A DNA stretch of 64,000 bases, taken from NCBI GenBank assembly GCA_019634625.1, contig JAHCBA010000035.1:1-64000 (forward strand), in the 5' to 3' direction. Below the pieces are notes generated by a model. It saw only the letters and a list, made by a program, of their open reading frames with translations, was not told where the DNA came from and ran no database searches. This document shows positions 1 to 64,000 of this stretch, one piece after another; position 1 is the stretch's first letter, and every line of letters begins with the position of its first letter. The DNA comes from Verrucomicrobiia bacterium. Its GTDB lineage: Bacteria; Verrucomicrobiota; Verrucomicrobiia; Limisphaerales; CAIMTB01. Both the position numbers and the translations under genes were made by a program.

Positions 1-1
1 A

Positions 2-112
2 ATTAGCCCGGCATTTTGTTATTGATGATTGACGACGGCCTGCCCGCCGACTGGGAATGGCACTTCGTTCTCATAGAAAGTGCCCGACGCTATAATTTTA
101 CTGTCAATAATA
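2..112. repeat. diverged copies of the 28-bp repeat family
   Basis: Positions 2-33 read ATTAGCCCGGCATTTTGTTA followed by TTGATGATTGAC. This matches the repeat that recurs five times at 41.9-42.2 kb (consensus CATTRAGCCCGGC, then ATTTTACTATTGACC), with a few extra bases before the final GAC. A weaker resemblance lies near 82-112 (GCCCGACG, then ATTTTACTGTCAATA). The function is unknown. The family is dispersed, because its copies are about 42 kb apart. Confidence 0.5.
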
Positions 113-364
113 GGACCGACACTTTCTTTGGTGGTTTACAGACCGCGATCAGATCGTCCCCGGTGGCCCGAACGGGTCTACTGTGATGGTGTGATGGAGG
201 GGGTTCCCGGCGGCTACGTGGCGTTAACAACTTTTGGCCTGACATTCTATTTGTCTTGGACCCCGGTCGCCGAACTCTCCTCCCCACCCAACCCCGCACG
301 CCTCGACTTTCCCATCGACCGCATCGACGACGCCGGACGCCTTTTTCGCCTGGTCATTCCCTGA
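80..364 (+). CDS. hypothetical small protein or gene remnant
   Basis: This is an open frame of 94 codons with no family I recognise. It starts inside repeat-like DNA. Its last residues (DDAGRLFRLVIP) resemble the ends of secreted proteins elsewhere in the window (SARFFRVRLP near 10.9 kb, YYRLIRPE near 16.9 kb). It could therefore be the 3' scrap of a larger secreted-protein gene whose front was lost. The first residues are hydrophobic, but no convincing signal peptide or ribosome-binding site is visible. It may not be expressed. Confidence 0.25.
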   Translation: MPDAIILLSIIGPTLSLVVYRPRSDRPRWPERVYCDGVMEGVPGGYVALTTFGLTFYLSWTPVAELSSPPNPARLDFPIDRIDDAGRLFRLVIP

Positions 365-438
365 TTTCGCTTCCCGCTTCCCATCCGCCGCCCCGCGTTC
401 CCGCTCGCCCCCTGCCCCCTGCCCGCTAGCCTTCCCCC

Positions 439-1722
439 ATGTCCGGCCCCCGTGTGGTCGTCGCCGGCGGTGGCGCGGCCGGGTTCTTCGCCGCCATCGC
501 CTGCGCCGAAGCCAATCCAAACGCCTCGGTTCTGCTTCTGGAACGTTCCCCCCGGTTCCTCGCCAAGGTCCGCATCTCCGGCGGCGGGCGCTGCAATGTC
601 ACCCACGCCTGTTTCGATCCCCGCGAACTCGCCACCCGCTATCCCCGGGGCGGTCGCGCCCTCATCGGTCCCTTCCAAAAATTCCAGCCCCGCGACGCCC
701 TCGCCTGGTTCGAATCCCGCGGCGTCCCCCTCAAGACCGAACCCGATGGCCGGATGTTCCCCGTCTCCGACTCCTCAGCCACCATCGTCGATGGACTCAC
801 CCGCGCCGCCCGCACCGCCGGGGTCACGCTCCGCCACTCCTGCGGTCTCGATCGCGTCACCCGCCATCCCGACGGTGGATTCGCCCTGGTCACCTCCACT
901 GGAGAGACCCTTCACACCGACCGGTTGCTGCTTGCCCTCGGCGGACTTCGCGGTTTGGAGGCCGCCGAACCCGCCATCGCCCTCGGCCATGCCATCGAAC
1001 CCCCGGTGCCCTCCCTCTTCACCTTCCGCATCGTCTCCCCCTTCCTCCGCGATCTCCCGGGCCTCTCCGTTGATCCCGTCGAACTCTCCGTCCCCGGTCT
1101 CCGCTGGCGCGAACGCGGGCCTCTCCTGATCACTCACGCCGGACTCAGCGGCCCCGCCGTGCTGCGCCTCTCGGCCTGGGCCGCCCGCGACCTGCACCAC
1201 CTCGACTACCGGTTCCCCCTCCGCATCCACTGGGCCCCCGGCCTCGACGCCGCCGCCCTCGCCGATTCCCTCGCCCGCACCCGCGCCGCCTTTCCCGCCC
1301 GCCGCGTCGTCAATCAAGCGCCCCTTCCCCTCCCCGCCCGCCTCTGGCGCGCCCTTGCCCTCGCCCCCGATCTCACCCCGGAAACCCGCTGGGCCGAACT
1401 CCCCCGCGCCACGTCTCATCGCCTCGTCGAACGGCTCCTCCGCACCGAACTCCCGGTGGACGGCAAGAGCCTCAACAAGGACGAGTTCGTCACCTGTGGC
1501 GGCATCCGCCTGGCCGACGTGGATCTGCACACCATGGAAAGCCGCCTCTGCCCCAGCCTCCACTTTGCCGGCGAAATCCTCGACATCGACGGCCTCACCG
1601 GCGGCTTCAACTTCCAGGCCGCCTGGACCACCGGCTGGATCGCCGGCCGCGCCATCGCTGCCGCCCCTGCAACGGCCCCCTTCGCGCAGGGCCAAGGCCC
1701 GCGAGACCCCACCCACGCGTGA
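439..1722 (+). CDS. NAD(P)/FAD-dependent oxidoreductase, YhiN/HI0933 family
   Basis: This is a flavoprotein of 427 aa, the normal length for the HI0933/YhiN (BaiN-like) family. The FAD-binding GGGAAG sits at residues 10-15. The family signature SGGGRCNVTH follows at 47-56. The C-terminal FAD-contact block has FAGEILDIDGLTGG, then a GxNxQ-like segment (GFNFQAAW) and a helix. The ATG at 439 lies a few bases after a C-rich leader and fits the family N-terminus. The physiological substrate of the family is not firmly known, and reductase roles in anaerobic bile-acid metabolism have been described for one member. It stands alone ahead of the PilT-like gene, 126 bp away. Confidence 0.9.
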   Translation: MSGPRVVVAGGGAAGFFAAIACAEANPNASVLLLERSPRFLAKVRISGGGRCNVTHACFDPRELATRYPRGGRALIGPFQKFQPRDALAWFESRGVPLKTEPDGRMFPVSDSSATIVDGLTRAARTAGVTLRHSCGLDRVTRHPDGGFALVTSTGETLHTDRLLLALGGLRGLEAAEPAIALGHAIEPPVPSLFTFRIVSPFLRDLPGLSVDPVELSVPGLRWRERGPLLITHAGLSGPAVLRLSAWAARDLHHLDYRFPLRIHWAPGLDAAALADSLARTRAAFPARRVVNQAPLPLPARLWRALALAPDLTPETRWAELPRATSHRLVERLLRTELPVDGKSLNKDEFVTCGGIRLADVDLHTMESRLCPSLHFAGEILDIDGLTGGFNFQAAWTTGWIAGRAIAAAPATAPFAQGQGPRDPTHA

Positions 1723-1848
1723 TGCGGATCATGCACCCTCCCACCTCACCCCCCCCCACCACCCGGAGGACCGAACTCCGCGAGGACGCACCCACCCGAT
1801 CCCCGGGCTTGCCACATCAAGCCTACGCCCGTAGTCTCCAGGCCTCCC

Positions 1849-2970
1849 ATGGAGCAGGTCCCGCCTGACAAACCCCTCGGCCGCCTGATCGCCTGGTCCC
1901 GCCAACGCGGCGCCACCGACCTCCACGGCCGCGCCGGCCACCCCTGGATCGTCCGTGTCGAAGGACACCTCGAATCCGTTCCCCACGATGTCGCCCCCGA
2001 ACCGGACGACGTCAGCCTCCATTCCTGGCTGATCGACGCTTTCAGCCCCGCCCTCGTCGCCCGCATCGTCCAGGAACGCGAGGTGGACGCCTCCTTCCAG
2101 TTCGCCGACGTCCGGTACCGCGCCAACTTCAGCAAACAGCGCGGGCGCCAGTCGCTCTCCTTCCGCGTGGTCCCCCAGCAGCGGATGCGCCTGGAAGACT
2201 GGCAACTGCCGGAATCCCTCCGCGGCATCGCCGACCTCCCCCGCGGCCTCCTCCTCCTCACCGGCCCCACCGGCCAGGGCAAAAGCACCACCGCCCGCGC
2301 CCTCATCCAGGAACTCAACGAAACCCGCGCCCTCCGCATCGTCACCATCGAAGACCCCATCGAATACGTCTTCAACGATGCCCTCAGCCATTTCGAACAG
2401 CGCGAGGTCGGCATCGACACCGCCTCCTTCGCCGACGGCATCCGCAACGCCATGCGCCAGGATCCCGATGTCCTCTTCATCGGCGAACTCCGCGACCGCG
2501 ACAGCATCTGGGCCGGCATGCAGGCCGCCGAGACCGGCCATCTCGTCCTGAGCACCCTCCACGCCGATTCCGTCCCCCAGGCCATAGGCCGGATCCGCGA
2601 GTTCTACCCGGCCGACGAACAATCCGCCGTCAGCGCCCTCCTCGCCCGCAACCTCGCCGCCGTCGTCAACCAGCGCCTCCTCCCCAACGTCTCCGGCGGC
2701 CGAACCCCCTGTGTCGAAATCCTCCGGCGCGACGCCGGCGTCGAGGCCGCCATCGCGCAACACGAACTCCATCTCCTCCACGGCATCATCGAGGCCTCCC
2801 TCCACGTCGGCATGCATACCTTCGACCAGTACCTCATCGAACTCCTCGCCCAGGGTCTCATCACCGAACACACCGCCCGACGCTACGCCGTCCACCCTCA
2901 CGCCCTCGACATGCGGCTCCGGGGCATCCTCAATCCCCAGGCCATCCTCCGTCCCGACCCCGGACGCTGA
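1849..2970 (+). CDS. PilT/PilU-like type IV pilus ATPase
   Basis: This 373-aa AAA-type secretion ATPase is of the GspE/PilT superfamily. The N-terminal PAS-like part carries a version of the PilT opening motif (ATDLHGRAGHPWIVRVEGHL). Walker A is GPTGQGKS at 139-146, with Q where most PilT proteins have S. An IEDPIEYVF aspartate box follows. The Walker B region reads PDVLFIGELRD, then the AAETGHLVLSTLHAD histidine box. It probably powers retraction or assembly of a type IV pilus-like filament at the inner membrane. No pilB, pilC or pilM gene is adjacent, but a prepilin-like gene lies 8 kb downstream. The next gene starts 8 bp after its stop, suggesting co-transcription. Confidence 0.88.
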   Translation: MEQVPPDKPLGRLIAWSRQRGATDLHGRAGHPWIVRVEGHLESVPHDVAPEPDDVSLHSWLIDAFSPALVARIVQEREVDASFQFADVRYRANFSKQRGRQSLSFRVVPQQRMRLEDWQLPESLRGIADLPRGLLLLTGPTGQGKSTTARALIQELNETRALRIVTIEDPIEYVFNDALSHFEQREVGIDTASFADGIRNAMRQDPDVLFIGELRDRDSIWAGMQAAETGHLVLSTLHADSVPQAIGRIREFYPADEQSAVSALLARNLAAVVNQRLLPNVSGGRTPCVEILRRDAGVEAAIAQHELHLLHGIIEASLHVGMHTFDQYLIELLAQGLITEHTARRYAVHPHALDMRLRGILNPQAILRPDPGR

Positions 2971-2978
2971 ACCCGCCC

Positions 2979-3668
2979 ATGCTCGCCCTTCTCCGCATCG
3001 TCTTCGGCTTCGCGCTCTTCGCCGTCCTCGGCCGCGCTGTCGAAACCGCCGGCCCCACCCCCCGGACCGACGGCATCACCGACGCCGCCTACCTCGCTGT
3101 CGCCGTCCTCCTCGGCATCGCCAATGCCGTCGTCTGGGCCCCCTGGATCGGGCGCCTCCTCGCCGACCCCCTCACAGGTGCCTTCACCGCCGGGCATCCT
3201 GGCGACATCCGCAACAGCATCCTCCAGTTCGCCAACAAACTCGCCCATCGCGGCTGGCGTCGATGTGCCCTCCTCTTCGCCTTCCTCGACGGCATCCGCC
3301 ATCCCGACCTCCCCGGCGCCTTCGTCCTCGGCCTCCGCCACGCCCGCCCCGGCTCCTGGCTCGAAAAGGTCTTCGCCCGCGAAGTCTGGCGCTTCGACAA
3401 CGCCGAGAACTGCCTGCGCGCCTGGCACGTCTTTCGCGCCCGCGGCCTCCATCCACCCCCCCATCGCCGCCCCGAGGTCCATCTCCTCATCCTCTCCGCC
3501 CAGCGCGAACGCCTCCCCGATCCCGAACGCCTCGAAGTCCCCCCAGCCCCGCCTCCACCCCCGCCCGAACGCGATCCGCGCATCCGCCTCTTCCAAAGCC
3601 ATCCTCCCCCAGCCGGAACCCCACCCAGCCCCAGCCCCGGCCAGGACCCGCCGTCCCCAGGCCGCTGA
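2979..3668 (+). CDS. hypothetical membrane protein with proline-rich tail
   Basis: This 229-aa protein is of unknown family. It has a hydrophobic N-terminus (about 1-20) and a second hydrophobic segment (about 35-58), so two membrane helices are likely. A soluble middle part is rich in Arg and Trp. From about residue 188 the tail is very proline-rich (PPAPPPPPPERDPR). It begins 8 bp after the PilT-like gene and ends 7 bp before the nuclease-fold gene, so the three probably form one operon. The proline tail may be a flexible spacer or cell-wall linker; that is a guess. Confidence 0.6.
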   Translation: MLALLRIVFGFALFAVLGRAVETAGPTPRTDGITDAAYLAVAVLLGIANAVVWAPWIGRLLADPLTGAFTAGHPGDIRNSILQFANKLAHRGWRRCALLFAFLDGIRHPDLPGAFVLGLRHARPGSWLEKVFAREVWRFDNAENCLRAWHVFRARGLHPPPHRRPEVHLLILSAQRERLPDPERLEVPPAPPPPPPERDPRIRLFQSHPPPAGTPPSPSPGQDPPSPGR

Positions 3669-3675
3669 TCCCGCC

Positions 3676-4269
3676 ATGTTCTGGTTCCTGCACTACGCCA
3701 CCAAGGCCGCCCTCGGCCTCGCCCTCCTCGGCCTCGCCGCCCTGCTCTACCTCCATCGCCACTGGTTCGAACCCGCCGACGCCTGGGTCGAAACCCTCCG
3801 CCGCACCCGCACCGAAACCGTCCCCGTCCTCGGCCAGACCACCGGCATCGTCGTCCGCCTCCCCACCGGCGATTCCGTCGCCCTGCGCACCGCCAACGCC
3901 ACGGTCGAAACCTACCGCCTCAATGGCATCGTCGCCCCTCCCTGGTCCCGCAACCCCCTCAGCGAACGCGCACGCACCTTCCGCCGCACCCGCGACGCCC
4001 TCGCCTCCCTCGTCCTCTCCAACGAAGTCCGCATCGCCTACACCTTCCATGTCCCCGGTCGCGGCGGCTCCGGCTCCCTCTACCGCGACGGCACCAACAT
4101 CGCCCTCCCCCTCCTCCGCGAGGGTCACGTCATCGTCCATCAACCCTCCCTCCACGCCGTCCCCGTCCTCGACCAGGTCCAGTTGCTCGCCGCCGAAAAG
4201 GCCGCCCGCGACGCCGCCCGCGGCGTCTGGTCCGACCCCAATACCCTCGCCGCCCTCCGTGATCCTTGA
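3676..4269 (+). CDS. membrane-anchored staphylococcal-nuclease-fold protein, probably inactive
   Basis: This 197-aa protein has one N-terminal membrane helix (about 9-27, ALGLALLGLAALLYLHRH), then a domain resembling SNase-like (thermonuclease) OB folds. A region like the family LxGIDxPE motif reads YRLNGIVAPP, so the metal-binding Asp and catalytic Glu appear replaced by Val and Pro. The AARGVW near the end matches the usual A(R)xxxxGLW closing motif. I infer a substrate-binding or degenerate nuclease rather than an active enzyme. The ATG at 3676 is chosen because the open frame further upstream only reads through the previous gene in another frame. Confidence 0.6.
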   Translation: MFWFLHYATKAALGLALLGLAALLYLHRHWFEPADAWVETLRRTRTETVPVLGQTTGIVVRLPTGDSVALRTANATVETYRLNGIVAPPWSRNPLSERARTFRRTRDALASLVLSNEVRIAYTFHVPGRGGSGSLYRDGTNIALPLLREGHVIVHQPSLHAVPVLDQVQLLAAEKAARDAARGVWSDPNTLAALRDP

Positions 4270-4347
4270 ACGATCTGCATCCCGCCCGCCTCGCCGCAGC
4301 TCCGGCCATTTCTCCCGTTGGATACGACCGGACGAAAAGCACCAGCG

Positions 4348-5049
4348 ATGAGCGACAGCGCCACACCAGCACCGGTCGAGATGCCGCACGTGGAGATTTA
4401 CACTGACGGCGGGTGCGAACCGAACCCTGGGCCGGGCGGTTATGGGACCGTGCTCATTCATCCCAGGAAACGTGCCGAGATCAGCGGCGGATTTCGCAAT
4501 ACCACCAATAACCGGATGGAAATCTTCGCCGCCATCGCGGGGCTGGAATTGTTGAAGGTCCCTTGCAGGGTGACGCTTTACAGCGACTCGCAGTATGTCG
4601 TGAAGGCGATGTCGGATGGGTGGTTGGTGGCGTGGAAACGGAAGGGCTGGTGGCGCACCCGGACCGAACGCCCCGAGAATGTGGATCTATGGCGGCGCCT
4701 GGACGCACTGTGCCAGACGCACCAGGTGGAGTTCCGCTGGGTGAAAGGGCACGCGGGGCATCCGGAGAATGAGCGGTGCGATCAACTCGCGATGGTCGCC
4801 CTGCGCCAGCCCGGTCTCCCGGTGGACGACGGTTACGAGAAGAAGTCCGAAACCGACCGCGTCCGCCCCGACATGCAGGAAGGCGAGCCGTGCGGGAAAT
4901 GTTCGACGCCGATCATCAAGCAGACGTCGAGGAAGAAGCCGAAGGGCGATTCCTATTACGAGTACTACTTGTGGTGTCCCAGGTGCCACACGACGTACAC
5001 GATTGAATCTGCCAAACGATCCTTGGAGCAGTCGCCTTCGCTCTTCTGA
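4348..5049 (+). CDS. rnhA: ribonuclease HI with C-terminal zinc ribbon
   Basis: This 233-aa RNase HI cleaves the RNA strand of RNA-DNA hybrids in the cytoplasm. The catalytic acidic residues are in place: D20 (YTDGGCEPNPGPGG), E58 (NRMEIFAA), D80 (YSDSQY) and D145 (NERCDQLA), with the VKGHAGHPEN loop before the last. The usual enzyme is about 150 aa. Here about 75 more residues follow, carrying CGKC (182-185) and CPRC (210-213), which look like a four-cysteine zinc ribbon. The ATG at 4348 is preferred over 4318 because the family core begins shortly after it. Codon use is less C-loaded than in the upstream genes. Confidence 0.92.
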   Translation: MSDSATPAPVEMPHVEIYTDGGCEPNPGPGGYGTVLIHPRKRAEISGGFRNTTNNRMEIFAAIAGLELLKVPCRVTLYSDSQYVVKAMSDGWLVAWKRKGWWRTRTERPENVDLWRRLDALCQTHQVEFRWVKGHAGHPENERCDQLAMVALRQPGLPVDDGYEKKSETDRVRPDMQEGEPCGKCSTPIIKQTSRKKPKGDSYYEYYLWCPRCHTTYTIESAKRSLEQSPSLF

Positions 5050-5293
5050 ATTTCAGGCCAATGACCCACCCACTGAAGCCATGGCATCCCGGCATGGCCG
5101 GATCGCCCTGACGGCCTTGCCAGGGCTTGGTGGCGCAGACGCATGAGCCGGCACCGAGGGTGAACGTCGGGGAGGGAATACCGATCCGGGCAGGAGTCCG
5201 GGGAAGACTCGGTCGGGAGGAGAGCGCGGATTGATTTCGATCCCCGCCGCCGTCACCGGCAGGATTGAGGAGTGCGCGGTTAAACGCTAATCC

Positions 5294-6448
5294 ATGGACA
5301 TGAATCGAGTCGCCATCCAACCGCAGTTGGTACACTGGGCGTGCGAACGCGCAGGGATTGATGCGGCTGACTTGGCGGGCAAATTTCCGCAACTGTCGGA
5401 TTGGTTGGCCGGGGCGGCACAACCGACGCTGAAGCAGTTGGAAGCGCTCGCGAAGACGACGCACACGCCAGTGGGTTATCTCTTTCTGCCCGAACCGCCA
5501 GTGGAGACGATTCCCATCCCGGACTTCCGCACGCCGGGCAACGAGCGCATCGGGCATCCTTCGCCGAACTTGCTGGATACCATCTACGTCTGCCAGCAAC
5601 GGCAGGAATGGTTTCGGAACTACGCCCGCTCCATGGGCGAGCAGCCGCTGGCGTTTGTCGGCTCGGCCCGGGTGCAGGATGACGTGGTGTCCAGCGCCGC
5701 GCGCATCCGGTCGGAACTGGGCTTCTCCGTCGAGGCACGGCGGCGGATGGCGACCTGGACCGACGCGCTGCGGCATTTCATCGAACAGGCCGACGGGCTG
5801 GGCATACTCGTGATGTGCAATGCGGTGGTTCATAACAACAATCACCGGCATTTGGATCCTCAGGAGTTCCGCGGGTTTGCCATGGCCGATGACCTTGCAC
5901 CGCTGGTGTTCATCAACGGCGCGGATACCAAGGCGGCACAGATGTTCACGCTGGCGCATGAACTGGCGCACATCTGGGCGGGGGAATCGGCAGTGTCGGA
6001 TTCCCAACCGACCACCGTTCCCGTTCAACAGGTGGAGCGCTGGTGCAACGAGGTTGCCGCTGAATTGCTGGTGCCGCTCGACGCCATGCGGCAGGCCTAC
6101 CATCCCGACCGGGAGTTGAAGGAGGAAGCATGCAGGTTGGCCCATCGCTTCAAAGTGAGCACGTTGGTCATCTTGCGCCGCATCCTGGATGCAGGTGGGC
6201 TGACGCAGGAGGAATTCCGGGAAGCGTATCACGCGGAAGTGGCCAGATTGCGGGCAATTCCGCGCAGAAGCGGAGGCAACTTCTATCTGACCCAGGCGGC
6301 GCGGGTGGGCAAACGCTTCGCGACGGCACTATGTGCCAGCACACTGGAGGGCCAGACCCGCTACACGGATACGTTCCGAATGCTCGGGTTCTCCAAGCTG
6401 GCGACGCTTAAGGAATTGGAGCGCAGCCTCGGAGTAGGGGTCGCATGA
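5294..6448 (+). CDS. ImmA/IrrE-type metallopeptidase with N-terminal XRE-like region
   Basis: This 384-aa protein belongs to the COG2856 (ImmA/IrrE) family. Residues 1-67 look like a worn XRE helix-turn-helix segment (LAGKFPQLSDWLAG, then PTLKQLEALAK and LFLPEPP). The zinc peptidase motif is HELAH at 222-226, with the likely third ligand E253 in NEVAAELLVP. Family members cut repressors or antitoxins to switch on defence or mobile-element genes. It overlaps the next gene by four bases (ATGA), so the pair is translationally coupled. The pairing of COG2856 with a DUF4411 PIN protein is a known toxin-antitoxin-like arrangement. Confidence 0.9.
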   Translation: MDMNRVAIQPQLVHWACERAGIDAADLAGKFPQLSDWLAGAAQPTLKQLEALAKTTHTPVGYLFLPEPPVETIPIPDFRTPGNERIGHPSPNLLDTIYVCQQRQEWFRNYARSMGEQPLAFVGSARVQDDVVSSAARIRSELGFSVEARRRMATWTDALRHFIEQADGLGILVMCNAVVHNNNHRHLDPQEFRGFAMADDLAPLVFINGADTKAAQMFTLAHELAHIWAGESAVSDSQPTTVPVQQVERWCNEVAAELLVPLDAMRQAYHPDRELKEEACRLAHRFKVSTLVILRRILDAGGLTQEEFREAYHAEVARLRAIPRRSGGNFYLTQAARVGKRFATALCASTLEGQTRYTDTFRMLGFSKLATLKELERSLGVGVA

Positions 6449-6939
6449 AATACCTTCTCGACTCGGACGTTTTCATTCAGGCCAAGAACCTGCACTACGG
6501 CTTGGATTTCTGCCCGGCCTTCTGGGATTGGCTGGTTGCCTCGAACACTTCCGGGCTGGTCTTCAGCATTGAGAAAGCAGGCGATGAAATTGAAGCTGGT
6601 GCTGATGAACTGGCGGGCTGGGCCGCCGCCCGTGCGGATGGATTCTTTCTCAAACCCTACTCACCCATCCTGCCGGCCCTGAGCACCGTGAGCAGATGGG
6701 CTGCCGGCCAGAACTACGAACCGGCAGCGGTAAGCACCTTCCTGCAACAGGCAGATTTCTACCTCGTGGCGCACGCGCTCGCTCACGGCTTTGTGGTCGT
6801 GACCCACGAAGTCGCCGCGGCTTCAACGAAGCGAATCAAGATTCCCAACGCCTGCATTGGCGTTGGCGTGAAGTGCATGAGCCCGTTTGAAATGTTGCGC
6901 CGCGAGCGGGCGCGGTTCGTCCTTGGATCTTGTTCATGA
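6445..6939 (+). CDS. DUF4411 family PIN-domain protein (putative toxin)
   Basis: This 164-aa protein begins YLLDSDVFIQAKN, the typical start of DUF4411 PIN-like proteins. Acidic residues follow as expected for a metal-dependent RNase (E53 and D55 area, D97), with VVTHEVAA near residue 114. PIN domains of this kind are often RNase toxins. The coupled ImmA/IrrE gene upstream (ATGA overlap) is the probable partner or regulator. No activity can be read from sequence alone. Only a repeat-bearing spacer follows before mgtE. Confidence 0.85.
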   Translation: MKYLLDSDVFIQAKNLHYGLDFCPAFWDWLVASNTSGLVFSIEKAGDEIEAGADELAGWAAARADGFFLKPYSPILPALSTVSRWAAGQNYEPAAVSTFLQQADFYLVAHALAHGFVVVTHEVAAASTKRIKIPNACIGVGVKCMSPFEMLRRERARFVLGSCS

Positions 6940-7352
6940 ACGAGACCAACGAACGCGCCGTCGAGAACTAACATGAGAAAGTCCTGCCGACGCGCGCCGG
7001 CTGGATGTCCGGCAGCAGCATCGGCAAGATTGCTGCGCAGACAACACTCGAAAGCTGATCCATGGCAGCGCGATGCCCCTTGAGTGCCTCGCGCGCAACT
7101 CGCAGAGGTTCGAGTCCCCGGATGGCCCCGGGCATCCCGTCGTTGTGGGTAGAGGTGCGGACTCAGCGAAGCATCGCCTCGGAGGGCCGAGTTCCACGAG
7201 GCCGCAACGGTGTGGAGCGTTGGGTCGAGGACTCGCGGAGCTCGTCCCTCCGATTCGCCGCCTCCTCACCCACAACTACGGGATGCACCGCGGATTGCCC
7301 CCGGCTGCGGCTCCGCCTTCCCTCCCACCGCGCCCTCGGCTATCACCCCGGG
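6940..7352. repeat. spacer with a nested palindromic element (7132-7286)
   Basis: This gene-free spacer lies before mgtE. It holds a 155-bp element with outer arms GCATCCCGTCGTTGTGGGT (7132-7150) and CCCACAACTACGGGATGC (7269-7286), which are near-perfect complements. Inside is an inner pair, GGAGGGCCGAGTTCCACGAG and CTCGCGGAGCTCGTCCCTCC, which can also base-pair. The same design recurs at 43671-43825 and 49392-49550. A GGTTCGAGTCCC stretch near 7108 recalls a tRNA T-arm, but no tRNA can be built around it. Confidence 0.75.
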
Positions 7353-8720
7353 ATGATCGGGCGACTCATCGGGCCGGAGCTGGAAGAGATGATCGAGGCG
7401 CGGGCGTTCCATGACCTTCGCGACGTGCTCATCGAGTTCCCGGTCGCCGACATCGCCGAGATCCTCGGCGACCTCGATGCCGACCGGCAGGCCATCCTCT
7501 TCCGCATCCTCCCCAGCGATCTCGCCGCCGAGGTCTTCGATCACCTCGACGTCGAAAACCAGCGCCGCCTCCTCCGCGCCCTCGGCACCGAGCAGGTCGC
7601 CCAGATCCTCAACGATCTCCCCCCGGACGACCGCACCAACATCCTCGAGGAACTGCCGGCCCAGATGACCCAGCAGCTTCTCACGCTGCTTTCCCCCGAC
7701 GAACAGCGCATCGCCCGGACCCTCCTGGGCTTCCCCGAGGACTCCATCGGCCGGCGCATGACGCCGGAATACGTCTCGATCCAGCGCCATTGGTCCATCG
7801 CCGAAGTCCTGGCCCACCTGCGCCGCGTCGGACGCGACCGCGAAACCCTCAACCAGCTCTTCGTCATCGACGCCCAGGGGCACCTCGAAGGCGAAGTCCG
7901 CCTCCGCGACCTGGTCGTCCACGAACTGAACCAGCCGGTCGCCGACCTGATCGAACCGCCCCAATGCGTTCTCCGTGCCACCGACGACCAGGAATCCGCG
8001 GTCGCCGCCTTCAAGAAGTACGACCGCACCACCCTCCCCGTCGTCGATTCCCGCAACCTCCTCGCCGGCGTCGTCACCGTGGACGACGTGCTCGATCTCG
8101 CCGAGGAGGAGGCGACCGAGGACATCCACAAGAGCGTCGGCATCCAACCCCTGGTGGGCAGCCTCCTGCACGCCCGCTTCAGCGATCTCTACTCCCGCCG
8201 CATCGGCTGGCTGGTCCTGCTGGTCTTCGTCAATCTCCTCTCCGGCGCCGGCATCGCCCTCCACGAAGGCCTCATCGAATCGGTCGTGGCCCTCGTGTTC
8301 TTCCTCCCACTCCTCATCGGCAGCGGCGGAAACGCCGGCGCACAGGCCGCCACCCTCGTTGTCCGCGGCCTTGCCCTCGGCGAAGTCCGCACCCGCGACT
8401 ACCCCCGCCTCGCCCTTCGCGAAATGATGGTCTCCCTCCTCCTCGGCCTCTCCATGGCCTGGGCGGTCTTTCTCCTCGGCTGGTGGCGCTCCGGCCCCGC
8501 CGTCGCCTGGGCCGTCTCCCTCGCCATGGTCTCGATCGTCTTCATCGCCAGCCTGGTCGGCATGACCCTCCCCTTCATCCTCAACCGGCTCCGCCTCGAT
8601 CCGGCCACCGCCAGCGCCCCGCTCGTCACCTCCCTCGCCGACATCTTCGGCGTCCTCATCTACTTCGCCATCGCCAAGGCCATCCTCGGCCTCTCCCATC
8701 CCCCTCCCGTCGTCGGCTAA
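7353..8720 (+). CDS. mgtE: magnesium transporter MgtE
   Basis: This 455-aa inner-membrane Mg2+ channel has the usual MgtE length. The N-terminal superhelical domain is residues 1 to about 120, built from repeated helical hairpins (PVADIAEILGDL, then LPPDDRTNILEEL). It is followed by two CBS domains that sense Mg2+. The membrane domain starts near residue 270. It holds the diagnostic FLPLLIGSGGNAGAQAAT and the pore-lining DPATASAPLVTSLADIFGV. The ATG at 7353 is chosen because the 97 codons upstream in the same frame lie in the palindromic repeat. No M-box riboswitch is evident in the leader. Confidence 0.93.
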   Translation: MIGRLIGPELEEMIEARAFHDLRDVLIEFPVADIAEILGDLDADRQAILFRILPSDLAAEVFDHLDVENQRRLLRALGTEQVAQILNDLPPDDRTNILEELPAQMTQQLLTLLSPDEQRIARTLLGFPEDSIGRRMTPEYVSIQRHWSIAEVLAHLRRVGRDRETLNQLFVIDAQGHLEGEVRLRDLVVHELNQPVADLIEPPQCVLRATDDQESAVAAFKKYDRTTLPVVDSRNLLAGVVTVDDVLDLAEEEATEDIHKSVGIQPLVGSLLHARFSDLYSRRIGWLVLLVFVNLLSGAGIALHEGLIESVVALVFFLPLLIGSGGNAGAQAATLVVRGLALGEVRTRDYPRLALREMMVSLLLGLSMAWAVFLLGWWRSGPAVAWAVSLAMVSIVFIASLVGMTLPFILNRLRLDPATASAPLVTSLADIFGVLIYFAIAKAILGLSHPPPVVG

Positions 8721-8845
8721 CGCTCCTGCTCGCGCCACCCCGGCGCCCAGGACAAGTCCCCGACAACCTTCGGCACGACGCCGAAGGCACGGCCCCCCGC
8801 GCCCGGTCACCCTCCTGTCCCGCGCCCCGGCGCCACAACCCATCC

Positions 8846-9559
<714 letters not shown>

Positions 9560-9595
9560 CCGAGCCGATCCCTCCCGCCCTGCCCCTCCCAACCC

Positions 9596-10918
9596 GTGAA
9601 CTCCCTGCCATCCCCCGCGCTCCCCCCCGGAGGAAACCCCGCCCCAGATCCTCGTTCTCGTTCCCGCCGGCTTCCTTCGACATCCCGCCTCACCCTCGCC
9701 GTCCTTCTCACCCTCCCCGCCGCCCTGTCCCAACCCTTCGAACTCCAGCTCAACCGCCCCTCGATGGACCGCTGGATGTACCCCTTCAACGCCTCTCCCG
9801 GCTCACGACCCAGCGCCCCGGTCTTCGCCACCTTCGGCGACGCTGCGGGCGTGGACACACGCCACGGACAGTTCCTCCTCGGCTTCGATCTCGAAGGCCA
9901 TGTCCCGTCCGGACTCGGACCCGAATCCTACCTCATCCGGCGCGCCCGCCTCTCCGTCACCGTGAGCCGCGACCAGTCCTTTCTCTACGACCCCACGCAC
10001 GACCCCGTCGCCACCTACCTCGATGAAACCGACCCGGACCACCTCCCCGACCCCGATCCCGGCCGCCCGGTGGAACTGTTCGGCGCCGGCTTCCGCAACG
10101 GCTACACCGCCGGAACCTTCCTGGACGACTCTCCCTTCGGCGGCACCGGCCCCGGAGAACGCCATGCCTACGCCGTCGGACACGACCGCCATGGCGCCTG
10201 GGTGGACATCGGAAACCACGTCGGGAAGTCCGATCCCGCCTTCCCCGTCTTCGAAGTTCACCCCTTCGCCCTCGGCCGCACCGACGTCGTCTCCCCCGGC
10301 GACCCCGTCCCGGCCGGAACCACCCTCCACTTCGACTTTCACCTCGGGGACCCCTTCGTCCTCCGCTACCTCCAGGAAGCCTGCGACACCGGCCGATTGC
10401 GCCTGGTCATCACCAGTCTCCACTCGGGTGCCCTCGGCGGCGCCCCGGCCTGGCCGGACTTCTTCACCGCCGAAAGTGTCCTCGGCGAGGTTCCCAGACT
10501 CGAACTCGATGGAACCGCCGTCCGTCCCGATCTCGACACCGACACCGACGGCCTGCCCGACGACTGGGAAGAGTTCCACTTCGGCGATCTCCGGTACGAT
10601 GCCGATGCTGATCCCGACGGCGACGGCGCCTCCAATGGGCAGGAATGGCGCGCCGGCACCGACCCAACCGATCCCCGCAACCGCCTCGCCATCACCCTCG
10701 CGTCGCCGTCCCCCGACGTCCCCTCATGGACCGTCCGTCTCAACCATGCTGCCGGACGCCGCTACCTCATCGAGACGTCCGCCGATCTCCAAGCCTGGAC
10801 AACCGTCGCCGACCCCATCTGGTCCTATGACCACGCCCGAGGCCTGGCCGCGTGGAACGATCCGGCCGACTCGGCCGAAATCCCATCCGCCCGCTTCTTC
10901 CGCGTCCGGCTGCCATGA
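9596..10918 (+). CDS. secreted protein with calcium-binding (thrombospondin type-3-like) repeats
   Basis: This 440-aa protein starts at GTG. A signal peptide (about 30-46, LTLAVLLTLPAALSQP) follows a basic N-terminal stretch. The large N-terminal part is beta-rich and not assigned. Around residues 300-365 there is an Asp-rich stretch (DTDTDGLPDDWEEFHFGD, then DADADPDGDGASNGQEW and GTDPTDP). It is typical of Ca2+-binding type-3 repeats found between domains of verrucomicrobial surface proteins. The end has the IETSADLQAWTTV and SARFFRVRLP pattern, a common C-terminal module in such proteins. It overlaps the prepilin-like gene by four bases (ATGA). Confidence 0.75.
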   Translation: MNSLPSPALPPGGNPAPDPRSRSRRLPSTSRLTLAVLLTLPAALSQPFELQLNRPSMDRWMYPFNASPGSRPSAPVFATFGDAAGVDTRHGQFLLGFDLEGHVPSGLGPESYLIRRARLSVTVSRDQSFLYDPTHDPVATYLDETDPDHLPDPDPGRPVELFGAGFRNGYTAGTFLDDSPFGGTGPGERHAYAVGHDRHGAWVDIGNHVGKSDPAFPVFEVHPFALGRTDVVSPGDPVPAGTTLHFDFHLGDPFVLRYLQEACDTGRLRLVITSLHSGALGGAPAWPDFFTAESVLGEVPRLELDGTAVRPDLDTDTDGLPDDWEEFHFGDLRYDADADPDGDGASNGQEWRAGTDPTDPRNRLAITLASPSPDVPSWTVRLNHAAGRRYLIETSADLQAWTTVADPIWSYDHARGLAAWNDPADSAEIPSARFFRVRLP

Positions 10919-11862
10919 GCCGCTTCACCCTTCGGAGGGACGAGCTCCGCGAGTCCTCATCCCCATGCACCACTCCCCTGCCGCCTCGCAGAGCTCGGCC
11001 CTCCGACTTCACCACCCTGCTTCACCCTTCGGAGGGACGAGCTCCGCGACTCCACCCTCCCGGCTTCACCCTCATCGAACTTCTGGTGGTCATCGCCATC
11101 CTGGGAATCCTCGCTTCCCTACTCCTCCCCGGACTGGCCCACGCGCGTCGCAAAGCCCGCTTCATCGAGGAACTCTCGGCCGCCCGACAATGCCTCCTGG
11201 CCGCCCAACTGTACGCCGACGACCATCGTGACGCGGTGTTCCCCGGGTACGTCACCGATCCCGAGGCCCGCGACGATCTCGGTCAGCCCCTCGCCTTCCC
11301 CATCAACGCCCGCTATCCTTGGCGCCTCTCCCCCTACCTCGGCCAGTCGTTCGAAACCCTCTACAGCGCCGACAACCGCGCCCAGCTCAGCCGCCTCCGT
11401 CGTCTCGACCGCGCCAGTTATGTCTATGCGGTCAGCGTCTTCCCCTCCCTCGGAATCAATGCCCACTTCATCGGCGGCCATGAAAGCGAGTTCCCCGCCG
11501 ACCTCGCCAACGCCCGTTTCGGCACCGGCACCGTCGTCACCCGCCTCTCCGGGATCTGGCGTCCCTCCCTCCTCGCCATGTTCCTCTCCGCCCGATCCGC
11601 CAACGCCGGCCCCGAAGCCTTCGGCTACTTCCAGGTCCGTCCCCCCGCCCTGGTCGAACGAATGTGGACCCCGGACTGGTCCCCGACCGCGCCTCCCCAC
11701 CAGTGGGGCTTCGTCGCCCCGCGCCACAACCGCCGCGCCGTCGTTGCCGCCATGGACGGCCATGTCACCGCTGTCGGTCTTCCCGGGCTCCAGGACATGC
11801 GCCGTTGGTGCAACACCGCCGACCGCCCTGACTTCACCCTTCGCCCCCCGATCGCGCCTTAG
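10915..11862 (+). CDS. prepilin-like protein (type IV methylation motif, H-X9-DG domain) with repeat-encoded leader
   Basis: This 315-aa protein has a prepilin cleavage/methylation motif G50-FTLIELLVVIAILGILASL. It is cut after Gly50, with Glu at +5, and a membrane helix follows. Near the C-terminus HNRRAVVAAMDG fits the H-X9-DG motif of verrucomicrobial and planctomycetal pseudopilins. The leader is unusually long, 50 residues instead of about 6-30. Its DNA (10923-11052) is a dispersed palindromic repeat read in frame (FTLRRDELRESS, then GRAPR). The ATG at 10915 overlaps the upstream stop. The TAG stop at 11860 uses the first base of a MITE. It is probably processed by a PilD-type peptidase. 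Confidence 0.8.
   Translation: MSRFTLRRDELRESSSPCTTPLPPRRARPSDFTTLLHPSEGRAPRLHPPGFTLIELLVVIAILGILASLLLPGLAHARRKARFIEELSAARQCLLAAQLYADDHRDAVFPGYVTDPEARDDLGQPLAFPINARYPWRLSPYLGQSFETLYSADNRAQLSRLRRLDRASYVYAVSVFPSLGINAHFIGGHESEFPADLANARFGTGTVVTRLSGIWRPSLLAMFLSARSANAGPEAFGYFQVRPPALVERMWTPDWSPTAPPHQWGFVAPRHNRRAVVAAMDGHVTAVGLPGLQDMRRWCNTADRPDFTLRPPIAP
10923..11052. repeat. palindromic GGAGGGACGAGCTCCGCGAG element inside a coding start
   Basis: Three half-units lie in a row. The first and third read TTCGGAGGGACGAGCTCCGC. The middle one is the complementary form, CTCGCAGAGCTCGGCCCTCC. Units 1 and 2 can pair into a long hairpin. The element codes for most of the leader of the prepilin-like protein in frame. 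Confidence 0.85.
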
Positions 11863-12134
11863 CGCCTGTCTGAAAACTGGAAGGGGCCCTGCGACGAGGG
11901 GTTTTGGCCTGGGCCAAGGCGGCGAGGCCGGCGCATCCCCGCAGCGGGCTGTAACGGTCGAGCCAACGCAGGCCCAGGCCGAAAGGACCGTCGCCCGAAG
12001 GGTTGTCGCGGAAAAGGCCGGCTGGCTTCGTGGCTCCTCGGTCACAGACCGCTGGCGGGTAGGCTCCCTCCTCGCGCCTCGCCATCCGGCCTCTTCCGCG
12101 ACAACAGGGCCCCTCCCAGTTTTCAGACAGGCTC
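11862..12134 (+). mobile_element. 273-bp MITE, copy 1
   Basis: This is a non-coding element with terminal inverted repeats of about 30 bp that begin G(A/C)GCCTGTCTGAAAACTGG; the left arm here has two mismatches to the right. It is flanked by TTA direct repeats at 11859-11861 and 12135-12137. A second inverted pair lies inside (TTGTCGCGGAAAAGGCCGG and its near complement). It is about 98% identical to the copy at 18684-18956, so both moved recently. TNA target duplications and this size suggest a MITE driven by an IS5-family transposase. No such transposase is in the window. Confidence 0.85.
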
Positions 12135-12680
12135 TTAACCCCATTCCCCTGCGGATCGGCGTCGCGTCGGCGGCGGGTCGGGGACTGGCTCCCCCTTCAG
12201 GCCCCCCTCCATCCCGTCAGGCCAGAGGCGGCGGGCGAATCGAAATGGCCCGGGCCCCGGGGAGTGGGAGTCCCGGGACCCCGAACCCTCCGTCCCAACA
12301 CCCTCAGACCGCCCGTCGCTGTGCGAACAGACGCCCGACGGCATCGGAAAGGACCTCCGAACGCCCGCCGCCAAGCCCGACCCGGACACACCACACCGCG
12401 CGGCGCGCCCGGAAAACTGGATGGACCTCCTTGAAGACCCATTCCCGTTAGCAGGAAGACCCGGACCGAGTCAAAACCGGAGTCCCAACTCAATTCGCTA
12501 CGAAATGAAACTACTCCCGCTGCATCCCCGGGTTGCGGGTGAGGAGGCCGCATTTCGGAGGGACGAGCTCCGCGAGTCCGCACCCCATCGCTCCACTCCC
12601 TTGCGGCCTCGCAGAGCTCGGCCCTCCGGATTCACCACCCCGCTTCACCCTTCGGAGGGACGAGCTCCGCGAGTCCTCCA
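12135..12680. repeat. gene-free stretch with a palindromic repeat (12522-12680)
   Basis: From 12135 to about 12520 I see no gene, hairpin terminator or RNA. From 12522 there is an outer arm (GCATCCCCGGGTTGCGGGT), then two GGAGGGACGAGCTCCGCGAG units around one complementary CTCGCAGAGCTCGGCCCTCC unit, ending at the 3' end of the SnoaL-like gene on the other strand. Confidence 0.7.
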
Positions 12681-13073
12681 TCAGGACAGGTTGCGCGGAA
12701 TCTGCGAGGAATGGTGATGGAGGATCGGCCGGGACGCGCCCGGATCCACCACGTAGCTGAAGCGCGCCTCGAACCCGAGCAGTTCCCCGTCGATCTCCAT
12801 CCGAAAACAATAAATCCCGCTGATCACCCGCAGGCTCCCCGCCAGGGGTTGTTCGCGCACGGTCCGCTGATGCAGCGACACGTTCAATCCGGGGCGTGCC
12901 CCCAGTTGTTCGAAGTATCGCCTCCGCATCTCCTCCGTCGTGATGGCATGCGGCGAAAAGGTCGGCAACAACACCGCACCGTCGGCATACAGCCCCAGCA
13001 CGTCGTCGATCTGTCCCCCGTTCACTCCCCCCATCCAGGCGTGAAGCACTTCCATTGCATTCGAATAGCTCAT
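12681..13073 (-). CDS. SnoaL/NTF2-like fold protein
   Basis: This 130-aa protein starts at MSYSNAMEVLHAWMGGVNGG. It resembles small NTF2-like (SnoaL/DUF4440, CaMKII-association-like) proteins: an initial helix, IDDVLGLYADGAVLLPTFSP, then alternating strands (ISGIYCFRMEIDGE and EARFSYVV). Such proteins are either small hydrolases/isomerases or ligand-binding dimers; catalytic residues cannot be assigned here. The frame is open 20 codons further upstream, but the internal Met at 13073 fits the fold start. Its last codons abut the palindromic repeat. Confidence 0.7.
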   Translation of the reverse strand: MSYSNAMEVLHAWMGGVNGGQIDDVLGLYADGAVLLPTFSPHAITTEEMRRRYFEQLGARPGLNVSLHQRTVREQPLAGSLRVISGIYCFRMEIDGELLGFEARFSYVVDPGASRPILHHHSSQIPRNLS

Positions 13074-13191
13074 GATTCGCCACGCAAGAATCCGCACCGC
13101 CGGTCCGGAATCAACGGCGAACTGGCGCCCCAACCAATCTGGGTGGGCCGGGCAGGGTCCTTGATATGGTCCCCAAGGTTGATCCGAGGCT

Positions 13192-13310
13192 TTTTGGACA
13201 GGATAAACAGGATTAACAGGATCCAGAAAACCGTCTGCCTGCCGGGTTTCGCGGTGGGTCGATCGATGCCTGTCGGTTGGTCCGCTCCATCCTGTTCATC
13301 CTGTCCAAAA
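13192..13310. repeat. TTTTGGACAGGAT palindromic element
   Basis: The left arm TTTTGGACAGGATAAACAGG (13192-13211) is mirrored by CATCCTGTTCATCCTGTCC followed by AAAA ending at 13310. Inside the arms GGAT and CAGGAT are repeated in tandem. This is a long imperfect stem of the kind scattered through many environmental genomes. It has no coding content. Confidence 0.75.
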
Positions 13311-14262
13311 CCTCAGACCAGACGCCTCATGACGTTGTGAATCGCCCCGGAGGGCCGGCAGCTTCCCCTTCGATCGGCTCCCGGAAACCCGGAGGGTTTC
13401 CCTGGAGTTTGGCCATTCGACTGGCGAACCGGGGGGGGCCCCAAAGGGGCCAAATGAGATAGCCCAGGGCAACGCCCTGGGGACCCGCAATGTGAAATCT
13501 TCCGCGCCCTGTAGGGGCGCGACCTGCCCAAACCCACCCCAAACATTCATGGGACAACCAGGAGCTTTCTTACGGCGAGGTCGCGCCCCTTCAGGGCTTG
13601 CCCGAGGTTTGGCCCGTCACAACCCAGGGCTCGGTCGCCCTGGGCTATCTCATCTGGCCCCCTTGGGGCCCCGGAGTTTGGCCCGCGGGGGTATCGACCC
13701 GCTGGATCCGAAGGGGTTTCAGGTGGGAGAGCGGGACGTCAATGGGTTCCTGGGGCGGCTCGGGCCACAGCGGCGTCTGAACGGCGCAGAACTTGGGTGG
13801 CGGGTCAGATCTGGGTCGGCCCGACAATGACCGAAGAAACCCAGTGAGTTCAGCTCCCAGGCTCAGGCATTTGGAATTGGCCAAACTCCAGGGAAACCCG
13901 GAGGGTTTCCAGAGATTAGCCGGGGGTCGGACCCGGCTCCGCGGGTTCGACCCCCGGGCAGAAGCCCCACCTCGCACACGACCCCGCCAGGGGTCGCAGC
14001 CCCATCCGCAGACTGGACTCTCCCTCCTCCCGCCACACCACCGCCCAACCGCTCGTTCACCCACCCGGCGAAATACGCTTCCGAATGCCCAAGTTCCTTC
14101 ACCCCCCACCTCCTTTGCGTCTTCGCGTCTTCGCGTGAGCACCGGGCGTCGCGTTGCACCCTTTGATCGAACCGCCTTGCCGGAATCTCCCGCCGCGAAT
14201 GCCAAACGGCACGATCCCCAAAGGAGCAACGCCCAAATTCAACCAGCTCTCGAAAGGCAGCG

Positions 14263-14489
14263 CATCCCAGGTTCTTGGAACTCCCCCAAACCACCCATCG
14301 CACGACTCGTACTCAGCCCGAAGGGCGGTACTCGTCCTTGTCCTCGTCCTCGAACCCGCAGGCACACCGTTTCAGCGTCGCCTCATGGCGGGTCCAATGG
14401 GTTCGATCGTGTTCGGACCTCCCGTTCCGCATCCGAACCGGGCAGGGCGATTACGAGTACGAGTACGAGTACGATGCCTGCTGCAAAGG
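14263..14489 (+). repeat. dispersed 190-230-bp element, copy 1
   Basis: It contains TCGTACTCAGCCCGAAGGGC, a run of CGTCCTCGTCCTCG-like triplets, ACACCGTTTC, and ends in GATTACGAGTACGAGTACGA. The start block (TCCCAGGTTCTTGGAA) is shared with the copy near 18438. The triplet runs at the two ends are partly complementary and could form a large hairpin. Confidence 0.7.
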
Positions 14490-14707
14490 TCTGAAATGCG
14501 CTGGGAGGGCGGGGACCTGGGGGGGGGCAGAAGTTGGGTCGGACTTTGTTGGGTGTGCACCCTTTAGCGTGTCGGGGCGGACTTGGGAGGCTCACGCTGA
14601 AGCGTGTACACCCAACGGTCCCTCCGATCCCACCTCTCCGCTTCACCCCGGAGGGACGAGCTCCGCGAGTCCGCAATCCATCGCACCACACCCTTTCCCC
14701 CTCCCAG

Positions 14708-14893
14708 GGACTCGTACTCAGCCCGAAGGGCGGTACTCGTCCTCGTCCTCGAACCCGCAGGCACACCGTTTCAGCGTCGCCTCATGGCGGGTCTGATGGG
14801 TTTGATCCTGTTCGGATCTCCCGTTCCGCATGCGAAATGGGCTGGGCGATTACGATTACGATTACGAGTACGAGTACGAGGTCTGCTGCAAAG
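14708..14893 (+). repeat. dispersed 190-230-bp element, copy 2
   Basis: It is nearly identical to 14304-14489, including the ACTCAGCCCGAAGGGCGGTA block, the GGCACACCGTTTCAGCG block and the GATTACGATTACGAGTACGA end. Small differences in triplet number (GATTAC repeated) suggest replication slippage. Confidence 0.7.
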
Positions 14894-15242
14894 TCTGGGA
14901 TGCGCCCCCCATGGCACCCCTCCCCTGCGGCCTCGCAGAGCTCGGCCCTCCGATTTCACCCCCCCGCTTCACCCTTTCTGAGAAATTCACGAATGCACCC
15001 CGCATTGATGCACGAATCCATCCCAGCTTATACCTTCCCATTCCGCCCGATAAGTCTTTGCCCATCGGCTGACAACAGTAAGCTCAACCGCGTCGAGAAC
15101 GCCGCTCGACGGCGAGGCGCGGTGTCGTTCCGTGTCCCGTTTCCAACCGGCGCAGAATCGAGGTTCGGAGGGCTGCCGTCGGCCCGGTCGATGGCTCGGG
15201 TCATCGAGCCTGGCATCCTCCGTTCCTCTGCCGTCATTCGTC

Positions 15243-16880
15243 ATGCGAACCTCCCTCCCCTCCCATCCCCGCTCCCTCGCGCGCCAACGCCCACGCTGGG
15301 TCAGCGCCCTCGCCGTCGCCACCCTCGGCTCCGCGATCCTCGCCGCGCCGGCCCAGACGCTGTTCCAGTTCGACTTCAACGAAGGCTCGGGCCAGACCGT
15401 GACGTCCGCCCAGGGACCCCTCACGGGTGTCCTTGGCCGCCCTCCTTCCAGCCCTGTCTCCGTCACCGACACCCCATCCGGTGCGGCGGGGGACCGCGCA
15501 CTCCGCATCACCGACCCCGACGGCTTCCTCCTCCTCGACGCCACCGGCTCCGAAGCCCTCGCCGCAACGGACACCCCCATCACGGTCGAAGCCTGGATCT
15601 ACCTCCCGGAAGACGCCGTGCCGCGCAACGAGGCGATCGTCTCGTATGGAAACAACTGGAAGTTCGGACTCCGCAGCTCCGGCTTCATCGCCTTCACCCT
15701 CTATGGCGTCATCGACGCCGACATCGGGCTGCTCCCGCCCCTGGGCGTCTGGACCCATGTGGCGGTCACCTGGGAACCGGGTGTCGGCGTGAGCTTCTAC
15801 CAGGACGGTGCCTACTTCGGGTTCCTCGATGAAACCAGGCCCATGCGCGCACCCAGCAACGCCAATCTCACCGTCGGCGGGTCCAGCACCTTCACCGAAC
15901 CGGTGAACGCCACCCTCGACCGGGTCCGCGTCCATCGCGCCTTGCTCACCGAGGACCAGCTCGACTCCGTCCCCGGCAGCCCCAGGGCACCCCTGGCCTC
16001 GACCGTCGTCTCGCTCGCCCTCAACGAAACGGCAGCCCCGTTCGCCAATGCCGGCACCCTCGGAGGCGCCGCCGTCGAGGCGTCACCGGTGGTCCTCGCC
16101 AGCATCTCGCCGCGGTTCGTCACCGATACCCCGTCCGGCCTGCCCGGCGACACCGCCCTCCAGTTCGATGGCAACGACATCGTCCGCGTCGATGACCCCG
16201 ACTCCGTCGTCACCCTGGTCACCGACGGCGTCACCAGCGACTTCACGATCCAGGCCTGGGTCAAGCCCGGCACCCCGGCCGCCGGTCAGGCGCGCAGCGT
16301 CCTCTTCGGGAAATTCGGTGTCGCCGGCGCCTTCAGCTTCTCCATCACCTCCGACCGCCGCGTCGCCATCACCACCTACGGCATCGTGGACATGCTCTCC
16401 GATGCCGCCATCCCCAACGACGGCCTCTGGCATCACATCGCCGTCGTCCATCGCAACGGCCAGGACATGCGCTTCTACGTGGACGGCATCCTGGGCGACA
16501 CCCGGCCCTACACCCAGGGGCTCAATCTGCGGGACCAGACGTGGTTCTGGATCGGCTCCGAGTTCGGCGGTGGCCTCCCCTACACCGGACTCCTCGACCG
16601 GCTCCAACTGGCCAATGTCGCCCTCGAACCCGCCGACCTCGACTTCCGGGCGATCCCCGGCGTCGATCCCGACGCCCCCGAACTCACCATCGGCACCGCC
16701 GTCTCCCTCGCCTGGCCCGCCACGGCCACCGGCTTCCGGCTCCAAAGCACCACCGACCTCAACGAACCCCGCGTCTGGACCGACGTCGCCGCCACCGGCA
16801 CCGTCGTTGGCGACACCTACTACGTTCTCCTGCCCACGCCCGGCCAGGAAACCTACTACCGCCTCATCCGCCCGGAATAA
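15243..16880 (+). CDS. secreted protein with two LamG/concanavalin-like domains
   Basis: This 545-aa protein has a signal peptide at about 17-37 (RWVSALAVATLGSAILAAPA). LamG/ConA-like jelly-roll domain 1 spans about 38-245 (FQFDFNEGSG, ITVEAWIYLPEDA, WTHVAVTWEPG). Domain 2 spans about 260-475 (DTALQFDGND, FTIQAWVKPG, WHHIAVVHRNG, MRFYVDGILGD). The last 60 residues form the FRLQSTTDLNEPRVWTDVAA to YYRLIRPE module seen in other exported proteins of this group. It probably binds polysaccharide or matrix outside the cell. The ATG at 15243 places the signal peptide correctly; the frame upstream is repeat DNA. Confidence 0.85.
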   Translation: MRTSLPSHPRSLARQRPRWVSALAVATLGSAILAAPAQTLFQFDFNEGSGQTVTSAQGPLTGVLGRPPSSPVSVTDTPSGAAGDRALRITDPDGFLLLDATGSEALAATDTPITVEAWIYLPEDAVPRNEAIVSYGNNWKFGLRSSGFIAFTLYGVIDADIGLLPPLGVWTHVAVTWEPGVGVSFYQDGAYFGFLDETRPMRAPSNANLTVGGSSTFTEPVNATLDRVRVHRALLTEDQLDSVPGSPRAPLASTVVSLALNETAAPFANAGTLGGAAVEASPVVLASISPRFVTDTPSGLPGDTALQFDGNDIVRVDDPDSVVTLVTDGVTSDFTIQAWVKPGTPAAGQARSVLFGKFGVAGAFSFSITSDRRVAITTYGIVDMLSDAAIPNDGLWHHIAVVHRNGQDMRFYVDGILGDTRPYTQGLNLRDQTWFWIGSEFGGGLPYTGLLDRLQLANVALEPADLDFRAIPGVDPDAPELTIGTAVSLAWPATATGFRLQSTTDLNEPRVWTDVAATGTVVGDTYYVLLPTPGQETYYRLIRPE

Positions 16881-16917
16881 CCGCGGCCATCGCCGTTCCC
16901 GCACCCACCCACCCCAA

Positions 16918-16948
16918 CCCACCGGCATCCGGCCGGTGGGTTTTTTTT
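16918..16948 (+). terminator. rho-independent terminator after the LamG gene
   Basis: The stem CCCACCGGC / GCCGGTGGG (9 bp, 5-base loop) is followed directly by eight T residues. It lies 38 bp after the LamG stop codon and is the clearest intrinsic terminator in the window. Confidence 0.9.
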
Positions 16949-17039
16949 CCTTCGGACATCGCGCACCCCGGAATGCGGCGTTTCCTGGCCCAACGCGTTC
17001 CGAAAGGAACCCGTCGGCCGACCGTCGATCGTGTCTCCA

Positions 17040-17070
17040 ACGGCCCGGGCCCTGACAGGGTCCGGGCCGT
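17040..17070. terminator. strong hairpin downstream of the isomerase gene
   Basis: ACGGCCCGGGCCCT pairs with AGGGTCCGGGCCGT across a 3-base loop, with one mismatch. It lies 24 bp beyond the minus-strand isomerase stop codon. There is no clear U tract on either strand, so it may end transcription weakly or protect the 3' end. Confidence 0.5.
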
Positions 17071-17093
17071 CTTGCTGACAGGGAACGCTACGC

Positions 17094-18140
<1,047 letters not shown>

Positions 18141-18683
18141 GACAGGACGTTCGGGTCGCCCTCAGCCTAGAACGCACGCCCGAAGCCAGCCAAGTCGTAT
18201 CCATGCAGCAAGGAAAGCGATGGCGTGCAATCGGAGGGCCGGGTTCCACGAGGCCGCAGGAGAGGGGGGCGAAGGATTCGGGACTCGCAGAGCTCGTCCC
18301 TCCGAAGGGTGAAACAGCGTGATGAACCCGGAGGGCCGGGTTCCACGAGGCCACAGCGGACGGGTGCGATGGATTCAGAACTCGCAGAGCGCGCCCCTCC
18401 GGGTTCTTCGTGGTTTCCTACGCGGCGATCGGCCGTATCCCAGGTTCCTGGAATTCGCCCAAGCCATCCCTCGTGGGGATTCGTACTCAGCCCGAAGGGC
18501 GGTCCTCGTCCTCGTCCTCGAACCTCCGGGCACACCGTTTCGAGCGCCGCCTGTGGGCCGGGCCGATGGGTTCGATCCTGCTCGGACCTCCCTTTCGGCG
18601 TGGGAACAGGTTTCAGGTTTCAGGTTTCAGGTTTCAGGTTTCAGGTGTCCCTGAGTGCCCGTCCCTCCGGAGCTTTCGGCTCA
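18141..18683. repeat. repeat-filled spacer (palindromes, dispersed element copy 3, TTTCAGG tandem)
   Basis: There is no gene. 18232-18402 has two GGAGGGCCGGGTTCCACGAG units alternating with CTCGCAGAGCTCGTCCCTCC-type units. 18438-18610 is a third, diverged copy of the 190-bp element. 18611-18645 is five perfect TTTCAGG units. The promoter of the isomerase gene must lie in the first part, but no clear -35/-10 pair is visible. Confidence 0.75.
18611..18645. repeat. 5 x TTTCAGG microsatellite
   Basis: There are five exact head-to-tail copies of the heptamer TTTCAGG. It lies at the end of the third dispersed element, just before MITE copy 2. It is likely to vary in copy number between strains. 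Confidence 0.9.
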
Positions 18684-18956
18684 GAGCCTGTCTGAAAACT
18701 GGGAGGGGCCCTGTTGTCGCGGAAAAGGCCGGATGGCGAGGCGCGAGGAGGGAGCATACCCGCCCGCGGTCTGTGACCGAGGAGCCACGAAGCCAGCCGG
18801 CCTTTTCCGCGACAACCCTTCGGGCGACGGTCCTTTCGGCCTGGGCCTGCGTTGGCTCGACCGTTACAGCCCGCTGCGGGGATGCGCCGGCCTCGCCGCC
18901 TTGGCCCAGGCCAAAACCCCTCGTCGCAGGGCCCCTCCCAGTTTTCAGACAGGCTC
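18684..18956 (-). mobile_element. 273-bp MITE, copy 2
   Basis: This is the reverse complement of copy 1 (11862-12134), the same length and about 98% identical. Its terminal inverted repeats are perfect over 30 bp (18684-18713 and 18927-18956). It is flanked by TCA at 18681-18683 and 18957-18959. The right-hand TCA is, on the minus strand, the TGA stop codon of the adjacent gene. Read along the host gene, this copy has the same orientation as copy 1. It has no coding capacity of its own. Confidence 0.88.
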
Positions 18957-20063
18957 TCAGGCTCCTGTGGCGCCCAGTTCGTGGGCGAGCGTGTGGACAA
19001 AGGCGGCGTTGTCGCAGGTCAGGTAGTGCATGGCACCCCCCATGCGGGAGTAGCTCTTGCAGAAGCGGAGGTAGTACCCGGGATGGGTCTTGGGAGGTTC
19101 GCCCCGGGTCCAGTCCCAGCCGCCGCCCTCCTGGAGATCGACGACGTAGATCGTGTGCCCGGAGACGTTCGGACGACCGTCCTGGCGCCGGAGGTTGTGG
19201 ACGCAGCTCAGGCTCTTCTCGAAGACCTGCGGGCCCATGATGGCGGACCCGACGTTGAGCACGACACCGCCATCGAGTCCCTCGACCGATGCGGCGAAGC
19301 GCTTGAAGTCGATCTCGGCCGCCCGGCCCAGGACGGCGCCGTTGAACATGGGATGGCAGGCCACGATGTCGTATCCGATCCCGGGATGGACGGTGAGCGG
19401 CACGCCGCGCCGGAAGGCGGCGGCGACGATCGAGGCGTGCTTCCAGCGGTGAACGATCGGATGCGGCCCGTCCACGATCCCGTGCTGCCGCATGGCAACC
19501 AGCAGGTCCGCGGCGGCCGGCGCGAGGGGATCGGCAGGGAACTGAGCCAGCAGGCCGGCGAGTTCGTCGGGGGCCGGGAATGTGCAGCCATCCTCGTTGA
19601 TGTACCGCCCCAACGCCGCCCCGTAGCCGTCGCCGCGCAGCCCGCCGGCGAGGAGCGCAAGGTGGATGTTCCTGCCCGTCTCGTCCCACGTCCCGAACGT
19701 GCCCGTGGCCACGTTGTCCTCGACCGATTCCGTCGAGCGGCCGTGCCAGGCGTATTCCCAGTCGTGGATCGTCCCCGCGCCATTGGTGGCGAGATGGGTG
19801 ATCCAGCCACGTTCCATGAACCGGTCGAGGAGCAGGGCGGCGCCGTTGCGCAGAAGATGGGCGCCGTAGATGAGCATCACGGTTGCGCCCCGGGCGCGGG
19901 CGGCACGCACGGCGTCCGCGGCCTGTCGGATCTGGGCGGCCAGCGGTTCCGCCAGCGGCGCCACCGGTCCGTCGGGGTCGATGAGAATCTCCTCCACCCG
20001 GGTCATGCTGCGGCGCTCGGACAAAGGGAAGACGCGGAGTCGGGCATGGTCGAAGGAAGTCAT
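18957..20063 (-). CDS. deoxyhypusine-synthase-like protein of unknown function
   Basis: This 368-aa protein has blocks that recall the deoxyhypusine synthase/homospermidine synthase fold: LIYGAHLLRNG, LATNGAGTIHDWEYAWHG, then STESV and GTFGTWDET. Later blocks include VPLTVHPGIGYDIVACHP, GGVVLNVGSAIMGPQVF and AMHYLTCDNAAFVHTLAHEL. The catalytic lysine segment of true eukaryotic DHS is not obvious, so a hypusine role should not be assumed. A nucleotide- or NAD-binding enzyme acting on a small amine or sugar is possible. Its TGA stop is part of a MITE target duplication. It lies 57 bp after pyruvate kinase on the same strand and may be co-transcribed. Confidence 0.55.
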   Translation of the reverse strand: MTSFDHARLRVFPLSERRSMTRVEEILIDPDGPVAPLAEPLAAQIRQAADAVRAARARGATVMLIYGAHLLRNGAALLLDRFMERGWITHLATNGAGTIHDWEYAWHGRSTESVEDNVATGTFGTWDETGRNIHLALLAGGLRGDGYGAALGRYINEDGCTFPAPDELAGLLAQFPADPLAPAAADLLVAMRQHGIVDGPHPIVHRWKHASIVAAAFRRGVPLTVHPGIGYDIVACHPMFNGAVLGRAAEIDFKRFAASVEGLDGGVVLNVGSAIMGPQVFEKSLSCVHNLRRQDGRPNVSGHTIYVVDLQEGGGWDWTRGEPPKTHPGYYLRFCKSYSRMGGAMHYLTCDNAAFVHTLAHELGATGA

Positions 20064-20120
20064 GGCAAATGGGATGGCGTCTTCGGAAACAGAACGACGC
20101 TGGAGTGGCGGAACCGCGGT

Positions 20121-21545
20121 TCAGTGGGGGAGCGGCACGAATTCGAGCCGGTGATGGGCCCCGGGGTGGCGGAGCGAAGGGCCGGCCACGAGGAGGACAC
20201 AATCGCCGCGAAGCCCGTTCTCGCGCGTCCAGTCCGCGGCAAAGGCGCGCCAGTCGTCCGGTTCCTCGCGGAGTTCGATGGGATGGACGCCGTAGGAGAA
20301 CTGGAGGGCCTGGCAGGCGGTGCGCTCGGGTGAAAGGGCGGCGACCCAGACGGCGGGCTTGAGTCGGGCGATGAGACGGGCGGTGGTGCCGGAGACGGTG
20401 GGGACGAGTGCCGCGACACACGGCACCCCCGAGAGGGCCTGTTCCACCACCTCGGCGAATCCGCTCCAAGGGGGAACGCCCGGATCGCCGCAGCGTTCCT
20501 GGAGACCCCGGAGGCGGGCCATGGGCCGGCGGGATTCCGTCACGGCGGCAATGCGGGCCAGCATGGCGACGGATTCCTCGGGGAACCGGCCCATGGCGGA
20601 TTCGGCCGACAGCATGACGGCGTCGGTGCCGTCCAGGATGGCGTTGGCGACGTCCGTGGCCTCGGCCCGGGTCGGGATGCGGCTCGACACCATGGACTCG
20701 AGCATCTGGGTGGCCGTGATGACCGGTTTGCCTGCGAGATTGGCCCGGGCAAGGAGATCCTTCTGGGTGATGCCGATGCGTTCGATGGGGACCTCGACCC
20801 CAAGATCGCCGCGGGCGACCATGATGCCGTCGGCGGCGGCCAGGATCTCGTCGAGGTGCCGCAGGGCTCCGGACCGCTCGATCTTGGCGACGAGGAAGGG
20901 GCGATGCCCGAGGGCGGCCGCGGCGGATCGGACCGCCTCGATGTCGGCGGCGTTCTCGACGAACGACTGGCTGACGGCATCGACCCCTTCCGCGAGGGCG
21001 AACTCGAGGCAGCGGCGGTCATCGTCGGTGAAGGCCGAGATGCCCAGGGCGATGCCGGGAAGGTTGAGGCCCTTGCGGGAACGAAGTTCACCCCCGACGA
21101 CGACGCGACAGGAGACATCGGGGCCGGTGATACGTTCGACCTCGAGATGGATGAGACCGTCGTTGAGGAAGAGGTGGTCGCCGGGACGCACCACCTTCGG
21201 GAGGGTGAGGAAGCTGACAGAAACACGATGCGCGTTGCCGAGCGCGGGATCCGTGGTGAGGACGAAGGGCCGGCCCGGTTCGAGTTCGACGGGTTCCGGA
21301 TCGATGCGGCCGACACGCATCTTCGGTCCCGGAAGGTCGGCCATGATGGCGACGCGGCGGCCCGTGGCCCGTTCGGCATTGCGCAAACGCCGGATGCGTT
21401 CGCGATGGCTGGCGAAATCGCCGTGGGAGAAGTTAAGCCGGGCCACGTTCATGCCGGCGCGGAGGAGCCGCTCGAGCATGGCGGGCGAATCCGAGGCAGG
21501 CCCGATGGTGGCCACGATCTTGGTCTTGTGGTCGGGAAGCGGCAT
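20121..21545 (-). CDS. pyk: pyruvate kinase
   Basis: This 474-aa glycolytic enzyme transfers phosphate from phosphoenolpyruvate to ADP in the cytoplasm. The N-terminus KTKIVATIGPASDS and MNVARLNFSHGD carry substrate-binding residues. The catalytic lysine is in PFLVAKIERSGAL, and metal binding is in GIMVARGDLGVEVP followed by ITATQMLESM. The small B domain is between about residues 72 and 165. The C-terminal regulatory domain is typical (VPTVSGTTARLIARLKP). The length is normal. The start ATG at 21545 is followed at once by the conserved beta strand. The upstream spacer holds a partial palindromic repeat and the left end of the IS. Confidence 0.93.
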   Translation of the reverse strand: MPLPDHKTKIVATIGPASDSPAMLERLLRAGMNVARLNFSHGDFASHRERIRRLRNAERATGRRVAIMADLPGPKMRVGRIDPEPVELEPGRPFVLTTDPALGNAHRVSVSFLTLPKVVRPGDHLFLNDGLIHLEVERITGPDVSCRVVVGGELRSRKGLNLPGIALGISAFTDDDRRCLEFALAEGVDAVSQSFVENAADIEAVRSAAAALGHRPFLVAKIERSGALRHLDEILAAADGIMVARGDLGVEVPIERIGITQKDLLARANLAGKPVITATQMLESMVSSRIPTRAEATDVANAILDGTDAVMLSAESAMGRFPEESVAMLARIAAVTESRRPMARLRGLQERCGDPGVPPWSGFAEVVEQALSGVPCVAALVPTVSGTTARLIARLKPAVWVAALSPERTACQALQFSYGVHPIELREEPDDWRAFAADWTRENGLRGDCVLLVAGPSLRHPGAHHRLEFVPLPH

Positions 21546-21714
21546 GGGGATCGAACGCCGGGCGCGGGGCGCGACGCACCAGAATGCCGGGCCCGCACGG
21601 CAAAGTAGAAGCGGGAATGTTCCGCACAGACGCTAAAACTTCTCATCCGTGGCATGAGCCCATGGTGCCATGGGATGCGGACTCGCGGAGCTCGTCCCTC
21701 CGAAGGCTTGGGGA
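21546..21714. other. leader of pyk with partial palindromic repeat
   Basis: This spacer is between pyruvate kinase and the insertion sequence. 21671-21706 carries one half-unit (GACTCGCGGAGCTCGTCCCT) of the common palindrome. The pyk promoter should be here, but no confident -35/-10 is visible. Confidence 0.5.
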
Positions 21715-21837
21715 GGGGCGCATCTCAGATTTTCGGAAGGGGAATGGATGACGGAGGGTGAAACTGGGGGATGAGGGGACGAAAAAAGCCGTATTTTTCT
21801 CGGGACTCTGAATCTCCCTTCCGGTAAACCGGTGGGG

Positions 21838-22758
21838 ATGTCACAGGAGGAGTCCATTCTGCAGGGCCTCCGGTTGGGCCCCCGGCAACTGGAGGAGGTT
21901 CGGGCCCTGGTGGCCGATCACCCGGATTGGAGTCGTTACCGGCTGAGCCGCCAGTTGGCCACACTTTGGCAATGGCGCGGCCTCAACGGTCAGCTCAAGG
22001 ACATGGCGGCCCGGACGCTCCTGCTAACCCTGGAGAAGCGAGGATGGATTCGCCTGCCCGAGCGGCGCTGGGCTTCGCCCAATCGGATGCGCCATAAACG
22101 CATGCCGTCCGGAGAAGAGCCCTCCGTCGTCCCGATCGCCGGACCGCTGGCTGAACTGCTGCCCCTGCGTTTGACCGAACTGAGCGACGGAGGCGATCCG
22201 CGCAGATCCTCACTCTTCGAGAGTCTCCTGCACCGCCATCACTACCTCAGTTACCGCAGTCCGGTCGGCGAGAACCTTCGTTATCTGGTGGAAGACCGCC
22301 AGGGCCGTCCGGTGGCTTGCGCCTTGTTCGGCGCGGCCGCGTGGCGCTGCACCGCGCGGGATCGGTTTCTTGGGTGGGATCCGGCCACCCAGGCTCGACA
22401 ACTCTCGCTGCTCACCAACAACACCCGCTTTCTCGTCCCGGCCTGGGTGCGGGTGCCTCAGTTGGCCAGCCACGTGCTCGGCCGCCTCGCCCGTCGCTTG
22501 AGCGGGGATTGGCAGCGCAAGTACGCCCATCCCATCCACGTCGTGGAGACTTTCGTCGAGCGCGACCGCTTCGAGGGCACCTGCTACCAGGCCGCCAACT
22601 GGATTCGCGTGGGCGAGACTCGGGGACGCGGCCGTCAGGGCCCCGACCCGCGCCTGCGCTCCACCTCGATCAAGGACGTTTACCTCCTGCCGCTGCACCC
22701 CCGGTTCCGCGAATGCCTCCTGAGCCCTCCGACTCCTCCCAGCCCCACCCACCCATGA
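21838..22758 (+). CDS. DUF4338 (DruA-like) protein carried by the insertion sequence
   Basis: This 306-aa protein resembles DUF4338, the domain of Druantia anti-phage protein DruA and of many IS-linked proteins. An N-terminal winged-helix-like part (RYRLSRQLATLWQWRGLNGQ, then ARTLLLTLEKRGWI) leads to the core. The core has HHYLSYRSPVGENLRYLVED, then ACALFGAAAWRC, RLSGDWQRKYAHPIHVVETF and CYQAANWIRVGETRGRG. The ATG at 21838 is preferred to the GTG two codons earlier. The stop overlaps the transposase start (ATGA), so the two are translationally coupled. Its role in transposition is unproven, and it may be an accessory or target-choice factor. Confidence 0.8.
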   Translation: MSQEESILQGLRLGPRQLEEVRALVADHPDWSRYRLSRQLATLWQWRGLNGQLKDMAARTLLLTLEKRGWIRLPERRWASPNRMRHKRMPSGEEPSVVPIAGPLAELLPLRLTELSDGGDPRRSSLFESLLHRHHYLSYRSPVGENLRYLVEDRQGRPVACALFGAAAWRCTARDRFLGWDPATQARQLSLLTNNTRFLVPAWVRVPQLASHVLGRLARRLSGDWQRKYAHPIHVVETFVERDRFEGTCYQAANWIRVGETRGRGRQGPDPRLRSTSIKDVYLLPLHPRFRECLLSPPTPPSPTHP

Positions 22759-24275
22759 CCCCGACCCAGCCCGCCCGCACGTCCCGCCTTCCCCCTCCGC
22801 TTCCCCGCCTCCCGCCCTGGTTGCGAGACTCCGAACTGCAGGCCTGGCAGGCCGACCTCCACCAGCGCGTGGAGCGCGTGCTCGCCGACGGCGAGCAAGG
22901 CCTGGGTTTCCTTGAGGAACACATCGAGCAGGCCAGCCTCGAGCCGCGCCGCCTGGCTTTGGAGCGAGCCCTCCAAGCCAAGGCGGAAGCGGTTCCTTGC
23001 CTTTGTACCACCTGCCAAGGACCCCTGCGTCGACTGGAATGGTTGTCGCGCTCGATCCGCTCGCGCTTCGGCCCGGTCGAGTTCGCCCGCGCCCACGGAT
23101 GGTGCGCCCGCTGTCAGACGTGGAGCTTCCCCGCCGACCTCGCCCTGGGATTGGCCCCCAACGCCACCGCCTCACCGTTCCTCCAGGAAGCCGCCGCCTT
23201 GTTGGTCAGCAAGATGCCCCCGGCCCAGGCCGAGGCCGTCGCCCAACGCCTCCTCGGCGTGCCCCTGACCCGCTGCTCCTTGGATCGGGAGGCCCGGCGC
23301 CAGGGCCAGCGCGCCCAAAAGCTCCGGGCCGAACAGAACGCGCTTCTCGATTCTTGGGACACGCTGCAAGCCGAGGCCACCCGCCAGAACCAGACACCTT
23401 CGCAGGGACCTTTTACCCTGATCCTCGAAATCGACGCCTGGAACATCCGCGAGCGCGATGACTGGGGGGACACCGAGAAACTGCGTGCGCTGGCCCGGGA
23501 ACCCGAGCGTTGGCATTGGGTCTATACCGCCACCTGCTTCCGCCTCGATCACCGCGGCAGCACCGCCGCCGATCGTCCCGTCATCTCCGAACGTGGCTAC
23601 GTGGCCACCCGCCTCGGCATCGACGAACTCTTCCGCCAACTCCACCGCGAAGCCGTCCGGCGCGGCCTCTGGCAGGCCGCCGACGTCCTCGTCATCGCCG
23701 ATGGCGCCGTCTGGATCTGGAACGCCGTCGCCGACCGCTTCCCCAAGGCCCGCCAACGCCTCGATCTCTTCCATCTCCGCCAGCATCTCTGGGAAATCGC
23801 CCATGACCTTCACGGGCGCGACACCCCGGAAGCCCGGGCTTTCGTCCAACCCCTCCTGACCCACATCCACGACGACCGCGCTGCCGACGTCATCGCCCAA
23901 CTCGATCAACTCCGCCCGCGCCTGGCCGAAGCCCAGCGCCTCAAGCTCGAAAGGCAAACCCAATACCTCCGCAACAACCTCGGGCGAATGCACTACCAGC
24001 AAGCCCTCGCCGCCCAGCAGGCCCAACGCGCCCGCTCCAAAAAGCGCGCTCCCGCCGCCCACCCGACCTCCTCCCCTTCACCCCTTCCAGAACCCGTCGG
24101 CTCCGGGGCCATCGAATCCACCGCTCGCCAGTACCAGTGTCGCTTCAAACGCACCGGCCAGTTCTGGACCCAAGTCGGCGACGAAGCCCTCCTCTGTCTG
24201 GAAACCCTCTGGCGCAACCAGCGCTGGACAGACCTGTTCCCTCACGCCCGCCTCACTGCCAAAAGCCGCAACTGA
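22755..24275 (+). CDS. ISKra4-family-like transposase
   Basis: This 506-aa DDE-type transposase has a zinc-binding region at about 79-125 (CLCTTCQGPL, then HGWCARCQTWSF). Catalytic acidic residues are likely in LILEIDAWNIRERDDWG, VLVIADGAVWIWNAVADRFP and, at the end, VGSGAIESTARQYQCRFKRTG. The block RQRLDLFHLRQHLWEIA follows the second Asp, as in ISKra4 and ISLre2 proteins. The ATG at 22755 overlaps the passenger gene by four bases; the longer upstream frame only shadows the passenger. The protein looks full length without frameshift. Confidence 0.85.
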   Translation: MTPTQPARTSRLPPPLPRLPPWLRDSELQAWQADLHQRVERVLADGEQGLGFLEEHIEQASLEPRRLALERALQAKAEAVPCLCTTCQGPLRRLEWLSRSIRSRFGPVEFARAHGWCARCQTWSFPADLALGLAPNATASPFLQEAAALLVSKMPPAQAEAVAQRLLGVPLTRCSLDREARRQGQRAQKLRAEQNALLDSWDTLQAEATRQNQTPSQGPFTLILEIDAWNIRERDDWGDTEKLRALAREPERWHWVYTATCFRLDHRGSTAADRPVISERGYVATRLGIDELFRQLHREAVRRGLWQAADVLVIADGAVWIWNAVADRFPKARQRLDLFHLRQHLWEIAHDLHGRDTPEARAFVQPLLTHIHDDRAADVIAQLDQLRPRLAEAQRLKLERQTQYLRNNLGRMHYQQALAAQQAQRARSKKRAPAAHPTSSPSPLPEPVGSGAIESTARQYQCRFKRTGQFWTQVGDEALLCLETLWRNQRWTDLFPHARLTAKSRN

Positions 24276-24423
24276 TCTTCCTCGCTCCCTTCATCTCCTC
24301 GCCCTCCTCCTGACCTTCTTCCGTTCTCTCCAGGCCCTTCCGAAAATCTGAGATGCGCCCCTTGGGGAGGCGCACAAGCTCCGGCGCTTGCTGCGCCCCG
24401 GGGCGGGCCCGTAGCGTGGCCGG

Positions 24424-25395
24424 GTGAATGCGCTGGTCACCGGCGGGGCCGGGTACATCGGGTCGGTCTGTGTGGAGGAACTGCTGCGGGCGGGACATCA
24501 GGTCACGGTGTTCGATAATTTCAGCGAAGGACATCGCTCGGCGGTGCCATCCGGCGCGCGGTTGATCGAAGGTTGCCTGAACGATGCGGCGGCGGTGGAG
24601 CGGGCGGTCCGGGAAAGCGGGGCGGAGGCGGTGCTGCATTTCGCGGCACTGGCCCTGATTGCGGAGTCGATGCGGGATCCTGGGAAGTACTTCCGGAACA
24701 ACGTGGGCGGCGGGATGAACCTGCTCGAAGCCTGCGCCAGGGCCGGCGTGCGGAAGTTCGTGTTCAGTTCCACCTGCGCGACCTACGGGATCCCGGAACG
24801 GGTGCCGATCGACGAATCGTTTCCCCAGCGACCCATCAACCCGTACGGAGCCTCGAAGCGGATGTTCGAGGAGATCCTCGACTGGCACGCCCGCGTCCAC
24901 GGACTTGAAGTGGTCGTCTTCCGGTACTTCAACGCCGCCGGTGCCAGCGAGCGGCTGGGCGAGCATCACCGCGTCGAAACCCACCTGATCCCCAACGTCC
25001 TCCGCGTCGCCCTGGGCCAGGCACCGGAGGTGGGGGTCTTCGGCACCGACTACCCCACGCCCGACGGCACCTGCGTCCGGGATTACATCCACATCGTGGA
25101 TCTCGCCGACGCCCATATCCGGGCCCTCGAGCCGGGACGCCGCGGAGCCTACAACCTCGGGATCGGCGGCGGGCATTCCGTGCGGGAGGTCATCCAGGCC
25201 TGTGAACGGGTCTCCGGCAAACCCATCGCCGTGCGGGCCCATCCCCGGCGGGACGGCGACCCGCCCAGCCTGGTGGCGTCGGCCGACAAGGCGCGTCGTG
25301 AACTGGGATGGGAACCGCGCTTCACCCGGCTCGAGGACATCGTCGCCACCGCCTGGGAATGGCATCGACGCCATCCGGACGGCTACCCCGACTAG
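24424..25395 (+). CDS. galE: UDP-glucose 4-epimerase
   Basis: This 323-aa extended short-chain dehydrogenase/reductase interconverts UDP-glucose and UDP-galactose with bound NAD. The Rossmann motif is GGAGYIG at residues 7-13. The catalytic set is S115/S116/T117 and Y141xxxK145 (YGASK). Substrate-binding blocks are RYFNAAGAS and GTDYPTPDGTCVRDYIHIVD, the latter diagnostic for GalE. The start is GTG at 24424, only 62 bp after the IS end, so the insertion may have displaced or supplied its promoter. It supports sugar nucleotide supply for exopolysaccharide or galactose use. Confidence 0.92.
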   Translation: MNALVTGGAGYIGSVCVEELLRAGHQVTVFDNFSEGHRSAVPSGARLIEGCLNDAAAVERAVRESGAEAVLHFAALALIAESMRDPGKYFRNNVGGGMNLLEACARAGVRKFVFSSTCATYGIPERVPIDESFPQRPINPYGASKRMFEEILDWHARVHGLEVVVFRYFNAAGASERLGEHHRVETHLIPNVLRVALGQAPEVGVFGTDYPTPDGTCVRDYIHIVDLADAHIRALEPGRRGAYNLGIGGGHSVREVIQACERVSGKPIAVRAHPRRDGDPPSLVASADKARRELGWEPRFTRLEDIVATAWEWHRRHPDGYPD

Positions 25396-25438
25396 GCCGG
25401 GACCCGCACTGGCCCCCTGAACGCCGTCGCACGCTCCG

Positions 25439-27112
25439 ATGAACGAGATCGCTTCCTGGCAGGCCGCACACCCGGTGGCGAGCGCGGTGCTGATCCTCAG
25501 CGGCGTGGCGGTGGCGGGACTGGCGCTCGGCAACCTCAAGGTGCGGGGCATCGGTCTGGGCGTGGCCGGCGTGCTGTTTGCCGGGATCCTCTTCGGCCAC
25601 CTCGGCTTCAGCCTCGAACCCTCGACCCTGGCGTTCGTCCGGGAGTTCGGACTGATCCTGTTCGTTTATACGATCGGGATGCAGGTGGGGCCCGGCTTCG
25701 TGGCGTCCCTGCGGAAGGAGGGATTCCGCATGAACGTCCTGGCGGCCGCCATCGTGTTGCTGGGCGGACTGCTGACCGTCGGGCTCGGCCTGCTCTTCCG
25801 GCAGGATCTGGCCGCGATGATGGGCGTGTTCGCCGGGGCGACGACCAACACCCCGGCCCTTGGAGCGGCCCAGGAGGCGTTGAAGGCCCTCCCCGGCGGG
25901 GCGGAACGCGCGCCCCTCGCCGGCATGGGATACGCCGTGGCCTATCCCGGCGGGATCGCCGGCCTGATCTTCGCCATGCTCTTCTTCAAGGCGGTCTTCC
26001 GGGTCCAGCCCGAGGCCGAGGCCGAAGCGCTCCGGCGCGAAGAGGAAGCCGCCCGGCCCCGGTTGCGACGCATGAACCTCACGGTCGAGAACGCCAATCT
26101 CGACGGCGTCGCCGTGTCGGAACTGCCCGGGCTTCGCGAGCTGGGCGTGACCCTTTCGCGCATCAAACCCGGCGGGGAGGAAACCGTGCGGCCGGTACGT
26201 GCGGAGACCCGGCTGCACCGTGGCGACATCCTCCTTGCGGTGGGCACGGAGGCGAGCCTGCAGCGCTTCCGCCTCATCGTGGGCCGCGAAGCCGCCGAGG
26301 ATCTCATGCAACTCCCGGGCGAGGTCACCACCCGGCGTGTGGTGGTCACCCGCCGCGAGGCGCTCGGCGAAACCCTCGAACGCCTCGACCCGCCAGGCCG
26401 CCTCGGCGTCACCCTCACCCGCATCAGCCGCGGCGAGGTCGAATTGTCGCCCACCCCCGGCATGCGGCTCCAGTTCGGCGACATCGTCCAGGTGGTGGGC
26501 CGCGACGAGGACATCCAACGGGCGGCGACCGCCCTGGGCAACTCCGCCCAGGCTCTGCACCAGACCAACTTCCTCGCCATCTTCGTCGGCATCGCCCTTG
26601 GCGTCCTCGTCGGCCTTTACCCCCTCGACATTCCGGGACTCCCCATGCCGCTGCGGCTCGGGCTGGCCGGCGGCCCGCTGGTGGTCGCCCTCATCATCAG
26701 CCGCCTGGGCCAGATCGGCCCCGTGGTCTGGCACATGCCCTTCAACGCCAACCTGGCTCTCCGCGGCCTCGGACTCACCCTCTTCCTCGCCTGCGTCGGT
26801 CTCGCGTCCGGGGGCCAGTTCATGGCCACGCTGCGCTCCGGGGCGGGCCTCATCTGGATGGGCCTCGGCATGATCGTCACCCTGGTGCCCCTCCTGATTG
26901 TCGGCTGGCTGGGACGTCGCTGGGTCGGCCTCCGGTTCGCCAGCCTCTGCGGTCTGCTCGCCGGGAGCCTCACCGATCCCCCGGCCCTCGCCTTCGCCAC
27001 CGGCATGAACAAGTCCGAGGCGCCCACCTACGCCTACGCCACCGTGTATCCGCTCACCATGCTCCTCCGCATCCTCGTCGCCCAGGTGCTGACGCTGGTC
27101 TTCTGCAATTAG
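25439..27112 (+). CDS. AspT/YidE/YbjL-family antiporter with two TrkA-C domains
   Basis: This 557-aa inner-membrane protein has a first membrane block of about five helices (residues 14 to about 190). The conserved TTNTPALGAAQEAL and GYAVAYPGGIAGLIFAM match the aspartate:alanine exchanger duplication domain. Two TrkA-C (RCK-C) domains follow, at about 205-285 and 290-370 (TRLHRGDILLAVG and MRLQFGDIVQVVG). A second membrane block holds LAGGPLVVALIISRLG and LCGLLAGSLTDPPALAFA. The family carries amino acids or other small anions; the substrate here is unknown. It starts 43 bp after galE. Confidence 0.88.
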   Translation: MNEIASWQAAHPVASAVLILSGVAVAGLALGNLKVRGIGLGVAGVLFAGILFGHLGFSLEPSTLAFVREFGLILFVYTIGMQVGPGFVASLRKEGFRMNVLAAAIVLLGGLLTVGLGLLFRQDLAAMMGVFAGATTNTPALGAAQEALKALPGGAERAPLAGMGYAVAYPGGIAGLIFAMLFFKAVFRVQPEAEAEALRREEEAARPRLRRMNLTVENANLDGVAVSELPGLRELGVTLSRIKPGGEETVRPVRAETRLHRGDILLAVGTEASLQRFRLIVGREAAEDLMQLPGEVTTRRVVVTRREALGETLERLDPPGRLGVTLTRISRGEVELSPTPGMRLQFGDIVQVVGRDEDIQRAATALGNSAQALHQTNFLAIFVGIALGVLVGLYPLDIPGLPMPLRLGLAGGPLVVALIISRLGQIGPVVWHMPFNANLALRGLGLTLFLACVGLASGGQFMATLRSGAGLIWMGLGMIVTLVPLLIVGWLGRRWVGLRFASLCGLLAGSLTDPPALAFATGMNKSEAPTYAYATVYPLTMLLRILVAQVLTLVFCN

Positions 27113-27273
27113 ACACCTTGCTATTGACCTCGCCCGTCCGGAAGAGGAGCTTATGCATCCCCGGGCGCTCCGCGGGTCGTCCGGGAACGCGGCATCGTCG
27201 CGACCGTGACGTCCCGGCGGGTTATCGGGCCCGGGCGGCGGCGCGGCGGCGATTCCATCCGCAACCGTCACCT

Positions 27274-28608
27274 ATGAACATTGCTCTGCTCGGTCCCACC
27301 GGTTCCGGCAAGGGAACCCTGACCCAGGCGCTGGCGGCGCCGCGGTCGCTGCATCCCATCAACCTCGGCGACGTCCTCCGCCAGAAGACCTCCTACGGCA
27401 CGGCCCTGGGACTGCTGACCCGGGAATACGTGCAAAACGGGGAACTGGTGCCGGACGAGTTCGTGGATGCCATGATCGAGGAGGTGTTCCGGCATCAGCC
27501 GCCGGGCCAGGGGACGCTGCTGGACGGGTTTCCGCGCACGGTCACCCAGGCGCGCTTCCTGGACGACCTCCTCGAGGATCTGGGCAAGAAGCTGGACGCG
27601 GCGATCTACCTGCACGTGCCGGAGCCGGTGATCTTCGAACGGGTGTCGCGACGCCAGCCCCCGCGGCAGGACGACGAACCGCACATCCTGCGGCACCGGC
27701 TCCATGTGTTCCGCCGCATGGTGGCCCCGGTGCTGAAGCACTACTACGAGACCGGCCGCCTGGTGCTGGTGCGCGCCGACGCCCCGATCCACGAACTGGA
27801 GATCACCCTGAACGGATTGCTGGACGGGGTGGCGGCGGGACACCATCCGGCCTTCACCGAGGAGGACTTCCAGTTCCTGGACGGACTGATCAAGGCGAAG
27901 CCGGCGGCGCCGACGCATCCCGAGGTGGCACTCAACCTCGTGCTTCTCGGCGGTCCGGGCAGCGGCAAGGGCACCCAGGCTTCCCATATCTGCCAGGCGT
28001 TCCGCCTGCCCCACATCTCCACCGGCGACCTGTTCCGCGACAACATCAAGAAGCAGACCGACCTCGGACGCCTCGCGCGGTCGTACATGGACCGGGGCGA
28101 CCTCGTGCCGGACGACGTCACCGAACGCATGGTCTCCACCCGGCTGGCGCAGACGGACGCCGGACGCGGCTTCGTGCTGGATGGCTTCCCGCGCACCGTC
28201 TCCCAGGCCGAGGCGCTCGACGAGATCCTCCACGAAATCAACCGCAAGGTCACCGGCGTCATCCACCTCCGCGTGGCCGACGAGGAAATCCTGCGCCGCC
28301 TCTCGGGACGTCGCATCTGCCGCCAGTGTCAGACGCCCTACCATATCCTCTTCAAGAAGCCCCGGCGCGAGGGGATCTGCAACGATTGCGGCGGGGCGTT
28401 GTACCAGCGGGACGACGACAAGGAGGAGACCATCCTGGTCCGGCTGCGGAACTACCATCGCCAGACCGAACCCCTCATCGCCTACTACCGCGACGCCGGG
28501 GTGCTCACCGAGGTCCACGGCGAAGGCGAACTGTCAGCGATCCGGGCCGCCATGCTGGCCGCGGTGAAACTCTTCACCGAGGAACCCGAGGTCGCGGGCA
28601 CCGTCTGA
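27274..28608 (+). CDS. tandem adenylate kinase (two NMP-kinase domains)
   Basis: This 444-aa protein has two adenylate-kinase domains in one chain, where the enzyme is normally about 190-215 aa. Domain 1 (about 1-185) has P-loop GPTGSGKGT (7-15) and LLDGFPRT, but NLGDVLRQ replaces the usual STGDxxR, and it has a short lid without cysteines. Domain 2 (about 218-435) has GGPGSGKGT (226-234), ISTGDLFR, VLDGFPRT and a zinc lid (C349, C352, C369, C372), so it looks fully competent. Domain 1 may be regulatory or have altered substrate use. The ATG at 27274 begins directly with the P-loop strand. It converges on the xylanase gene with a 7-bp gap. Confidence 0.9.
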   Translation: MNIALLGPTGSGKGTLTQALAAPRSLHPINLGDVLRQKTSYGTALGLLTREYVQNGELVPDEFVDAMIEEVFRHQPPGQGTLLDGFPRTVTQARFLDDLLEDLGKKLDAAIYLHVPEPVIFERVSRRQPPRQDDEPHILRHRLHVFRRMVAPVLKHYYETGRLVLVRADAPIHELEITLNGLLDGVAAGHHPAFTEEDFQFLDGLIKAKPAAPTHPEVALNLVLLGGPGSGKGTQASHICQAFRLPHISTGDLFRDNIKKQTDLGRLARSYMDRGDLVPDDVTERMVSTRLAQTDAGRGFVLDGFPRTVSQAEALDEILHEINRKVTGVIHLRVADEEILRRLSGRRICRQCQTPYHILFKKPRREGICNDCGGALYQRDDDKEETILVRLRNYHRQTEPLIAYYRDAGVLTEVHGEGELSAIRAAMLAAVKLFTEEPEVAGTV

Positions 28609-28615
28609 GCCCGGT

Positions 28616-29749
28616 TCACTCGGAACCCGGGGCGGAAGTCCGGCCCAGCGCCACCACCGCCTCGAACGCCGGCTTCGGCCGGCCGTCCCGTCCAAACAGC
28701 AGCGGGTAGTTCGTTCGCCCCCGGATCGGAAAGTTGTTCAGCCAGGAGCTTGCGTCGGTGACCCCCCAGAAGGTGACCCGCGAGAGGCTGTGCCGATGGT
28801 TGAGGAAGATCCCGAACAGCTCGGCATAGCGATCCGCCAACCGTCGCTCGACGTCCGCGGGCAATCCGTCCGTGTACGGATTCCATTTCGCATCGGCGGC
28901 CAGTCGCACCGACACATCAGCTCCCCCGCCCCAGGGCGTCGGCAGGACATTCACGTCGAGTTCCGTGATCATCACCCGCAGCCCGAGGGCGATGAAGGCC
29001 TCGAGGGTCTCCTCGATCTGCCGGGCGGAGGGGTGTTCGAGGCTGTAATGCCCCTGAAGCCCCACCGCCGTCACCTTGGCGCCCGCGTCGAGGAGCTGCC
29101 TCAGCAACCGGACCGCGCCCGCCCGCTTGCGGGGTCCCTCGAGGGAATAGTCGTTGTAGTACAGCTCCGCCTCCGGATCGGCCTCCCGGGCGAACTCGAA
29201 GGCCTTCACCAGGTAATCCTCGCCCACCAGGTTGAACCACGGCGACTGGCGCATCGTCCCGTCGTCGTTCAATGCCTCGTTCACCACGTCCCAACCCCGG
29301 ATCCGGCCCCGGTACCGGCCGACCACCGTGTGGATGTGGTCGCGCATCCGTTCCAGAAGCAGCTCGCGCGACGCCGGACCCCCTTCCCCGTCCTCGAACA
29401 CCCATCGCGGCGTCTGCTGATGCCACACCAGCGTGTGCCCGATCAGCACCATCCCGTGCTCTTCGCCGAACGCCACAAACCGGTCCGCCTCCGTGAACGC
29501 GTACGCCCCCGGCCGCGGCTGCAGGGGTCCCCACTTCATCGCGTTCTCCGGGGTGATCGTGTTGAAGTGGCGCCGCACGATCCCGACATCCGCCGCGGCG
29601 CTTCCCTCGACCTGCCGCCGGTTCACCGCCGCGCCCACCAGAAAATCCCCCTCGAAGACCGTCTTCAGCGCAGGTTCGGCGGCGTGTGTCACCACCCCCA
29701 TGGCGGCAAGGGCGCACGCCAGCAGCATCGGGTTCGGGCTCGTCTTCAT
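28616..29749 (-). CDS. endo-1,4-beta-xylanase, glycoside hydrolase family 10
   Basis: This 377-aa exported GH10 enzyme cuts internal beta-1,4 links in xylan. The signal peptide is at about 8-23 (MLLACALAAMGVVTHA). The acid/base glutamate is E158 in WDVVNEAL and the nucleophile is E263 in VMITELDVN. Other family blocks are FNTITPENAMKWGPLQP, LIGHTLVWHQQTP, YYNDYSLEG and VGLQGHYSLEHPS. The length fits a single catalytic domain without a carbohydrate-binding module. The ATG at 29749 is chosen because it begins the signal peptide; 44 codons further upstream are partly repeat. The Gfo/Idh/MocA gene lies upstream on the same strand. Confidence 0.92.
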   Translation of the reverse strand: MKTSPNPMLLACALAAMGVVTHAAEPALKTVFEGDFLVGAAVNRRQVEGSAAADVGIVRRHFNTITPENAMKWGPLQPRPGAYAFTEADRFVAFGEEHGMVLIGHTLVWHQQTPRWVFEDGEGGPASRELLLERMRDHIHTVVGRYRGRIRGWDVVNEALNDDGTMRQSPWFNLVGEDYLVKAFEFAREADPEAELYYNDYSLEGPRKRAGAVRLLRQLLDAGAKVTAVGLQGHYSLEHPSARQIEETLEAFIALGLRVMITELDVNVLPTPWGGGADVSVRLAADAKWNPYTDGLPADVERRLADRYAELFGIFLNHRHSLSRVTFWGVTDASSWLNNFPIRGRTNYPLLFGRDGRPKPAFEAVVALGRTSAPGSE

Positions 29750-29816
29750 GGTCTTGACCCGGGACCTTACCGGCGACGGTGCCCCGGAGGAAGCCCATCG
29801 GAACCGCACACCCAGG

Positions 29817-29870
29817 CGGCGGTGCATCCCCAAGTTGTCGGTGAGGAGGCCCGGTATTTCGGAGTGCCGC
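29817..29870. repeat. single arm of the nested palindromic element
   Basis: GTGCATCCCCAAGTTGTCGG, then GAGGAGGCCCGGTATTTCGG, matches the left outer arm of the element at 12522 and the right arm (inverted) at 43671-43825. The inner and right parts are missing, so this is a truncated relic between the xylanase and oxidoreductase genes. Confidence 0.6.
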
Positions 29871-29873
29871 GAA

Positions 29874-31163
<1,290 letters not shown>

Positions 31164-31496
31164 CGGGTTGGGGATGGGCGTGGCGCGGGACCTGCCCGGG
31201 GGAGTTGGTGAAAGCAGCAAGCCCGGCTGCGGGATTGCCGTCAAGGCTTCCCCGCCGGGCGGGCCGGCAGGACTCGAGGAAACCGTGGAGGTCGGGGAGA
31301 CGGACGGGCCGTCGCGAAGGCCGCTTCGCCCGAAAACGGCTCAGGCCGGGCGGGAAGCGAAGGGCTGTTCGCGGCCTGCGGTTCCCACGAGGCGGAAGGC
31401 GGCTGGCACGAACGATGCATCGGGGAGGCATCCGGTGATGCGAGGTTTGCGGACCTCCCAAAATGCCCGGAGGCAAATCAATACCCAAGGATCGTT
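31164..31496. other. divergent promoter region between oxidoreductase and sigma-54 cluster
   Basis: No gene lies here. Short GC-rich inverted repeats are present, for instance GCCCGGCTGCGGG and CCGCCGGGCGGG. The sigma-54 promoter match is at 31404-31418. The upstream 200 bp is where an enhancer for the activator would be expected, but I cannot point to a repeated operator. Confidence 0.5.
31404..31418 (+). promoter_or_regulatory. sigma-54 (-24/-12) promoter
   Basis: TGGCACG-AACG-ATGC matches the consensus TGGCACG-N4-TTGC at all but one base, with GG and GC spaced exactly 10 nt. It lies 79 bp upstream of the first gene of the six-gene cluster, leaving room for a roughly 65-nt leader. A sigma-54 activator gene ends the same locus, which makes this site much more credible than a chance match. 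Confidence 0.7.
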
Positions 31497-32135
31497 ATGC
31501 CCTACGAAGCACCTGAAACCTACGAAGCCGATCTGGATGGACCGCCCGTTCGTGGCGAATACGCCTATGAGTACGTCGAGGGCGAGGGGGAGGCGGAGGC
31601 GGATTATGAGGCCAGTGGAGAGCTGCTGGATGAGGAGTCCGAAATGGACCTGGCGATGGAACTGCTGGATGTCGCCAGCGAGGGGGAGCTGGACCAGTTC
31701 CTGGGCAATCTCGTTCGCCGCGTGGGGGGCGCCGCCGCCCGGTTTGTGCGCTCGCCCACCGGACAGCAATTGGTGGGGGCGTTGCGCGGCGCGGCCCGCA
31801 AGGCTCTGCCCACCGTCGGCGCCGCCATCGGAGGGCGCATCGCGGGACCCACGGGCGCCCGCATCGGAAGCCAGGTGGCCCAGACGGCCGGACGGGTGTT
31901 CGGCCTGGAACTGGAGGGGCTCAGTCCCGAGGACCAGGAGTTCGAGGCGGCCCGGCGCTTCGTGCGATTTGCCAGCTCCGCAGCCCATAGCTGGGTGCGG
32001 CGCGGCGGGTCGCCGGGATGGGCGCTTCGTCACGCGGCCCGGCGGTACGCGCCGGGTTTGTATCGGTGGCCGTCAGGGGGCCGGCCGGGATACGGCGGAG
32101 GATACCGGGCCCGGCGGGCCTGGCGCGCCTGGTGA
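31497..32135 (+). CDS. cluster protein A: acidic N-terminus, glycine-rich core, basic tail
   Basis: This 212-aa protein has no named family. Residues 1-55 are acidic and Tyr/Glu-rich (YEYVEGEGEAEADYE). Then comes DLAMELLDVASEGELDQFL, shared with the next gene. A Gly/Ala-rich stretch of about 90-130 (VGAAIGGRIAGPTGARIG) has GxxxG spacing, like glycine zippers of membrane-inserting proteins. The block FEAARRFVRFASSAA is also shared. The tail is Arg/Gly/Tyr-rich. It has no signal peptide. It is first in the operon after the sigma-54 site, and AAGGA lies just ahead of the ATG. Function unknown; an assembling or membrane-active structural part is my inference. Confidence 0.75.
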   Translation: MPYEAPETYEADLDGPPVRGEYAYEYVEGEGEAEADYEASGELLDEESEMDLAMELLDVASEGELDQFLGNLVRRVGGAAARFVRSPTGQQLVGALRGAARKALPTVGAAIGGRIAGPTGARIGSQVAQTAGRVFGLELEGLSPEDQEFEAARRFVRFASSAAHSWVRRGGSPGWALRHAARRYAPGLYRWPSGGRPGYGGGYRARRAWRAW

Positions 32136-32272
32136 AGCGCCGCAACACGCGGGGCGCGGGCGATGGGATCGAAGGGGCGGCGCGGTGGCCGGTAAACGGC
32201 GACCGCGGGGGTTCGATCCCGGTCCCTTCCATCCCCGGCATCCCCATCCCCACATCAACCACGGAGATACCC

Positions 32273-32980
32273 ATGCATGACATCGACACATCCCAGCGCG
32301 AGATGGAACAGGACACGGCCGGCATCGATCCGGAAGCCTACGAGGGCGAGATGGAGGCGGAGGATGCCTTCGAGGCGGCGCCGACGAGGACGTTGGGTCC
32401 CGAGGAGGAGCTGGACCTGGCCAACGACCTGCTCGAGATCGAGTCGGAAGAGGAGCTGGATCAGTTCCTTCCCGCCCTGATCGGAGTGGGAGCCAAGCTC
32501 CTGCCCGGCATCGCCAAGGGCATCGGCAGTCTGTTCGGCCGCAAGCGACGGCGTCGGCGCCGGGCCCAGCAGGAACGGGAGGCCGTGCTGAGCGATGTCC
32601 TGGGCGAGATCGCCCGGACCGCGCTGGGCGGCGAGCCCTCGGCCGGCGGAAACGGTGTGGCCCGTGCAGTCGGGCCGGCCGTGGGGGAACTCTTTGAAGC
32701 GGAGTTGCCCGGGGCCGGTGCCGAGTCCCCGGAACTGGAGCGGGCGCGGCGGTTTGTGCGCCTGGCGACCACCGCGGCGCAGAAGGCCGCCCTGATACCG
32801 TCCACCGTCGATCCCCGCGCGGCCGTGCAGAATGCCGTTCGGGCGGCGGCCGAGGGATTGCTGGGAAGGGCGCGGCGGGCCCTCGGTGGCCAGGCTCCGC
32901 AACAGGAGGGCCCGGCGGCGGACGGGCAGTCCGGACGGTGGGTGCGACGCCGCAATCGGATCGTCCTCTACGGAGTGTGA
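32273..32980 (+). CDS. cluster protein B: paralogue of A
   Basis: This 235-aa protein has the same layout as A. The acidic start includes YEGEMEAEDAFEAAP. DLANDLLEIESEEELDQFL aligns position by position with A. LIGVGAKLLPGIAKGIGSLF follows, then a run RKRRRRRR. The block LERARRFVRLATTAAQKAAL matches A's second shared block. The Arg run could bind nucleic acid or phospholipid. No signal peptide is visible. The ATG at 32273 has GGAG six bases upstream. The gene ends 2 bp before gene C, so the two are surely co-transcribed. A and B probably arose by duplication and may form a hetero-assembly. Confidence 0.78.
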   Translation: MHDIDTSQREMEQDTAGIDPEAYEGEMEAEDAFEAAPTRTLGPEEELDLANDLLEIESEEELDQFLPALIGVGAKLLPGIAKGIGSLFGRKRRRRRRAQQEREAVLSDVLGEIARTALGGEPSAGGNGVARAVGPAVGELFEAELPGAGAESPELERARRFVRLATTAAQKAALIPSTVDPRAAVQNAVRAAAEGLLGRARRALGGQAPQQEGPAADGQSGRWVRRRNRIVLYGV

Positions 32981-32982
32981 TC

Positions 32983-34317
32983 ATGGAGTTGCCTTCCCCA
33001 TCGTTCCGGTTGTTGGAGCAGGAGGCGCAGGCCCTGCTGGCGCGGTTGGAAAGCGTGCGCCCGTTCTCCTTGCAGATGGCGGCCGTCCCCGCGGCCTGTG
33101 TCTCTCCCGCGGCACAAACCGCCATCGACACGCATCTGGAGCGGGTGCGCCGCGAACTCCACGCGATGGGCCGCGCGTTTCTCTCTTGGCTCCAGTCACC
33201 CCGCGCGGAGATGGAATCGCCGGCCCGGGCCCAGCGCCGCTTCACGATCCTGCGCCTCCGCTTCAACGCCATGCTGTCCCAGCTCGACATCTTTGCCGAC
33301 GTCCTGGTCCAGCGTGGCGAACACGAGTCCGGCGTATGGGTCTCCGGTCTGGACGCCCTGGCCGCCGATGCCCTGGCGATGCCGGGCTACTACCAGCCGC
33401 CCCCCGTGGTCTGCTATCTCGACCGGGGCCACGGGGCGGCGATCCGTCGCGCCCGAACGCGGTTGCCGGGCGGGGACGAGAATCCTGTCGCCATCATCCG
33501 GGTGCCACGCGAGCGGATGGTGGGAAGCGGCATCGCCTCCTCGCTGATCCATGAGGTCGGGCATCAGGCTGCGGCGCTCCTTCACCTGGTCGAGTCTCTC
33601 ACCGTCGAGCTGCGCGACCAGGCCGCCAGGCACCCAGGGCAGGCCCAGGCGTGGCAGCTCTTCGAGCGATGGATCTCGGAGATCGTCGCCGACTTCTGGT
33701 CCATGGCACGGGTCGGAGTCGGCGCCACGCTCGGGTTGATCGGGGTGGTGAGTCTCCCCAGGGCGTTCGTCTTCCGCATCAACCTCGACGATCCCCATCC
33801 GTTTCCCTGGATTCGCGTGAAGCTGAGCTGCGCCATCGGCCGCGCCCTCCACCCGCACCGGCAATGGAACCGCCTGGAATCGATCTGGGAATCCTTCTAT
33901 CCGGTCGAGGGACTCGAGACGGAGAAGGCCCGCCTGGTCGCGCTGCTCGAAGACACCCTGCCCGGGTTTGTCCAGTTGCTGGCGAATCATCGGTCCGGAC
34001 CGCTGCTCGGCCACACCCTGGCGGAGGCCGTGGCGGATCCCCGGCGTCATCCTGTCCGGTTGACCGCCGAGTACGAGGCGTGGGGCGCGTCGCCCCAACG
34101 CATGCGCCGCGTGCCCCCGACGATGGCCTTCGCCGTCATCGGCCAGGCGCGCGCCAACGAGTCGCTCGATCCCCTGACGGAGACGCGCTGGATCGGCGCG
34201 CTCCTGACCCACTGGGCCCTGCACGCCACCCTCGACACCACCGCCCTCTGCGCCGAGGTCACCCCCCTGCTGTCCAGGGCCCGACCGTCGTCCCTTCCAA
34301 CCCCCGTGAATGTTTGA
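32983..34317 (+). CDS. cluster protein C: putative zinc metallopeptidase
   Basis: This 444-aa protein carries LIHEVGHQ, a HEXXH zinc motif at residues 190-194. E233 in WISEIVADFW (ExxxD, 39 residues later) is a good third ligand, the gluzincin pattern. The N-terminal third is helical (EQEAQALLARLES, then HLERVRRELHAMGRAF). It has no signal peptide or membrane helix apart from a mildly hydrophobic segment after the motif (ATLGLIGVVSLPRAFVF). GGAG lies seven bases before the ATG at 32983. It may process proteins A, B or E, or act on the envelope; I do not recognise a named peptidase family. Confidence 0.7.
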   Translation: MELPSPSFRLLEQEAQALLARLESVRPFSLQMAAVPAACVSPAAQTAIDTHLERVRRELHAMGRAFLSWLQSPRAEMESPARAQRRFTILRLRFNAMLSQLDIFADVLVQRGEHESGVWVSGLDALAADALAMPGYYQPPPVVCYLDRGHGAAIRRARTRLPGGDENPVAIIRVPRERMVGSGIASSLIHEVGHQAAALLHLVESLTVELRDQAARHPGQAQAWQLFERWISEIVADFWSMARVGVGATLGLIGVVSLPRAFVFRINLDDPHPFPWIRVKLSCAIGRALHPHRQWNRLESIWESFYPVEGLETEKARLVALLEDTLPGFVQLLANHRSGPLLGHTLAEAVADPRRHPVRLTAEYEAWGASPQRMRRVPPTMAFAVIGQARANESLDPLTETRWIGALLTHWALHATLDTTALCAEVTPLLSRARPSSLPTPVNV

Positions 34318-34320
34318 GAC

Positions 34321-34325
34321 AGGAG
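34321..34325 (+). promoter_or_regulatory. Shine-Dalgarno AGGAG deciding the start of gene D
   Basis: AGGAG is eight bases before the ATG at 34334, in the 16-bp gap after gene C. This favours 34334 over an ATG at 34310 that would overlap gene C and lacks such a site. Confidence 0.75.
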
Positions 34326-34333
34326 AATCCCCT

Positions 34334-36610
34334 ATGAAAGAAACCCTTGTCAGAGTGATTGTGACCGTGACGGACCACGGCGACCCATCCCTGCCCGTCC
34401 GGAATGCCCGCGTATGGGTCCGCCCCGCAGCCGGCCGGACCCAGGCTCGCGCGGCCAAGGCGTCCCCTCCCGAGTGTGTGGCCGAGGAACCGGTGTCGGC
34501 GCGCACCGATGACACCGGTCAGGCCCTCCTGCAGTTGAAGCCAGGCGATTGGCAGATCGCCACGGATGCCTTCCGCCAGCAGGATGAGAAGGAATACGTC
34601 AAGGACATCCGAGTGAGTGAGACGTGCACCGATCAGCGTGTCTCCTTGGAAATCCCGGTGTACTTCAAGCTGGGCATTTCTGTTTGCGGGCGGGACAACA
34701 AGCCCGGCACATGCCAGGGCCCGGTCCCCGCGGGCGCGCCACTTCTGTTTGAGGTGCGGACGGGCGACGGTTCCAGGGCGATCCGGTTCGCCGATCCGGT
34801 CGTGGCAGAAGTCTTCTCCCCGTGGGATCGGGCCATTCCGCTCGGCAATCCCGCCGAGTTGCGGTTCGTCTCGTACGCGGGCCACTCGGGCGCCGGAAAC
34901 CTGGAGATCACGGCCATCCTGCGACACGGGAACGATCCTGAAGGTGCCCACATCGTGACGCAGGAAACGGTGCCGGTGGCGCCGGTGCCGCTGACCGCGG
35001 TGAGCGGCGACGTGTCCGTGACCATGCGTCGTACGGCGACGATTCCGACCCCGGACCTGCCGCTCTGGGTGGTGATCCGGAAGAGCACGGAGGCCCTCTC
35101 CTTCGATCGGTATCTCGAGTACATGAACCTGGTCCTCTGCGGCGTCGATCCGGAGACGAAGCAGTTGCTGACCCGCCCGGGGGAGTGGCAAAACCGGGTG
35201 TTCGGAGACCGCTCGAAGACGGTCTTTGAACGGCTGCGCCAACGACGATTCCTGCCCTACACCGATTCCGACGCCTACCGGGTGCTCAAGACCGCGACCG
35301 AGGCCTTTGTCCTCACCAACTGCGGGATCAAGACGGACGAACTGTTCCGTCATCCGTTCACCGATGCTGACGCCCGCGACGTGGCGGAAAGGGTTGGCTT
35401 CGACGGCACCTTCACGCGGCGGCGGTTGGAATCGCTCTGGCGCGGCGATCCGGTTTCGGGCGAGTCGGGCTATCTGGAGAAGGTCAACGGGGCGAAGACC
35501 CTGGTGTATCTCAAGCTGATCGCCGACAAGTTGCCGGATGTCCGGATCAAGCGGGCGCTGTTCGACGGGGACCGGGACTTCTGGGCCGGCCTCCCCGAGG
35601 GCTGTTTTGGAATCGTGGAGAGCAAGCTGACGAATCCCTGCCTGCTCGAACTGATCTGGTCGTACTGGAACGAGGAGGGAATGCTGGTGCAGACGATGAA
35701 CGCCATCAGTCTGCGGTTCCAGAACCGCCGCATCGCGGAGAACGACCCGCTGGCGAACATGGAGATCGACCCGCTGCGTCCGCTCAACAACCTCCTCTGG
35801 GGGTACATCCAGGATGAGCAGCATCGACTCACCCTCCAGCGGCGCTCCTACGAGTACGAGCACCACTACGGGCTCCGCCTCGAGGGCAGGGCGGTGGGCG
35901 AACCCCGCGTCGCCGACACGCGGTCGAAGCTGATCGAGGCCTTCCACAACCTGCTTCACCTCTGCTCGGTGTTCTTCAGGCAGGACGACGACACGACCTT
36001 CAAGGCGGACGGATTCCCGCTGCTCAATGCCCTGAAGGAAGTCCACCGGATCATCGCCGAGGGGGCGCACAACCAGTTCGGGGATCTTCCCTCGACCGCC
36101 CGCATCGAGATGCTGATGCAACAGTGGCTCCTGGCGCGGCCGGAGTTCCGGGAGTACCTGCCGACCCGCCTCATGGTGGCCTATTCCGAGCCGTGGATGG
36201 ACCGGGTGGACGCCATGAAGAAGCTCCAGGGATGGACCGATTCGTCGATCGCGGACTTCCATACCCTGGCGACGTTCGGGGAGCAGATCCTCCTGACCAT
36301 CCGCTATGGAAGTTGGAGCGAGGTGAACGATCGCGAGCACGCCTCCAACTGGGCCCGTTACTGGCGGTCGGAGATCCAGGGCTACATCCACTCGTATCGG
36401 GCCGTCACCAGCGTGGACCTCACCTCGGAATTCACCGAGACCCGGCTGCATCGCGAGGCGTACCTGCCGCCTTCGGTGCACTTGCGACGGCGACTCGAGG
36501 CCCAACGCGGCGGTGGGCCAACCGCCGACCCCCCCCAGGCAGCCCCCGTTCGTCGGGCCGGACGTGTCGCAACGACACGGATCCGGGAGAGTTCACGCGT
36601 GGTCCGTTGA
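34334..36610 (+). CDS. cluster protein D: 758-aa protein with N-terminal transthyretin-like domain
   Basis: I cannot name a family for the whole protein. Residues 1 to about 105 look like a carboxypeptidase-regulatory/transthyretin-type beta sandwich (VRVIVTVTDHGDPSLPVRNA, then ARTDDTGQALLQLKPGDWQI). The remaining 650 residues are mixed alpha and look highly ordered. Trp/Tyr-rich blocks that should be conserved are SFDRYLEYMNLVLCGVDPE, LLHLCSVFFRQDDDTTFKAD, QWLLARPEFREYLPTR and WARYWRSEIQGYIHSYRA. The tail is Pro/Arg-rich. There is no signal peptide or membrane helix. It is probably the main structural or enzymatic part of the cluster. Confidence 0.75.
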   Translation: MKETLVRVIVTVTDHGDPSLPVRNARVWVRPAAGRTQARAAKASPPECVAEEPVSARTDDTGQALLQLKPGDWQIATDAFRQQDEKEYVKDIRVSETCTDQRVSLEIPVYFKLGISVCGRDNKPGTCQGPVPAGAPLLFEVRTGDGSRAIRFADPVVAEVFSPWDRAIPLGNPAELRFVSYAGHSGAGNLEITAILRHGNDPEGAHIVTQETVPVAPVPLTAVSGDVSVTMRRTATIPTPDLPLWVVIRKSTEALSFDRYLEYMNLVLCGVDPETKQLLTRPGEWQNRVFGDRSKTVFERLRQRRFLPYTDSDAYRVLKTATEAFVLTNCGIKTDELFRHPFTDADARDVAERVGFDGTFTRRRLESLWRGDPVSGESGYLEKVNGAKTLVYLKLIADKLPDVRIKRALFDGDRDFWAGLPEGCFGIVESKLTNPCLLELIWSYWNEEGMLVQTMNAISLRFQNRRIAENDPLANMEIDPLRPLNNLLWGYIQDEQHRLTLQRRSYEYEHHYGLRLEGRAVGEPRVADTRSKLIEAFHNLLHLCSVFFRQDDDTTFKADGFPLLNALKEVHRIIAEGAHNQFGDLPSTARIEMLMQQWLLARPEFREYLPTRLMVAYSEPWMDRVDAMKKLQGWTDSSIADFHTLATFGEQILLTIRYGSWSEVNDREHASNWARYWRSEIQGYIHSYRAVTSVDLTSEFTETRLHREAYLPPSVHLRRRLEAQRGGGPTADPPQAAPVRRAGRVATTRIRESSRVVR

Positions 36611-36624
36611 GGGAAAGGTGACCT

Positions 36625-37536
36625 ATGCACGACCTCGAATCCCCGTGGGGACCGCCCAGCCATTCTTCGGACTGGGAAACGGAACCGGTAGCCAATGATC
36701 CCCGATCGTTGGCCTCATTCCGGGAAGCCGGGTGGGGCGAAGAATTCGAAGCTCCGGAGCCGGGACAGGCCGAGGATCCCGAACAGCCCCGGCTGGTGCT
36801 CGACAGATTCCGTCGGGGGGACGCGGCGCTTCGACCGCACCACACGGCCGACATTGAGGGCTTTGTCCGCCAGCTCGCGGAGAACCCGCCGGAACCAGGG
36901 ACCCGGATCGTGCTGATTGGGCACGGGGACGGTTCGGGCGATCCGGAATCCGAGGAGCCGCTGGCCACGGACCGGGCCCGCGCCGTCCGCCGTGCCCTGC
37001 GCCCGGCGCTGCGGCAAAGCGGCCTGACCCTGCCGCTCCGTCACCAGGGCCAGGGCGAAGACGAACCGGTGGCGGACGGCAGCACACCCGAAGGCCGGCA
37101 ACAGAATCGGCGGGTCGAGGTGTACCTGTGTCCCGCCGAGGAGACCGGGCCGTCGTCCGCTCCTGGCCCGCTTCCCGGTCCCGGCGGCCCCCGGGTCATC
37201 CATCGACCGTACGGATGGTCGGCACGCCGGCGCTACATCCCGCGGCATCCAGGCTGGCGCGGCCCTCATCGGGCGTTCCGACCGATCCGACCGATCCGTC
37301 CGATCCGTCCCCTCCGTCCGATCCGCTCGATCCGTCGGTTCCGCCCGATTCGACCCCGCATCGTCGGGGCCTCGCGATTCCGCCGCCCGCTGGGGCGCCT
37401 CCCGTTGAGGCGTCCCGTCATCCGGCGGGCGATCACGCCCCGGCGCCGGATCGTCGTTCGCCGACCCCTCGTTCGACCGCGTCCGGCCCGGTTTTCACGA
37501 CCTGTGATCCGGCGGACCCTCCGGCCTCGCCGATGA
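36625..37536 (+). CDS. cluster protein E: OmpA-C-like domain with arginine-proline repeat tail
   Basis: This 303-aa protein has an acidic start (1-55), then an OmpA-like peptidoglycan-binding fold at about 58-170. The fold shows RIVLIGHGDGSGDPESEEPL, TDRARAVRRALRPAL and QQNRRVEVYL, the last being the classic NRRVE ending. The tail (about 210-303) is extremely basic and repetitive, RPIRPIRPIRPLRPIR followed by more Arg/Pro/Ile units. There is no signal peptide, unlike normal OmpA or Pal proteins, so access to the cell wall would need another route or lysis. AAGGTG precedes the ATG. It overlaps gene F by four bases (ATGA). Confidence 0.78.
   Translation: MHDLESPWGPPSHSSDWETEPVANDPRSLASFREAGWGEEFEAPEPGQAEDPEQPRLVLDRFRRGDAALRPHHTADIEGFVRQLAENPPEPGTRIVLIGHGDGSGDPESEEPLATDRARAVRRALRPALRQSGLTLPLRHQGQGEDEPVADGSTPEGRQQNRRVEVYLCPAEETGPSSAPGPLPGPGGPRVIHRPYGWSARRRYIPRHPGWRGPHRAFRPIRPIRPIRPLRPIRSIRRFRPIRPRIVGASRFRRPLGRLPLRRPVIRRAITPRRRIVVRRPLVRPRPARFSRPVIRRTLRPRR
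37276..37360 (+). repeat. tandem CCGATCCGW repeat in gene E
   Basis: CCGATCCGA/CCGATCCGT units of nine bases repeat with small changes, coding for RPI and RSI units in the basic tail. Length variation between strains is likely and would keep the frame, since the unit is a multiple of three. Confidence 0.75.
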
Positions 37537-38363
37537 TCATCGACTGCCATTGTCATGCCGGGGCGGGGGACGGACTCACGGGTCCGTGGGACACACGCGC
37601 GCCCCTGCGGGACTTCCTGCGATGGAGCGCCGCGGCGGGGATCGACCGGACGGTGCTTTTCGCGGCGTTTCATTCCGACTACCTGGCCGCCAACCGCGAG
37701 GTGGCGGCGTGGGTACGACGCCAGCCGGACCGGTTCCTCGGGTTCGCCTTCGTCCATCCGGAACGGGATCGGGGAAGAGTACAGGCCATGGTGCGCGAGG
37801 CGGTGGAGGTTCACGGGTTTGTCGGGATCAAGGTGCACCGCCACGACGCGCGGATCACAAGGGAGATCTGCGAGGTGGCGCGGAGGTACCGGTTGCCCGT
37901 GCTCTACGACGTGATGGGGGAGGTCTGGGTGTGCGAACTGCTGGCAAGGGAGTATCCCGAAGTGAATTTCATCATCCCGCACCTGGGGAGCTTCGCCGAC
38001 GACTGGCGGGCCCAACTGGCGTTGATCGATCACCTGGTCCGACACCCGAACGTCTTCACGGACACGTCAGGCGTGCGCCGCTTCGATCTGCTGGAGCAGG
38101 CGCTGACACGGGCCGGCCCGCACAAGCTGCTGTTCGGTTCGGACGGCCCGTGGCTGCATCCCGGGGTCGAGTTGGCGAAGGTGCACGCCCTGGAACTGCC
38201 CCCGCGGGAGGCAGCGCTGGTGTTGGGCGGGAACCTCCTACGCCTGGTCAACCGGGCCGGTCTGCAGCGGCGACCGCCGGGGCCCATCACTCCCCGATCC
38301 GTGGCGACGGAGGTGGCGCCCCGGGATCCGTGGGAACCTGTTGCGGAAATTCTGGTGCAGTGA
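37533..38363 (+). CDS. cluster protein F: amidohydrolase-2 family metal-dependent hydrolase
   Basis: This 276-aa TIM-barrel protein is of the amidohydrolase 2 type (related to ACMSD and other decarboxylases/hydrolases). The N-terminal metal motif is MIIDCHCHAG. Later metal or proton-relay positions are VGIKVHRHD, VNFIIPHLGSF and KLLFGSDGPW. There is no signal peptide. The ATG overlaps gene E's stop by four bases, so it is translationally coupled to the cluster even though an enzyme is unexpected there. Its last 77 bp overlap the convergent activator gene. The substrate is unknown. Confidence 0.85.
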   Translation: MIIDCHCHAGAGDGLTGPWDTRAPLRDFLRWSAAAGIDRTVLFAAFHSDYLAANREVAAWVRRQPDRFLGFAFVHPERDRGRVQAMVREAVEVHGFVGIKVHRHDARITREICEVARRYRLPVLYDVMGEVWVCELLAREYPEVNFIIPHLGSFADDWRAQLALIDHLVRHPNVFTDTSGVRRFDLLEQALTRAGPHKLLFGSDGPWLHPGVELAKVHALELPPREAALVLGGNLLRLVNRAGLQRRPPGPITPRSVATEVAPRDPWEPVAEILVQ

Positions 38364-39759
38364 GCTGGCGGACCATCCCGCACGTCCCGCCCCGTCGGGC
38401 GGCGCGGCGCATCTGCACCGCCCGGTCGGTGACGCGCAATCGAAGCGCCGCCTGATGAACATTCCCGCGGGCATCGCGCAGGGCGATGCCGATGGCGGTG
38501 TCGGCGGTCCGTTCCTTGATCTCCTGGAGTCCCGCGCCGCCGGCCAGGGCCCGGCGAAGGGCGACTTCAAGGTCGCCGGAGGTCCAGTCGGACCCCAGTT
38601 CCCGGGCGGCCTCCAACCGGTCGCCTTCCGGGATCGATCCAACGGTGACCGGTCCGGGACCCACATGGCGGGCCACCATCCTCAGAACCAACTGGCGCAA
38701 CTCGCGGACGTTGCCGCGGTAGGGGCGGGTCAGGAGGAACTCCTCGACGGTCGGATCGAAGACCGTCTCCGCGGCCCGGAGGATTTCACTGGCGGCGGCG
38801 GCAAAGTGCCGGGCGAGCGGCAGGATGTCCTCGCGGCGTTCCCTCAGCGGCGGCGCCTGCAGCGTCCATGTGGCGATCCGGTGATAGAGATCGAGTCGGA
38901 ACCGGCCCCGAACCGAGGCGGCCACCAGGTCGCGGTTGGTCGCGCAGATCAGGCGGAACCGGGTTTGCTGCCAGACGTTGCTGCCGACCCGCTTGAAGCT
39001 GCGTTCCTGCACGGCGCGAAGCAGCTCGGCCTGCAGCACCGGCGGAAGCTCCCCGACTTCGTCGAGAAACAGCGTGCCCCCGTCGGCGAGGGCGAAGGCC
39101 CCATCCCGGGCCGCGACGGCGTGCGTGAAGGCGCCGCGTTCGTGGCCGAAGAGTTCGCTTCCGGCCAGTTCGGGCACCACGGTGGTGCAATCCACCACCA
39201 CAAACGGTCCCTTCCCGGGCCGCGCATCGAGGGCATGGACCAGGCGCGCCAGGAGTTCCTTGCCGGTGCCGGTTTCGCCAGCGATCAGCAGCGAACTGCC
39301 GGTGAATCGAGCCGCCTCCACGACCTGGTGCATCAGGCGTCTCCACGACGGACTCTCTCCCACCAGGCTGTCCCGGACCGTGGGCGACTGACACAACGCG
39401 TCCACTTCCCGGCTTCGTTGAATCCGTTCCGCAAGCGCCTCGGCCAGGGCCGGATGCTCGCTCCAGACCAGCACGTCGGCGGCCCCGGCCTGGATCAGGC
39501 GCCAGACCGTCCCCTGGTGAAGCCCGTCGCGGACGGTGGCCACCGCCAGCATCAGGCAGGGATGGCGGGCCGCCAGTTCATGCACGCGGCGTACGACCTC
39601 GTCGTCGCCGTCCTCGAACACCACCACCACCGCGTTCGCCTCGGAGGCCTCAGGGGATGCAATCCCGATCCCGCACCGGCGCAATTCCGATTCGATCTCC
39701 GAGGCCGGCGGTCCGCCCGCCCGGCCCAGCGGGAGAATGCAGACCGTCGGGCGGCTCAT
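38287..39759 (-). CDS. sigma-54-dependent transcriptional activator with GAFTHA loop
   Basis: This 490-aa NtrC-type enhancer-binding protein has residues 1-115 resembling a receiver domain without a convincing phosphate-acceptor Asp (VVVVFEDGDD, then AGAADVLVW). The AAA+ domain is at about 130-360, with Walker A GETGTGKE (161-168) and Walker B GTLFLDEVG (228-236). The sigma-54 contact loop is G209-AFTHA, not GAFTGA. The C-terminal Fis-like helix-turn-helix is at about 428-455 (GNVHQAALRLRVTDRAVQMR). It faces the cluster tail to tail and is the likely activator of the promoter at 31404. The signal it senses is unknown. Confidence 0.88.
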   Translation of the reverse strand: MSRPTVCILPLGRAGGPPASEIESELRRCGIGIASPEASEANAVVVVFEDGDDEVVRRVHELAARHPCLMLAVATVRDGLHQGTVWRLIQAGAADVLVWSEHPALAEALAERIQRSREVDALCQSPTVRDSLVGESPSWRRLMHQVVEAARFTGSSLLIAGETGTGKELLARLVHALDARPGKGPFVVVDCTTVVPELAGSELFGHERGAFTHAVAARDGAFALADGGTLFLDEVGELPPVLQAELLRAVQERSFKRVGSNVWQQTRFRLICATNRDLVAASVRGRFRLDLYHRIATWTLQAPPLRERREDILPLARHFAAAASEILRAAETVFDPTVEEFLLTRPYRGNVRELRQLVLRMVARHVGPGPVTVGSIPEGDRLEAARELGSDWTSGDLEVALRRALAGGAGLQEIKERTADTAIGIALRDARGNVHQAALRLRVTDRAVQMRRAARRGGTCGMVRQLTAPEFPQQVPTDPGAPPPSPRIGE

Positions 39760-39862
39760 TGCGACAAAGAACCTCCGTCCCTGAAGGATTAGGGAGAGTT
39801 TCCAAGGTCATTAGAGCCCTTGTCGAGCTTGGGGCGCAAGCGCCATTTCAGGGGCGTGGGAT

Positions 39863-40660
<798 letters not shown>

Positions 40661-40742
40661 GGGGCGATTTAAGGAGCCGCGGGCCGGACCAGCAAGGCTT
40701 TGGAACCTCGATGCCGCATCGGCAGGACCGGCAGGCGCCGAT

Positions 40743-41384
40743 TCACGGTCGGGTGCCGTCGAGAGGCCGGCGTCCCTCAATGGCCCGGGCCAGCGTGACA
40801 TCATCGGCGAAATCCAGCCCGGTGCCTGCTGGCAACCCGGCGGCCAGGCGGGTCACGTTGAGTTCGGGGCGGGCAAATCGTCGGGCGAGGTAATGGGCGG
40901 TGGCGTCACCTTCGACGTCGGTTCCAAGGGCGAGGATGAGTTCCCGGACCGGTTCCTCCGCGAGACGTTTCTCCAGCGCGTCGATGCGCAGATCCTCGGG
41001 GCCGACGCCGTTGATGGGGGAAAGCCGGCCGCCGAGGACATGGAAGCGTCCCGGGAACCCGCCCGCCTTCTCGACGCTGAGGACGTCGGTGGGCCGCTCC
41101 ACCACGCAGAGGAGCGACGGGTCGCGGGTGGGGCTGGCACAGACGACGCAAGGACTGTCCTCGGTGAGAGCACCGCACCGCTCGCAAAGCCGGATGCGAT
41201 GGCAGGCCTCGGTCAGGGCGTGGGCGAGTTGATCCGCCTGGGCGGGATCGGATTGAACGACGTGCAGGGCTATGCGCTCGGCGGACCGCGGTCCGATGCC
41301 GGGAAGCCGGCTCAGGGCCGCGGTAAGGCGAATCAACGGTTCGGGGAGTCGGATCACGACGGGAGTGGGCTGGCCGATGCCCAA
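40743..41384 (-). CDS. recR: recombination mediator protein RecR
   Basis: This 213-aa protein acts with RecF and RecO to load RecA on gapped DNA. The helix-hairpin-helix is LSRLPGIGPRSAERIALH. The four-cysteine zinc finger is CERCGALTEDSPCVVC. The Toprim domain has LCVVERPTDVLSVEKAG and ALGTDVEGDATAHYLA. It is normal length. It follows ybaB (75-bp gap), the common ybaB-recR order; dnaX, often first in this operon, is absent here. Confidence 0.93.
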   Translation of the reverse strand: MGIGQPTPVVIRLPEPLIRLTAALSRLPGIGPRSAERIALHVVQSDPAQADQLAHALTEACHRIRLCERCGALTEDSPCVVCASPTRDPSLLCVVERPTDVLSVEKAGGFPGRFHVLGGRLSPINGVGPEDLRIDALEKRLAEEPVRELILALGTDVEGDATAHYLARRFARPELNVTRLAAGLPAGTGLDFADDVTLARAIEGRRPLDGTRP

Positions 41385-41459
41385 CAGGCGACCGGCTCAG
41401 TGCCTCGATTTGCGGGAGGGCAGGACCGGCCGGCGAGGTGCGACGGCTGTCGCGGCCGG

Positions 41460-41771
41460 TCAGATGAGGCCGGGGAGCTGGAGCCCCCCCGCCACGGAGC
41501 CCATTTCCTCGTTCTGAACCTTCTTGGCCTGTTCGAGGGCGTTGTTGGCGGCGGTAAGGACGAGATCCTCGAGGAGGGTGATGTCGTCCGGTTGAACGGC
41601 CTGCGGATCGATCTTGATCGAGGCGATGGTGCCATCGCAGCGGGCGATCACCTTGACGGCTCCGCCACCGCTGGTGGCCTCGATGGTCTTGGCGGCCAGT
41701 TCGGCCTGCTTGACCTCGAGCTGCTTCTGGATCCGCGCCGCCTGCTTCATCAACTTGCCAATGCTGGACAT
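41460..41771 (-). CDS. YbaB/EbfC family nucleoid-associated protein
   Basis: This 103-aa small DNA-binding dimer has the family pattern: a helical start (IGKLMKQAARIQKQLEVKQA), then GGGAVKVIARCDGTIASIKI and LEDLVLTAANNALEQAKKVQ. It stands just upstream of recR on the same strand, as in many bacteria. Its leader is the repeat region at 41.9 kb. Confidence 0.9.
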   Translation of the reverse strand: MSSIGKLMKQAARIQKQLEVKQAELAAKTIEATSGGGAVKVIARCDGTIASIKIDPQAVQPDDITLLEDLVLTAANNALEQAKKVQNEEMGSVAGGLQLPGLI

Positions 41772-42612
41772 GGGAAAAGGGGGTTCCGGACCGCCGCGTG
41801 GTTGGGCGCCCGTGCGATCCAGCTAAACCAAGCCCATCGGACCCTGCAACCCCCTTTTGGAGCTTTCCGCGATCCTCGAGGCCATGGTTCACAGTATGCC
41901 TGACATGGTTTAAATTATGCCATCCATTTTATTGTTGACCTCAACCATACATTAGGCCCGGCGATTTACTATTTACCCCCGACAGCAGCCTCAGCCCTCC
42001 TCCATCTCCAACGACGCTCGGGACGTTGTCGGAATTGTTTGTCGGCAACCGAAAATTGCCATTAAGCCCGGCATATTCTTGTTGACCGGATTCATTCATT
42101 GAGCCCGGCATTTTACTATTGACCCTTGACCCCCCGCCTGCAGCCTCACCCCCCTTGCACCCACCTTCGGCAACTTCGTCGGCAGCCGTGCTATTGAGCC
42201 AGGCAGTAGAATATTGACTGTTTGCCGGGCTTCGCACCCGTATGGGGGACCGGCATTTGTGTAATGCCCGATGGGAGTTTCCTGGGGGTCGAAGCGGTTT
42301 GCAGACCCGATAGAAATGGTCTGATGCCTCCCGTACGCCCTGTTCGGTGTCCCGGCCGCAGCGGGCCACGGGTCCGGACTCAAGTCTCTAGCCCTAACAC
42401 ACTCAAGCGTGGACACCCAACCGCCGGTCCCCATTCCTCTTTTGCGGTGAATGTTCCGCCGGGTGAACGGGGACGGAGGCGCAAAGGTGGAGGCCTTGCG
42501 AGCAGGCAAGTCCGCCTGCTGCCTCCGATCGAGGTTGTGCCGCCGCCCGCGGAGCGGGAGGTTTCGGGCCACGCGACCGTGCTCGCCCTAGCCTGCCTTT
42601 CCTGAACCGCCC
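41772..42612. other. 841-bp gene-free stretch with 28-bp repeat array
   Basis: This region is divergent between ybaB and the glycerol-1-phosphate dehydrogenase gene. 41913-42219 holds five repeats described separately. 42404-42421 (AAGCGTGGACACCCAAC) echoes the inverted repeat at 14548-14616. A small hairpin GCAGGC/GCCTGC lies near 42500. Both flanking genes must draw promoters from here. No RNA gene is recognised. Confidence 0.5.
41913..42219. repeat. array of five 28-bp repeats in a 148-bp higher-order unit
   Basis: Copies begin near 41913, 41950, 42060, 42097 and 42191. The consensus is CATTRAGCCCGGC followed by ATTTTACTATTGACC. They come as close pairs 37-38 bp apart, with the pairs 147-148 bp apart. 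The long spacers also resemble each other (GCAGCCTCA early, then GTCGGCA(A/G)CCG at the end). On the minus strand each reads GGTCAATAGTAAAATGCCGG. A further copy is at the start of the window. Confidence 0.75.
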
Positions 42613-43659
42613 ATGAAGAAGACCTCCGTCGAGATCCCCACCCTGGTGCGGATGAAGCCGGGAGCGCTGGATCGGCTGGGCATTTACTGCCGGCGGGCCG
42701 CCTTCCGGCAGGTGGCCCTCCTCAGTAGCACCGGCCTGCCCTACCCCATCCTGAACCGTGTCAAGACCGCCCTGGGCAGCGAACAGATCGAGGTGACGCA
42801 CCACCTCGAGGTCGGCTCGTCCGATTACGATGCGGCGCAGGAGACCTTTCGCTCGCTGCCCGTCGATCTCGGCGCGGTCGTGGGTCTGGGCGGCGGCAAG
42901 GCGCTCGACGTCGCCAAGTACCTGTCGTTCCTCCTGCGCCGGCCTTACCTGGCGGTGCCGACATCGCTGTCCAACGACGGCTTCTGCAGTCCGCAATCGA
43001 GTCTGGAGATCGGGGGGCGGCGGCGTTCGCTGGCAGCGGCCATGCCATACGGGGTCGTGGTGGACACGGCCGTCTGCCTCGAAGCTCCGACCGTCCTCTG
43101 GCATGCCGGCGTGGGCGACTCCGTGGCCAAGATCACCGCGGTGGCGGATTGGAAACTCGCATTCCATGCGTGCGGGACGCCGGTGGACGACTTCGCCGCA
43201 CTGCTCTCGGATGCCACCGTATTCCAGTTGCTGGCCAGTCCGACCCGCAGCCTGGAAGGGATCCGATTGCTGGCCACCGCCCTCATGCTCAACGGGGTGG
43301 CCATGGAGATCGCGGGTTCGTCCCGCCCCGCCAGCGGGAGCGAGCATCTGATTTCGCATGCCCTCGACGCCCTGAATCCGCGTCCGCGCCTGCACGGGTT
43401 GCAGGTGGGTGTGGCGACCTACCTTGTCAGTCAACTCCAGGGGCAGGGCACCGGCCGCATCGCAGCCCTGTTCGATGCGACCGGCTTCTGGGACGAGATC
43501 CGCCGCGACCCGTTTGTCCGGGCGGACTGGATCCGGGCATTCCAGGCCGCGCCCGGGATCAAGCCGGGCTATTACACCGTGCTGTCCGGTCGCGATTGCA
43601 CGGGGGAACTCGCTTCCCTGCTCGAACGCGACTCCCGCCTGGCCGGACTGTTCGTCTGA
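42613..43659 (+). CDS. glycerol-1-phosphate dehydrogenase-like protein (EgsA/AraM type)
   Basis: This 348-aa iron/zinc alcohol-dehydrogenase-fold protein belongs to the glycerol-1-phosphate dehydrogenase group, which reduces dihydroxyacetone phosphate to sn-glycerol-1-phosphate. The NAD-binding segment is VVGLGGGKALDVAKYLS, followed by AVPTSLSNDGFCSPQSS. Metal ligands are likely in GVGDSVAKITAVADWKLA (Asp), SGSEHLISHALD (His) and RLHGLQVGVATY (His). In bacteria the enzyme serves unusual ether lipids or arabinose-linked metabolism (AraM); which applies here is not known. Start ATG at 42613. Confidence 0.88.
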   Translation: MKKTSVEIPTLVRMKPGALDRLGIYCRRAAFRQVALLSSTGLPYPILNRVKTALGSEQIEVTHHLEVGSSDYDAAQETFRSLPVDLGAVVGLGGGKALDVAKYLSFLLRRPYLAVPTSLSNDGFCSPQSSLEIGGRRRSLAAAMPYGVVVDTAVCLEAPTVLWHAGVGDSVAKITAVADWKLAFHACGTPVDDFAALLSDATVFQLLASPTRSLEGIRLLATALMLNGVAMEIAGSSRPASGSEHLISHALDALNPRPRLHGLQVGVATYLVSQLQGQGTGRIAALFDATGFWDEIRRDPFVRADWIRAFQAAPGIKPGYYTVLSGRDCTGELASLLERDSRLAGLFV

Positions 43660-43670
43660 CCACCACCCGT

Positions 43671-43825
43671 GCATCCCGGAGTTGTGGGTAGAGGCGCGAA
43701 CTTCGCGAGGCATCGCCTCGGAGGGCCGAGTTCCACGAGGCCGCAACGATGGGGTGCGTTGGGATGAGGACTCGCGGAGCTCGTCCCTCCGATTGGCTGC
43801 CTCCTCACCGACAACTTGGGGATGC
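43671..43825. repeat. nested palindromic element
   Basis: The outer arms GCATCCCGGAGTTGTGGGT and the complementary ACCGACAACTTGGGGATGC enclose an inner hairpin (GGAGGGCCGAGTTCCACGAG with CTCGCGGAGCTCGTCCCTCC). It is about 85% like 7132-7286. It fills the gap before the isochorismatase gene and extends that gene's open frame falsely upstream. Confidence 0.8.
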
Positions 43826-43892
43826 ACCGGACCCCCACCGCTCCCTCGCTTTGGGCGCGACGGATCGAACGAATCAAGGGACGATTCAGGTC

Positions 43893-45533
43893 ATGAGGAT
43901 CGCAGGTGGAAGGCGGATAGGCGGGGTGTTCGGGTGGACCAATCGGGCTGGGGTGCGGATCGGCGTGGTGGGGATCGCCGCATTGTTGGGGTCGGGCGCC
44001 ATGCCGGCCCGGATGGGGGCGGCAACGATGGAATGGACCCTGCAGACGAGGGACCTGGAAACGGGCGAGGCGGTGCTGTCGCGGGAGCGGGTGGATCCGC
44101 GCCGGGTGGGCGTCATCGCGGTGGATGTCTGGAACTACCATTGGTGCAAGACCGCCACCCTGCGGGTGGATGCCATCGTGCCGCGCCTGAACCGGGCCCT
44201 CGAGGCGGCCCGGGAACTGGGCATGACGGTGATGCTCTGTCCGAGTGACGTCGTGGACAACTACGCGGGGTTCGCCCAGAGGGAGGCCGTCCTGGCGCTG
44301 CCCGGGACCCCGGTTCCGAAAGTGATGGAGGTGACTTGTCCGCCGGTACCTGACGCGGGCGGGTGTGCGTGCGGGCGCGAGCGTTGTGCGGGCAACTACG
44401 GGTGGGACGGGATGCATCCCGGGTTGCGGATCGGGGAGGGGGATTGGATGCCTGACACGCAGGAGGAGGTGTATGCGATCTGCCGGAAGTTCGGATTGAC
44501 CCACCTCCTCTACATGGGATTTCACACCCAGGTGTGCCTGCTGGGGAAGCCGATGGGGCTGCGGGCCATGAAGTCCGCGGGATTGCAGTGCGTGCTGGCC
44601 CGGGACATGACGGATGCGCATCCCGGTTACGATCCCTCGCGGGGTTTCACGCCGGATGGAAACACCGGGGAAGTGGTGTCGCATTTCGAGCGGTACCTGG
44701 CGCCCACCGTTCATTTCGGCGAGGAACTGAGGCGGATGGGGCGGTGGCGGGACGATGGCACGGTCCTGGATCCGGTTCGGATCGCGCCCTGGGGTACGAC
44801 CATGCGTCCGCATCTCTTCGAGGAACCCATCGTCGTCAGCCTCGCGACTCCGCTGCAGCCGGGTGCCGAGATCCGGTTCACCCTGGATGGCACGGTTCCC
44901 CTGGTGACCTCGCCGCGGTATGGCGGACCGCTTCGGGTGACGGAGACCACGCGGTTGCGGGCGGCGGGCTTCGACGGGGGCAGGCTGGTGAGCGCGGAAT
45001 CGGAGGGGGTGTTCGTGAAGCTGGCGCCGCAGCCGCCCATGCCGGACGTGCGGATCGGGGATCTCGAACCGATCCGCAACGTGGGGTTCGGACACACCTA
45101 CGGGGGCGAGGTGCGGTATTCGGGGGACACGCGTCCGCCGCAGAAAGACCGGTCCAACCGCGGGGATCCGATCCGCATTCAACGGCGGGTGTACGAGCGC
45201 GGGCTGGGCGTCCATGCGCCCTGTGCGGTGAGTTACCGGATCGAGCCCGGGTACGAACGGTTCGTGGGGCTGGCCGGCGTGGACGAACACCTGCTGGACC
45301 GGAGTTACGGGTCGAATCTCGCGCGGTACCCGAGTGTGGTGTTCAAGGTGTTCCTCGACGGCCGTGAAGTGGCTTCGAGTCCGGTCATGCGCATTCAGTT
45401 CCCGGCCTGGCGGTTCAACGTGCCGTTGCCGCAGGGGGCCCAGGTGCTGACGCTGGTGGCCATGGACGCCGGGGATGGCAACCGGGAGGACCTGGCGAAC
45501 TGGGCGGACGCGGGCTTTGTGCGGAAGCGGTGA
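43893..45533 (+). CDS. exported isochorismatase-like hydrolase fused to CHB_HEX_C and NPCBM-like domains
   Basis: This 546-aa protein has an N-terminal hydrophobic segment at about 23-44 (VRIGVVGIAALLGSGAMPAR), likely a signal. The cysteine-hydrolase (isochorismatase) domain is at about 60-265, with VIAVDVWNYHWCKT supplying the Asp and MGFHTQVCLLGKPMG the catalytic Cys. Next is a chitobiase/hexosaminidase C-terminal-like module (about 305-380: IRFTLDGTVPLVTSPRYGGP). Last is an NPCBM-like carbohydrate-binding region (about 400-546: RVYERGLGVHAPCAVSYRI, then FVGLAGVDE). The mix suggests an enzyme anchored to or acting on glycan-bound substrates. ATG at 43893. Confidence 0.8.
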   Translation: MRIAGGRRIGGVFGWTNRAGVRIGVVGIAALLGSGAMPARMGAATMEWTLQTRDLETGEAVLSRERVDPRRVGVIAVDVWNYHWCKTATLRVDAIVPRLNRALEAARELGMTVMLCPSDVVDNYAGFAQREAVLALPGTPVPKVMEVTCPPVPDAGGCACGRERCAGNYGWDGMHPGLRIGEGDWMPDTQEEVYAICRKFGLTHLLYMGFHTQVCLLGKPMGLRAMKSAGLQCVLARDMTDAHPGYDPSRGFTPDGNTGEVVSHFERYLAPTVHFGEELRRMGRWRDDGTVLDPVRIAPWGTTMRPHLFEEPIVVSLATPLQPGAEIRFTLDGTVPLVTSPRYGGPLRVTETTRLRAAGFDGGRLVSAESEGVFVKLAPQPPMPDVRIGDLEPIRNVGFGHTYGGEVRYSGDTRPPQKDRSNRGDPIRIQRRVYERGLGVHAPCAVSYRIEPGYERFVGLAGVDEHLLDRSYGSNLARYPSVVFKVFLDGREVASSPVMRIQFPAWRFNVPLPQGAQVLTLVAMDAGDGNREDLANWADAGFVRKR

Positions 45534-45594
45534 CGCGGAAGAGGAACGAAGCCCGGGCACTTCATGCAGCACTCCCGGTGTTTCCACAGTGGCG

Positions 45595-48500
45595 TCAGCG
45601 GCTCGAATCCGGGCGTGGCATCCCCACTGAACCTTCCCCGGAGCGGATGAGCATTTCCCGTGCACCCGGGGGTACGGGCCTGACGGTCAGGGTGCCGTCG
45701 GGCCAGCGCACTTGAATGTGGGATGGAGTTCCGGCGAGGCCCATGACCTGCACGGCGCCGTTCTGCGACCCGTAGCCACTGCCGGCAACCACGGCCCGGG
45801 CCGGTCCGAAGCGGGTTCCATACTGCACCCGGACGGTGGCCCCGATGCCGTCAGGGTTTCCCGCCCCGCCGTTGAGCCGGACCCGAAGGCCCGGAGTCGC
45901 GCTGCGGTTTCGGAAGAGGCCGGGCGGCCCGTTCCATTGGGCGATGACAAGATCGACCCTTCCATCCTGATCGAAATCGCTGGCGGCGGCGCCCCGCTGT
46001 TCGCCGTAGAGCCGGATGCCGCTGACGTGTCCGGGAATGGCACGAAAGCCGCCCTGGCCATCCCCCAGCAGCAGGAGACCCCGACCGGCGTCGTGGCGGG
46101 ACGTGTCGGCCGGCACTCCGAAGAAGTTCTGGGCCAGGACCAGGTCCTCGTGGCCGTCGCCATCGAAGTCACTGACGGTGACACCGAAGGCCGGAGCGAA
46201 CTGGGCCTCGGCGGGCAGTGGGCGCGCTTCGAAACCATCCGGCCGGTTGAGGAAGACGGTGGTCTCGAACCAGTCCGCCTCGATCCAGCGGGTGGTGGCT
46301 GCGTGGTCCACGAGGATGTCGTCGATGCCCGCTTCGGCGTAGGCGGCGTGACCGGCGAATCGGACGGCGAGGGCCGGCAGGGACTCCCGGAGCACGTCCC
46401 AGGTCTGAAAGGGCACGTACCTGGCAAGGTCCGGATCGTAATAGGCCTCGAGAAGATCGATCCGGCCGGTGCCGCTCCATTCCCCGTGGTAGAGGCGCAG
46501 GGGCCGGGCCCGGTGGCGTTGGTGACGGGTGTTGCGTCCCCAGTTGGTCGCCACGAGATCGAGCCGTCCGTCGCCGTCGAAATCGCCTGCGGCGACGCCA
46601 TTCCACCAGCCGCGATACCGGGCCAGACCCAGGCGGGCGGTGATCTCCTTCCAGACGTTGTTCTCGAGGGCGAAGACGCGCAGGGAACTCCAGTCGCAGG
46701 CGAGGATCAATTCGGGCCGCCCATCGCCGTCGAGGTCGGCCCAGGTCGCGCCCTGGACCAGTCCGACCGCCTCGAACGCCGCGGTGGCCTGGGTGTCGGG
46801 ATGCCAGGCGCCGACGCGCCAGGTCAGAAGCCGGGATGAGGCGGCCTCGGGGTAGCGTCCCGGCCGGACCTGCCCGCCGACGAACAGGACCGGGGTTCCG
46901 TCCACGATGCCGAGGGCCAGCGGTCCGACACTCGATGGGCTGGCGGGCAACGTTTGGGGCGGATCGGAGGATCGCAGGGGAAACTCAATGACCGCGGGTT
47001 CGGCGGGGCCCCAGCCTTCGTAGTGCGAATATCCGAACAGCATCCGCGACTGCCCGTCGGGGCTGCGCCATCCCAGCACGGTGGTCTGGTCGAGGGGGGC
47101 CCGTTCGGCGCGACGCAGCGGGCGGAAGAAACCCTGGGTGTCGTTGAGGTAGAGCACCGGGTGGCTGCCCCGGCCGCTGGCCACGAACAGGTCCTCCCAG
47201 CCGTCGCCGTCCACGTCGTACCATCCGACGCCGGGACCGCGGTTGGCCAGGGAACGTTCGAGGAGCGGTTGGAGGGAGGACTCATCGAAGGGGGGCTCCG
47301 CGTGGGCCTGACGGAGCCTGCCGCTCTGGTCCTCGAACCAGGGAAGGGGATCCGGGGGCGGGGCGGACGACGGCGTCGAGGAGGGCCGTTCGGGTTCCCA
47401 GATCTCGAGGCGATGATTGGCGGGGACATCGCGGACCAGGGAGACCGCGCCATTGCGCCAGGTGACCTGGACCTCCAACCGGTTGGCCGCGGTGCCGGCG
47501 GCGAAGGTGCGTGCGGGATCGTCGCCGGAAAGGTAACGCCCCCCGGCGATGACCTCCTGGGATTGCCTGCCGCCCGGGCCGCCGGTGACCTGGATTCGCG
47601 CGCCGACGGCCCGGGTGTTGGGAGCGCGTCCGTGGAGGCGGACCTGAACCCGGGGGGCGGTCCCCGTATTGCGATAGATCCCCACGGGTTGATCCACGTG
47701 GTTCACCACCGCATCGAGGTCGCCATCGTTGTCGAGGTCCGCCAGGGCGATCCCGTGCGAAACGCCGTGGGTGGAGAAGCCCCAATCCGCGCCCACCTCG
47801 GTGAAGGTAAGGTCGCCGTTGTTTCGAAACGCGAGGCAGGGCAGTTCGAGTCTTGAAGGCAGGGGCGGACGGGACCGGGGGCGTGCGGCGTCCAGGCGAC
47901 CGGAGCGGTCCCGGCCGGAATCGGCGTCGTTGGCATCCCGCAGATTGCCGGTGGTGACGAGGATGTCCTCGTAGCCATCGAGGTCCACGTCGAGAAAGGC
48001 GGCGCCCCAGGACCAGCCGGAGGCGTCGAGGCCCGCATACTGGGCGATCTCTGCATAGGTCCCGTCGCCACGCGCGAGCGCCAGGGTATTGCGTGGGTAC
48101 TCGGGACGGTAGTCGGGCCGGGTGAAGGGACGTTCGACCTGGAGATGGATGCGGCTGGCGCGATGGCGATGCCGGTCCCGATGGGTGGTGGCCAGCATGT
48201 CGAGGACGAAGATGTCGTCATGGCCATCGCGATTGATGTCGGCGAAATCGACCGCCATGGACGACAGGCTTTGATTCCGGAGGGCGAGTCTGGGGATGGC
48301 CCGGAAGCGGCCGTGCCCGTCGTTGATCCAGATCCGGTCGGGCGAGTGGAAGAAGTCGTTGCAGAGGTAGAGGTCGGGAGCGCGATCGCCGTTGAGATCC
48401 CGGAATGCCACGGCAAGTCCCCAGTCGAGGGGCGGTTCGGTCAGGGGCTCGCCCTCTTCGTCCAGGAAGGTGCCGTCGGTCCACGAGACCGGGGTGAAGC

Positions 48501-49389
48501 GTCCGGTGCCGTCGTTGAGGTAGAGCGTGTCGGCTTCGCCTCGTTCGAAGAGGCTGACACCGCCGGACTTGAGGAACAGCGGTTGGAAGCGGTCGGCCGG
48601 TGTGACGACGAACCGGCCGTTGACGGTCCCGGCCCGGACATCGTTGAGCAGGTGGGGTGCATCCTTGACGGTCCGGGTGTGGTAACGCGCGACGTAGAGA
48701 TCGAGGTGGCCATCGCCGTTGATATCGGCCAGGGCGAGGCTCGTGCTGCCATGGGCCCCGGCAAGCCCGCTGTCCTGGGTGACCTCGGTGAACCGGCCCC
48801 GGCCATCATTGAGGAAGACGCGGGTGCCGCCGCCCAGACTGTTCACGATCAGGTCGAGGTCGCCGTCGCCGTCGATGTCGGCAAACACCGCCCCGGTGGA
48901 CGCCTGTCCGGCGCACGCCACCCCGGCCGGTTCGGTCACGTCGAGGAAGGTGCCGTCACCGAGGTTGCGGTAGAGCCTGTTCGGGCCGTCGATGGCGCAG
49001 AGATAGAGATCGATCCATCCGTCGCCGTCCATGTCACCGAGGGCCACACCGGAACCCAGTTCGTAGAGCTGATTGCGACTCAGCCACGCCTCCGGAACAC
49101 GGTTGGTGAAATGGACACCGGTCTGTTCGGGGGCCAGGCGGACGAAGCCGGTGGCGCCCCGGGAGGGTACATCGAGGGGCGTCAGCCGGGAACCGGAGGC
49201 GGGTGGGACTTCGGAAGAGGCCGCCTGTGCGCCTGGAACGAGAAGGCAGCATGCCCCCGCGACCGCCGCCACAGCCGGCCGCCACCCTGCCAACGGCTGC
49301 GTTCCCGGATCACAAGGCACGGAGGTGGGGCGCAAGCTTCCGGGTTTCGGGCCCGGAAAGGGAGAGAACAACGGCTTGCCAGCCGACAC
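45595..49389 (-). CDS. large secreted FG-GAP/VCBS repeat protein with UnbV (ASPIC) domains
   Basis: This 1264-aa exported protein has a signal-like segment at about 38-57 (AVAAVAGACCLLVPGAQA) after a long N-terminus, so the true start could be later. Many FG-GAP/VCBS beta-propeller repeats follow, each with a calcium loop such as DMDGDGWIDLYLC, DINGDGHLDLYVA, DLDNDGDLDAVVN and DFDGDGRLDLVAT. Two UnbV/ASPIC modules are seen, mid-protein (TRAVGARIQVTGGPGGRQSQ) and C-terminal (GIGATVRVQYGTRFGPARAV). This CRTAC-type layout is common in Verrucomicrobiota. It may bind surfaces or polymers outside the cell. Confidence 0.88.
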   Translation of the reverse strand: MSAGKPLFSPFPGPKPGSLRPTSVPCDPGTQPLAGWRPAVAAVAGACCLLVPGAQAASSEVPPASGSRLTPLDVPSRGATGFVRLAPEQTGVHFTNRVPEAWLSRNQLYELGSGVALGDMDGDGWIDLYLCAIDGPNRLYRNLGDGTFLDVTEPAGVACAGQASTGAVFADIDGDGDLDLIVNSLGGGTRVFLNDGRGRFTEVTQDSGLAGAHGSTSLALADINGDGHLDLYVARYHTRTVKDAPHLLNDVRAGTVNGRFVVTPADRFQPLFLKSGGVSLFERGEADTLYLNDGTGRFTPVSWTDGTFLDEEGEPLTEPPLDWGLAVAFRDLNGDRAPDLYLCNDFFHSPDRIWINDGHGRFRAIPRLALRNQSLSSMAVDFADINRDGHDDIFVLDMLATTHRDRHRHRASRIHLQVERPFTRPDYRPEYPRNTLALARGDGTYAEIAQYAGLDASGWSWGAAFLDVDLDGYEDILVTTGNLRDANDADSGRDRSGRLDAARPRSRPPLPSRLELPCLAFRNNGDLTFTEVGADWGFSTHGVSHGIALADLDNDGDLDAVVNHVDQPVGIYRNTGTAPRVQVRLHGRAPNTRAVGARIQVTGGPGGRQSQEVIAGGRYLSGDDPARTFAAGTAANRLEVQVTWRNGAVSLVRDVPANHRLEIWEPERPSSTPSSAPPPDPLPWFEDQSGRLRQAHAEPPFDESSLQPLLERSLANRGPGVGWYDVDGDGWEDLFVASGRGSHPVLYLNDTQGFFRPLRRAERAPLDQTTVLGWRSPDGQSRMLFGYSHYEGWGPAEPAVIEFPLRSSDPPQTLPASPSSVGPLALGIVDGTPVLFVGGQVRPGRYPEAASSRLLTWRVGAWHPDTQATAAFEAVGLVQGATWADLDGDGRPELILACDWSSLRVFALENNVWKEITARLGLARYRGWWNGVAAGDFDGDGRLDLVATNWGRNTRHQRHRARPLRLYHGEWSGTGRIDLLEAYYDPDLARYVPFQTWDVLRESLPALAVRFAGHAAYAEAGIDDILVDHAATTRWIEADWFETTVFLNRPDGFEARPLPAEAQFAPAFGVTVSDFDGDGHEDLVLAQNFFGVPADTSRHDAGRGLLLLGDGQGGFRAIPGHVSGIRLYGEQRGAAASDFDQDGRVDLVIAQWNGPPGLFRNRSATPGLRVRLNGGAGNPDGIGATVRVQYGTRFGPARAVVAGSGYGSQNGAVQVMGLAGTPSHIQVRWPDGTLTVRPVPPGAREMLIRSGEGSVGMPRPDSSR

Positions 49390-49391
49390 CC

Positions 49392-49550
49392 GTGTATCCC
49401 GGAGTTGTGAGGAGAGGTGCCAACTTCGCCAAGCGTCGCTTCGGAGGGCGGGGTTCCAGGAGGCCGCAACGGTGTGGAGCGTTGGGTTGAGGACTCGCGG
49501 CGCTCGTCCCTCCGATTCGCTGCCTCCTCACCCGCAACTCCGGGACGCAC
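49392..49550. repeat. nested palindromic element
   Basis: This is the third full copy of the outer-arm plus inner-hairpin design (GTATCCCGGAGTTGTGAGG on the left, CCTCACCCGCAACTCCGGGA on the right). It lies between the FG-GAP gene start and the LamG/anchor-D gene end. Confidence 0.78.
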
Positions 49551-49560
49551 CGGCCGCCAC

Positions 49561-49599
49561 TGGAGCGGCCCTGCATTTTTGAAATACGGGGCCGCTCCA
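49561..49599. terminator. 11-bp perfect hairpin downstream of the LamG/anchor-D gene
   Basis: TGGAGCGGCCC pairs with GGGCCGCTCCA, with ATTTTTGAAAT in the loop. It lies 38 bp beyond the minus-strand stop at 49637. There is no T tract on the minus strand, so it could be a REP-like hairpin rather than a terminator. Confidence 0.5.
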
Positions 49600-49636
49600 T
49601 CAGGGTGGCGTCGAGGTCCGGGGGGGGGTGCCCCGT

Positions 49637-52039
49637 TCAGTTGGCCGCGGGAATCACCACCCGGTAGTACCCGGCAGCACGGCCCATTCGGGCGGCATCG
49701 GTATCCTGATACGTCGTCGTGGCCCCCTCGCTCATCCGGGTGCCGATCGTGGTCCACGCGGCGGGCGTCAGGCTCTCGGTGTACTGGATCGAGTACGACA
49801 CCCCGGCCCCGCTGGTCCACACGATGGTCAGGCTGGTTCCCGAGTGGGAGACGGATTCGATCGTGGGGGCGGTGGGCTCGGGATCCGGGTCCGGGTCGGG
49901 ATCATTGGCGAGGATGGCCGCACGGCGACCGTCCCGGAGGCGGGTCAACTGTTCCGGCGAAAGGATGGCGCCATAGACGAACACATTATCGATGGAACCG
50001 ACCCAGCCTTCCGCAGGGCTGTTGGGATTGATGCTGCCGATGGAGAACGTGGTGAAGCCGGGCCCATGGGTCGTGGTGGCGCGATCCGAGACCAGGGCAT
50101 CGGATGTGGTGCTGGAGTCGATGTCCACATAGACCACCACCTCGTTGAGGACCTGGTTGAACGTGGCCGCCACGAAGGTCCAGTCCTCGAAGCTTTCGGG
50201 TCCCGGGAGATCGAGCGGTCCCGGGCTGTTGCCGGTGAAGGCCGTGTAGCGGAACGGGGCGTCCGGCGCGGGCCGGTTGTCGAGGCCGACCACCCGGTCC
50301 CAGCCACCATTGTCATGGCCCATGATCTTCCGGAGACCGGAGTCCAGGTTGTCCGCCCGGACCCATGCACCCAGGGTCAGTTCGGGAAGGACACTGGGAT
50401 TGATGTCGATCGGGGCGATGAGCCGGGTCGAACCATCGAAGAAAAACGCGCCGCCCTCGACGCCGCCCTGCGGGTCATGGGAGGGGGTCGAGAATCCATC
50501 CGCTGTTTCCACAAGATGTCGCAGGCCGCCGCTCTCGTCCTTGAGCGGATCCGCGGCATCGTCGAACGGATAAAACCCGATCAGGGCCGGTCGGATGGGC
50601 CGGGCAAGGGTGACCGGCAGGTTCACCAGCGTGACCCGGCTGGCGGCGTCGTTGCTGATGAACCGGATCGACGCCGTGAAGGAACCCCGGGTGGAACCCT
50701 GGGCGTTGAAGGTGACGCGGACCTGGCCCGTGGCCCCGGGGGCCAGGGCGTCAGGGAACGCGTCGATCGTGTAGTGCGCCGCATCCGGGCCGACCAACGA
50801 AGCCCCCGTGATGGTGAGTGTCCCGGTCGCGCCCTCATTCCGGATGTCGAAGGTCGCGGTCCTTGGGGACGTGATGAATGGACCGAAGACCGGTTCGGAC
50901 GAGACCCGAACCAATTGCGGGTCCCCGCTGCCGTCCGGCACGATTGTGGCGGCCAGATCGAGGGTTGTCCTGGGCTGGACACTGTCGTCGCTGAGCACGG
51001 TGAGGAGGCCTTCGAACCGACCGACCTGACCCTGGGGATCCAGGACCACGGTGATGGTTCCGGAGGCGCCCGGAGCCAGTTGTGCCGGGAAGGAGGTTGC
51101 CTGGTAGAACGAGGCGTCCGCGCCTGAGATCGCCGGGGCCTGGATGTTCAGCGTCTGGCCCGCACCATCGTTGCGGATGGGGAGCGTGATCGTGTGGGGG
51201 GTCGGGGACTTGGGCAGCGCGGCGAGGTCCGGCACGGAGACAGCGGAGAAGTTCGGGTCGGCCACGAAACTGAGATCGGGCGTTCCCTGATTCCGGATAC
51301 GGGTGACTTCCTCGGCGGTGAGGATGCGGTCGAAGAAGAAGGCGTTGTCGATGTAGCCGATCCAGCCCTCACTCACGTTGTCCGGACGCAGATTGCCGAG
51401 GGCGGCGGTTTCGTGGCCGGGGGAGAAGAAGGCATCCACGGCCGTGGCAACGATCACTTCGTCGCCGACGGTGTTGGCGTTGATATCGACGTAGAGGGTG
51501 ACCGTGGAGGAAAACTCGTCGTAGGCGGCGACGAGCAGGGTCCAGTCGTTGGTGCTGACCGGGCCGGGGACATCGTTCGGCGTGTAGTGGGTCGTGCTGC
51601 CGGCGAAGGACATGTAGCGGAACGGGCTGCCGGTTTCCCCCGGCGGATTCCGGTTATCCAGACCGATCGTGCGATCCCACCCGCCGTCGTCGTGCCCGAT
51701 GACCTTGCGCAGGCCCGACGTCAGGCTCGTGGTTCGAACCCAGGCGCCCACGGTGAGTTGGCTGAGGGTGCCGGGATTGATGTCGATGGGCACCACCCAG
51801 TTCTGGGCGCCATTGTAGAAATAGGCGCCTCCGCTCAGGCCTCCTTCGGGATGGTACACGGGATCGGTCGCGCCGGCTCCCGCGGTCAGGTCGTTGCCGG
51901 ATCCGCTGGCGTCCTGCAGGGGATTCCCGGCGTCATCGAACGGATAGAAGCCGACCAATTGCCCGTTCGCCGGGGCAAGCGACAACCCGGCGGCAAACAG
52001 CGAAAGGAGTAAGGTGCGCAAACTGGAAGACAGGTTCAT
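49637..52039 (-). CDS. secreted protein with two LamG domains and choice-of-anchor-D repeats
   Basis: This 800-aa protein has a signal peptide at about 7-27 (LRTLLLSLFAAGLSLAPANG). LamG domain 1 is at about 28-235 (LVGFYPFDDAGNPLQDASGS). Two choice-of-anchor-D beta-sandwich repeats are at about 250-475 (PISGADASFYQ-like and LVGPDAAHYTIDAF). LamG domain 2, at about 485-690, repeats the first almost word for word (IGFYPFDDAADPLKDESGG). The end is a fibronectin-like module plus the YYRVVIPAAN tail. The two LamG halves show internal duplication. The start ATG at 52039 begins the signal peptide. It is likely surface-bound. Confidence 0.87.
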   Translation of the reverse strand: MNLSSSLRTLLLSLFAAGLSLAPANGQLVGFYPFDDAGNPLQDASGSGNDLTAGAGATDPVYHPEGGLSGGAYFYNGAQNWVVPIDINPGTLSQLTVGAWVRTTSLTSGLRKVIGHDDGGWDRTIGLDNRNPPGETGSPFRYMSFAGSTTHYTPNDVPGPVSTNDWTLLVAAYDEFSSTVTLYVDINANTVGDEVIVATAVDAFFSPGHETAALGNLRPDNVSEGWIGYIDNAFFFDRILTAEEVTRIRNQGTPDLSFVADPNFSAVSVPDLAALPKSPTPHTITLPIRNDGAGQTLNIQAPAISGADASFYQATSFPAQLAPGASGTITVVLDPQGQVGRFEGLLTVLSDDSVQPRTTLDLAATIVPDGSGDPQLVRVSSEPVFGPFITSPRTATFDIRNEGATGTLTITGASLVGPDAAHYTIDAFPDALAPGATGQVRVTFNAQGSTRGSFTASIRFISNDAASRVTLVNLPVTLARPIRPALIGFYPFDDAADPLKDESGGLRHLVETADGFSTPSHDPQGGVEGGAFFFDGSTRLIAPIDINPSVLPELTLGAWVRADNLDSGLRKIMGHDNGGWDRVVGLDNRPAPDAPFRYTAFTGNSPGPLDLPGPESFEDWTFVAATFNQVLNEVVVYVDIDSSTTSDALVSDRATTTHGPGFTTFSIGSINPNSPAEGWVGSIDNVFVYGAILSPEQLTRLRDGRRAAILANDPDPDPDPEPTAPTIESVSHSGTSLTIVWTSGAGVSYSIQYTESLTPAAWTTIGTRMSEGATTTYQDTDAARMGRAAGYYRVVIPAAN

Positions 52040-52385
52040 GGATTGAGGATTCCTTGCGCCGCAGCGGACCGGCCCACACCGCGGGTTCGGAACAACACCC
52101 TCCAGCCATGGCCCACTATCGGAGTGTTGGAACCCTGATCGACCGCGGGCGGGATTGTCCAGAGGCAACTCGGCGAAATCGAGAAAGGCCCCGCATCGCC
52201 CTCCCCAGTTCCCAGGCGGAACGGGAGCTCCGGGCAGGATCGAACGGATCGGGCCAGCCATCCAACCGATCCCGACGGGGTCAGCCCTTACAGGCAACCG
52301 GTCCCGGACGAATAACCGAATGTAATGATTTGACCCCGTTGCCTCCCGCTTGGCGGGAACCGGGGAATGGGTATGCTCCCGGCCC
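52040..52385. other. 346-bp gap between divergent genes
   Basis: No gene, strong palindrome or RNA is recognised. This gap must hold the promoters for the divergent LamG/anchor-D and PQQ-propeller genes. Base composition drops slightly in AT-richer patches near 52300-52335 (ATAACCGAATGTAATGATTT). Confidence 0.4.
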
Positions 52386-53684
52386 ATGCGCTACCGCTTC
52401 CTCCTGGCCCTTGCGACGGCCTGTGCCGGGGCCGTCCCCCTTTCCCTCCCCGCCAACTGGCCCGCCTGGCGCGGTCCGAGTGGCGACGGCACGACCGCGG
52501 AGGCCCGCTTTCCGCTCCACTGGAGCGCGAAGGAAAACGTCCGCTGGCGGGTAAACCTTCCGGACCGCGGCAATTCAACCCCGGTGGTGTGGGACAACCA
52601 TGTGTTCGTGACGCAGGCGATCGACCGCACCCACCAGCGTCTGGTGCTGGCCTTCGATCGCGAGACCGGACGCCAGCTCTGGCAGGCCGGCACCTTCGGG
52701 GAACCGCGCGAGGAGACCCACCAGGACAATCCTTACGCCGCGGCCTCGCCGGTGACGGACGGCGAACGGGTGGTGGTCACCTTCGGATCGGCAGGCGTGT
52801 GGGCGTTCGACTTCGAAGGCGGGATCCTGTGGACCCGCAGCCTGGGCCCGCAACGCCACGAGTGGGGCTACTCGTCGTCGCCCGTCCTGCATGGCGACCG
52901 GGTGTACGTGTACCACGGACCCGGCGAAGGCTCGAAGCTGGTGGCCCTGAACAAACGCAACGGTCGCGTTGCCTGGGAGGTTCTCCTCCCCGAACCCGTG
53001 CCCACCGTGCGATTCGACGGCTTCCAGGGCCGGCTGCCGGGCATCATCGGCACGTTCAGCACGCCCCTGGTCGTCCCGGCCGGTGACCATCACGAATTGA
53101 TCCTCGCCTTTCCTGAATCGGTCCGCGCCTACGCTCCGGAGACCGGCCGCGAACTGTGGCGCGATCCCGGATTGAATCCGCTCGTGTACACCTCCCCCGT
53201 GCCGGTCGGGGACGCCGTCCTGGCCATGGGCGGCTTCTTCGGCAGCAGCCTGCTGGTTCGCACCGGGGGGCACGGCGATGTCAGCCGGACCCACCGGGTC
53301 TGGCACGAGGTGCGGGCCCGCAAGAACCGGCTGGGATCGGCGGTGGTGTTCGATGGCCGCGCCTACGTGTTCAATATGGAGGGTCTGATGGAGTGCCTCG
53401 ACGTGGCCACCGGTCGCCAGCTCTGGGAGGAGCGCCTCAAGGGTCCCGGACCGGCCGGCGGGTCGTGGTCGTCACCCACCCTCGTCGGCGACCGCATCTA
53501 CGCCGTGAACAAGAGCGGCGACACCTTCGTGCTGCGGGCCTCACCGAACTTCGAGGTCATGGCCACCAATTCCATCGCCGAACCCATCAACGCCAGTCCG
53601 GCCATGTCCCGCGGCGACATCTTCCTCCGGACCTGGGAGGGGCTTTGGTGCCTGACGGACCGGGATGGCCTCGCCGCACGGTAG
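52386..53684 (+). CDS. exported PQQ-like beta-propeller protein
   Basis: This 432-aa protein has a signal peptide at about 5-23 (FLLALATACAGAVPLSLPA). WPAWRGPSGDGTT, right after the cleavage site, is the usual start of this family. Propeller blades carry the tryptophan-docking pattern (ALDRETGRQLWQAG-like, ALNKRNGRVAWEVLL, AYAPETGRELWRDP, CLDVATGRQLWEERL). No quinone-binding or dehydrogenase residues can be assigned, so it is more likely a periplasmic scaffold or binding protein than an alcohol dehydrogenase. It lies 21 bp before ispD. Confidence 0.88.
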   Translation: MRYRFLLALATACAGAVPLSLPANWPAWRGPSGDGTTAEARFPLHWSAKENVRWRVNLPDRGNSTPVVWDNHVFVTQAIDRTHQRLVLAFDRETGRQLWQAGTFGEPREETHQDNPYAAASPVTDGERVVVTFGSAGVWAFDFEGGILWTRSLGPQRHEWGYSSSPVLHGDRVYVYHGPGEGSKLVALNKRNGRVAWEVLLPEPVPTVRFDGFQGRLPGIIGTFSTPLVVPAGDHHELILAFPESVRAYAPETGRELWRDPGLNPLVYTSPVPVGDAVLAMGGFFGSSLLVRTGGHGDVSRTHRVWHEVRARKNRLGSAVVFDGRAYVFNMEGLMECLDVATGRQLWEERLKGPGPAGGSWSSPTLVGDRIYAVNKSGDTFVLRASPNFEVMATNSIAEPINASPAMSRGDIFLRTWEGLWCLTDRDGLAAR

Positions 53685-53705
53685 GGCGCCGCGACTCTCA
53701 TCCCC

Positions 53706-54404
53706 ATGGTTTCCGCCATCCTGGTCGCGGCCGGGTCCGGGACACGCTTCGGTCCCGACCGCGACAAGCTGTTCCTCGAAGTCGCCGGCCGGCCGGTGGT
53801 GGCCCACACCTGGTCGCGCCTGGATGCCGTCCCGGCGCTCGGCGAGATCATCGTGGTGGTCCGGGCCGGCATGGAACCGGCCTTCGAGGAACTGGCTGCC
53901 GCGCTGGCTCCCCGGCTGCCATGGCGCCTCGTCCCCGGGGGGCCCGAACGCCAGGATTCTGTGTGGAACGGTCTCCAGGCCACATCGCCCGACTGCGAAT
54001 GGGTCGCCGTCCACGACGCCGCCCGCCCATGCACCCCGGTCGGCACAGTCCTCGACACCCTCGCCGCAGCCCGGGAAGCGGGCGCTGCCGTCACCGCCCA
54101 GCGGGTGACCGACACGATCAAGGAAAGCGGCGATGGCCGATGGATCGAGCATACCCTGGATCGGTCGCGCCTGTGGGCGGTGCAGACGCCGCAGATCTTC
54201 CGACGATCCCTCCTCGAACGGGCGCTGGAGGCCGTGAAATTGGCGGGCCTCCGGGTCACCGACGACACGGCTGCCTGCGAGCATATCGGGCAGCGGGTGC
54301 GGCTGGTGGAATCGCGCGCGCCCAACCCCAAGGTCACGTACCCGGGCGACGTTCCCTACATCGAATGGCTCCTGCGGGCGGCTGGAAGCGCGACGGGCCA
54401 ATGA
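53706..54404 (+). CDS. ispD: 2-C-methyl-D-erythritol 4-phosphate cytidylyltransferase
   Basis: This 232-aa enzyme makes CDP-methylerythritol in the MEP isoprenoid route. The nucleotide-binding start is ILVAAGSGTRFG with the family GxGxR pattern, then DKLFLEVAGRPVVAHT. The catalytic and binding blocks are GGPERQDSVWNGL, VAVHDAARPC and VTDTIKES, with WAVQTPQIFRRSLL and VTDDTAACEHIG near the end. It is normal length. ispF is not adjacent. It follows the propeller gene closely and is followed by palindromic repeats. Confidence 0.94.
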   Translation: MVSAILVAAGSGTRFGPDRDKLFLEVAGRPVVAHTWSRLDAVPALGEIIVVVRAGMEPAFEELAAALAPRLPWRLVPGGPERQDSVWNGLQATSPDCEWVAVHDAARPCTPVGTVLDTLAAAREAGAAVTAQRVTDTIKESGDGRWIEHTLDRSRLWAVQTPQIFRRSLLERALEAVKLAGLRVTDDTAACEHIGQRVRLVESRAPNPKVTYPGDVPYIEWLLRAAGSATGQ

Positions 54405-54423
54405 CGTCCGTTCCCGCCCCACT

Positions 54424-54549
54424 CCGGAGGGACGAGCTCCGCGAGTCCTCAAGCCCATCGCACCCCTCCCCTGCGGCCTCGTGGAACCCGGCCCTCCGAT
54501 TTCACCACCCCGTTTCACCCTTCGGAGGGACGAGCTCCGCGAGTCCTTA
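54424..54549. repeat. palindromic GGAGGGACGAGCTCCGCGAG units
   Basis: Two direct units of GGAGGGACGAGCTCCGCGAG surround one complementary CTCGTGGAACCCGGCCCTCC unit, in the 227-bp gap between ispD and the protease gene. The remaining bases to 54631 show no gene. Confidence 0.8.
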
Positions 54550-54631
54550 ATCCATCGCTCCAGTCCCGGCGCTTGCCGGGTGAGGTCGGGACTTCTAGGG
54601 TGCCGGACGTTGTGGTGACGGAAGGTCTGCT

Positions 54632-55924
54632 ATGAGCCGCCGAATGATCCTGGGGTCGGTTTCCCTGCTGCTGCTGGTCCACCTGGTGATGGGCGTCCGC
54701 TTCTATGCGGCGGAGGCACGGGCGTCGGACGGCGACAATGTCTATCCCCAGCTCGCCATCTTTTCCCGGGTCCTGCACCTGATCCGCAACGACTACGTGG
54801 ACGGGGAGGACCTGAGCTATCGGGACCTGCTCACCGCAGCCGTCCGGGGCATGCTGGATTCGCTGGACCCCCACAGCGAGTTCCTCGAACCGCGGCGGTT
54901 CGACGATCTCAAGGACGACACGGAGGGGGAGTTCGGGGGCGTGGGCGTGACCATTTCCCCGCACGGCGGGAACATCACCATCGTGGATGTCATCGAGAAC
55001 GCCCCGGGCGCGAAGGCCGGCCTGGTTCCCGGCGATCTCCTTGTCGCCGTCGAAGGGGAGCCGACCACCGGCTGGCAGCTCCAGGACGTCGTGACCCGCC
55101 TTCGCGGACGCCCGGGCACGGATGTCCGCATCACCACCTTCCGACCCAGCACCGACGAGACGAGTGACCACAGGCTGACCCGGGCGATCATTCCGATCTA
55201 CACGGTACGGGACCTCGACGGGCGACGGAACTTCCGCCTGCTCGAGGACGGCATTGGATACGTCCAGATCACCCAGTTCGGGGAGAAGACGGCGGGCGAA
55301 CTCGAGAGCGCCCTCGAAGTCATGTCCCGGGCCGGCATGAAATCCCTGATTCTCGATCTGCGCGACAATCCCGGCGGCCTCCTCGATTCGGCGTTCCGTG
55401 TGTGCGACAAGTTTCTCGCCCGCGATCAACTGGTCGTCTCCACCGTGGGCCGGCGCGGGGTCAAGCAGAGCGAATTCCGGTCCTCCGGCCGCGGTCGCTA
55501 CCCCAGGCTGCGCCTCGCGGTGCTCGTCAACGGGGGCAGCGCCAGCGCTTCGGAGATCGTGGCCGGCTGCCTGCAGGACCTCGACCGTGCCCGCATCTTT
55601 GGGGAGCAGACCTTCGGCAAAGGATCCGTCCAGAGCGTGCTCCCTCTCCCGGATGGATCGGCCCTCCGCCTGACGACGGCCAAGTACTACACCCCCAGCA
55701 ACCGCGTCATCCACGAGCAGGGCATCACCCCCGACAGCATCGTCGAACTCTCCGACGAGGAGGAACGGGACCTTCTCCGACGACGCCTGCCCGGGGCCCT
55801 GGATGCGCTGGGACCGGCCGAGCGCGAGCGCGCCCTGCAGACCCGCGATCTGCCGCTCGAACGCGCCCGCGACTACCTGCGCGGCCTCCAGATCCTGGCC
55901 GCCGAGAGGTCCGGACGCGCCTGA
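54632..55924 (+). CDS. S41 family C-terminal-processing protease
   Basis: This 430-aa periplasmic Ser/Lys protease of the CtpA/Prc type has an N-terminal signal or anchor (ILGSVSLLLLVHLVMGVRFY). The PDZ domain is at about 95-175 (GGVGVTISPHGGNITIVDV, then GAKAGLVPGDLLVAVEGE). The catalytic region has LILDLRDNPGGLLDSAF, then VNGGSASASEIVAGCLQD with the Ser in SAS, and GEQTFGKGSVQSVLPLPDG with the Lys. It trims exported proteins or wall hydrolases. The gene lies 21 bp ahead of tsaD. Confidence 0.92.
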   Translation: MSRRMILGSVSLLLLVHLVMGVRFYAAEARASDGDNVYPQLAIFSRVLHLIRNDYVDGEDLSYRDLLTAAVRGMLDSLDPHSEFLEPRRFDDLKDDTEGEFGGVGVTISPHGGNITIVDVIENAPGAKAGLVPGDLLVAVEGEPTTGWQLQDVVTRLRGRPGTDVRITTFRPSTDETSDHRLTRAIIPIYTVRDLDGRRNFRLLEDGIGYVQITQFGEKTAGELESALEVMSRAGMKSLILDLRDNPGGLLDSAFRVCDKFLARDQLVVSTVGRRGVKQSEFRSSGRGRYPRLRLAVLVNGGSASASEIVAGCLQDLDRARIFGEQTFGKGSVQSVLPLPDGSALRLTTAKYYTPSNRVIHEQGITPDSIVELSDEEERDLLRRRLPGALDALGPAERERALQTRDLPLERARDYLRGLQILAAERSGRA

Positions 55925-55945
55925 CCCCGGCGTCGTCCCCCGCCC

Positions 55946-56989
55946 GTGCGCGTCCTTGCCATCGAGACTTCCTGCGACGAGACCAGCGTGGCCGTCGTGA
56001 GTGACGGAGCGGTGCTGGCCAATGTGGTCTCCTCCCAGACGGCCCTCCATGCCGAGTATGGGGGAGTCGTTCCGGAACTGGCGGCACGCGAGCACCTGCG
56101 AAATCTGCCGCCGGTCGTGAGACTCGCCCTCGAACAGGCCCGGCTGGAGGCGTCGCAGATCGACGCCGTGGCGGCCACCCGCGGCCCCGGGTTGCCGCAG
56201 GCCCTGCTGATTGGCGTCCGTGCCGCCCAGTCGTTCGCCTTTGCCCGCCACGTGCCGTTTCTTGGCGTTCACCACCACGAAGCCCATCTCTTCTCGCCCT
56301 GGATCGGCGGCGATCCCCTGCGGGCGGACTTCACGTCGTTCGAACCCGGGATCGCCCTGATCGCCAGCGGCGGACACACCGTGCTCGTCCACCTCGACAC
56401 CGACCTGCGCCATCGCGTGCTGGGATCCACGCTCGATGACGCTGCCGGCGAGTGCTTTGACAAGGTGGCCAAGCTGATCGGCCTGCCGTATCCCGGAGGG
56501 CCCTGGGTGGATCGGCTGGCGGCTGAAGGGAATCCCGAAGCCCATCCCTTCCCGCGCCCCCTCCTGCGCAGCCACGGGGACGACTTCAGCTTCTCCGGAC
56601 TGAAGACCTCCGTCCGGACCTTCCTCGACAAGCACCCGGACGTGGCCGCCGATCCGGCCGGGCGCCGCGACCTCTGCGCCAGTGTGCAGGCCGCCATTAT
56701 TGAAGTGCTGGTCGGCAAGCTGGTCGCCGCCGCCATCCGGTTGCGGCTGTCGCTGGTCAGCGCGTCGGGAGGTGTCACCTGCAACCGGGGATTCCGTGCC
56801 CTGCTGGCCACCGAGGCGGCGCGGCACGGACTGCGGGTGCGACTGGCAGAGCCCGCTCTGTGCACCGACAACGCGGCGATGGTTGGCGTGCTGGCGGAGC
56901 GACGGCTGGCCCGGGGCGAAAGCACTCCCTACGACGCCGAAATCCGCCCGAGCTGGCCGCTGGACGAAGCGTGGGGCGACCCCGAGTGA
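55946..56989 (+). CDS. tsaD: tRNA N6-adenosine threonylcarbamoyltransferase
   Basis: This 347-aa universal enzyme of t6A37 tRNA modification works with TsaB, TsaC and TsaE. It begins at GTG (RVLAIETSCDETSVAVV). The metal motif HHHEAH is at about 112-117 and the ATP-binding region is IALIASGGHTVLVH. Other family blocks are GSTLDDAAGECFDKVAKLIG, FSFSGLKTSVR and CTDNAAMVG. The usual SGGVAAN is SGGVTCN here. It is normal length and converges on nuoA with only 7 bp between the stops. Confidence 0.93.
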   Translation: MRVLAIETSCDETSVAVVSDGAVLANVVSSQTALHAEYGGVVPELAAREHLRNLPPVVRLALEQARLEASQIDAVAATRGPGLPQALLIGVRAAQSFAFARHVPFLGVHHHEAHLFSPWIGGDPLRADFTSFEPGIALIASGGHTVLVHLDTDLRHRVLGSTLDDAAGECFDKVAKLIGLPYPGGPWVDRLAAEGNPEAHPFPRPLLRSHGDDFSFSGLKTSVRTFLDKHPDVAADPAGRRDLCASVQAAIIEVLVGKLVAAAIRLRLSLVSASGGVTCNRGFRALLATEAARHGLRVRLAEPALCTDNAAMVGVLAERRLARGESTPYDAEIRPSWPLDEAWGDPE

Positions 56990-56996
56990 ACGCCGG

Positions 56997-57389
56997 TCAG
57001 GTGGAACTCTTCCAGTCGAAGGCCTTCCGCTTGAGGGCGTAGATGTAGCCCACGAAGAGAATGCCGAGGAAGCTCGCCATGGCGCCGAAAATCATCCCCG
57101 CGCTTTCGGGCAGCAGCTCCCGGTACACCACGGCCCACGGGTAGAGAAAGACCACCTCGATGTCGAACAGGATGAACAGCATCGCCACCAGATAGAACTT
57201 CACCGAGAAGCGGGCCGAACCCTCCCCCTGCGGTTCCATGCCGCATTCGTAGGGGGTGTCCTTGACCGCCGTGCGACGCGACCGCGCCCCGAGGAGCACC
57301 GAAAGCCCCAGCATCCCCGCTGCGAAACCCACCGCCACCAGGCCCAGCAGGAGAACCGGCACGTATTCCGCCAACTGCGACGACATCAC
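56997..57389 (-). CDS. nuoA: NADH-quinone oxidoreductase subunit A
   Basis: This 130-aa membrane subunit of complex I has three helices: about 9-33, about 68-90 and about 97-118. The conserved block is DTPYECGMEPQGEGSARFSV followed by KFYLVAMLFILFDIEVVFLYP, which is diagnostic. nuoA normally heads a nuo operon, but no nuoB follows; tsaD sits convergent just beyond its stop. The start could be the second Met at 57386. It lies 9 bp after the outer-membrane factor gene on the same strand, so it may be read from the efflux operon. Confidence 0.93.
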   Translation of the reverse strand: MMSSQLAEYVPVLLLGLVAVGFAAGMLGLSVLLGARSRRTAVKDTPYECGMEPQGEGSARFSVKFYLVAMLFILFDIEVVFLYPWAVVYRELLPESAGMIFGAMASFLGILFVGYIYALKRKAFDWKSST

Positions 57390-57398
57390 GCGCCGATC

Positions 57399-58874
57399 CT
57401 AGGGACGAACGGCAACCGGGTCACGCGGGACTTTGTCGGGTCCGTTTTCCCAGCCACCCCCAAGAGCCTTGATCAACTGGACGGCGGCGATGCGGCGCTG
57501 TCCGGCGATCTGCCGAATCGCACGCTCGTTGCGAAGGGCCTCGCGGTCGGCATCGATGACGCTGAGGAAATCGGTCAGGCCGGTGGTGAAGCCTGCCTGG
57601 GCCAGGTCGCGGGCCCGGAGCGACTGCGCCAGCGCTTCCGATTGAGCGTCCGCCTGGACCGCCAGGTGGCGAAGGGCGGCGAGGGCGTCTTCCACCTCCC
57701 CGAAGGCCACCAGGATCCGCTGCCGATACCGCGCCACGGATTCCTCGAAGCGGGCCTTCGACTGTCGAAGCCCGGCGCGGTGACGTCCTCCGGCGAAGAG
57801 GGGGAGCGAGACGCTTGGCCCGATGGACCAGACGCGGCTTTCCCACTGGAACAGGCTTTCCACATCCGCGCTCAGGAACCCGCCCGACCCGGTCAGCCGG
57901 ACCACCGGGAAGAAGGCCGCACGGGCAATGCCAATCCGGGCGTTGTCCGCCGCCAGTTGGCGCTCGGCCTCGGCGATGTCCGGGCGCCGCTCGAGGAGGG
58001 CCGAGGGCAGGCCGGCGGGAACGAGCGGCGGTTCGGGTTCCGCTTCCCCCAACGGATCGGGGCGGGGCGCGAGGCGGAACGCCGGGGGCGGCTGGCCGGT
58101 GAGGATGGCGAGGGCGTTCTCGAGTTCGCCGCGCTGGCGTTCGAGGGCGGCCCGTTCCACCTCGGCCACGGCCAGTTCGGTGCGGGCCCGGGCCACATCG
58201 AGTTCGGGTCCCAACCCGGCCTCCAGGCGCCCGTCCACGATGCCGACCTGCTCGCGGCGCAGGTCGAGAGTCCGGCGCACGACGGCGATCTCGGCATCGA
58301 GCGCCCGGAGGCGAAAGTAGTTTTGGGCGACGTCGGCCTGGAGTGTGAGCAGGACGGTGTGCAGGGCGGCCTGGCGGGACGCGGCCTCGGCGCGGGCGCT
58401 TTCGAAACCGCGCCGCACGCGTCCCCACAAATCCAGTTCGTAGCTCAGGTCGAGCGGCACGCGGAACGTGTTGGCGGTGATGGCGCCGAAGTCGGGTTCC
58501 TGGTTGGGGGAAAACCGTTCCCTCCGGAAGCCCGGTTGGGCATCCACGGCGGGAAGGAGGTCGGCCCTGGCAATCCGGGCGGCGGCGCGGGCCTGTTCGA
58601 CTGTGGCCATCGCGGCCCGGAGTTCCTGGTTGGAACCGGCGGCCAGAACCGCGAGACGGTCGAGTTCCGGATCGTTGAACAACTCCCACCATGGGCCCCT
58701 GCCCAGGTGATCCATGGGTTCGCCCGGCTTCCAATCCCCCCATTCGGAGGCCTTGTAGGCAGCGGGCGCGGGCGTTTCGGGACGCTGGTAGTCCGGGCCC
58801 ACGGCGGCGGAGGCCGCGGTCAGGGCGCCGGCCATGACCAGGACCCAGGAACACGGGATTCGATAGGCTTTCAC
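57399..58874 (-). CDS. RND efflux outer-membrane factor, NodT/OprM family
   Basis: This 491-aa TolC-like channel protein starts at GTG 58874 with GGAG about ten bases upstream. The signal peptide is about 8-27, then VGPDYQRPETPAPAAYK, the NodT-family N-terminal mark. Two OEP repeats follow, with SYELDLWGRVRRGFESARAE and, in the second half, ALLERRPDIAEAERQLAADN, GPSVSLPLFAGGRHRAGLRQ and VAFGEVEDALAALRHLA. Most relatives are lipoproteins with Cys before VGPDY; here that Cys is absent. It is the third gene of the adaptor-pump-channel operon, starting 32 bp after the pump. Confidence 0.9.
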   Translation of the reverse strand: MKAYRIPCSWVLVMAGALTAASAAVGPDYQRPETPAPAAYKASEWGDWKPGEPMDHLGRGPWWELFNDPELDRLAVLAAGSNQELRAAMATVEQARAAARIARADLLPAVDAQPGFRRERFSPNQEPDFGAITANTFRVPLDLSYELDLWGRVRRGFESARAEAASRQAALHTVLLTLQADVAQNYFRLRALDAEIAVVRRTLDLRREQVGIVDGRLEAGLGPELDVARARTELAVAEVERAALERQRGELENALAILTGQPPPAFRLAPRPDPLGEAEPEPPLVPAGLPSALLERRPDIAEAERQLAADNARIGIARAAFFPVVRLTGSGGFLSADVESLFQWESRVWSIGPSVSLPLFAGGRHRAGLRQSKARFEESVARYRQRILVAFGEVEDALAALRHLAVQADAQSEALAQSLRARDLAQAGFTTGLTDFLSVIDADREALRNERAIRQIAGQRRIAAVQLIKALGGGWENGPDKVPRDPVAVRP

Positions 58875-58906
58875 AAGAGGATCTCCACGGGGACGCCGGT
58901 CCGTTC

Positions 58907-61900
58907 TCAGGCGGCGCCGACGGGGGTTGGGGCGATCTGCGGGGCGGGCTGTTCCGGGGTCGCCGGCACCGGCACACCCCGGTGGCGGGTGGCGAGCAGC
59001 GAATAGAACACCGGGACGACGAACAGGGTGAACAGGCTGCCCACCACCATGCCCGCCACGAGAACGATCCCGATGCTGTTGCGGGCCGCCGCGCCCGGCC
59101 CCGTGACCAGCACCAGCGGGAAGTGCCCGAACACCGTGGCGGCCGAGGTCATCAGCACCGGTCGAAACCGGGTGAGGCAGGCTTCGCGAAGGGCCGAGGC
59201 CCGATCCTGGCCGCGTTCGCGGAGGGTGTTGGCGAACTCGACAATGAGGATGCCGTTCTTGGCGATCAGCCCGACCAGGGTGATGAGGCCGACCTGGGAA
59301 TAGATGTTGATCGTCGTGAGATCGAGGAAGCTGAAAAGCAGCGCCCCCGAGATCGCCAGCGGCACCGAGCCCAGGAGCACAATGAGCGGATCCCGGAAGC
59401 TCCGGAACTGCGCCGCAAGAACCAGGTAGATCAGCGCCACCGCGAACCCGAGCGTCACCGTCAGGGCCGATCCCTCCCGCCGGATCTGGCGCGACTCGCC
59501 GGCGTGATCGAGCACCACATTGGGTCCTCGCGCGGCGTTGGCGGCGTTCTCGAGCACCCGAAGGGCCTCCTCCTTGGTCACCCCCGGCTGCACCCCTCCG
59601 AAGACGCGGACGGCGTTGCGCTGCTGAAAGCGGTTCAGCGACCGGGGGGCCGTGCCGGATTCGATGTGCGTGAACGAGGAGACCGGTACCAGGTCCCCGT
59701 CGCCGGTCTTGATCTTCAAGTCCAGCAGCGGTCCGACCGTCGTGCGGTCCTCGTCGCCGATCTGGGGGATCACCTTGTAGCTCCGGTCGTGGTAATTGAA
59801 CCGGTTCACGTAGGCGCCCCCGAGAACGGTCCCCAGTTCGCGACCGGCGGTGGCAAGGTCGAGACCGAGATCGGCGAGTCGCTCGCGATCGAGGACCACC
59901 CGGGCCTCCGGCTGGTCGATCTTCAGGTCGGTGTCCACGTAGAGGAACTTCCCGCTCTGCCAGCCGGCCTGGACCACCGCGGTGGCGAGTTCCAACATCC
60001 GGTCGAGCGGCGCGTCGCTCTGGAGGACCAGCTCGACATCGTACTGGCCGGGAGTCGGCAGCGGCGGGTCGAGCCGGGGAAACACCCGGAGTCCGGGAAT
60101 CTGCGACACCGCCCCGTACACCTCGCCATACATGGCCTCGGTGGACCGCTCCCGTTCGCGCCAGTCCTTCGCCACCAGCCCTCCAAACCCGCCCCATCCG
60201 GCGGTGAGGGACCACATGAACCGGGCTTCCTCGAATCCGGTGATCGCCCGCACGACTTCCAGGGACTGCCGGGAGGTCGCCTCGATGGTCGAGTCCGGGG
60301 AGGCTTCGAGGAACAGACTGATGTGGCTCTGGTCCTCGACGGGCGCGAGTTCGCGGCGCGAATGGTGATAGAACGGCCAGGCCGCCGCCATGATCGCCAG
60401 GGCCGCCACCACCACCGTCCAGCGCATGCCCAGGGCAATGTCCAGCAGGCGCGCATAGCCGCGTCGTACCGCGTCAAAGGCGCGGTTCACCAGCCGCGTC
60501 AGCGCACTCTCCCGTCCGTGCGGATGCACGAAGCGGGAACTCATCACCGGCGACAGGGTGATGGCCACCATCCCCGAGAAGACCACCGCCGCGGCAAGCG
60601 TGATGGCGAATTCGAGGAAGAGCATCCCGGTGAGCCCGCCCTGGAAGGCGATGGGCGTGTACACCGCGGCCAGGGTGACGGTCATGGCCACGATCGGGCC
60701 GATCAGTTCCCTCGCCCCCACCAGCGCCGCCTCGATGCGCGTCTTCCCCTCCCGGACATGGCGCTCGACGTTCTCCACCACGACGATGGCGTCGTCCACC
60801 ACCAGCCCGACCGACAGCACGATGGCCAGAATGGTCAGGAGGTTGAGACTGAAGCCCAGGGCGTACATGACCACCACCGCACCGATCAGCGAGACCGGCA
60901 TGGCCACCAGGGGCACCAGGGCCGTCCGGGGCGACCCCATGAACAGCACGATCACCAGGGCGACGATGGCCATGGTCTCCGCCAGGGTCATGCCGATCTC
61001 GCGCAGGGCGTCGCGCATGAACACCGTGGCGTCATAGGCGAGTTCCATCTCGATGTCCGGTGGCAGCGTCGGACGCACCCGTTCCATCTCGGCGCGAAGC
61101 CGCGCGGCCACCTCGATCTCGTTGGAGCCGGGCAGCGGCCAGACCCCGAGGTACACGGCCTCGCGCTCGTTGAACTTGGCGATCCAGTCGGGTTCCTCGG
61201 CGCCCAACTCCACCCGCGCCACGTCGGCCAGACGCACCAGGGCGCCGTCCCGCTCCGATACGATGAGGTTCTCGAATTCCTCGACGGTCCGAAGATCGGT
61301 GTTGGCCAGCAGGTTGACCTGGACCCATTGGCCCTTGGTTTGCCCGACCGCCGCGAGGTAGTTGTTGCGCTGGAGCGCGGCATGGACGTCCCCGGGCGCC
61401 AGGTTGACCCCGGCCAGACGGTCGGGGTCGATCCAGACCCGCATGGCGATCGGACGTCCGCCCTCGAAGCTCACCCGCTGCACGCCCGCCAGGGTCGCGA
61501 ATTGCGGCTGCAACGTCCGGGCAAGCCAGTCGGTGATGGCCGGAACGCTCCGCTCCCGCGACGAGAAACTCAGGTAGAACGAGGCGTAGGGCCGGTCCGC
61601 CCGCTGCACCTCGACCACCGGCGGCTCCGCTTCCGCGGGGAGTTCCGACCGCACCTGCTGGAGCCTGGCCGTGATCTCCGCAAGGGCCGCCGTGCTGCTG
61701 TGGTTCAGCTTCAACCGGACGGTGACAATGCTGATCCCGGCGCGGCTGGTGGACTCGATGTGATCCACCCCGCCGATCGCCGAGGCCACCCGTTCGATCG
61801 GCGTGGTGAGAAACCCGCGCACCGTTTCCGCGCTGGCTCCCGTGTACACGGTGGTGATCACCACCGACGCGCTCTCGATGCTGGGATACTGCTGGACCGG

Positions 61901-61999
61901 CAGTTGGGTCAGTGCCCGCACGCCAACCAGCACGATGACCAGGTTGAGCACCACCGCGAGAACGGGGTGCCTGATGAAGATGTCGGTGACGTAACGCAT
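58907..61999 (-). CDS. RND multidrug efflux transporter, inner-membrane pump (HAE-1 type)
   Basis: This 1030-aa proton-driven exporter of the AcrB/MexB class has the expected length and twelve membrane helices. The first helix (VLAVVLNLVIVLVGVRAL) and the QLPVQQYPSIESASVVITTV porter start are standard. The proton-relay Asp pair is in GLVVDDAIVVVENVERH. A lysine equivalent lies in the second half (LITLVGLIAKNGILIVEFAN). It probably works with the adaptor upstream and the channel downstream as a tripartite pump. The substrate range is unknown. Confidence 0.94.
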   Translation of the reverse strand: MRYVTDIFIRHPVLAVVLNLVIVLVGVRALTQLPVQQYPSIESASVVITTVYTGASAETVRGFLTTPIERVASAIGGVDHIESTSRAGISIVTVRLKLNHSSTAALAEITARLQQVRSELPAEAEPPVVEVQRADRPYASFYLSFSSRERSVPAITDWLARTLQPQFATLAGVQRVSFEGGRPIAMRVWIDPDRLAGVNLAPGDVHAALQRNNYLAAVGQTKGQWVQVNLLANTDLRTVEEFENLIVSERDGALVRLADVARVELGAEEPDWIAKFNEREAVYLGVWPLPGSNEIEVAARLRAEMERVRPTLPPDIEMELAYDATVFMRDALREIGMTLAETMAIVALVIVLFMGSPRTALVPLVAMPVSLIGAVVVMYALGFSLNLLTILAIVLSVGLVVDDAIVVVENVERHVREGKTRIEAALVGARELIGPIVAMTVTLAAVYTPIAFQGGLTGMLFLEFAITLAAAVVFSGMVAITLSPVMSSRFVHPHGRESALTRLVNRAFDAVRRGYARLLDIALGMRWTVVVAALAIMAAAWPFYHHSRRELAPVEDQSHISLFLEASPDSTIEATSRQSLEVVRAITGFEEARFMWSLTAGWGGFGGLVAKDWRERERSTEAMYGEVYGAVSQIPGLRVFPRLDPPLPTPGQYDVELVLQSDAPLDRMLELATAVVQAGWQSGKFLYVDTDLKIDQPEARVVLDRERLADLGLDLATAGRELGTVLGGAYVNRFNYHDRSYKVIPQIGDEDRTTVGPLLDLKIKTGDGDLVPVSSFTHIESGTAPRSLNRFQQRNAVRVFGGVQPGVTKEEALRVLENAANAARGPNVVLDHAGESRQIRREGSALTVTLGFAVALIYLVLAAQFRSFRDPLIVLLGSVPLAISGALLFSFLDLTTINIYSQVGLITLVGLIAKNGILIVEFANTLRERGQDRASALREACLTRFRPVLMTSAATVFGHFPLVLVTGPGAAARNSIGIVLVAGMVVGSLFTLFVVPVFYSLLATRHRGVPVPATPEQPAPQIAPTPVGAA

Positions 62000-62053
62000 G
62001 GATGGCCCGGGCTGGGTAATGGCTCGAAGGACGACGCAGTCTCAGGCAACGGG

Positions 62054-63226
62054 TCAGTTCGCAGCCTCCCCGGCAACGGCGTGCCGCACCGCCGCCACCA
62101 GGACCCCCTCGCGCAGCTTGAACGAGCCGAACGCCGCCACCGTCTCGCCCGCCGCCAGTCCTTCCATGACCAACACCTCGTCCCCGAGAATCGGCCCGGA
62201 GCGGACCCGCCGGACCCGGGCCCGGACCTTCCCTTCCTCGTCGGGCGAGACCACGAAGACATGATCGCCTTCCGGTCCTTTGCGCACCGCGCTGACCGGC
62301 ACCGCGACGGCGGCGACATGGGCGCCGGCCGGTACGCGGACCCGGACCGACGCGCCGGGACCCGGCAGGACCCGGCCGTCCTCAACGCGCGCCCGCACCA
62401 GGGTGTTGCGGGTCCGGGGATCGACGCGGGCGTCGAGCGCCACCACGGCGGCAGACACCTCCTCGCGGAGAAGCCCGGGCAGAAGGGTCACCTGCTCGCC
62501 CACTTGAAGCTGTTCCGCCACGTGCTGGGGCACCGCAAAGTCCACATGGACCGCGTCGTCCACCCCCTGCACGGTGGTCAGCAGGGTGCCCGTTTCGAGG
62601 TACTGGCCTGGATGCACATCGCTCAGGCCGAGACGGGCGCGGAACGGAGCCCGGACGGTCTTGCGGGCAATCACCGCCCGGAGTCGTTCCATCTGGGCCC
62701 GCGCCACATCGAGGTCCGCACGGGCGCGATCCCATTCCATCTGGGATGTGGCCCGGCTTTGGACCGCGCGTTCGACCCGGTGCAGCAACGTCTCGGCCAG
62801 GGCCGCCTGTGCCTCGACCGCCTTCAGTTCGGCCTCTTCCACCGAGACATCCATCGCGACCAGCAATGTCCCGGCCTCAACGATGCCGCCCGGTGTCAAC
62901 CGCACCTCGCGCACCGTGCCAGGCAGTTCGTTGCGCAACGTGGTCGAACGAAGGGCCAGCACCGTCCCGATCGAGGTGATCGAGCGCCGATGCTCACGCG
63001 GTTCGGCAACCGCCGTGGTGACGAACTCCATCGGTTCCGCCTGCTGGGCGGCGAGGGCGTCGGCCGCCTGCAGGGCGCGCGCCTTCCACGTCGCCAGAGC
63101 CGTGCCCGCGGCGACCAGCACGGCAAGGAGGACAACGGACGCCATCCAGCCCGGCCTTGGGGGACAGGCGGCTTCCTCAGACACGGCAGAAGGCGGACCG
63201 GACGAACGGGGGCGGACAGATTCCAT
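62054..63226 (-). CDS. RND efflux periplasmic adaptor (membrane fusion protein)
   Basis: This 390-aa protein has an N-terminal membrane anchor at about 28-46 (ASVVLLAVLVAAGTALATW). The lipoyl/barrel-sandwich halves are ELPGTVREVRLTPGGIVEAG and IARKTVRAPFRARLGLSDVH, flanking a coiled-coil hairpin of about 120-165. The beta-barrel and membrane-proximal domains follow (LVRARVEDGRVLPGPGASVR). It is the first gene of the efflux operon, 54 bp ahead of the pump. ATG 63226 is preferred because 50 codons upstream are weak and cover the likely operator region. Confidence 0.9.
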   Translation of the reverse strand: MESVRPRSSGPPSAVSEEAACPPRPGWMASVVLLAVLVAAGTALATWKARALQAADALAAQQAEPMEFVTTAVAEPREHRRSITSIGTVLALRSTTLRNELPGTVREVRLTPGGIVEAGTLLVAMDVSVEEAELKAVEAQAALAETLLHRVERAVQSRATSQMEWDRARADLDVARAQMERLRAVIARKTVRAPFRARLGLSDVHPGQYLETGTLLTTVQGVDDAVHVDFAVPQHVAEQLQVGEQVTLLPGLLREEVSAAVVALDARVDPRTRNTLVRARVEDGRVLPGPGASVRVRVPAGAHVAAVAVPVSAVRKGPEGDHVFVVSPDEEGKVRARVRRVRSGPILGDEVLVMEGLAAGETVAAFGSFKLREGVLVAAVRHAVAGEAAN

Positions 63227-63382
63227 ATGCTGCACAACGATTGGGTTTGGGGTTTCGGGACAAAGGCAGGCGATCCAACGAGGCCTTCCGGGGCATGGCC
63301 GGACGATGCGGCCCGACGAAGCTGACTCTGGCGAACGAACCGGGCGTCCGGGAGTCCCCTTTCGGGCCATCGACACAAAAAG

Positions 63383-63398
63383 TTGACCGTCTAGTCAA
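63383..63398. promoter_or_regulatory. putative TetR operator for the efflux operon
   Basis: TTGACCGTCTAGTCAA is a palindrome with TTGAC/GTCAA arms. It lies between the efflux adaptor gene and the TetR gene. On the minus strand TTGACT could also serve as a -35 box, so a bound repressor would block it. The lone TetR gene directly upstream fits autogenous or operon control. Confidence 0.45.
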
Positions 63399-63421
63399 AT
63401 ACATGCCGAAAAAAAGGGCGA

Positions 63422-64000
63422 TCACGGTCGGCCGGCGAATTCGGATCGCGCCCCGAGCAGATCCAGGATGCCGCGCTCCATCTCCCGCAGCACCTCCACG
63501 TCGTCCGCAATCCGTGCCTGGGCGAGGAGTCCCTCCACGTAGGCGAACACGGCCCGCGCTTTGGCGCCGGCATCGGCGACCGGGACGCTGCCCTCGGCCT
63601 GGGCGTCCCGGATGGTCGTCTCGAAATAGCGGCGGAACTGATCCATCACCTCGCTGACCTTGAGGCGCAGACTGTCCTCGATCCCGCAGATTTCGGTGCC
63701 CAGCGTGCAGAGAGGACAACCAAGCGTTCTCCCATGCAGGCTCTTCAACGCTGCCTGGTCGTCGTACTCCATGCCGCAATAGCGCCGGATCCGCTCCAGG
63801 GGAGGATGAACGGGGGAAAAGATCTCGTTCAACCGGGGTCGATGCTCCTCCCAGTCGGCCTCGATCGCCGCGGTGGCCAGGGCGGCCTTGGACTCGAAGA
63901 AATGGTAGAAACTCCCCTTCTTCACCCCGGCACGCTCACAGATCTGTTCGATCGTGGTGCTGCCATACGAGCCCGTCCAGATCAGCTCGGTGACGGCTTT
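63422..64000 (-). CDS. TetR family transcriptional regulator (partial, start outside window)
   Basis: 193 codons are visible and the gene runs off the window end without a start. The N-terminal helix-turn-helix is present beyond the first in-frame GTG: ELIWTGSYGSTTIEQICERA, then GVKKGSFYHFFESKAAL, the standard TetR recognition region. The ligand-binding part is helical and includes CPLCTLGTEI, a cysteine pair that might sense metals or electrophiles. It is read in the same direction as the efflux operon, which begins about 195 bp downstream, and it probably represses that operon. Confidence 0.88.
   Translation of the reverse strand, partial: KAVTELIWTGSYGSTTIEQICERAGVKKGSFYHFFESKAALATAAIEADWEEHRPRLNEIFSPVHPPLERIRRYCGMEYDDQAALKSLHGRTLGCPLCTLGTEICGIEDSLRLKVSEVMDQFRRYFETTIRDAQAEGSVPVADAGAKARAVFAYVEGLLAQARIADDVEVLREMERGILDLLGARSEFAGRP

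Follow-up and report, generated by a model that had tools for sequence, protein, structure and literature searches.

The question raised by this locus is what two short acidic proteins, A and B, do at the head of a gene cluster, and to what kind of system that cluster belongs. The window (the whole stretch of 64,000 nucleotides that was analysed) carries the following features of the cluster.

31404..31419, plus strand: sigma-54 (-24/-12) promoter-like site TGGCAC-GAACG-ATGCA (TGGCACGAACGATGCA), 77 bases upstream of the start of A
31497..32135, plus strand: protein A (212 aa), positional class A1, with an acidic disordered N-terminus, a helical domain with a glycine hairpin and a basic C-terminus
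31647..31703, plus strand: shared block 1 of A, DLAMELLDVASEGELDQFL (residues 51-69; sequence and BLASTP)
31950..31985, plus strand: shared block 2 of A, ARRFVRFASSAA (residues 152-163; sequence and BLASTP)
32273..32980, plus strand: protein B (235 aa), positional class A2, with an MHDID start and adjoining C
32414..32470, plus strand: shared block 1 of B, DLANDLLEIESEEELDQFL (residues 48-66; sequence and BLASTP)
32540..32563, plus strand: RKRRRRRR run of B (residues 90-97), missing in the other aligned members shown
32744..32779, plus strand: shared block 2 of B, ARRFVRLATTAA (residues 158-169; sequence and BLASTP)
32983..34317, plus strand: protein C (444 aa), predicted gluzincin-type metallopeptidase, with HEVGH (190-194) and E233/D237
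34310..36610, plus strand: protein D (766 aa), with a variable N-terminal part and a conserved, mostly helical part of ~500 residues
36625..37536, plus strand: protein E (303 aa) in the cargo slot, with an OmpA peptidoglycan-binding domain, an acidic start and an Arg/Pro-rich tail
37533..38363, plus strand: protein F, amidohydrolase (Amidohydro_2) with the start MIIDCHCHAG and an ATGA overlap with E
38287..39759, minus strand: protein S, sigma-54-dependent activator (Sigma54_activat), convergent and closing the cluster

The initial annotation had described A and B as duplicated proteins that share the blocks DLAxxLLxxxSExELDQFL and ARRFVRxAxxAA, with an added RKRRRRRR run in B. Both blocks are present exactly as written and the run is found in B. 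The two proteins are paralogues by BLASTP (34% identity across 183 residues, E 2e-10), and whole-genome searches recovered one with the other at E 8e-11. A profile search identified them as the sole family members in the window genome; they score 218.7 bits (A) and 161 bits (B) against a 71-row profile whose rows include A and B themselves. We placed the start of B at ATG 32273 and not at 32018 because the MHDID start of its homologues matches 32273 and the ORF opening at 32018, the longest one, overlaps A. The acidic front and charge-separated ends that had been pointed out are evident in A, whose first 45 residues contain 15 D/E versus 1 K/R and whose last 60 contain 0 versus 14.

The same annotation could assign A and B to no characterised family, and our searches agree. 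Profiles of A, C and D compared with Pfam, and the window proteins compared with NCBIfam, PHROGs and PADLOC, gave no convincing match. A PDB sequence search with A, C and D returned nothing useful, as A matched designed helical proteins only. We found no account of the cluster in the literature, which is a weak negative because unnamed proteins give a text search little to find. A system of a known kind with such a gene content was not encountered here, and A, C and D are families without a name in the libraries searched.

A scan for D in one genome per species returned 161 relatives. Among 84 loci, for which the best 80 of these 161 were kept, C is present in 81, A in 78, T in 76, S in 68 and F in 65, and many of the absent genes fall at contig ends. 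The order A-C-D-(T)-E-F-S is conserved, as seen in the 84 loci, which places the A/B proteins at the head of the cluster as had been claimed. Clusters comprise one to three copies of A, then C, D, usually T, a variable cargo gene E, F, and S on the opposite strand. The window has a gene order identical to that of L008, which belongs to another family within the same taxonomic order: two A genes, C, D, cargo, F, and S on the opposite strand. Relatives were found in Pseudomonadota, Nitrospirota, Acidobacteriota, Methylomirabilota, Rokubacteria, Planctomycetota, Myxococcota, Chloroflexota, a Bacteroidota bin and Schekmanbacteria; counting the Verrucomicrobiota of the window, the cluster spans ten or more phyla. 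It also occurs on Rhizobium and Ensifer plasmids, and a minimal cluster, A-C-D-F-S without cargo, resides on a Paraburkholderia phymatum plasmid. Cargo within the cluster is therefore not needed for the core to persist.

Within lineages, occurrence is patchy. In a phylum-wide sample of 387 genomes D is present in 1, and B is present in 2 of 97 relatives; both counts include the window genome. In the family that contains Massilia, A and D are found in the same 14 of 145 genomes, 13 of which have three or more A matches. This patchy distribution suggests that the cluster may have spread horizontally. In 12 genomes searched whole, A matches were confined to the cluster. The 60 complete clusters contain one A copy in 2 cases, two in 10 and three in 48. 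A rule that genomes with D always carry two or more A copies is thus too strict: it describes 58 of these 60 clusters, and single copies occur in L017 and L046 (the other two), in the Paraburkholderia plasmid cluster and in a Myxococcus genome.

Position and a tree divide the A proteins into three classes: A1 upstream of A2, A2 adjoining C, and A3 after D. An MHDID-type start is found in 68 of 75 A2 copies and the tail in 74 of 75, and the A3 copies form one supported clade with CxCxxC in 46 of 58. Protein A of the window occupies the A1 position, but in the tree it falls, on a long branch, among proteins that are mostly A2; the branch of B is even longer, so its placement is unsure. Protein A has no GRWxRxG tail, which is usual in the family, and B has a degenerate glycine hairpin and the RKRRRRRR insert and retains a GRWVRRRNRIVLYGV tail. 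The two look complementary, with the hairpin kept and the tail lost in A and the reverse in B. Such opposite losses of hallmarks would be compatible with a pair that functions only as a hetero-oligomer. A1 and A2 are fused in one open frame in Duganella and a relative (L086:6950-8158, L087:6911-8065, L088:6956-8125 and L068:7349-8572). The front part of the Paraburkholderia A protein contains a run of GEYQ repeats (L093:9500-10552).

The glycine zipper ascribed to A and B holds as a trait of the family and fails as a universal one. The central segment of the family contains 377 GxxxG motifs versus 173 (sd 10) in shuffled sequences, and G108, G112, G120 and G124 are each ~90% or more conserved in the 71-member alignment. 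Taken singly, A has 8 GxxxG motifs versus 4.4 when shuffled (P 0.053) and B has 3 versus 2.9 (P 0.59). When a wide middle segment is counted, at least two GxxxG motifs are found in all A2 and A3 copies versus 26 of 64 A1 copies. Homologues without the glycine-rich centre, named in the initial annotation as evidence that would weigh against its reading, do exist, namely B and the other 38 A1 copies. The initial annotation linked these features to proteins that may oligomerise in or on membranes. Hydropathy does not reach the level of a membrane helix, defined as a 19-residue mean of 1.6 or more: peak values are 0.78 for A and 1.35 for B with a family median of 1.29, and a single member of the 71 attains 1.6. 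The AlphaFold model of A, for which rows from plasmid records were omitted from the input, as in all the structure predictions, has a mean pLDDT of 76.6, with residues 46-189 helical, both ends disordered and a low-confidence glycine turn at 111-116. A fold search with this model gave a best Foldseek E of 1.6 and a best VIA Z of 5.0 (mixed helical folds), a result that does not imply a new fold.

We predict from sequence conservation that C is a gluzincin-type zinc peptidase: H190, E191, H194, E233 and D237 are invariant in 34 aligned members, and HExGH is present in every C except a fragment. None of the 34 members matched a Pfam metallopeptidase, and C had no PDB match. D belongs to no known family by Pfam and PDB sequence searches; its model has a mean pLDDT of 54.5, with a beta-rich, low-confidence variable N-terminal part. 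T resembles BioF/Kbl acyltransferases and is missing from the window, L008, L046, L085 and the Paraburkholderia cluster. Among the 60 complete clusters, F is present in 55 and T in 56.

Regulation points to sigma-54. The window has both marks of a sigma-54 regulon, a -24/-12 site ahead of the first gene and the activator gene S. In 52 of 73 related loci the sigma-54-type site before the first A gene is the best or tied best locus-wide, where ~1% would be expected; self-overlap of the random windows limits the per-locus P values, which warrant no finer reading. Downstream of S, L008 contains a tandem-repeat tract (L008:18450-18980) with units translating as VVHFETAETTSAQC-like. Elsewhere in the window, a 1264-residue ORF with FG-GAP and UnbV/ASPIC repeats lies at 45595-49389 (minus strand), and three long neighbouring ORFs (432, 649 and 416 aa) at 24253-28518 (minus strand) have no Pfam match at E 1e-5.

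The cargo slot is variable in content. The domains detected in 61 cargo proteins include PG_binding_1 (23), Amidase_2 (11), OmpA (5) and GIY-YIG (5), and further trypsin, VanY, muramidase, glucosaminidase and M20 peptidase domains. GIY-YIG is Pfam-supported in the separate cargo protein of L011; a GIY-YIG domain in A-fused proteins was an eye reading without Pfam support and was rejected. Matches to the PT-VENN pre-toxin domain were also discounted, as they lie under the Pfam cut-off and overlap the peptidoglycan-binding domain. By a simple rule, none of ten N-termini tested appears Sec-like; the N-terminus of E of the window is not Sec-like. Window E aligns with a cargo protein from Variovorax (E 4e-14) inside the OmpA domain, and the L008 cargo, with trypsin and peptidoglycan-binding domains, shares 56% identity with a Gemmataceae counterpart.

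Some A domains are fused to such cargo. PG_binding and A domains share one reading frame in L014, L055 and L016, and in Nitrosomonas a peptidoglycan-binding domain precedes the A domain in a single frame. The order is PG_binding-A-Amidase_2, with the A domain in the middle, in L069 and L070, and a weak A-like domain occurs with OmpA in L057. At L012:9209-10516 (minus strand) and in the OmpA-containing L057:8822-11125, long helical repeats rich in alanine and glycine come after an A-like domain.

Cargo and A3 proteins also share an N-terminal tag, F-[EDQN]-x2-3-[FY]. Of 55 distinct genes that come first after T, 35 have it versus 5.7 in shuffles (maximum 13), and it is present in 23 of 42 A3 proteins versus 1.2; these counts are inflated by near relatives, and the effect size is approximate because the pattern was picked after viewing the sequences. 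The control set of T and F proteins has it in 1 of 141. Window E has the acidic start, but the F-E-x2-3-F/Y tag itself is absent. The N-termini of A2 proteins contain 21% D/E and 10% F/Y/W, and those of cargo proteins, a set partly picked by eye, contain 24% and 15%, versus 9% and 8% in controls.

Overall, the cluster resembles a regulated set of cargo together with machinery that handles it. At the level of sequence, the comparisons establish the homology and classes of A, A-D co-occurrence, the gene order, the sigma-54 site with its activator, the A fusions and the shared tag. From these we infer, with somewhat less than even confidence, a sigma-54-controlled, Sec-independent system for cargo delivery or assembly, in which A would be an oligomerising, membrane-perturbing module. 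S would switch the operon on, and the A proteins would oligomerise through the glycine hairpin and their acidic and basic ends. C, if it is a zinc peptidase, may mature A or the cargo, and D, with C, may recognise tagged cargo. The glycine zipper would then perturb or cross a membrane, after which the cargo could reach targets beyond the producer, whether peptidoglycan, protein or nucleic acid, with competitor cells as the simplest case. The cargo of the window genome would be the OmpA-domain protein E. A more specific proposal is more tentative still, and we think it somewhat unlikely: an unnamed Sec-independent delivery system of ten or more phyla in which A proteins oligomerise into a glycine-zipper conduit or carrier, cargo tagged with F-E-x2-3-F/Y is loaded by C and D, cis-fused A domains carry peptidoglycan-targeted domains, and a dedicated sigma-54 activator controls the whole.

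Several observations weigh against delivery. F and T look like metabolic enzymes without a clear delivery role, the hydropathy of A is under the membrane-helix level, D was modelled poorly, the Paraburkholderia core does without cargo, window E has no tag, and a scan of the cluster genes revealed neither a transporter nor a conserved gene for immunity. The A proteins could instead be sticky polyampholytes that build a cytosolic or cell-surface scaffold or condensate, to which enzymes with a similar acidic-aromatic N-terminus are recruited, with F and T metabolic and no transport into other cells. The acidic-aromatic composition of A2 and cargo N-termini, the GEYQ-type repeats in the Paraburkholderia A protein, the disordered ends of the A model, the retention of F and T in most complete clusters and the existence of a cargo-free core are all in keeping with such an assembly, but the substrates of most cargo domains (those for peptidoglycan binding and hydrolysis, and OmpA) are found only outside the cytoplasm, and we consider this reading unlikely. 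A known contractile apparatus is also unlikely as the general delivery route. VipB (PF05943), in a search whose E. coli control was positive, had no match in the window genome or in 6 of 13 other genomes with the cluster. Neither VipB nor Phage_sheath_1 matched in three cluster genomes (that of L008, Nitrosomonas mobilis and Microvirga), so that a type VI secretion system (T6SS) or a contractile particle would probably not explain delivery in general. Two Phage_sheath_1 matches lie on contig C5 of the window genome (11826-14827), possibly in a contractile particle cluster. We favour delivery or assembly over the scaffold because externally acting cargo domains have no Sec-like start, T6SS or contractile delivery is unlikely and the Tde1 analogy described below is available.

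The remaining alternatives are less probable still. Peptidoglycan-binding proteins with amidase or muramidase domains and no Sec signal resemble endolysins, so the cluster might encode programmed lysis or wall remodelling triggered by sigma-54, with a holin-like A and with E as an endolysin-like or wall-remodelling enzyme. That is improbable: A has no membrane-helix hydropathy, the cargo of the window is an OmpA-domain protein, other cargo is trypsin-like or GIY-YIG, and the Paraburkholderia cluster has no hydrolase. Moreover, D was unmatched in 50,697 phage records and C in viral contigs, results on which a phage origin was also rejected. We give marginally less weight to a metabolic or sensory operon for an unknown small molecule, with F, T and S as the functional core and A, C and D as accessories. 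The BioF/Kbl-like T and the amidohydrolase F are indeed widely retained, but T is missing from the window and the four other loci given above, and it is A, C and D that stay together wherever the contig allows. Finally, A and B might be secreted glycine-zipper toxins of a two-component bacteriocin that kills on contact, as their pairing as paralogues recalls CdzC and CdzD (PMC5380434). This is the least probable reading, and a very doubtful one, since A and B are 212-235 residues long versus 84-86 for CdzC/D, B has no zipper, and neither a leader nor a transporter of the cluster was recognised.

From Verrucomicrobiota to Chloroflexota, A, C and D are kept as a set beside peptidoglycan hydrolase, nuclease-type and protease domains that have no export signals. 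If the cluster exports or delivers its cargo, proteins would be trafficked by a new route; otherwise it represents a widespread assembly of unexplained purpose. In either case, the short tag, the sigma-54 switch and the culturable hosts (Janthinobacterium, Massilia and Paraburkholderia) allow direct testing.

We compared the cluster with known systems that share some of its features. The Pfam family Gly-zipper_Omp (PF13488) weakly matches 2 of 71 A members (best E 0.0029), whereas A and B of the window are unmatched, and A is a larger helical domain with an acidic front and a conserved tail. The polymorphic toxins of PVC/eCIS with a PVC-metallopeptidase (PMC3482391) also combine a zincin-type peptidase with OmpA and glucosaminidase among the toxin domains. 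In contrast, C is a separate protein with HEVGHQ (HEVGHQAAAL) rather than HExxHxxQ, and the cluster has no sheath gene. The Cdz bacteriocins resemble the cluster in having two paralogous glycine-zipper proteins per operon. The N-termini of CdzC/D are leader-like, and type I secretion genes and a gene for immunity lie next to them (PMC5380434), whereas no leader, type I secretion system or immunity protein was recognised for the A/B cluster, and A and B (212 and 235 aa) exceed the ~5-10 kDa of a Cdz-like toxin. Tde1 is a DNase effector in which GxxxG motifs are required to cross the target membrane (PMC10240207). Tde1-type T6SS effectors share with the cluster a GxxxG-rich segment fused to or encoded beside an effector domain, a start that is not Sec-like and a proposed membrane crossing. 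Tde1 is a T6SS effector with a Tap1 adaptor, whereas A occurs as stand-alone paralogues beside C and D. By analogy, the Tde1 glycine zipper would be the closest counterpart of A.
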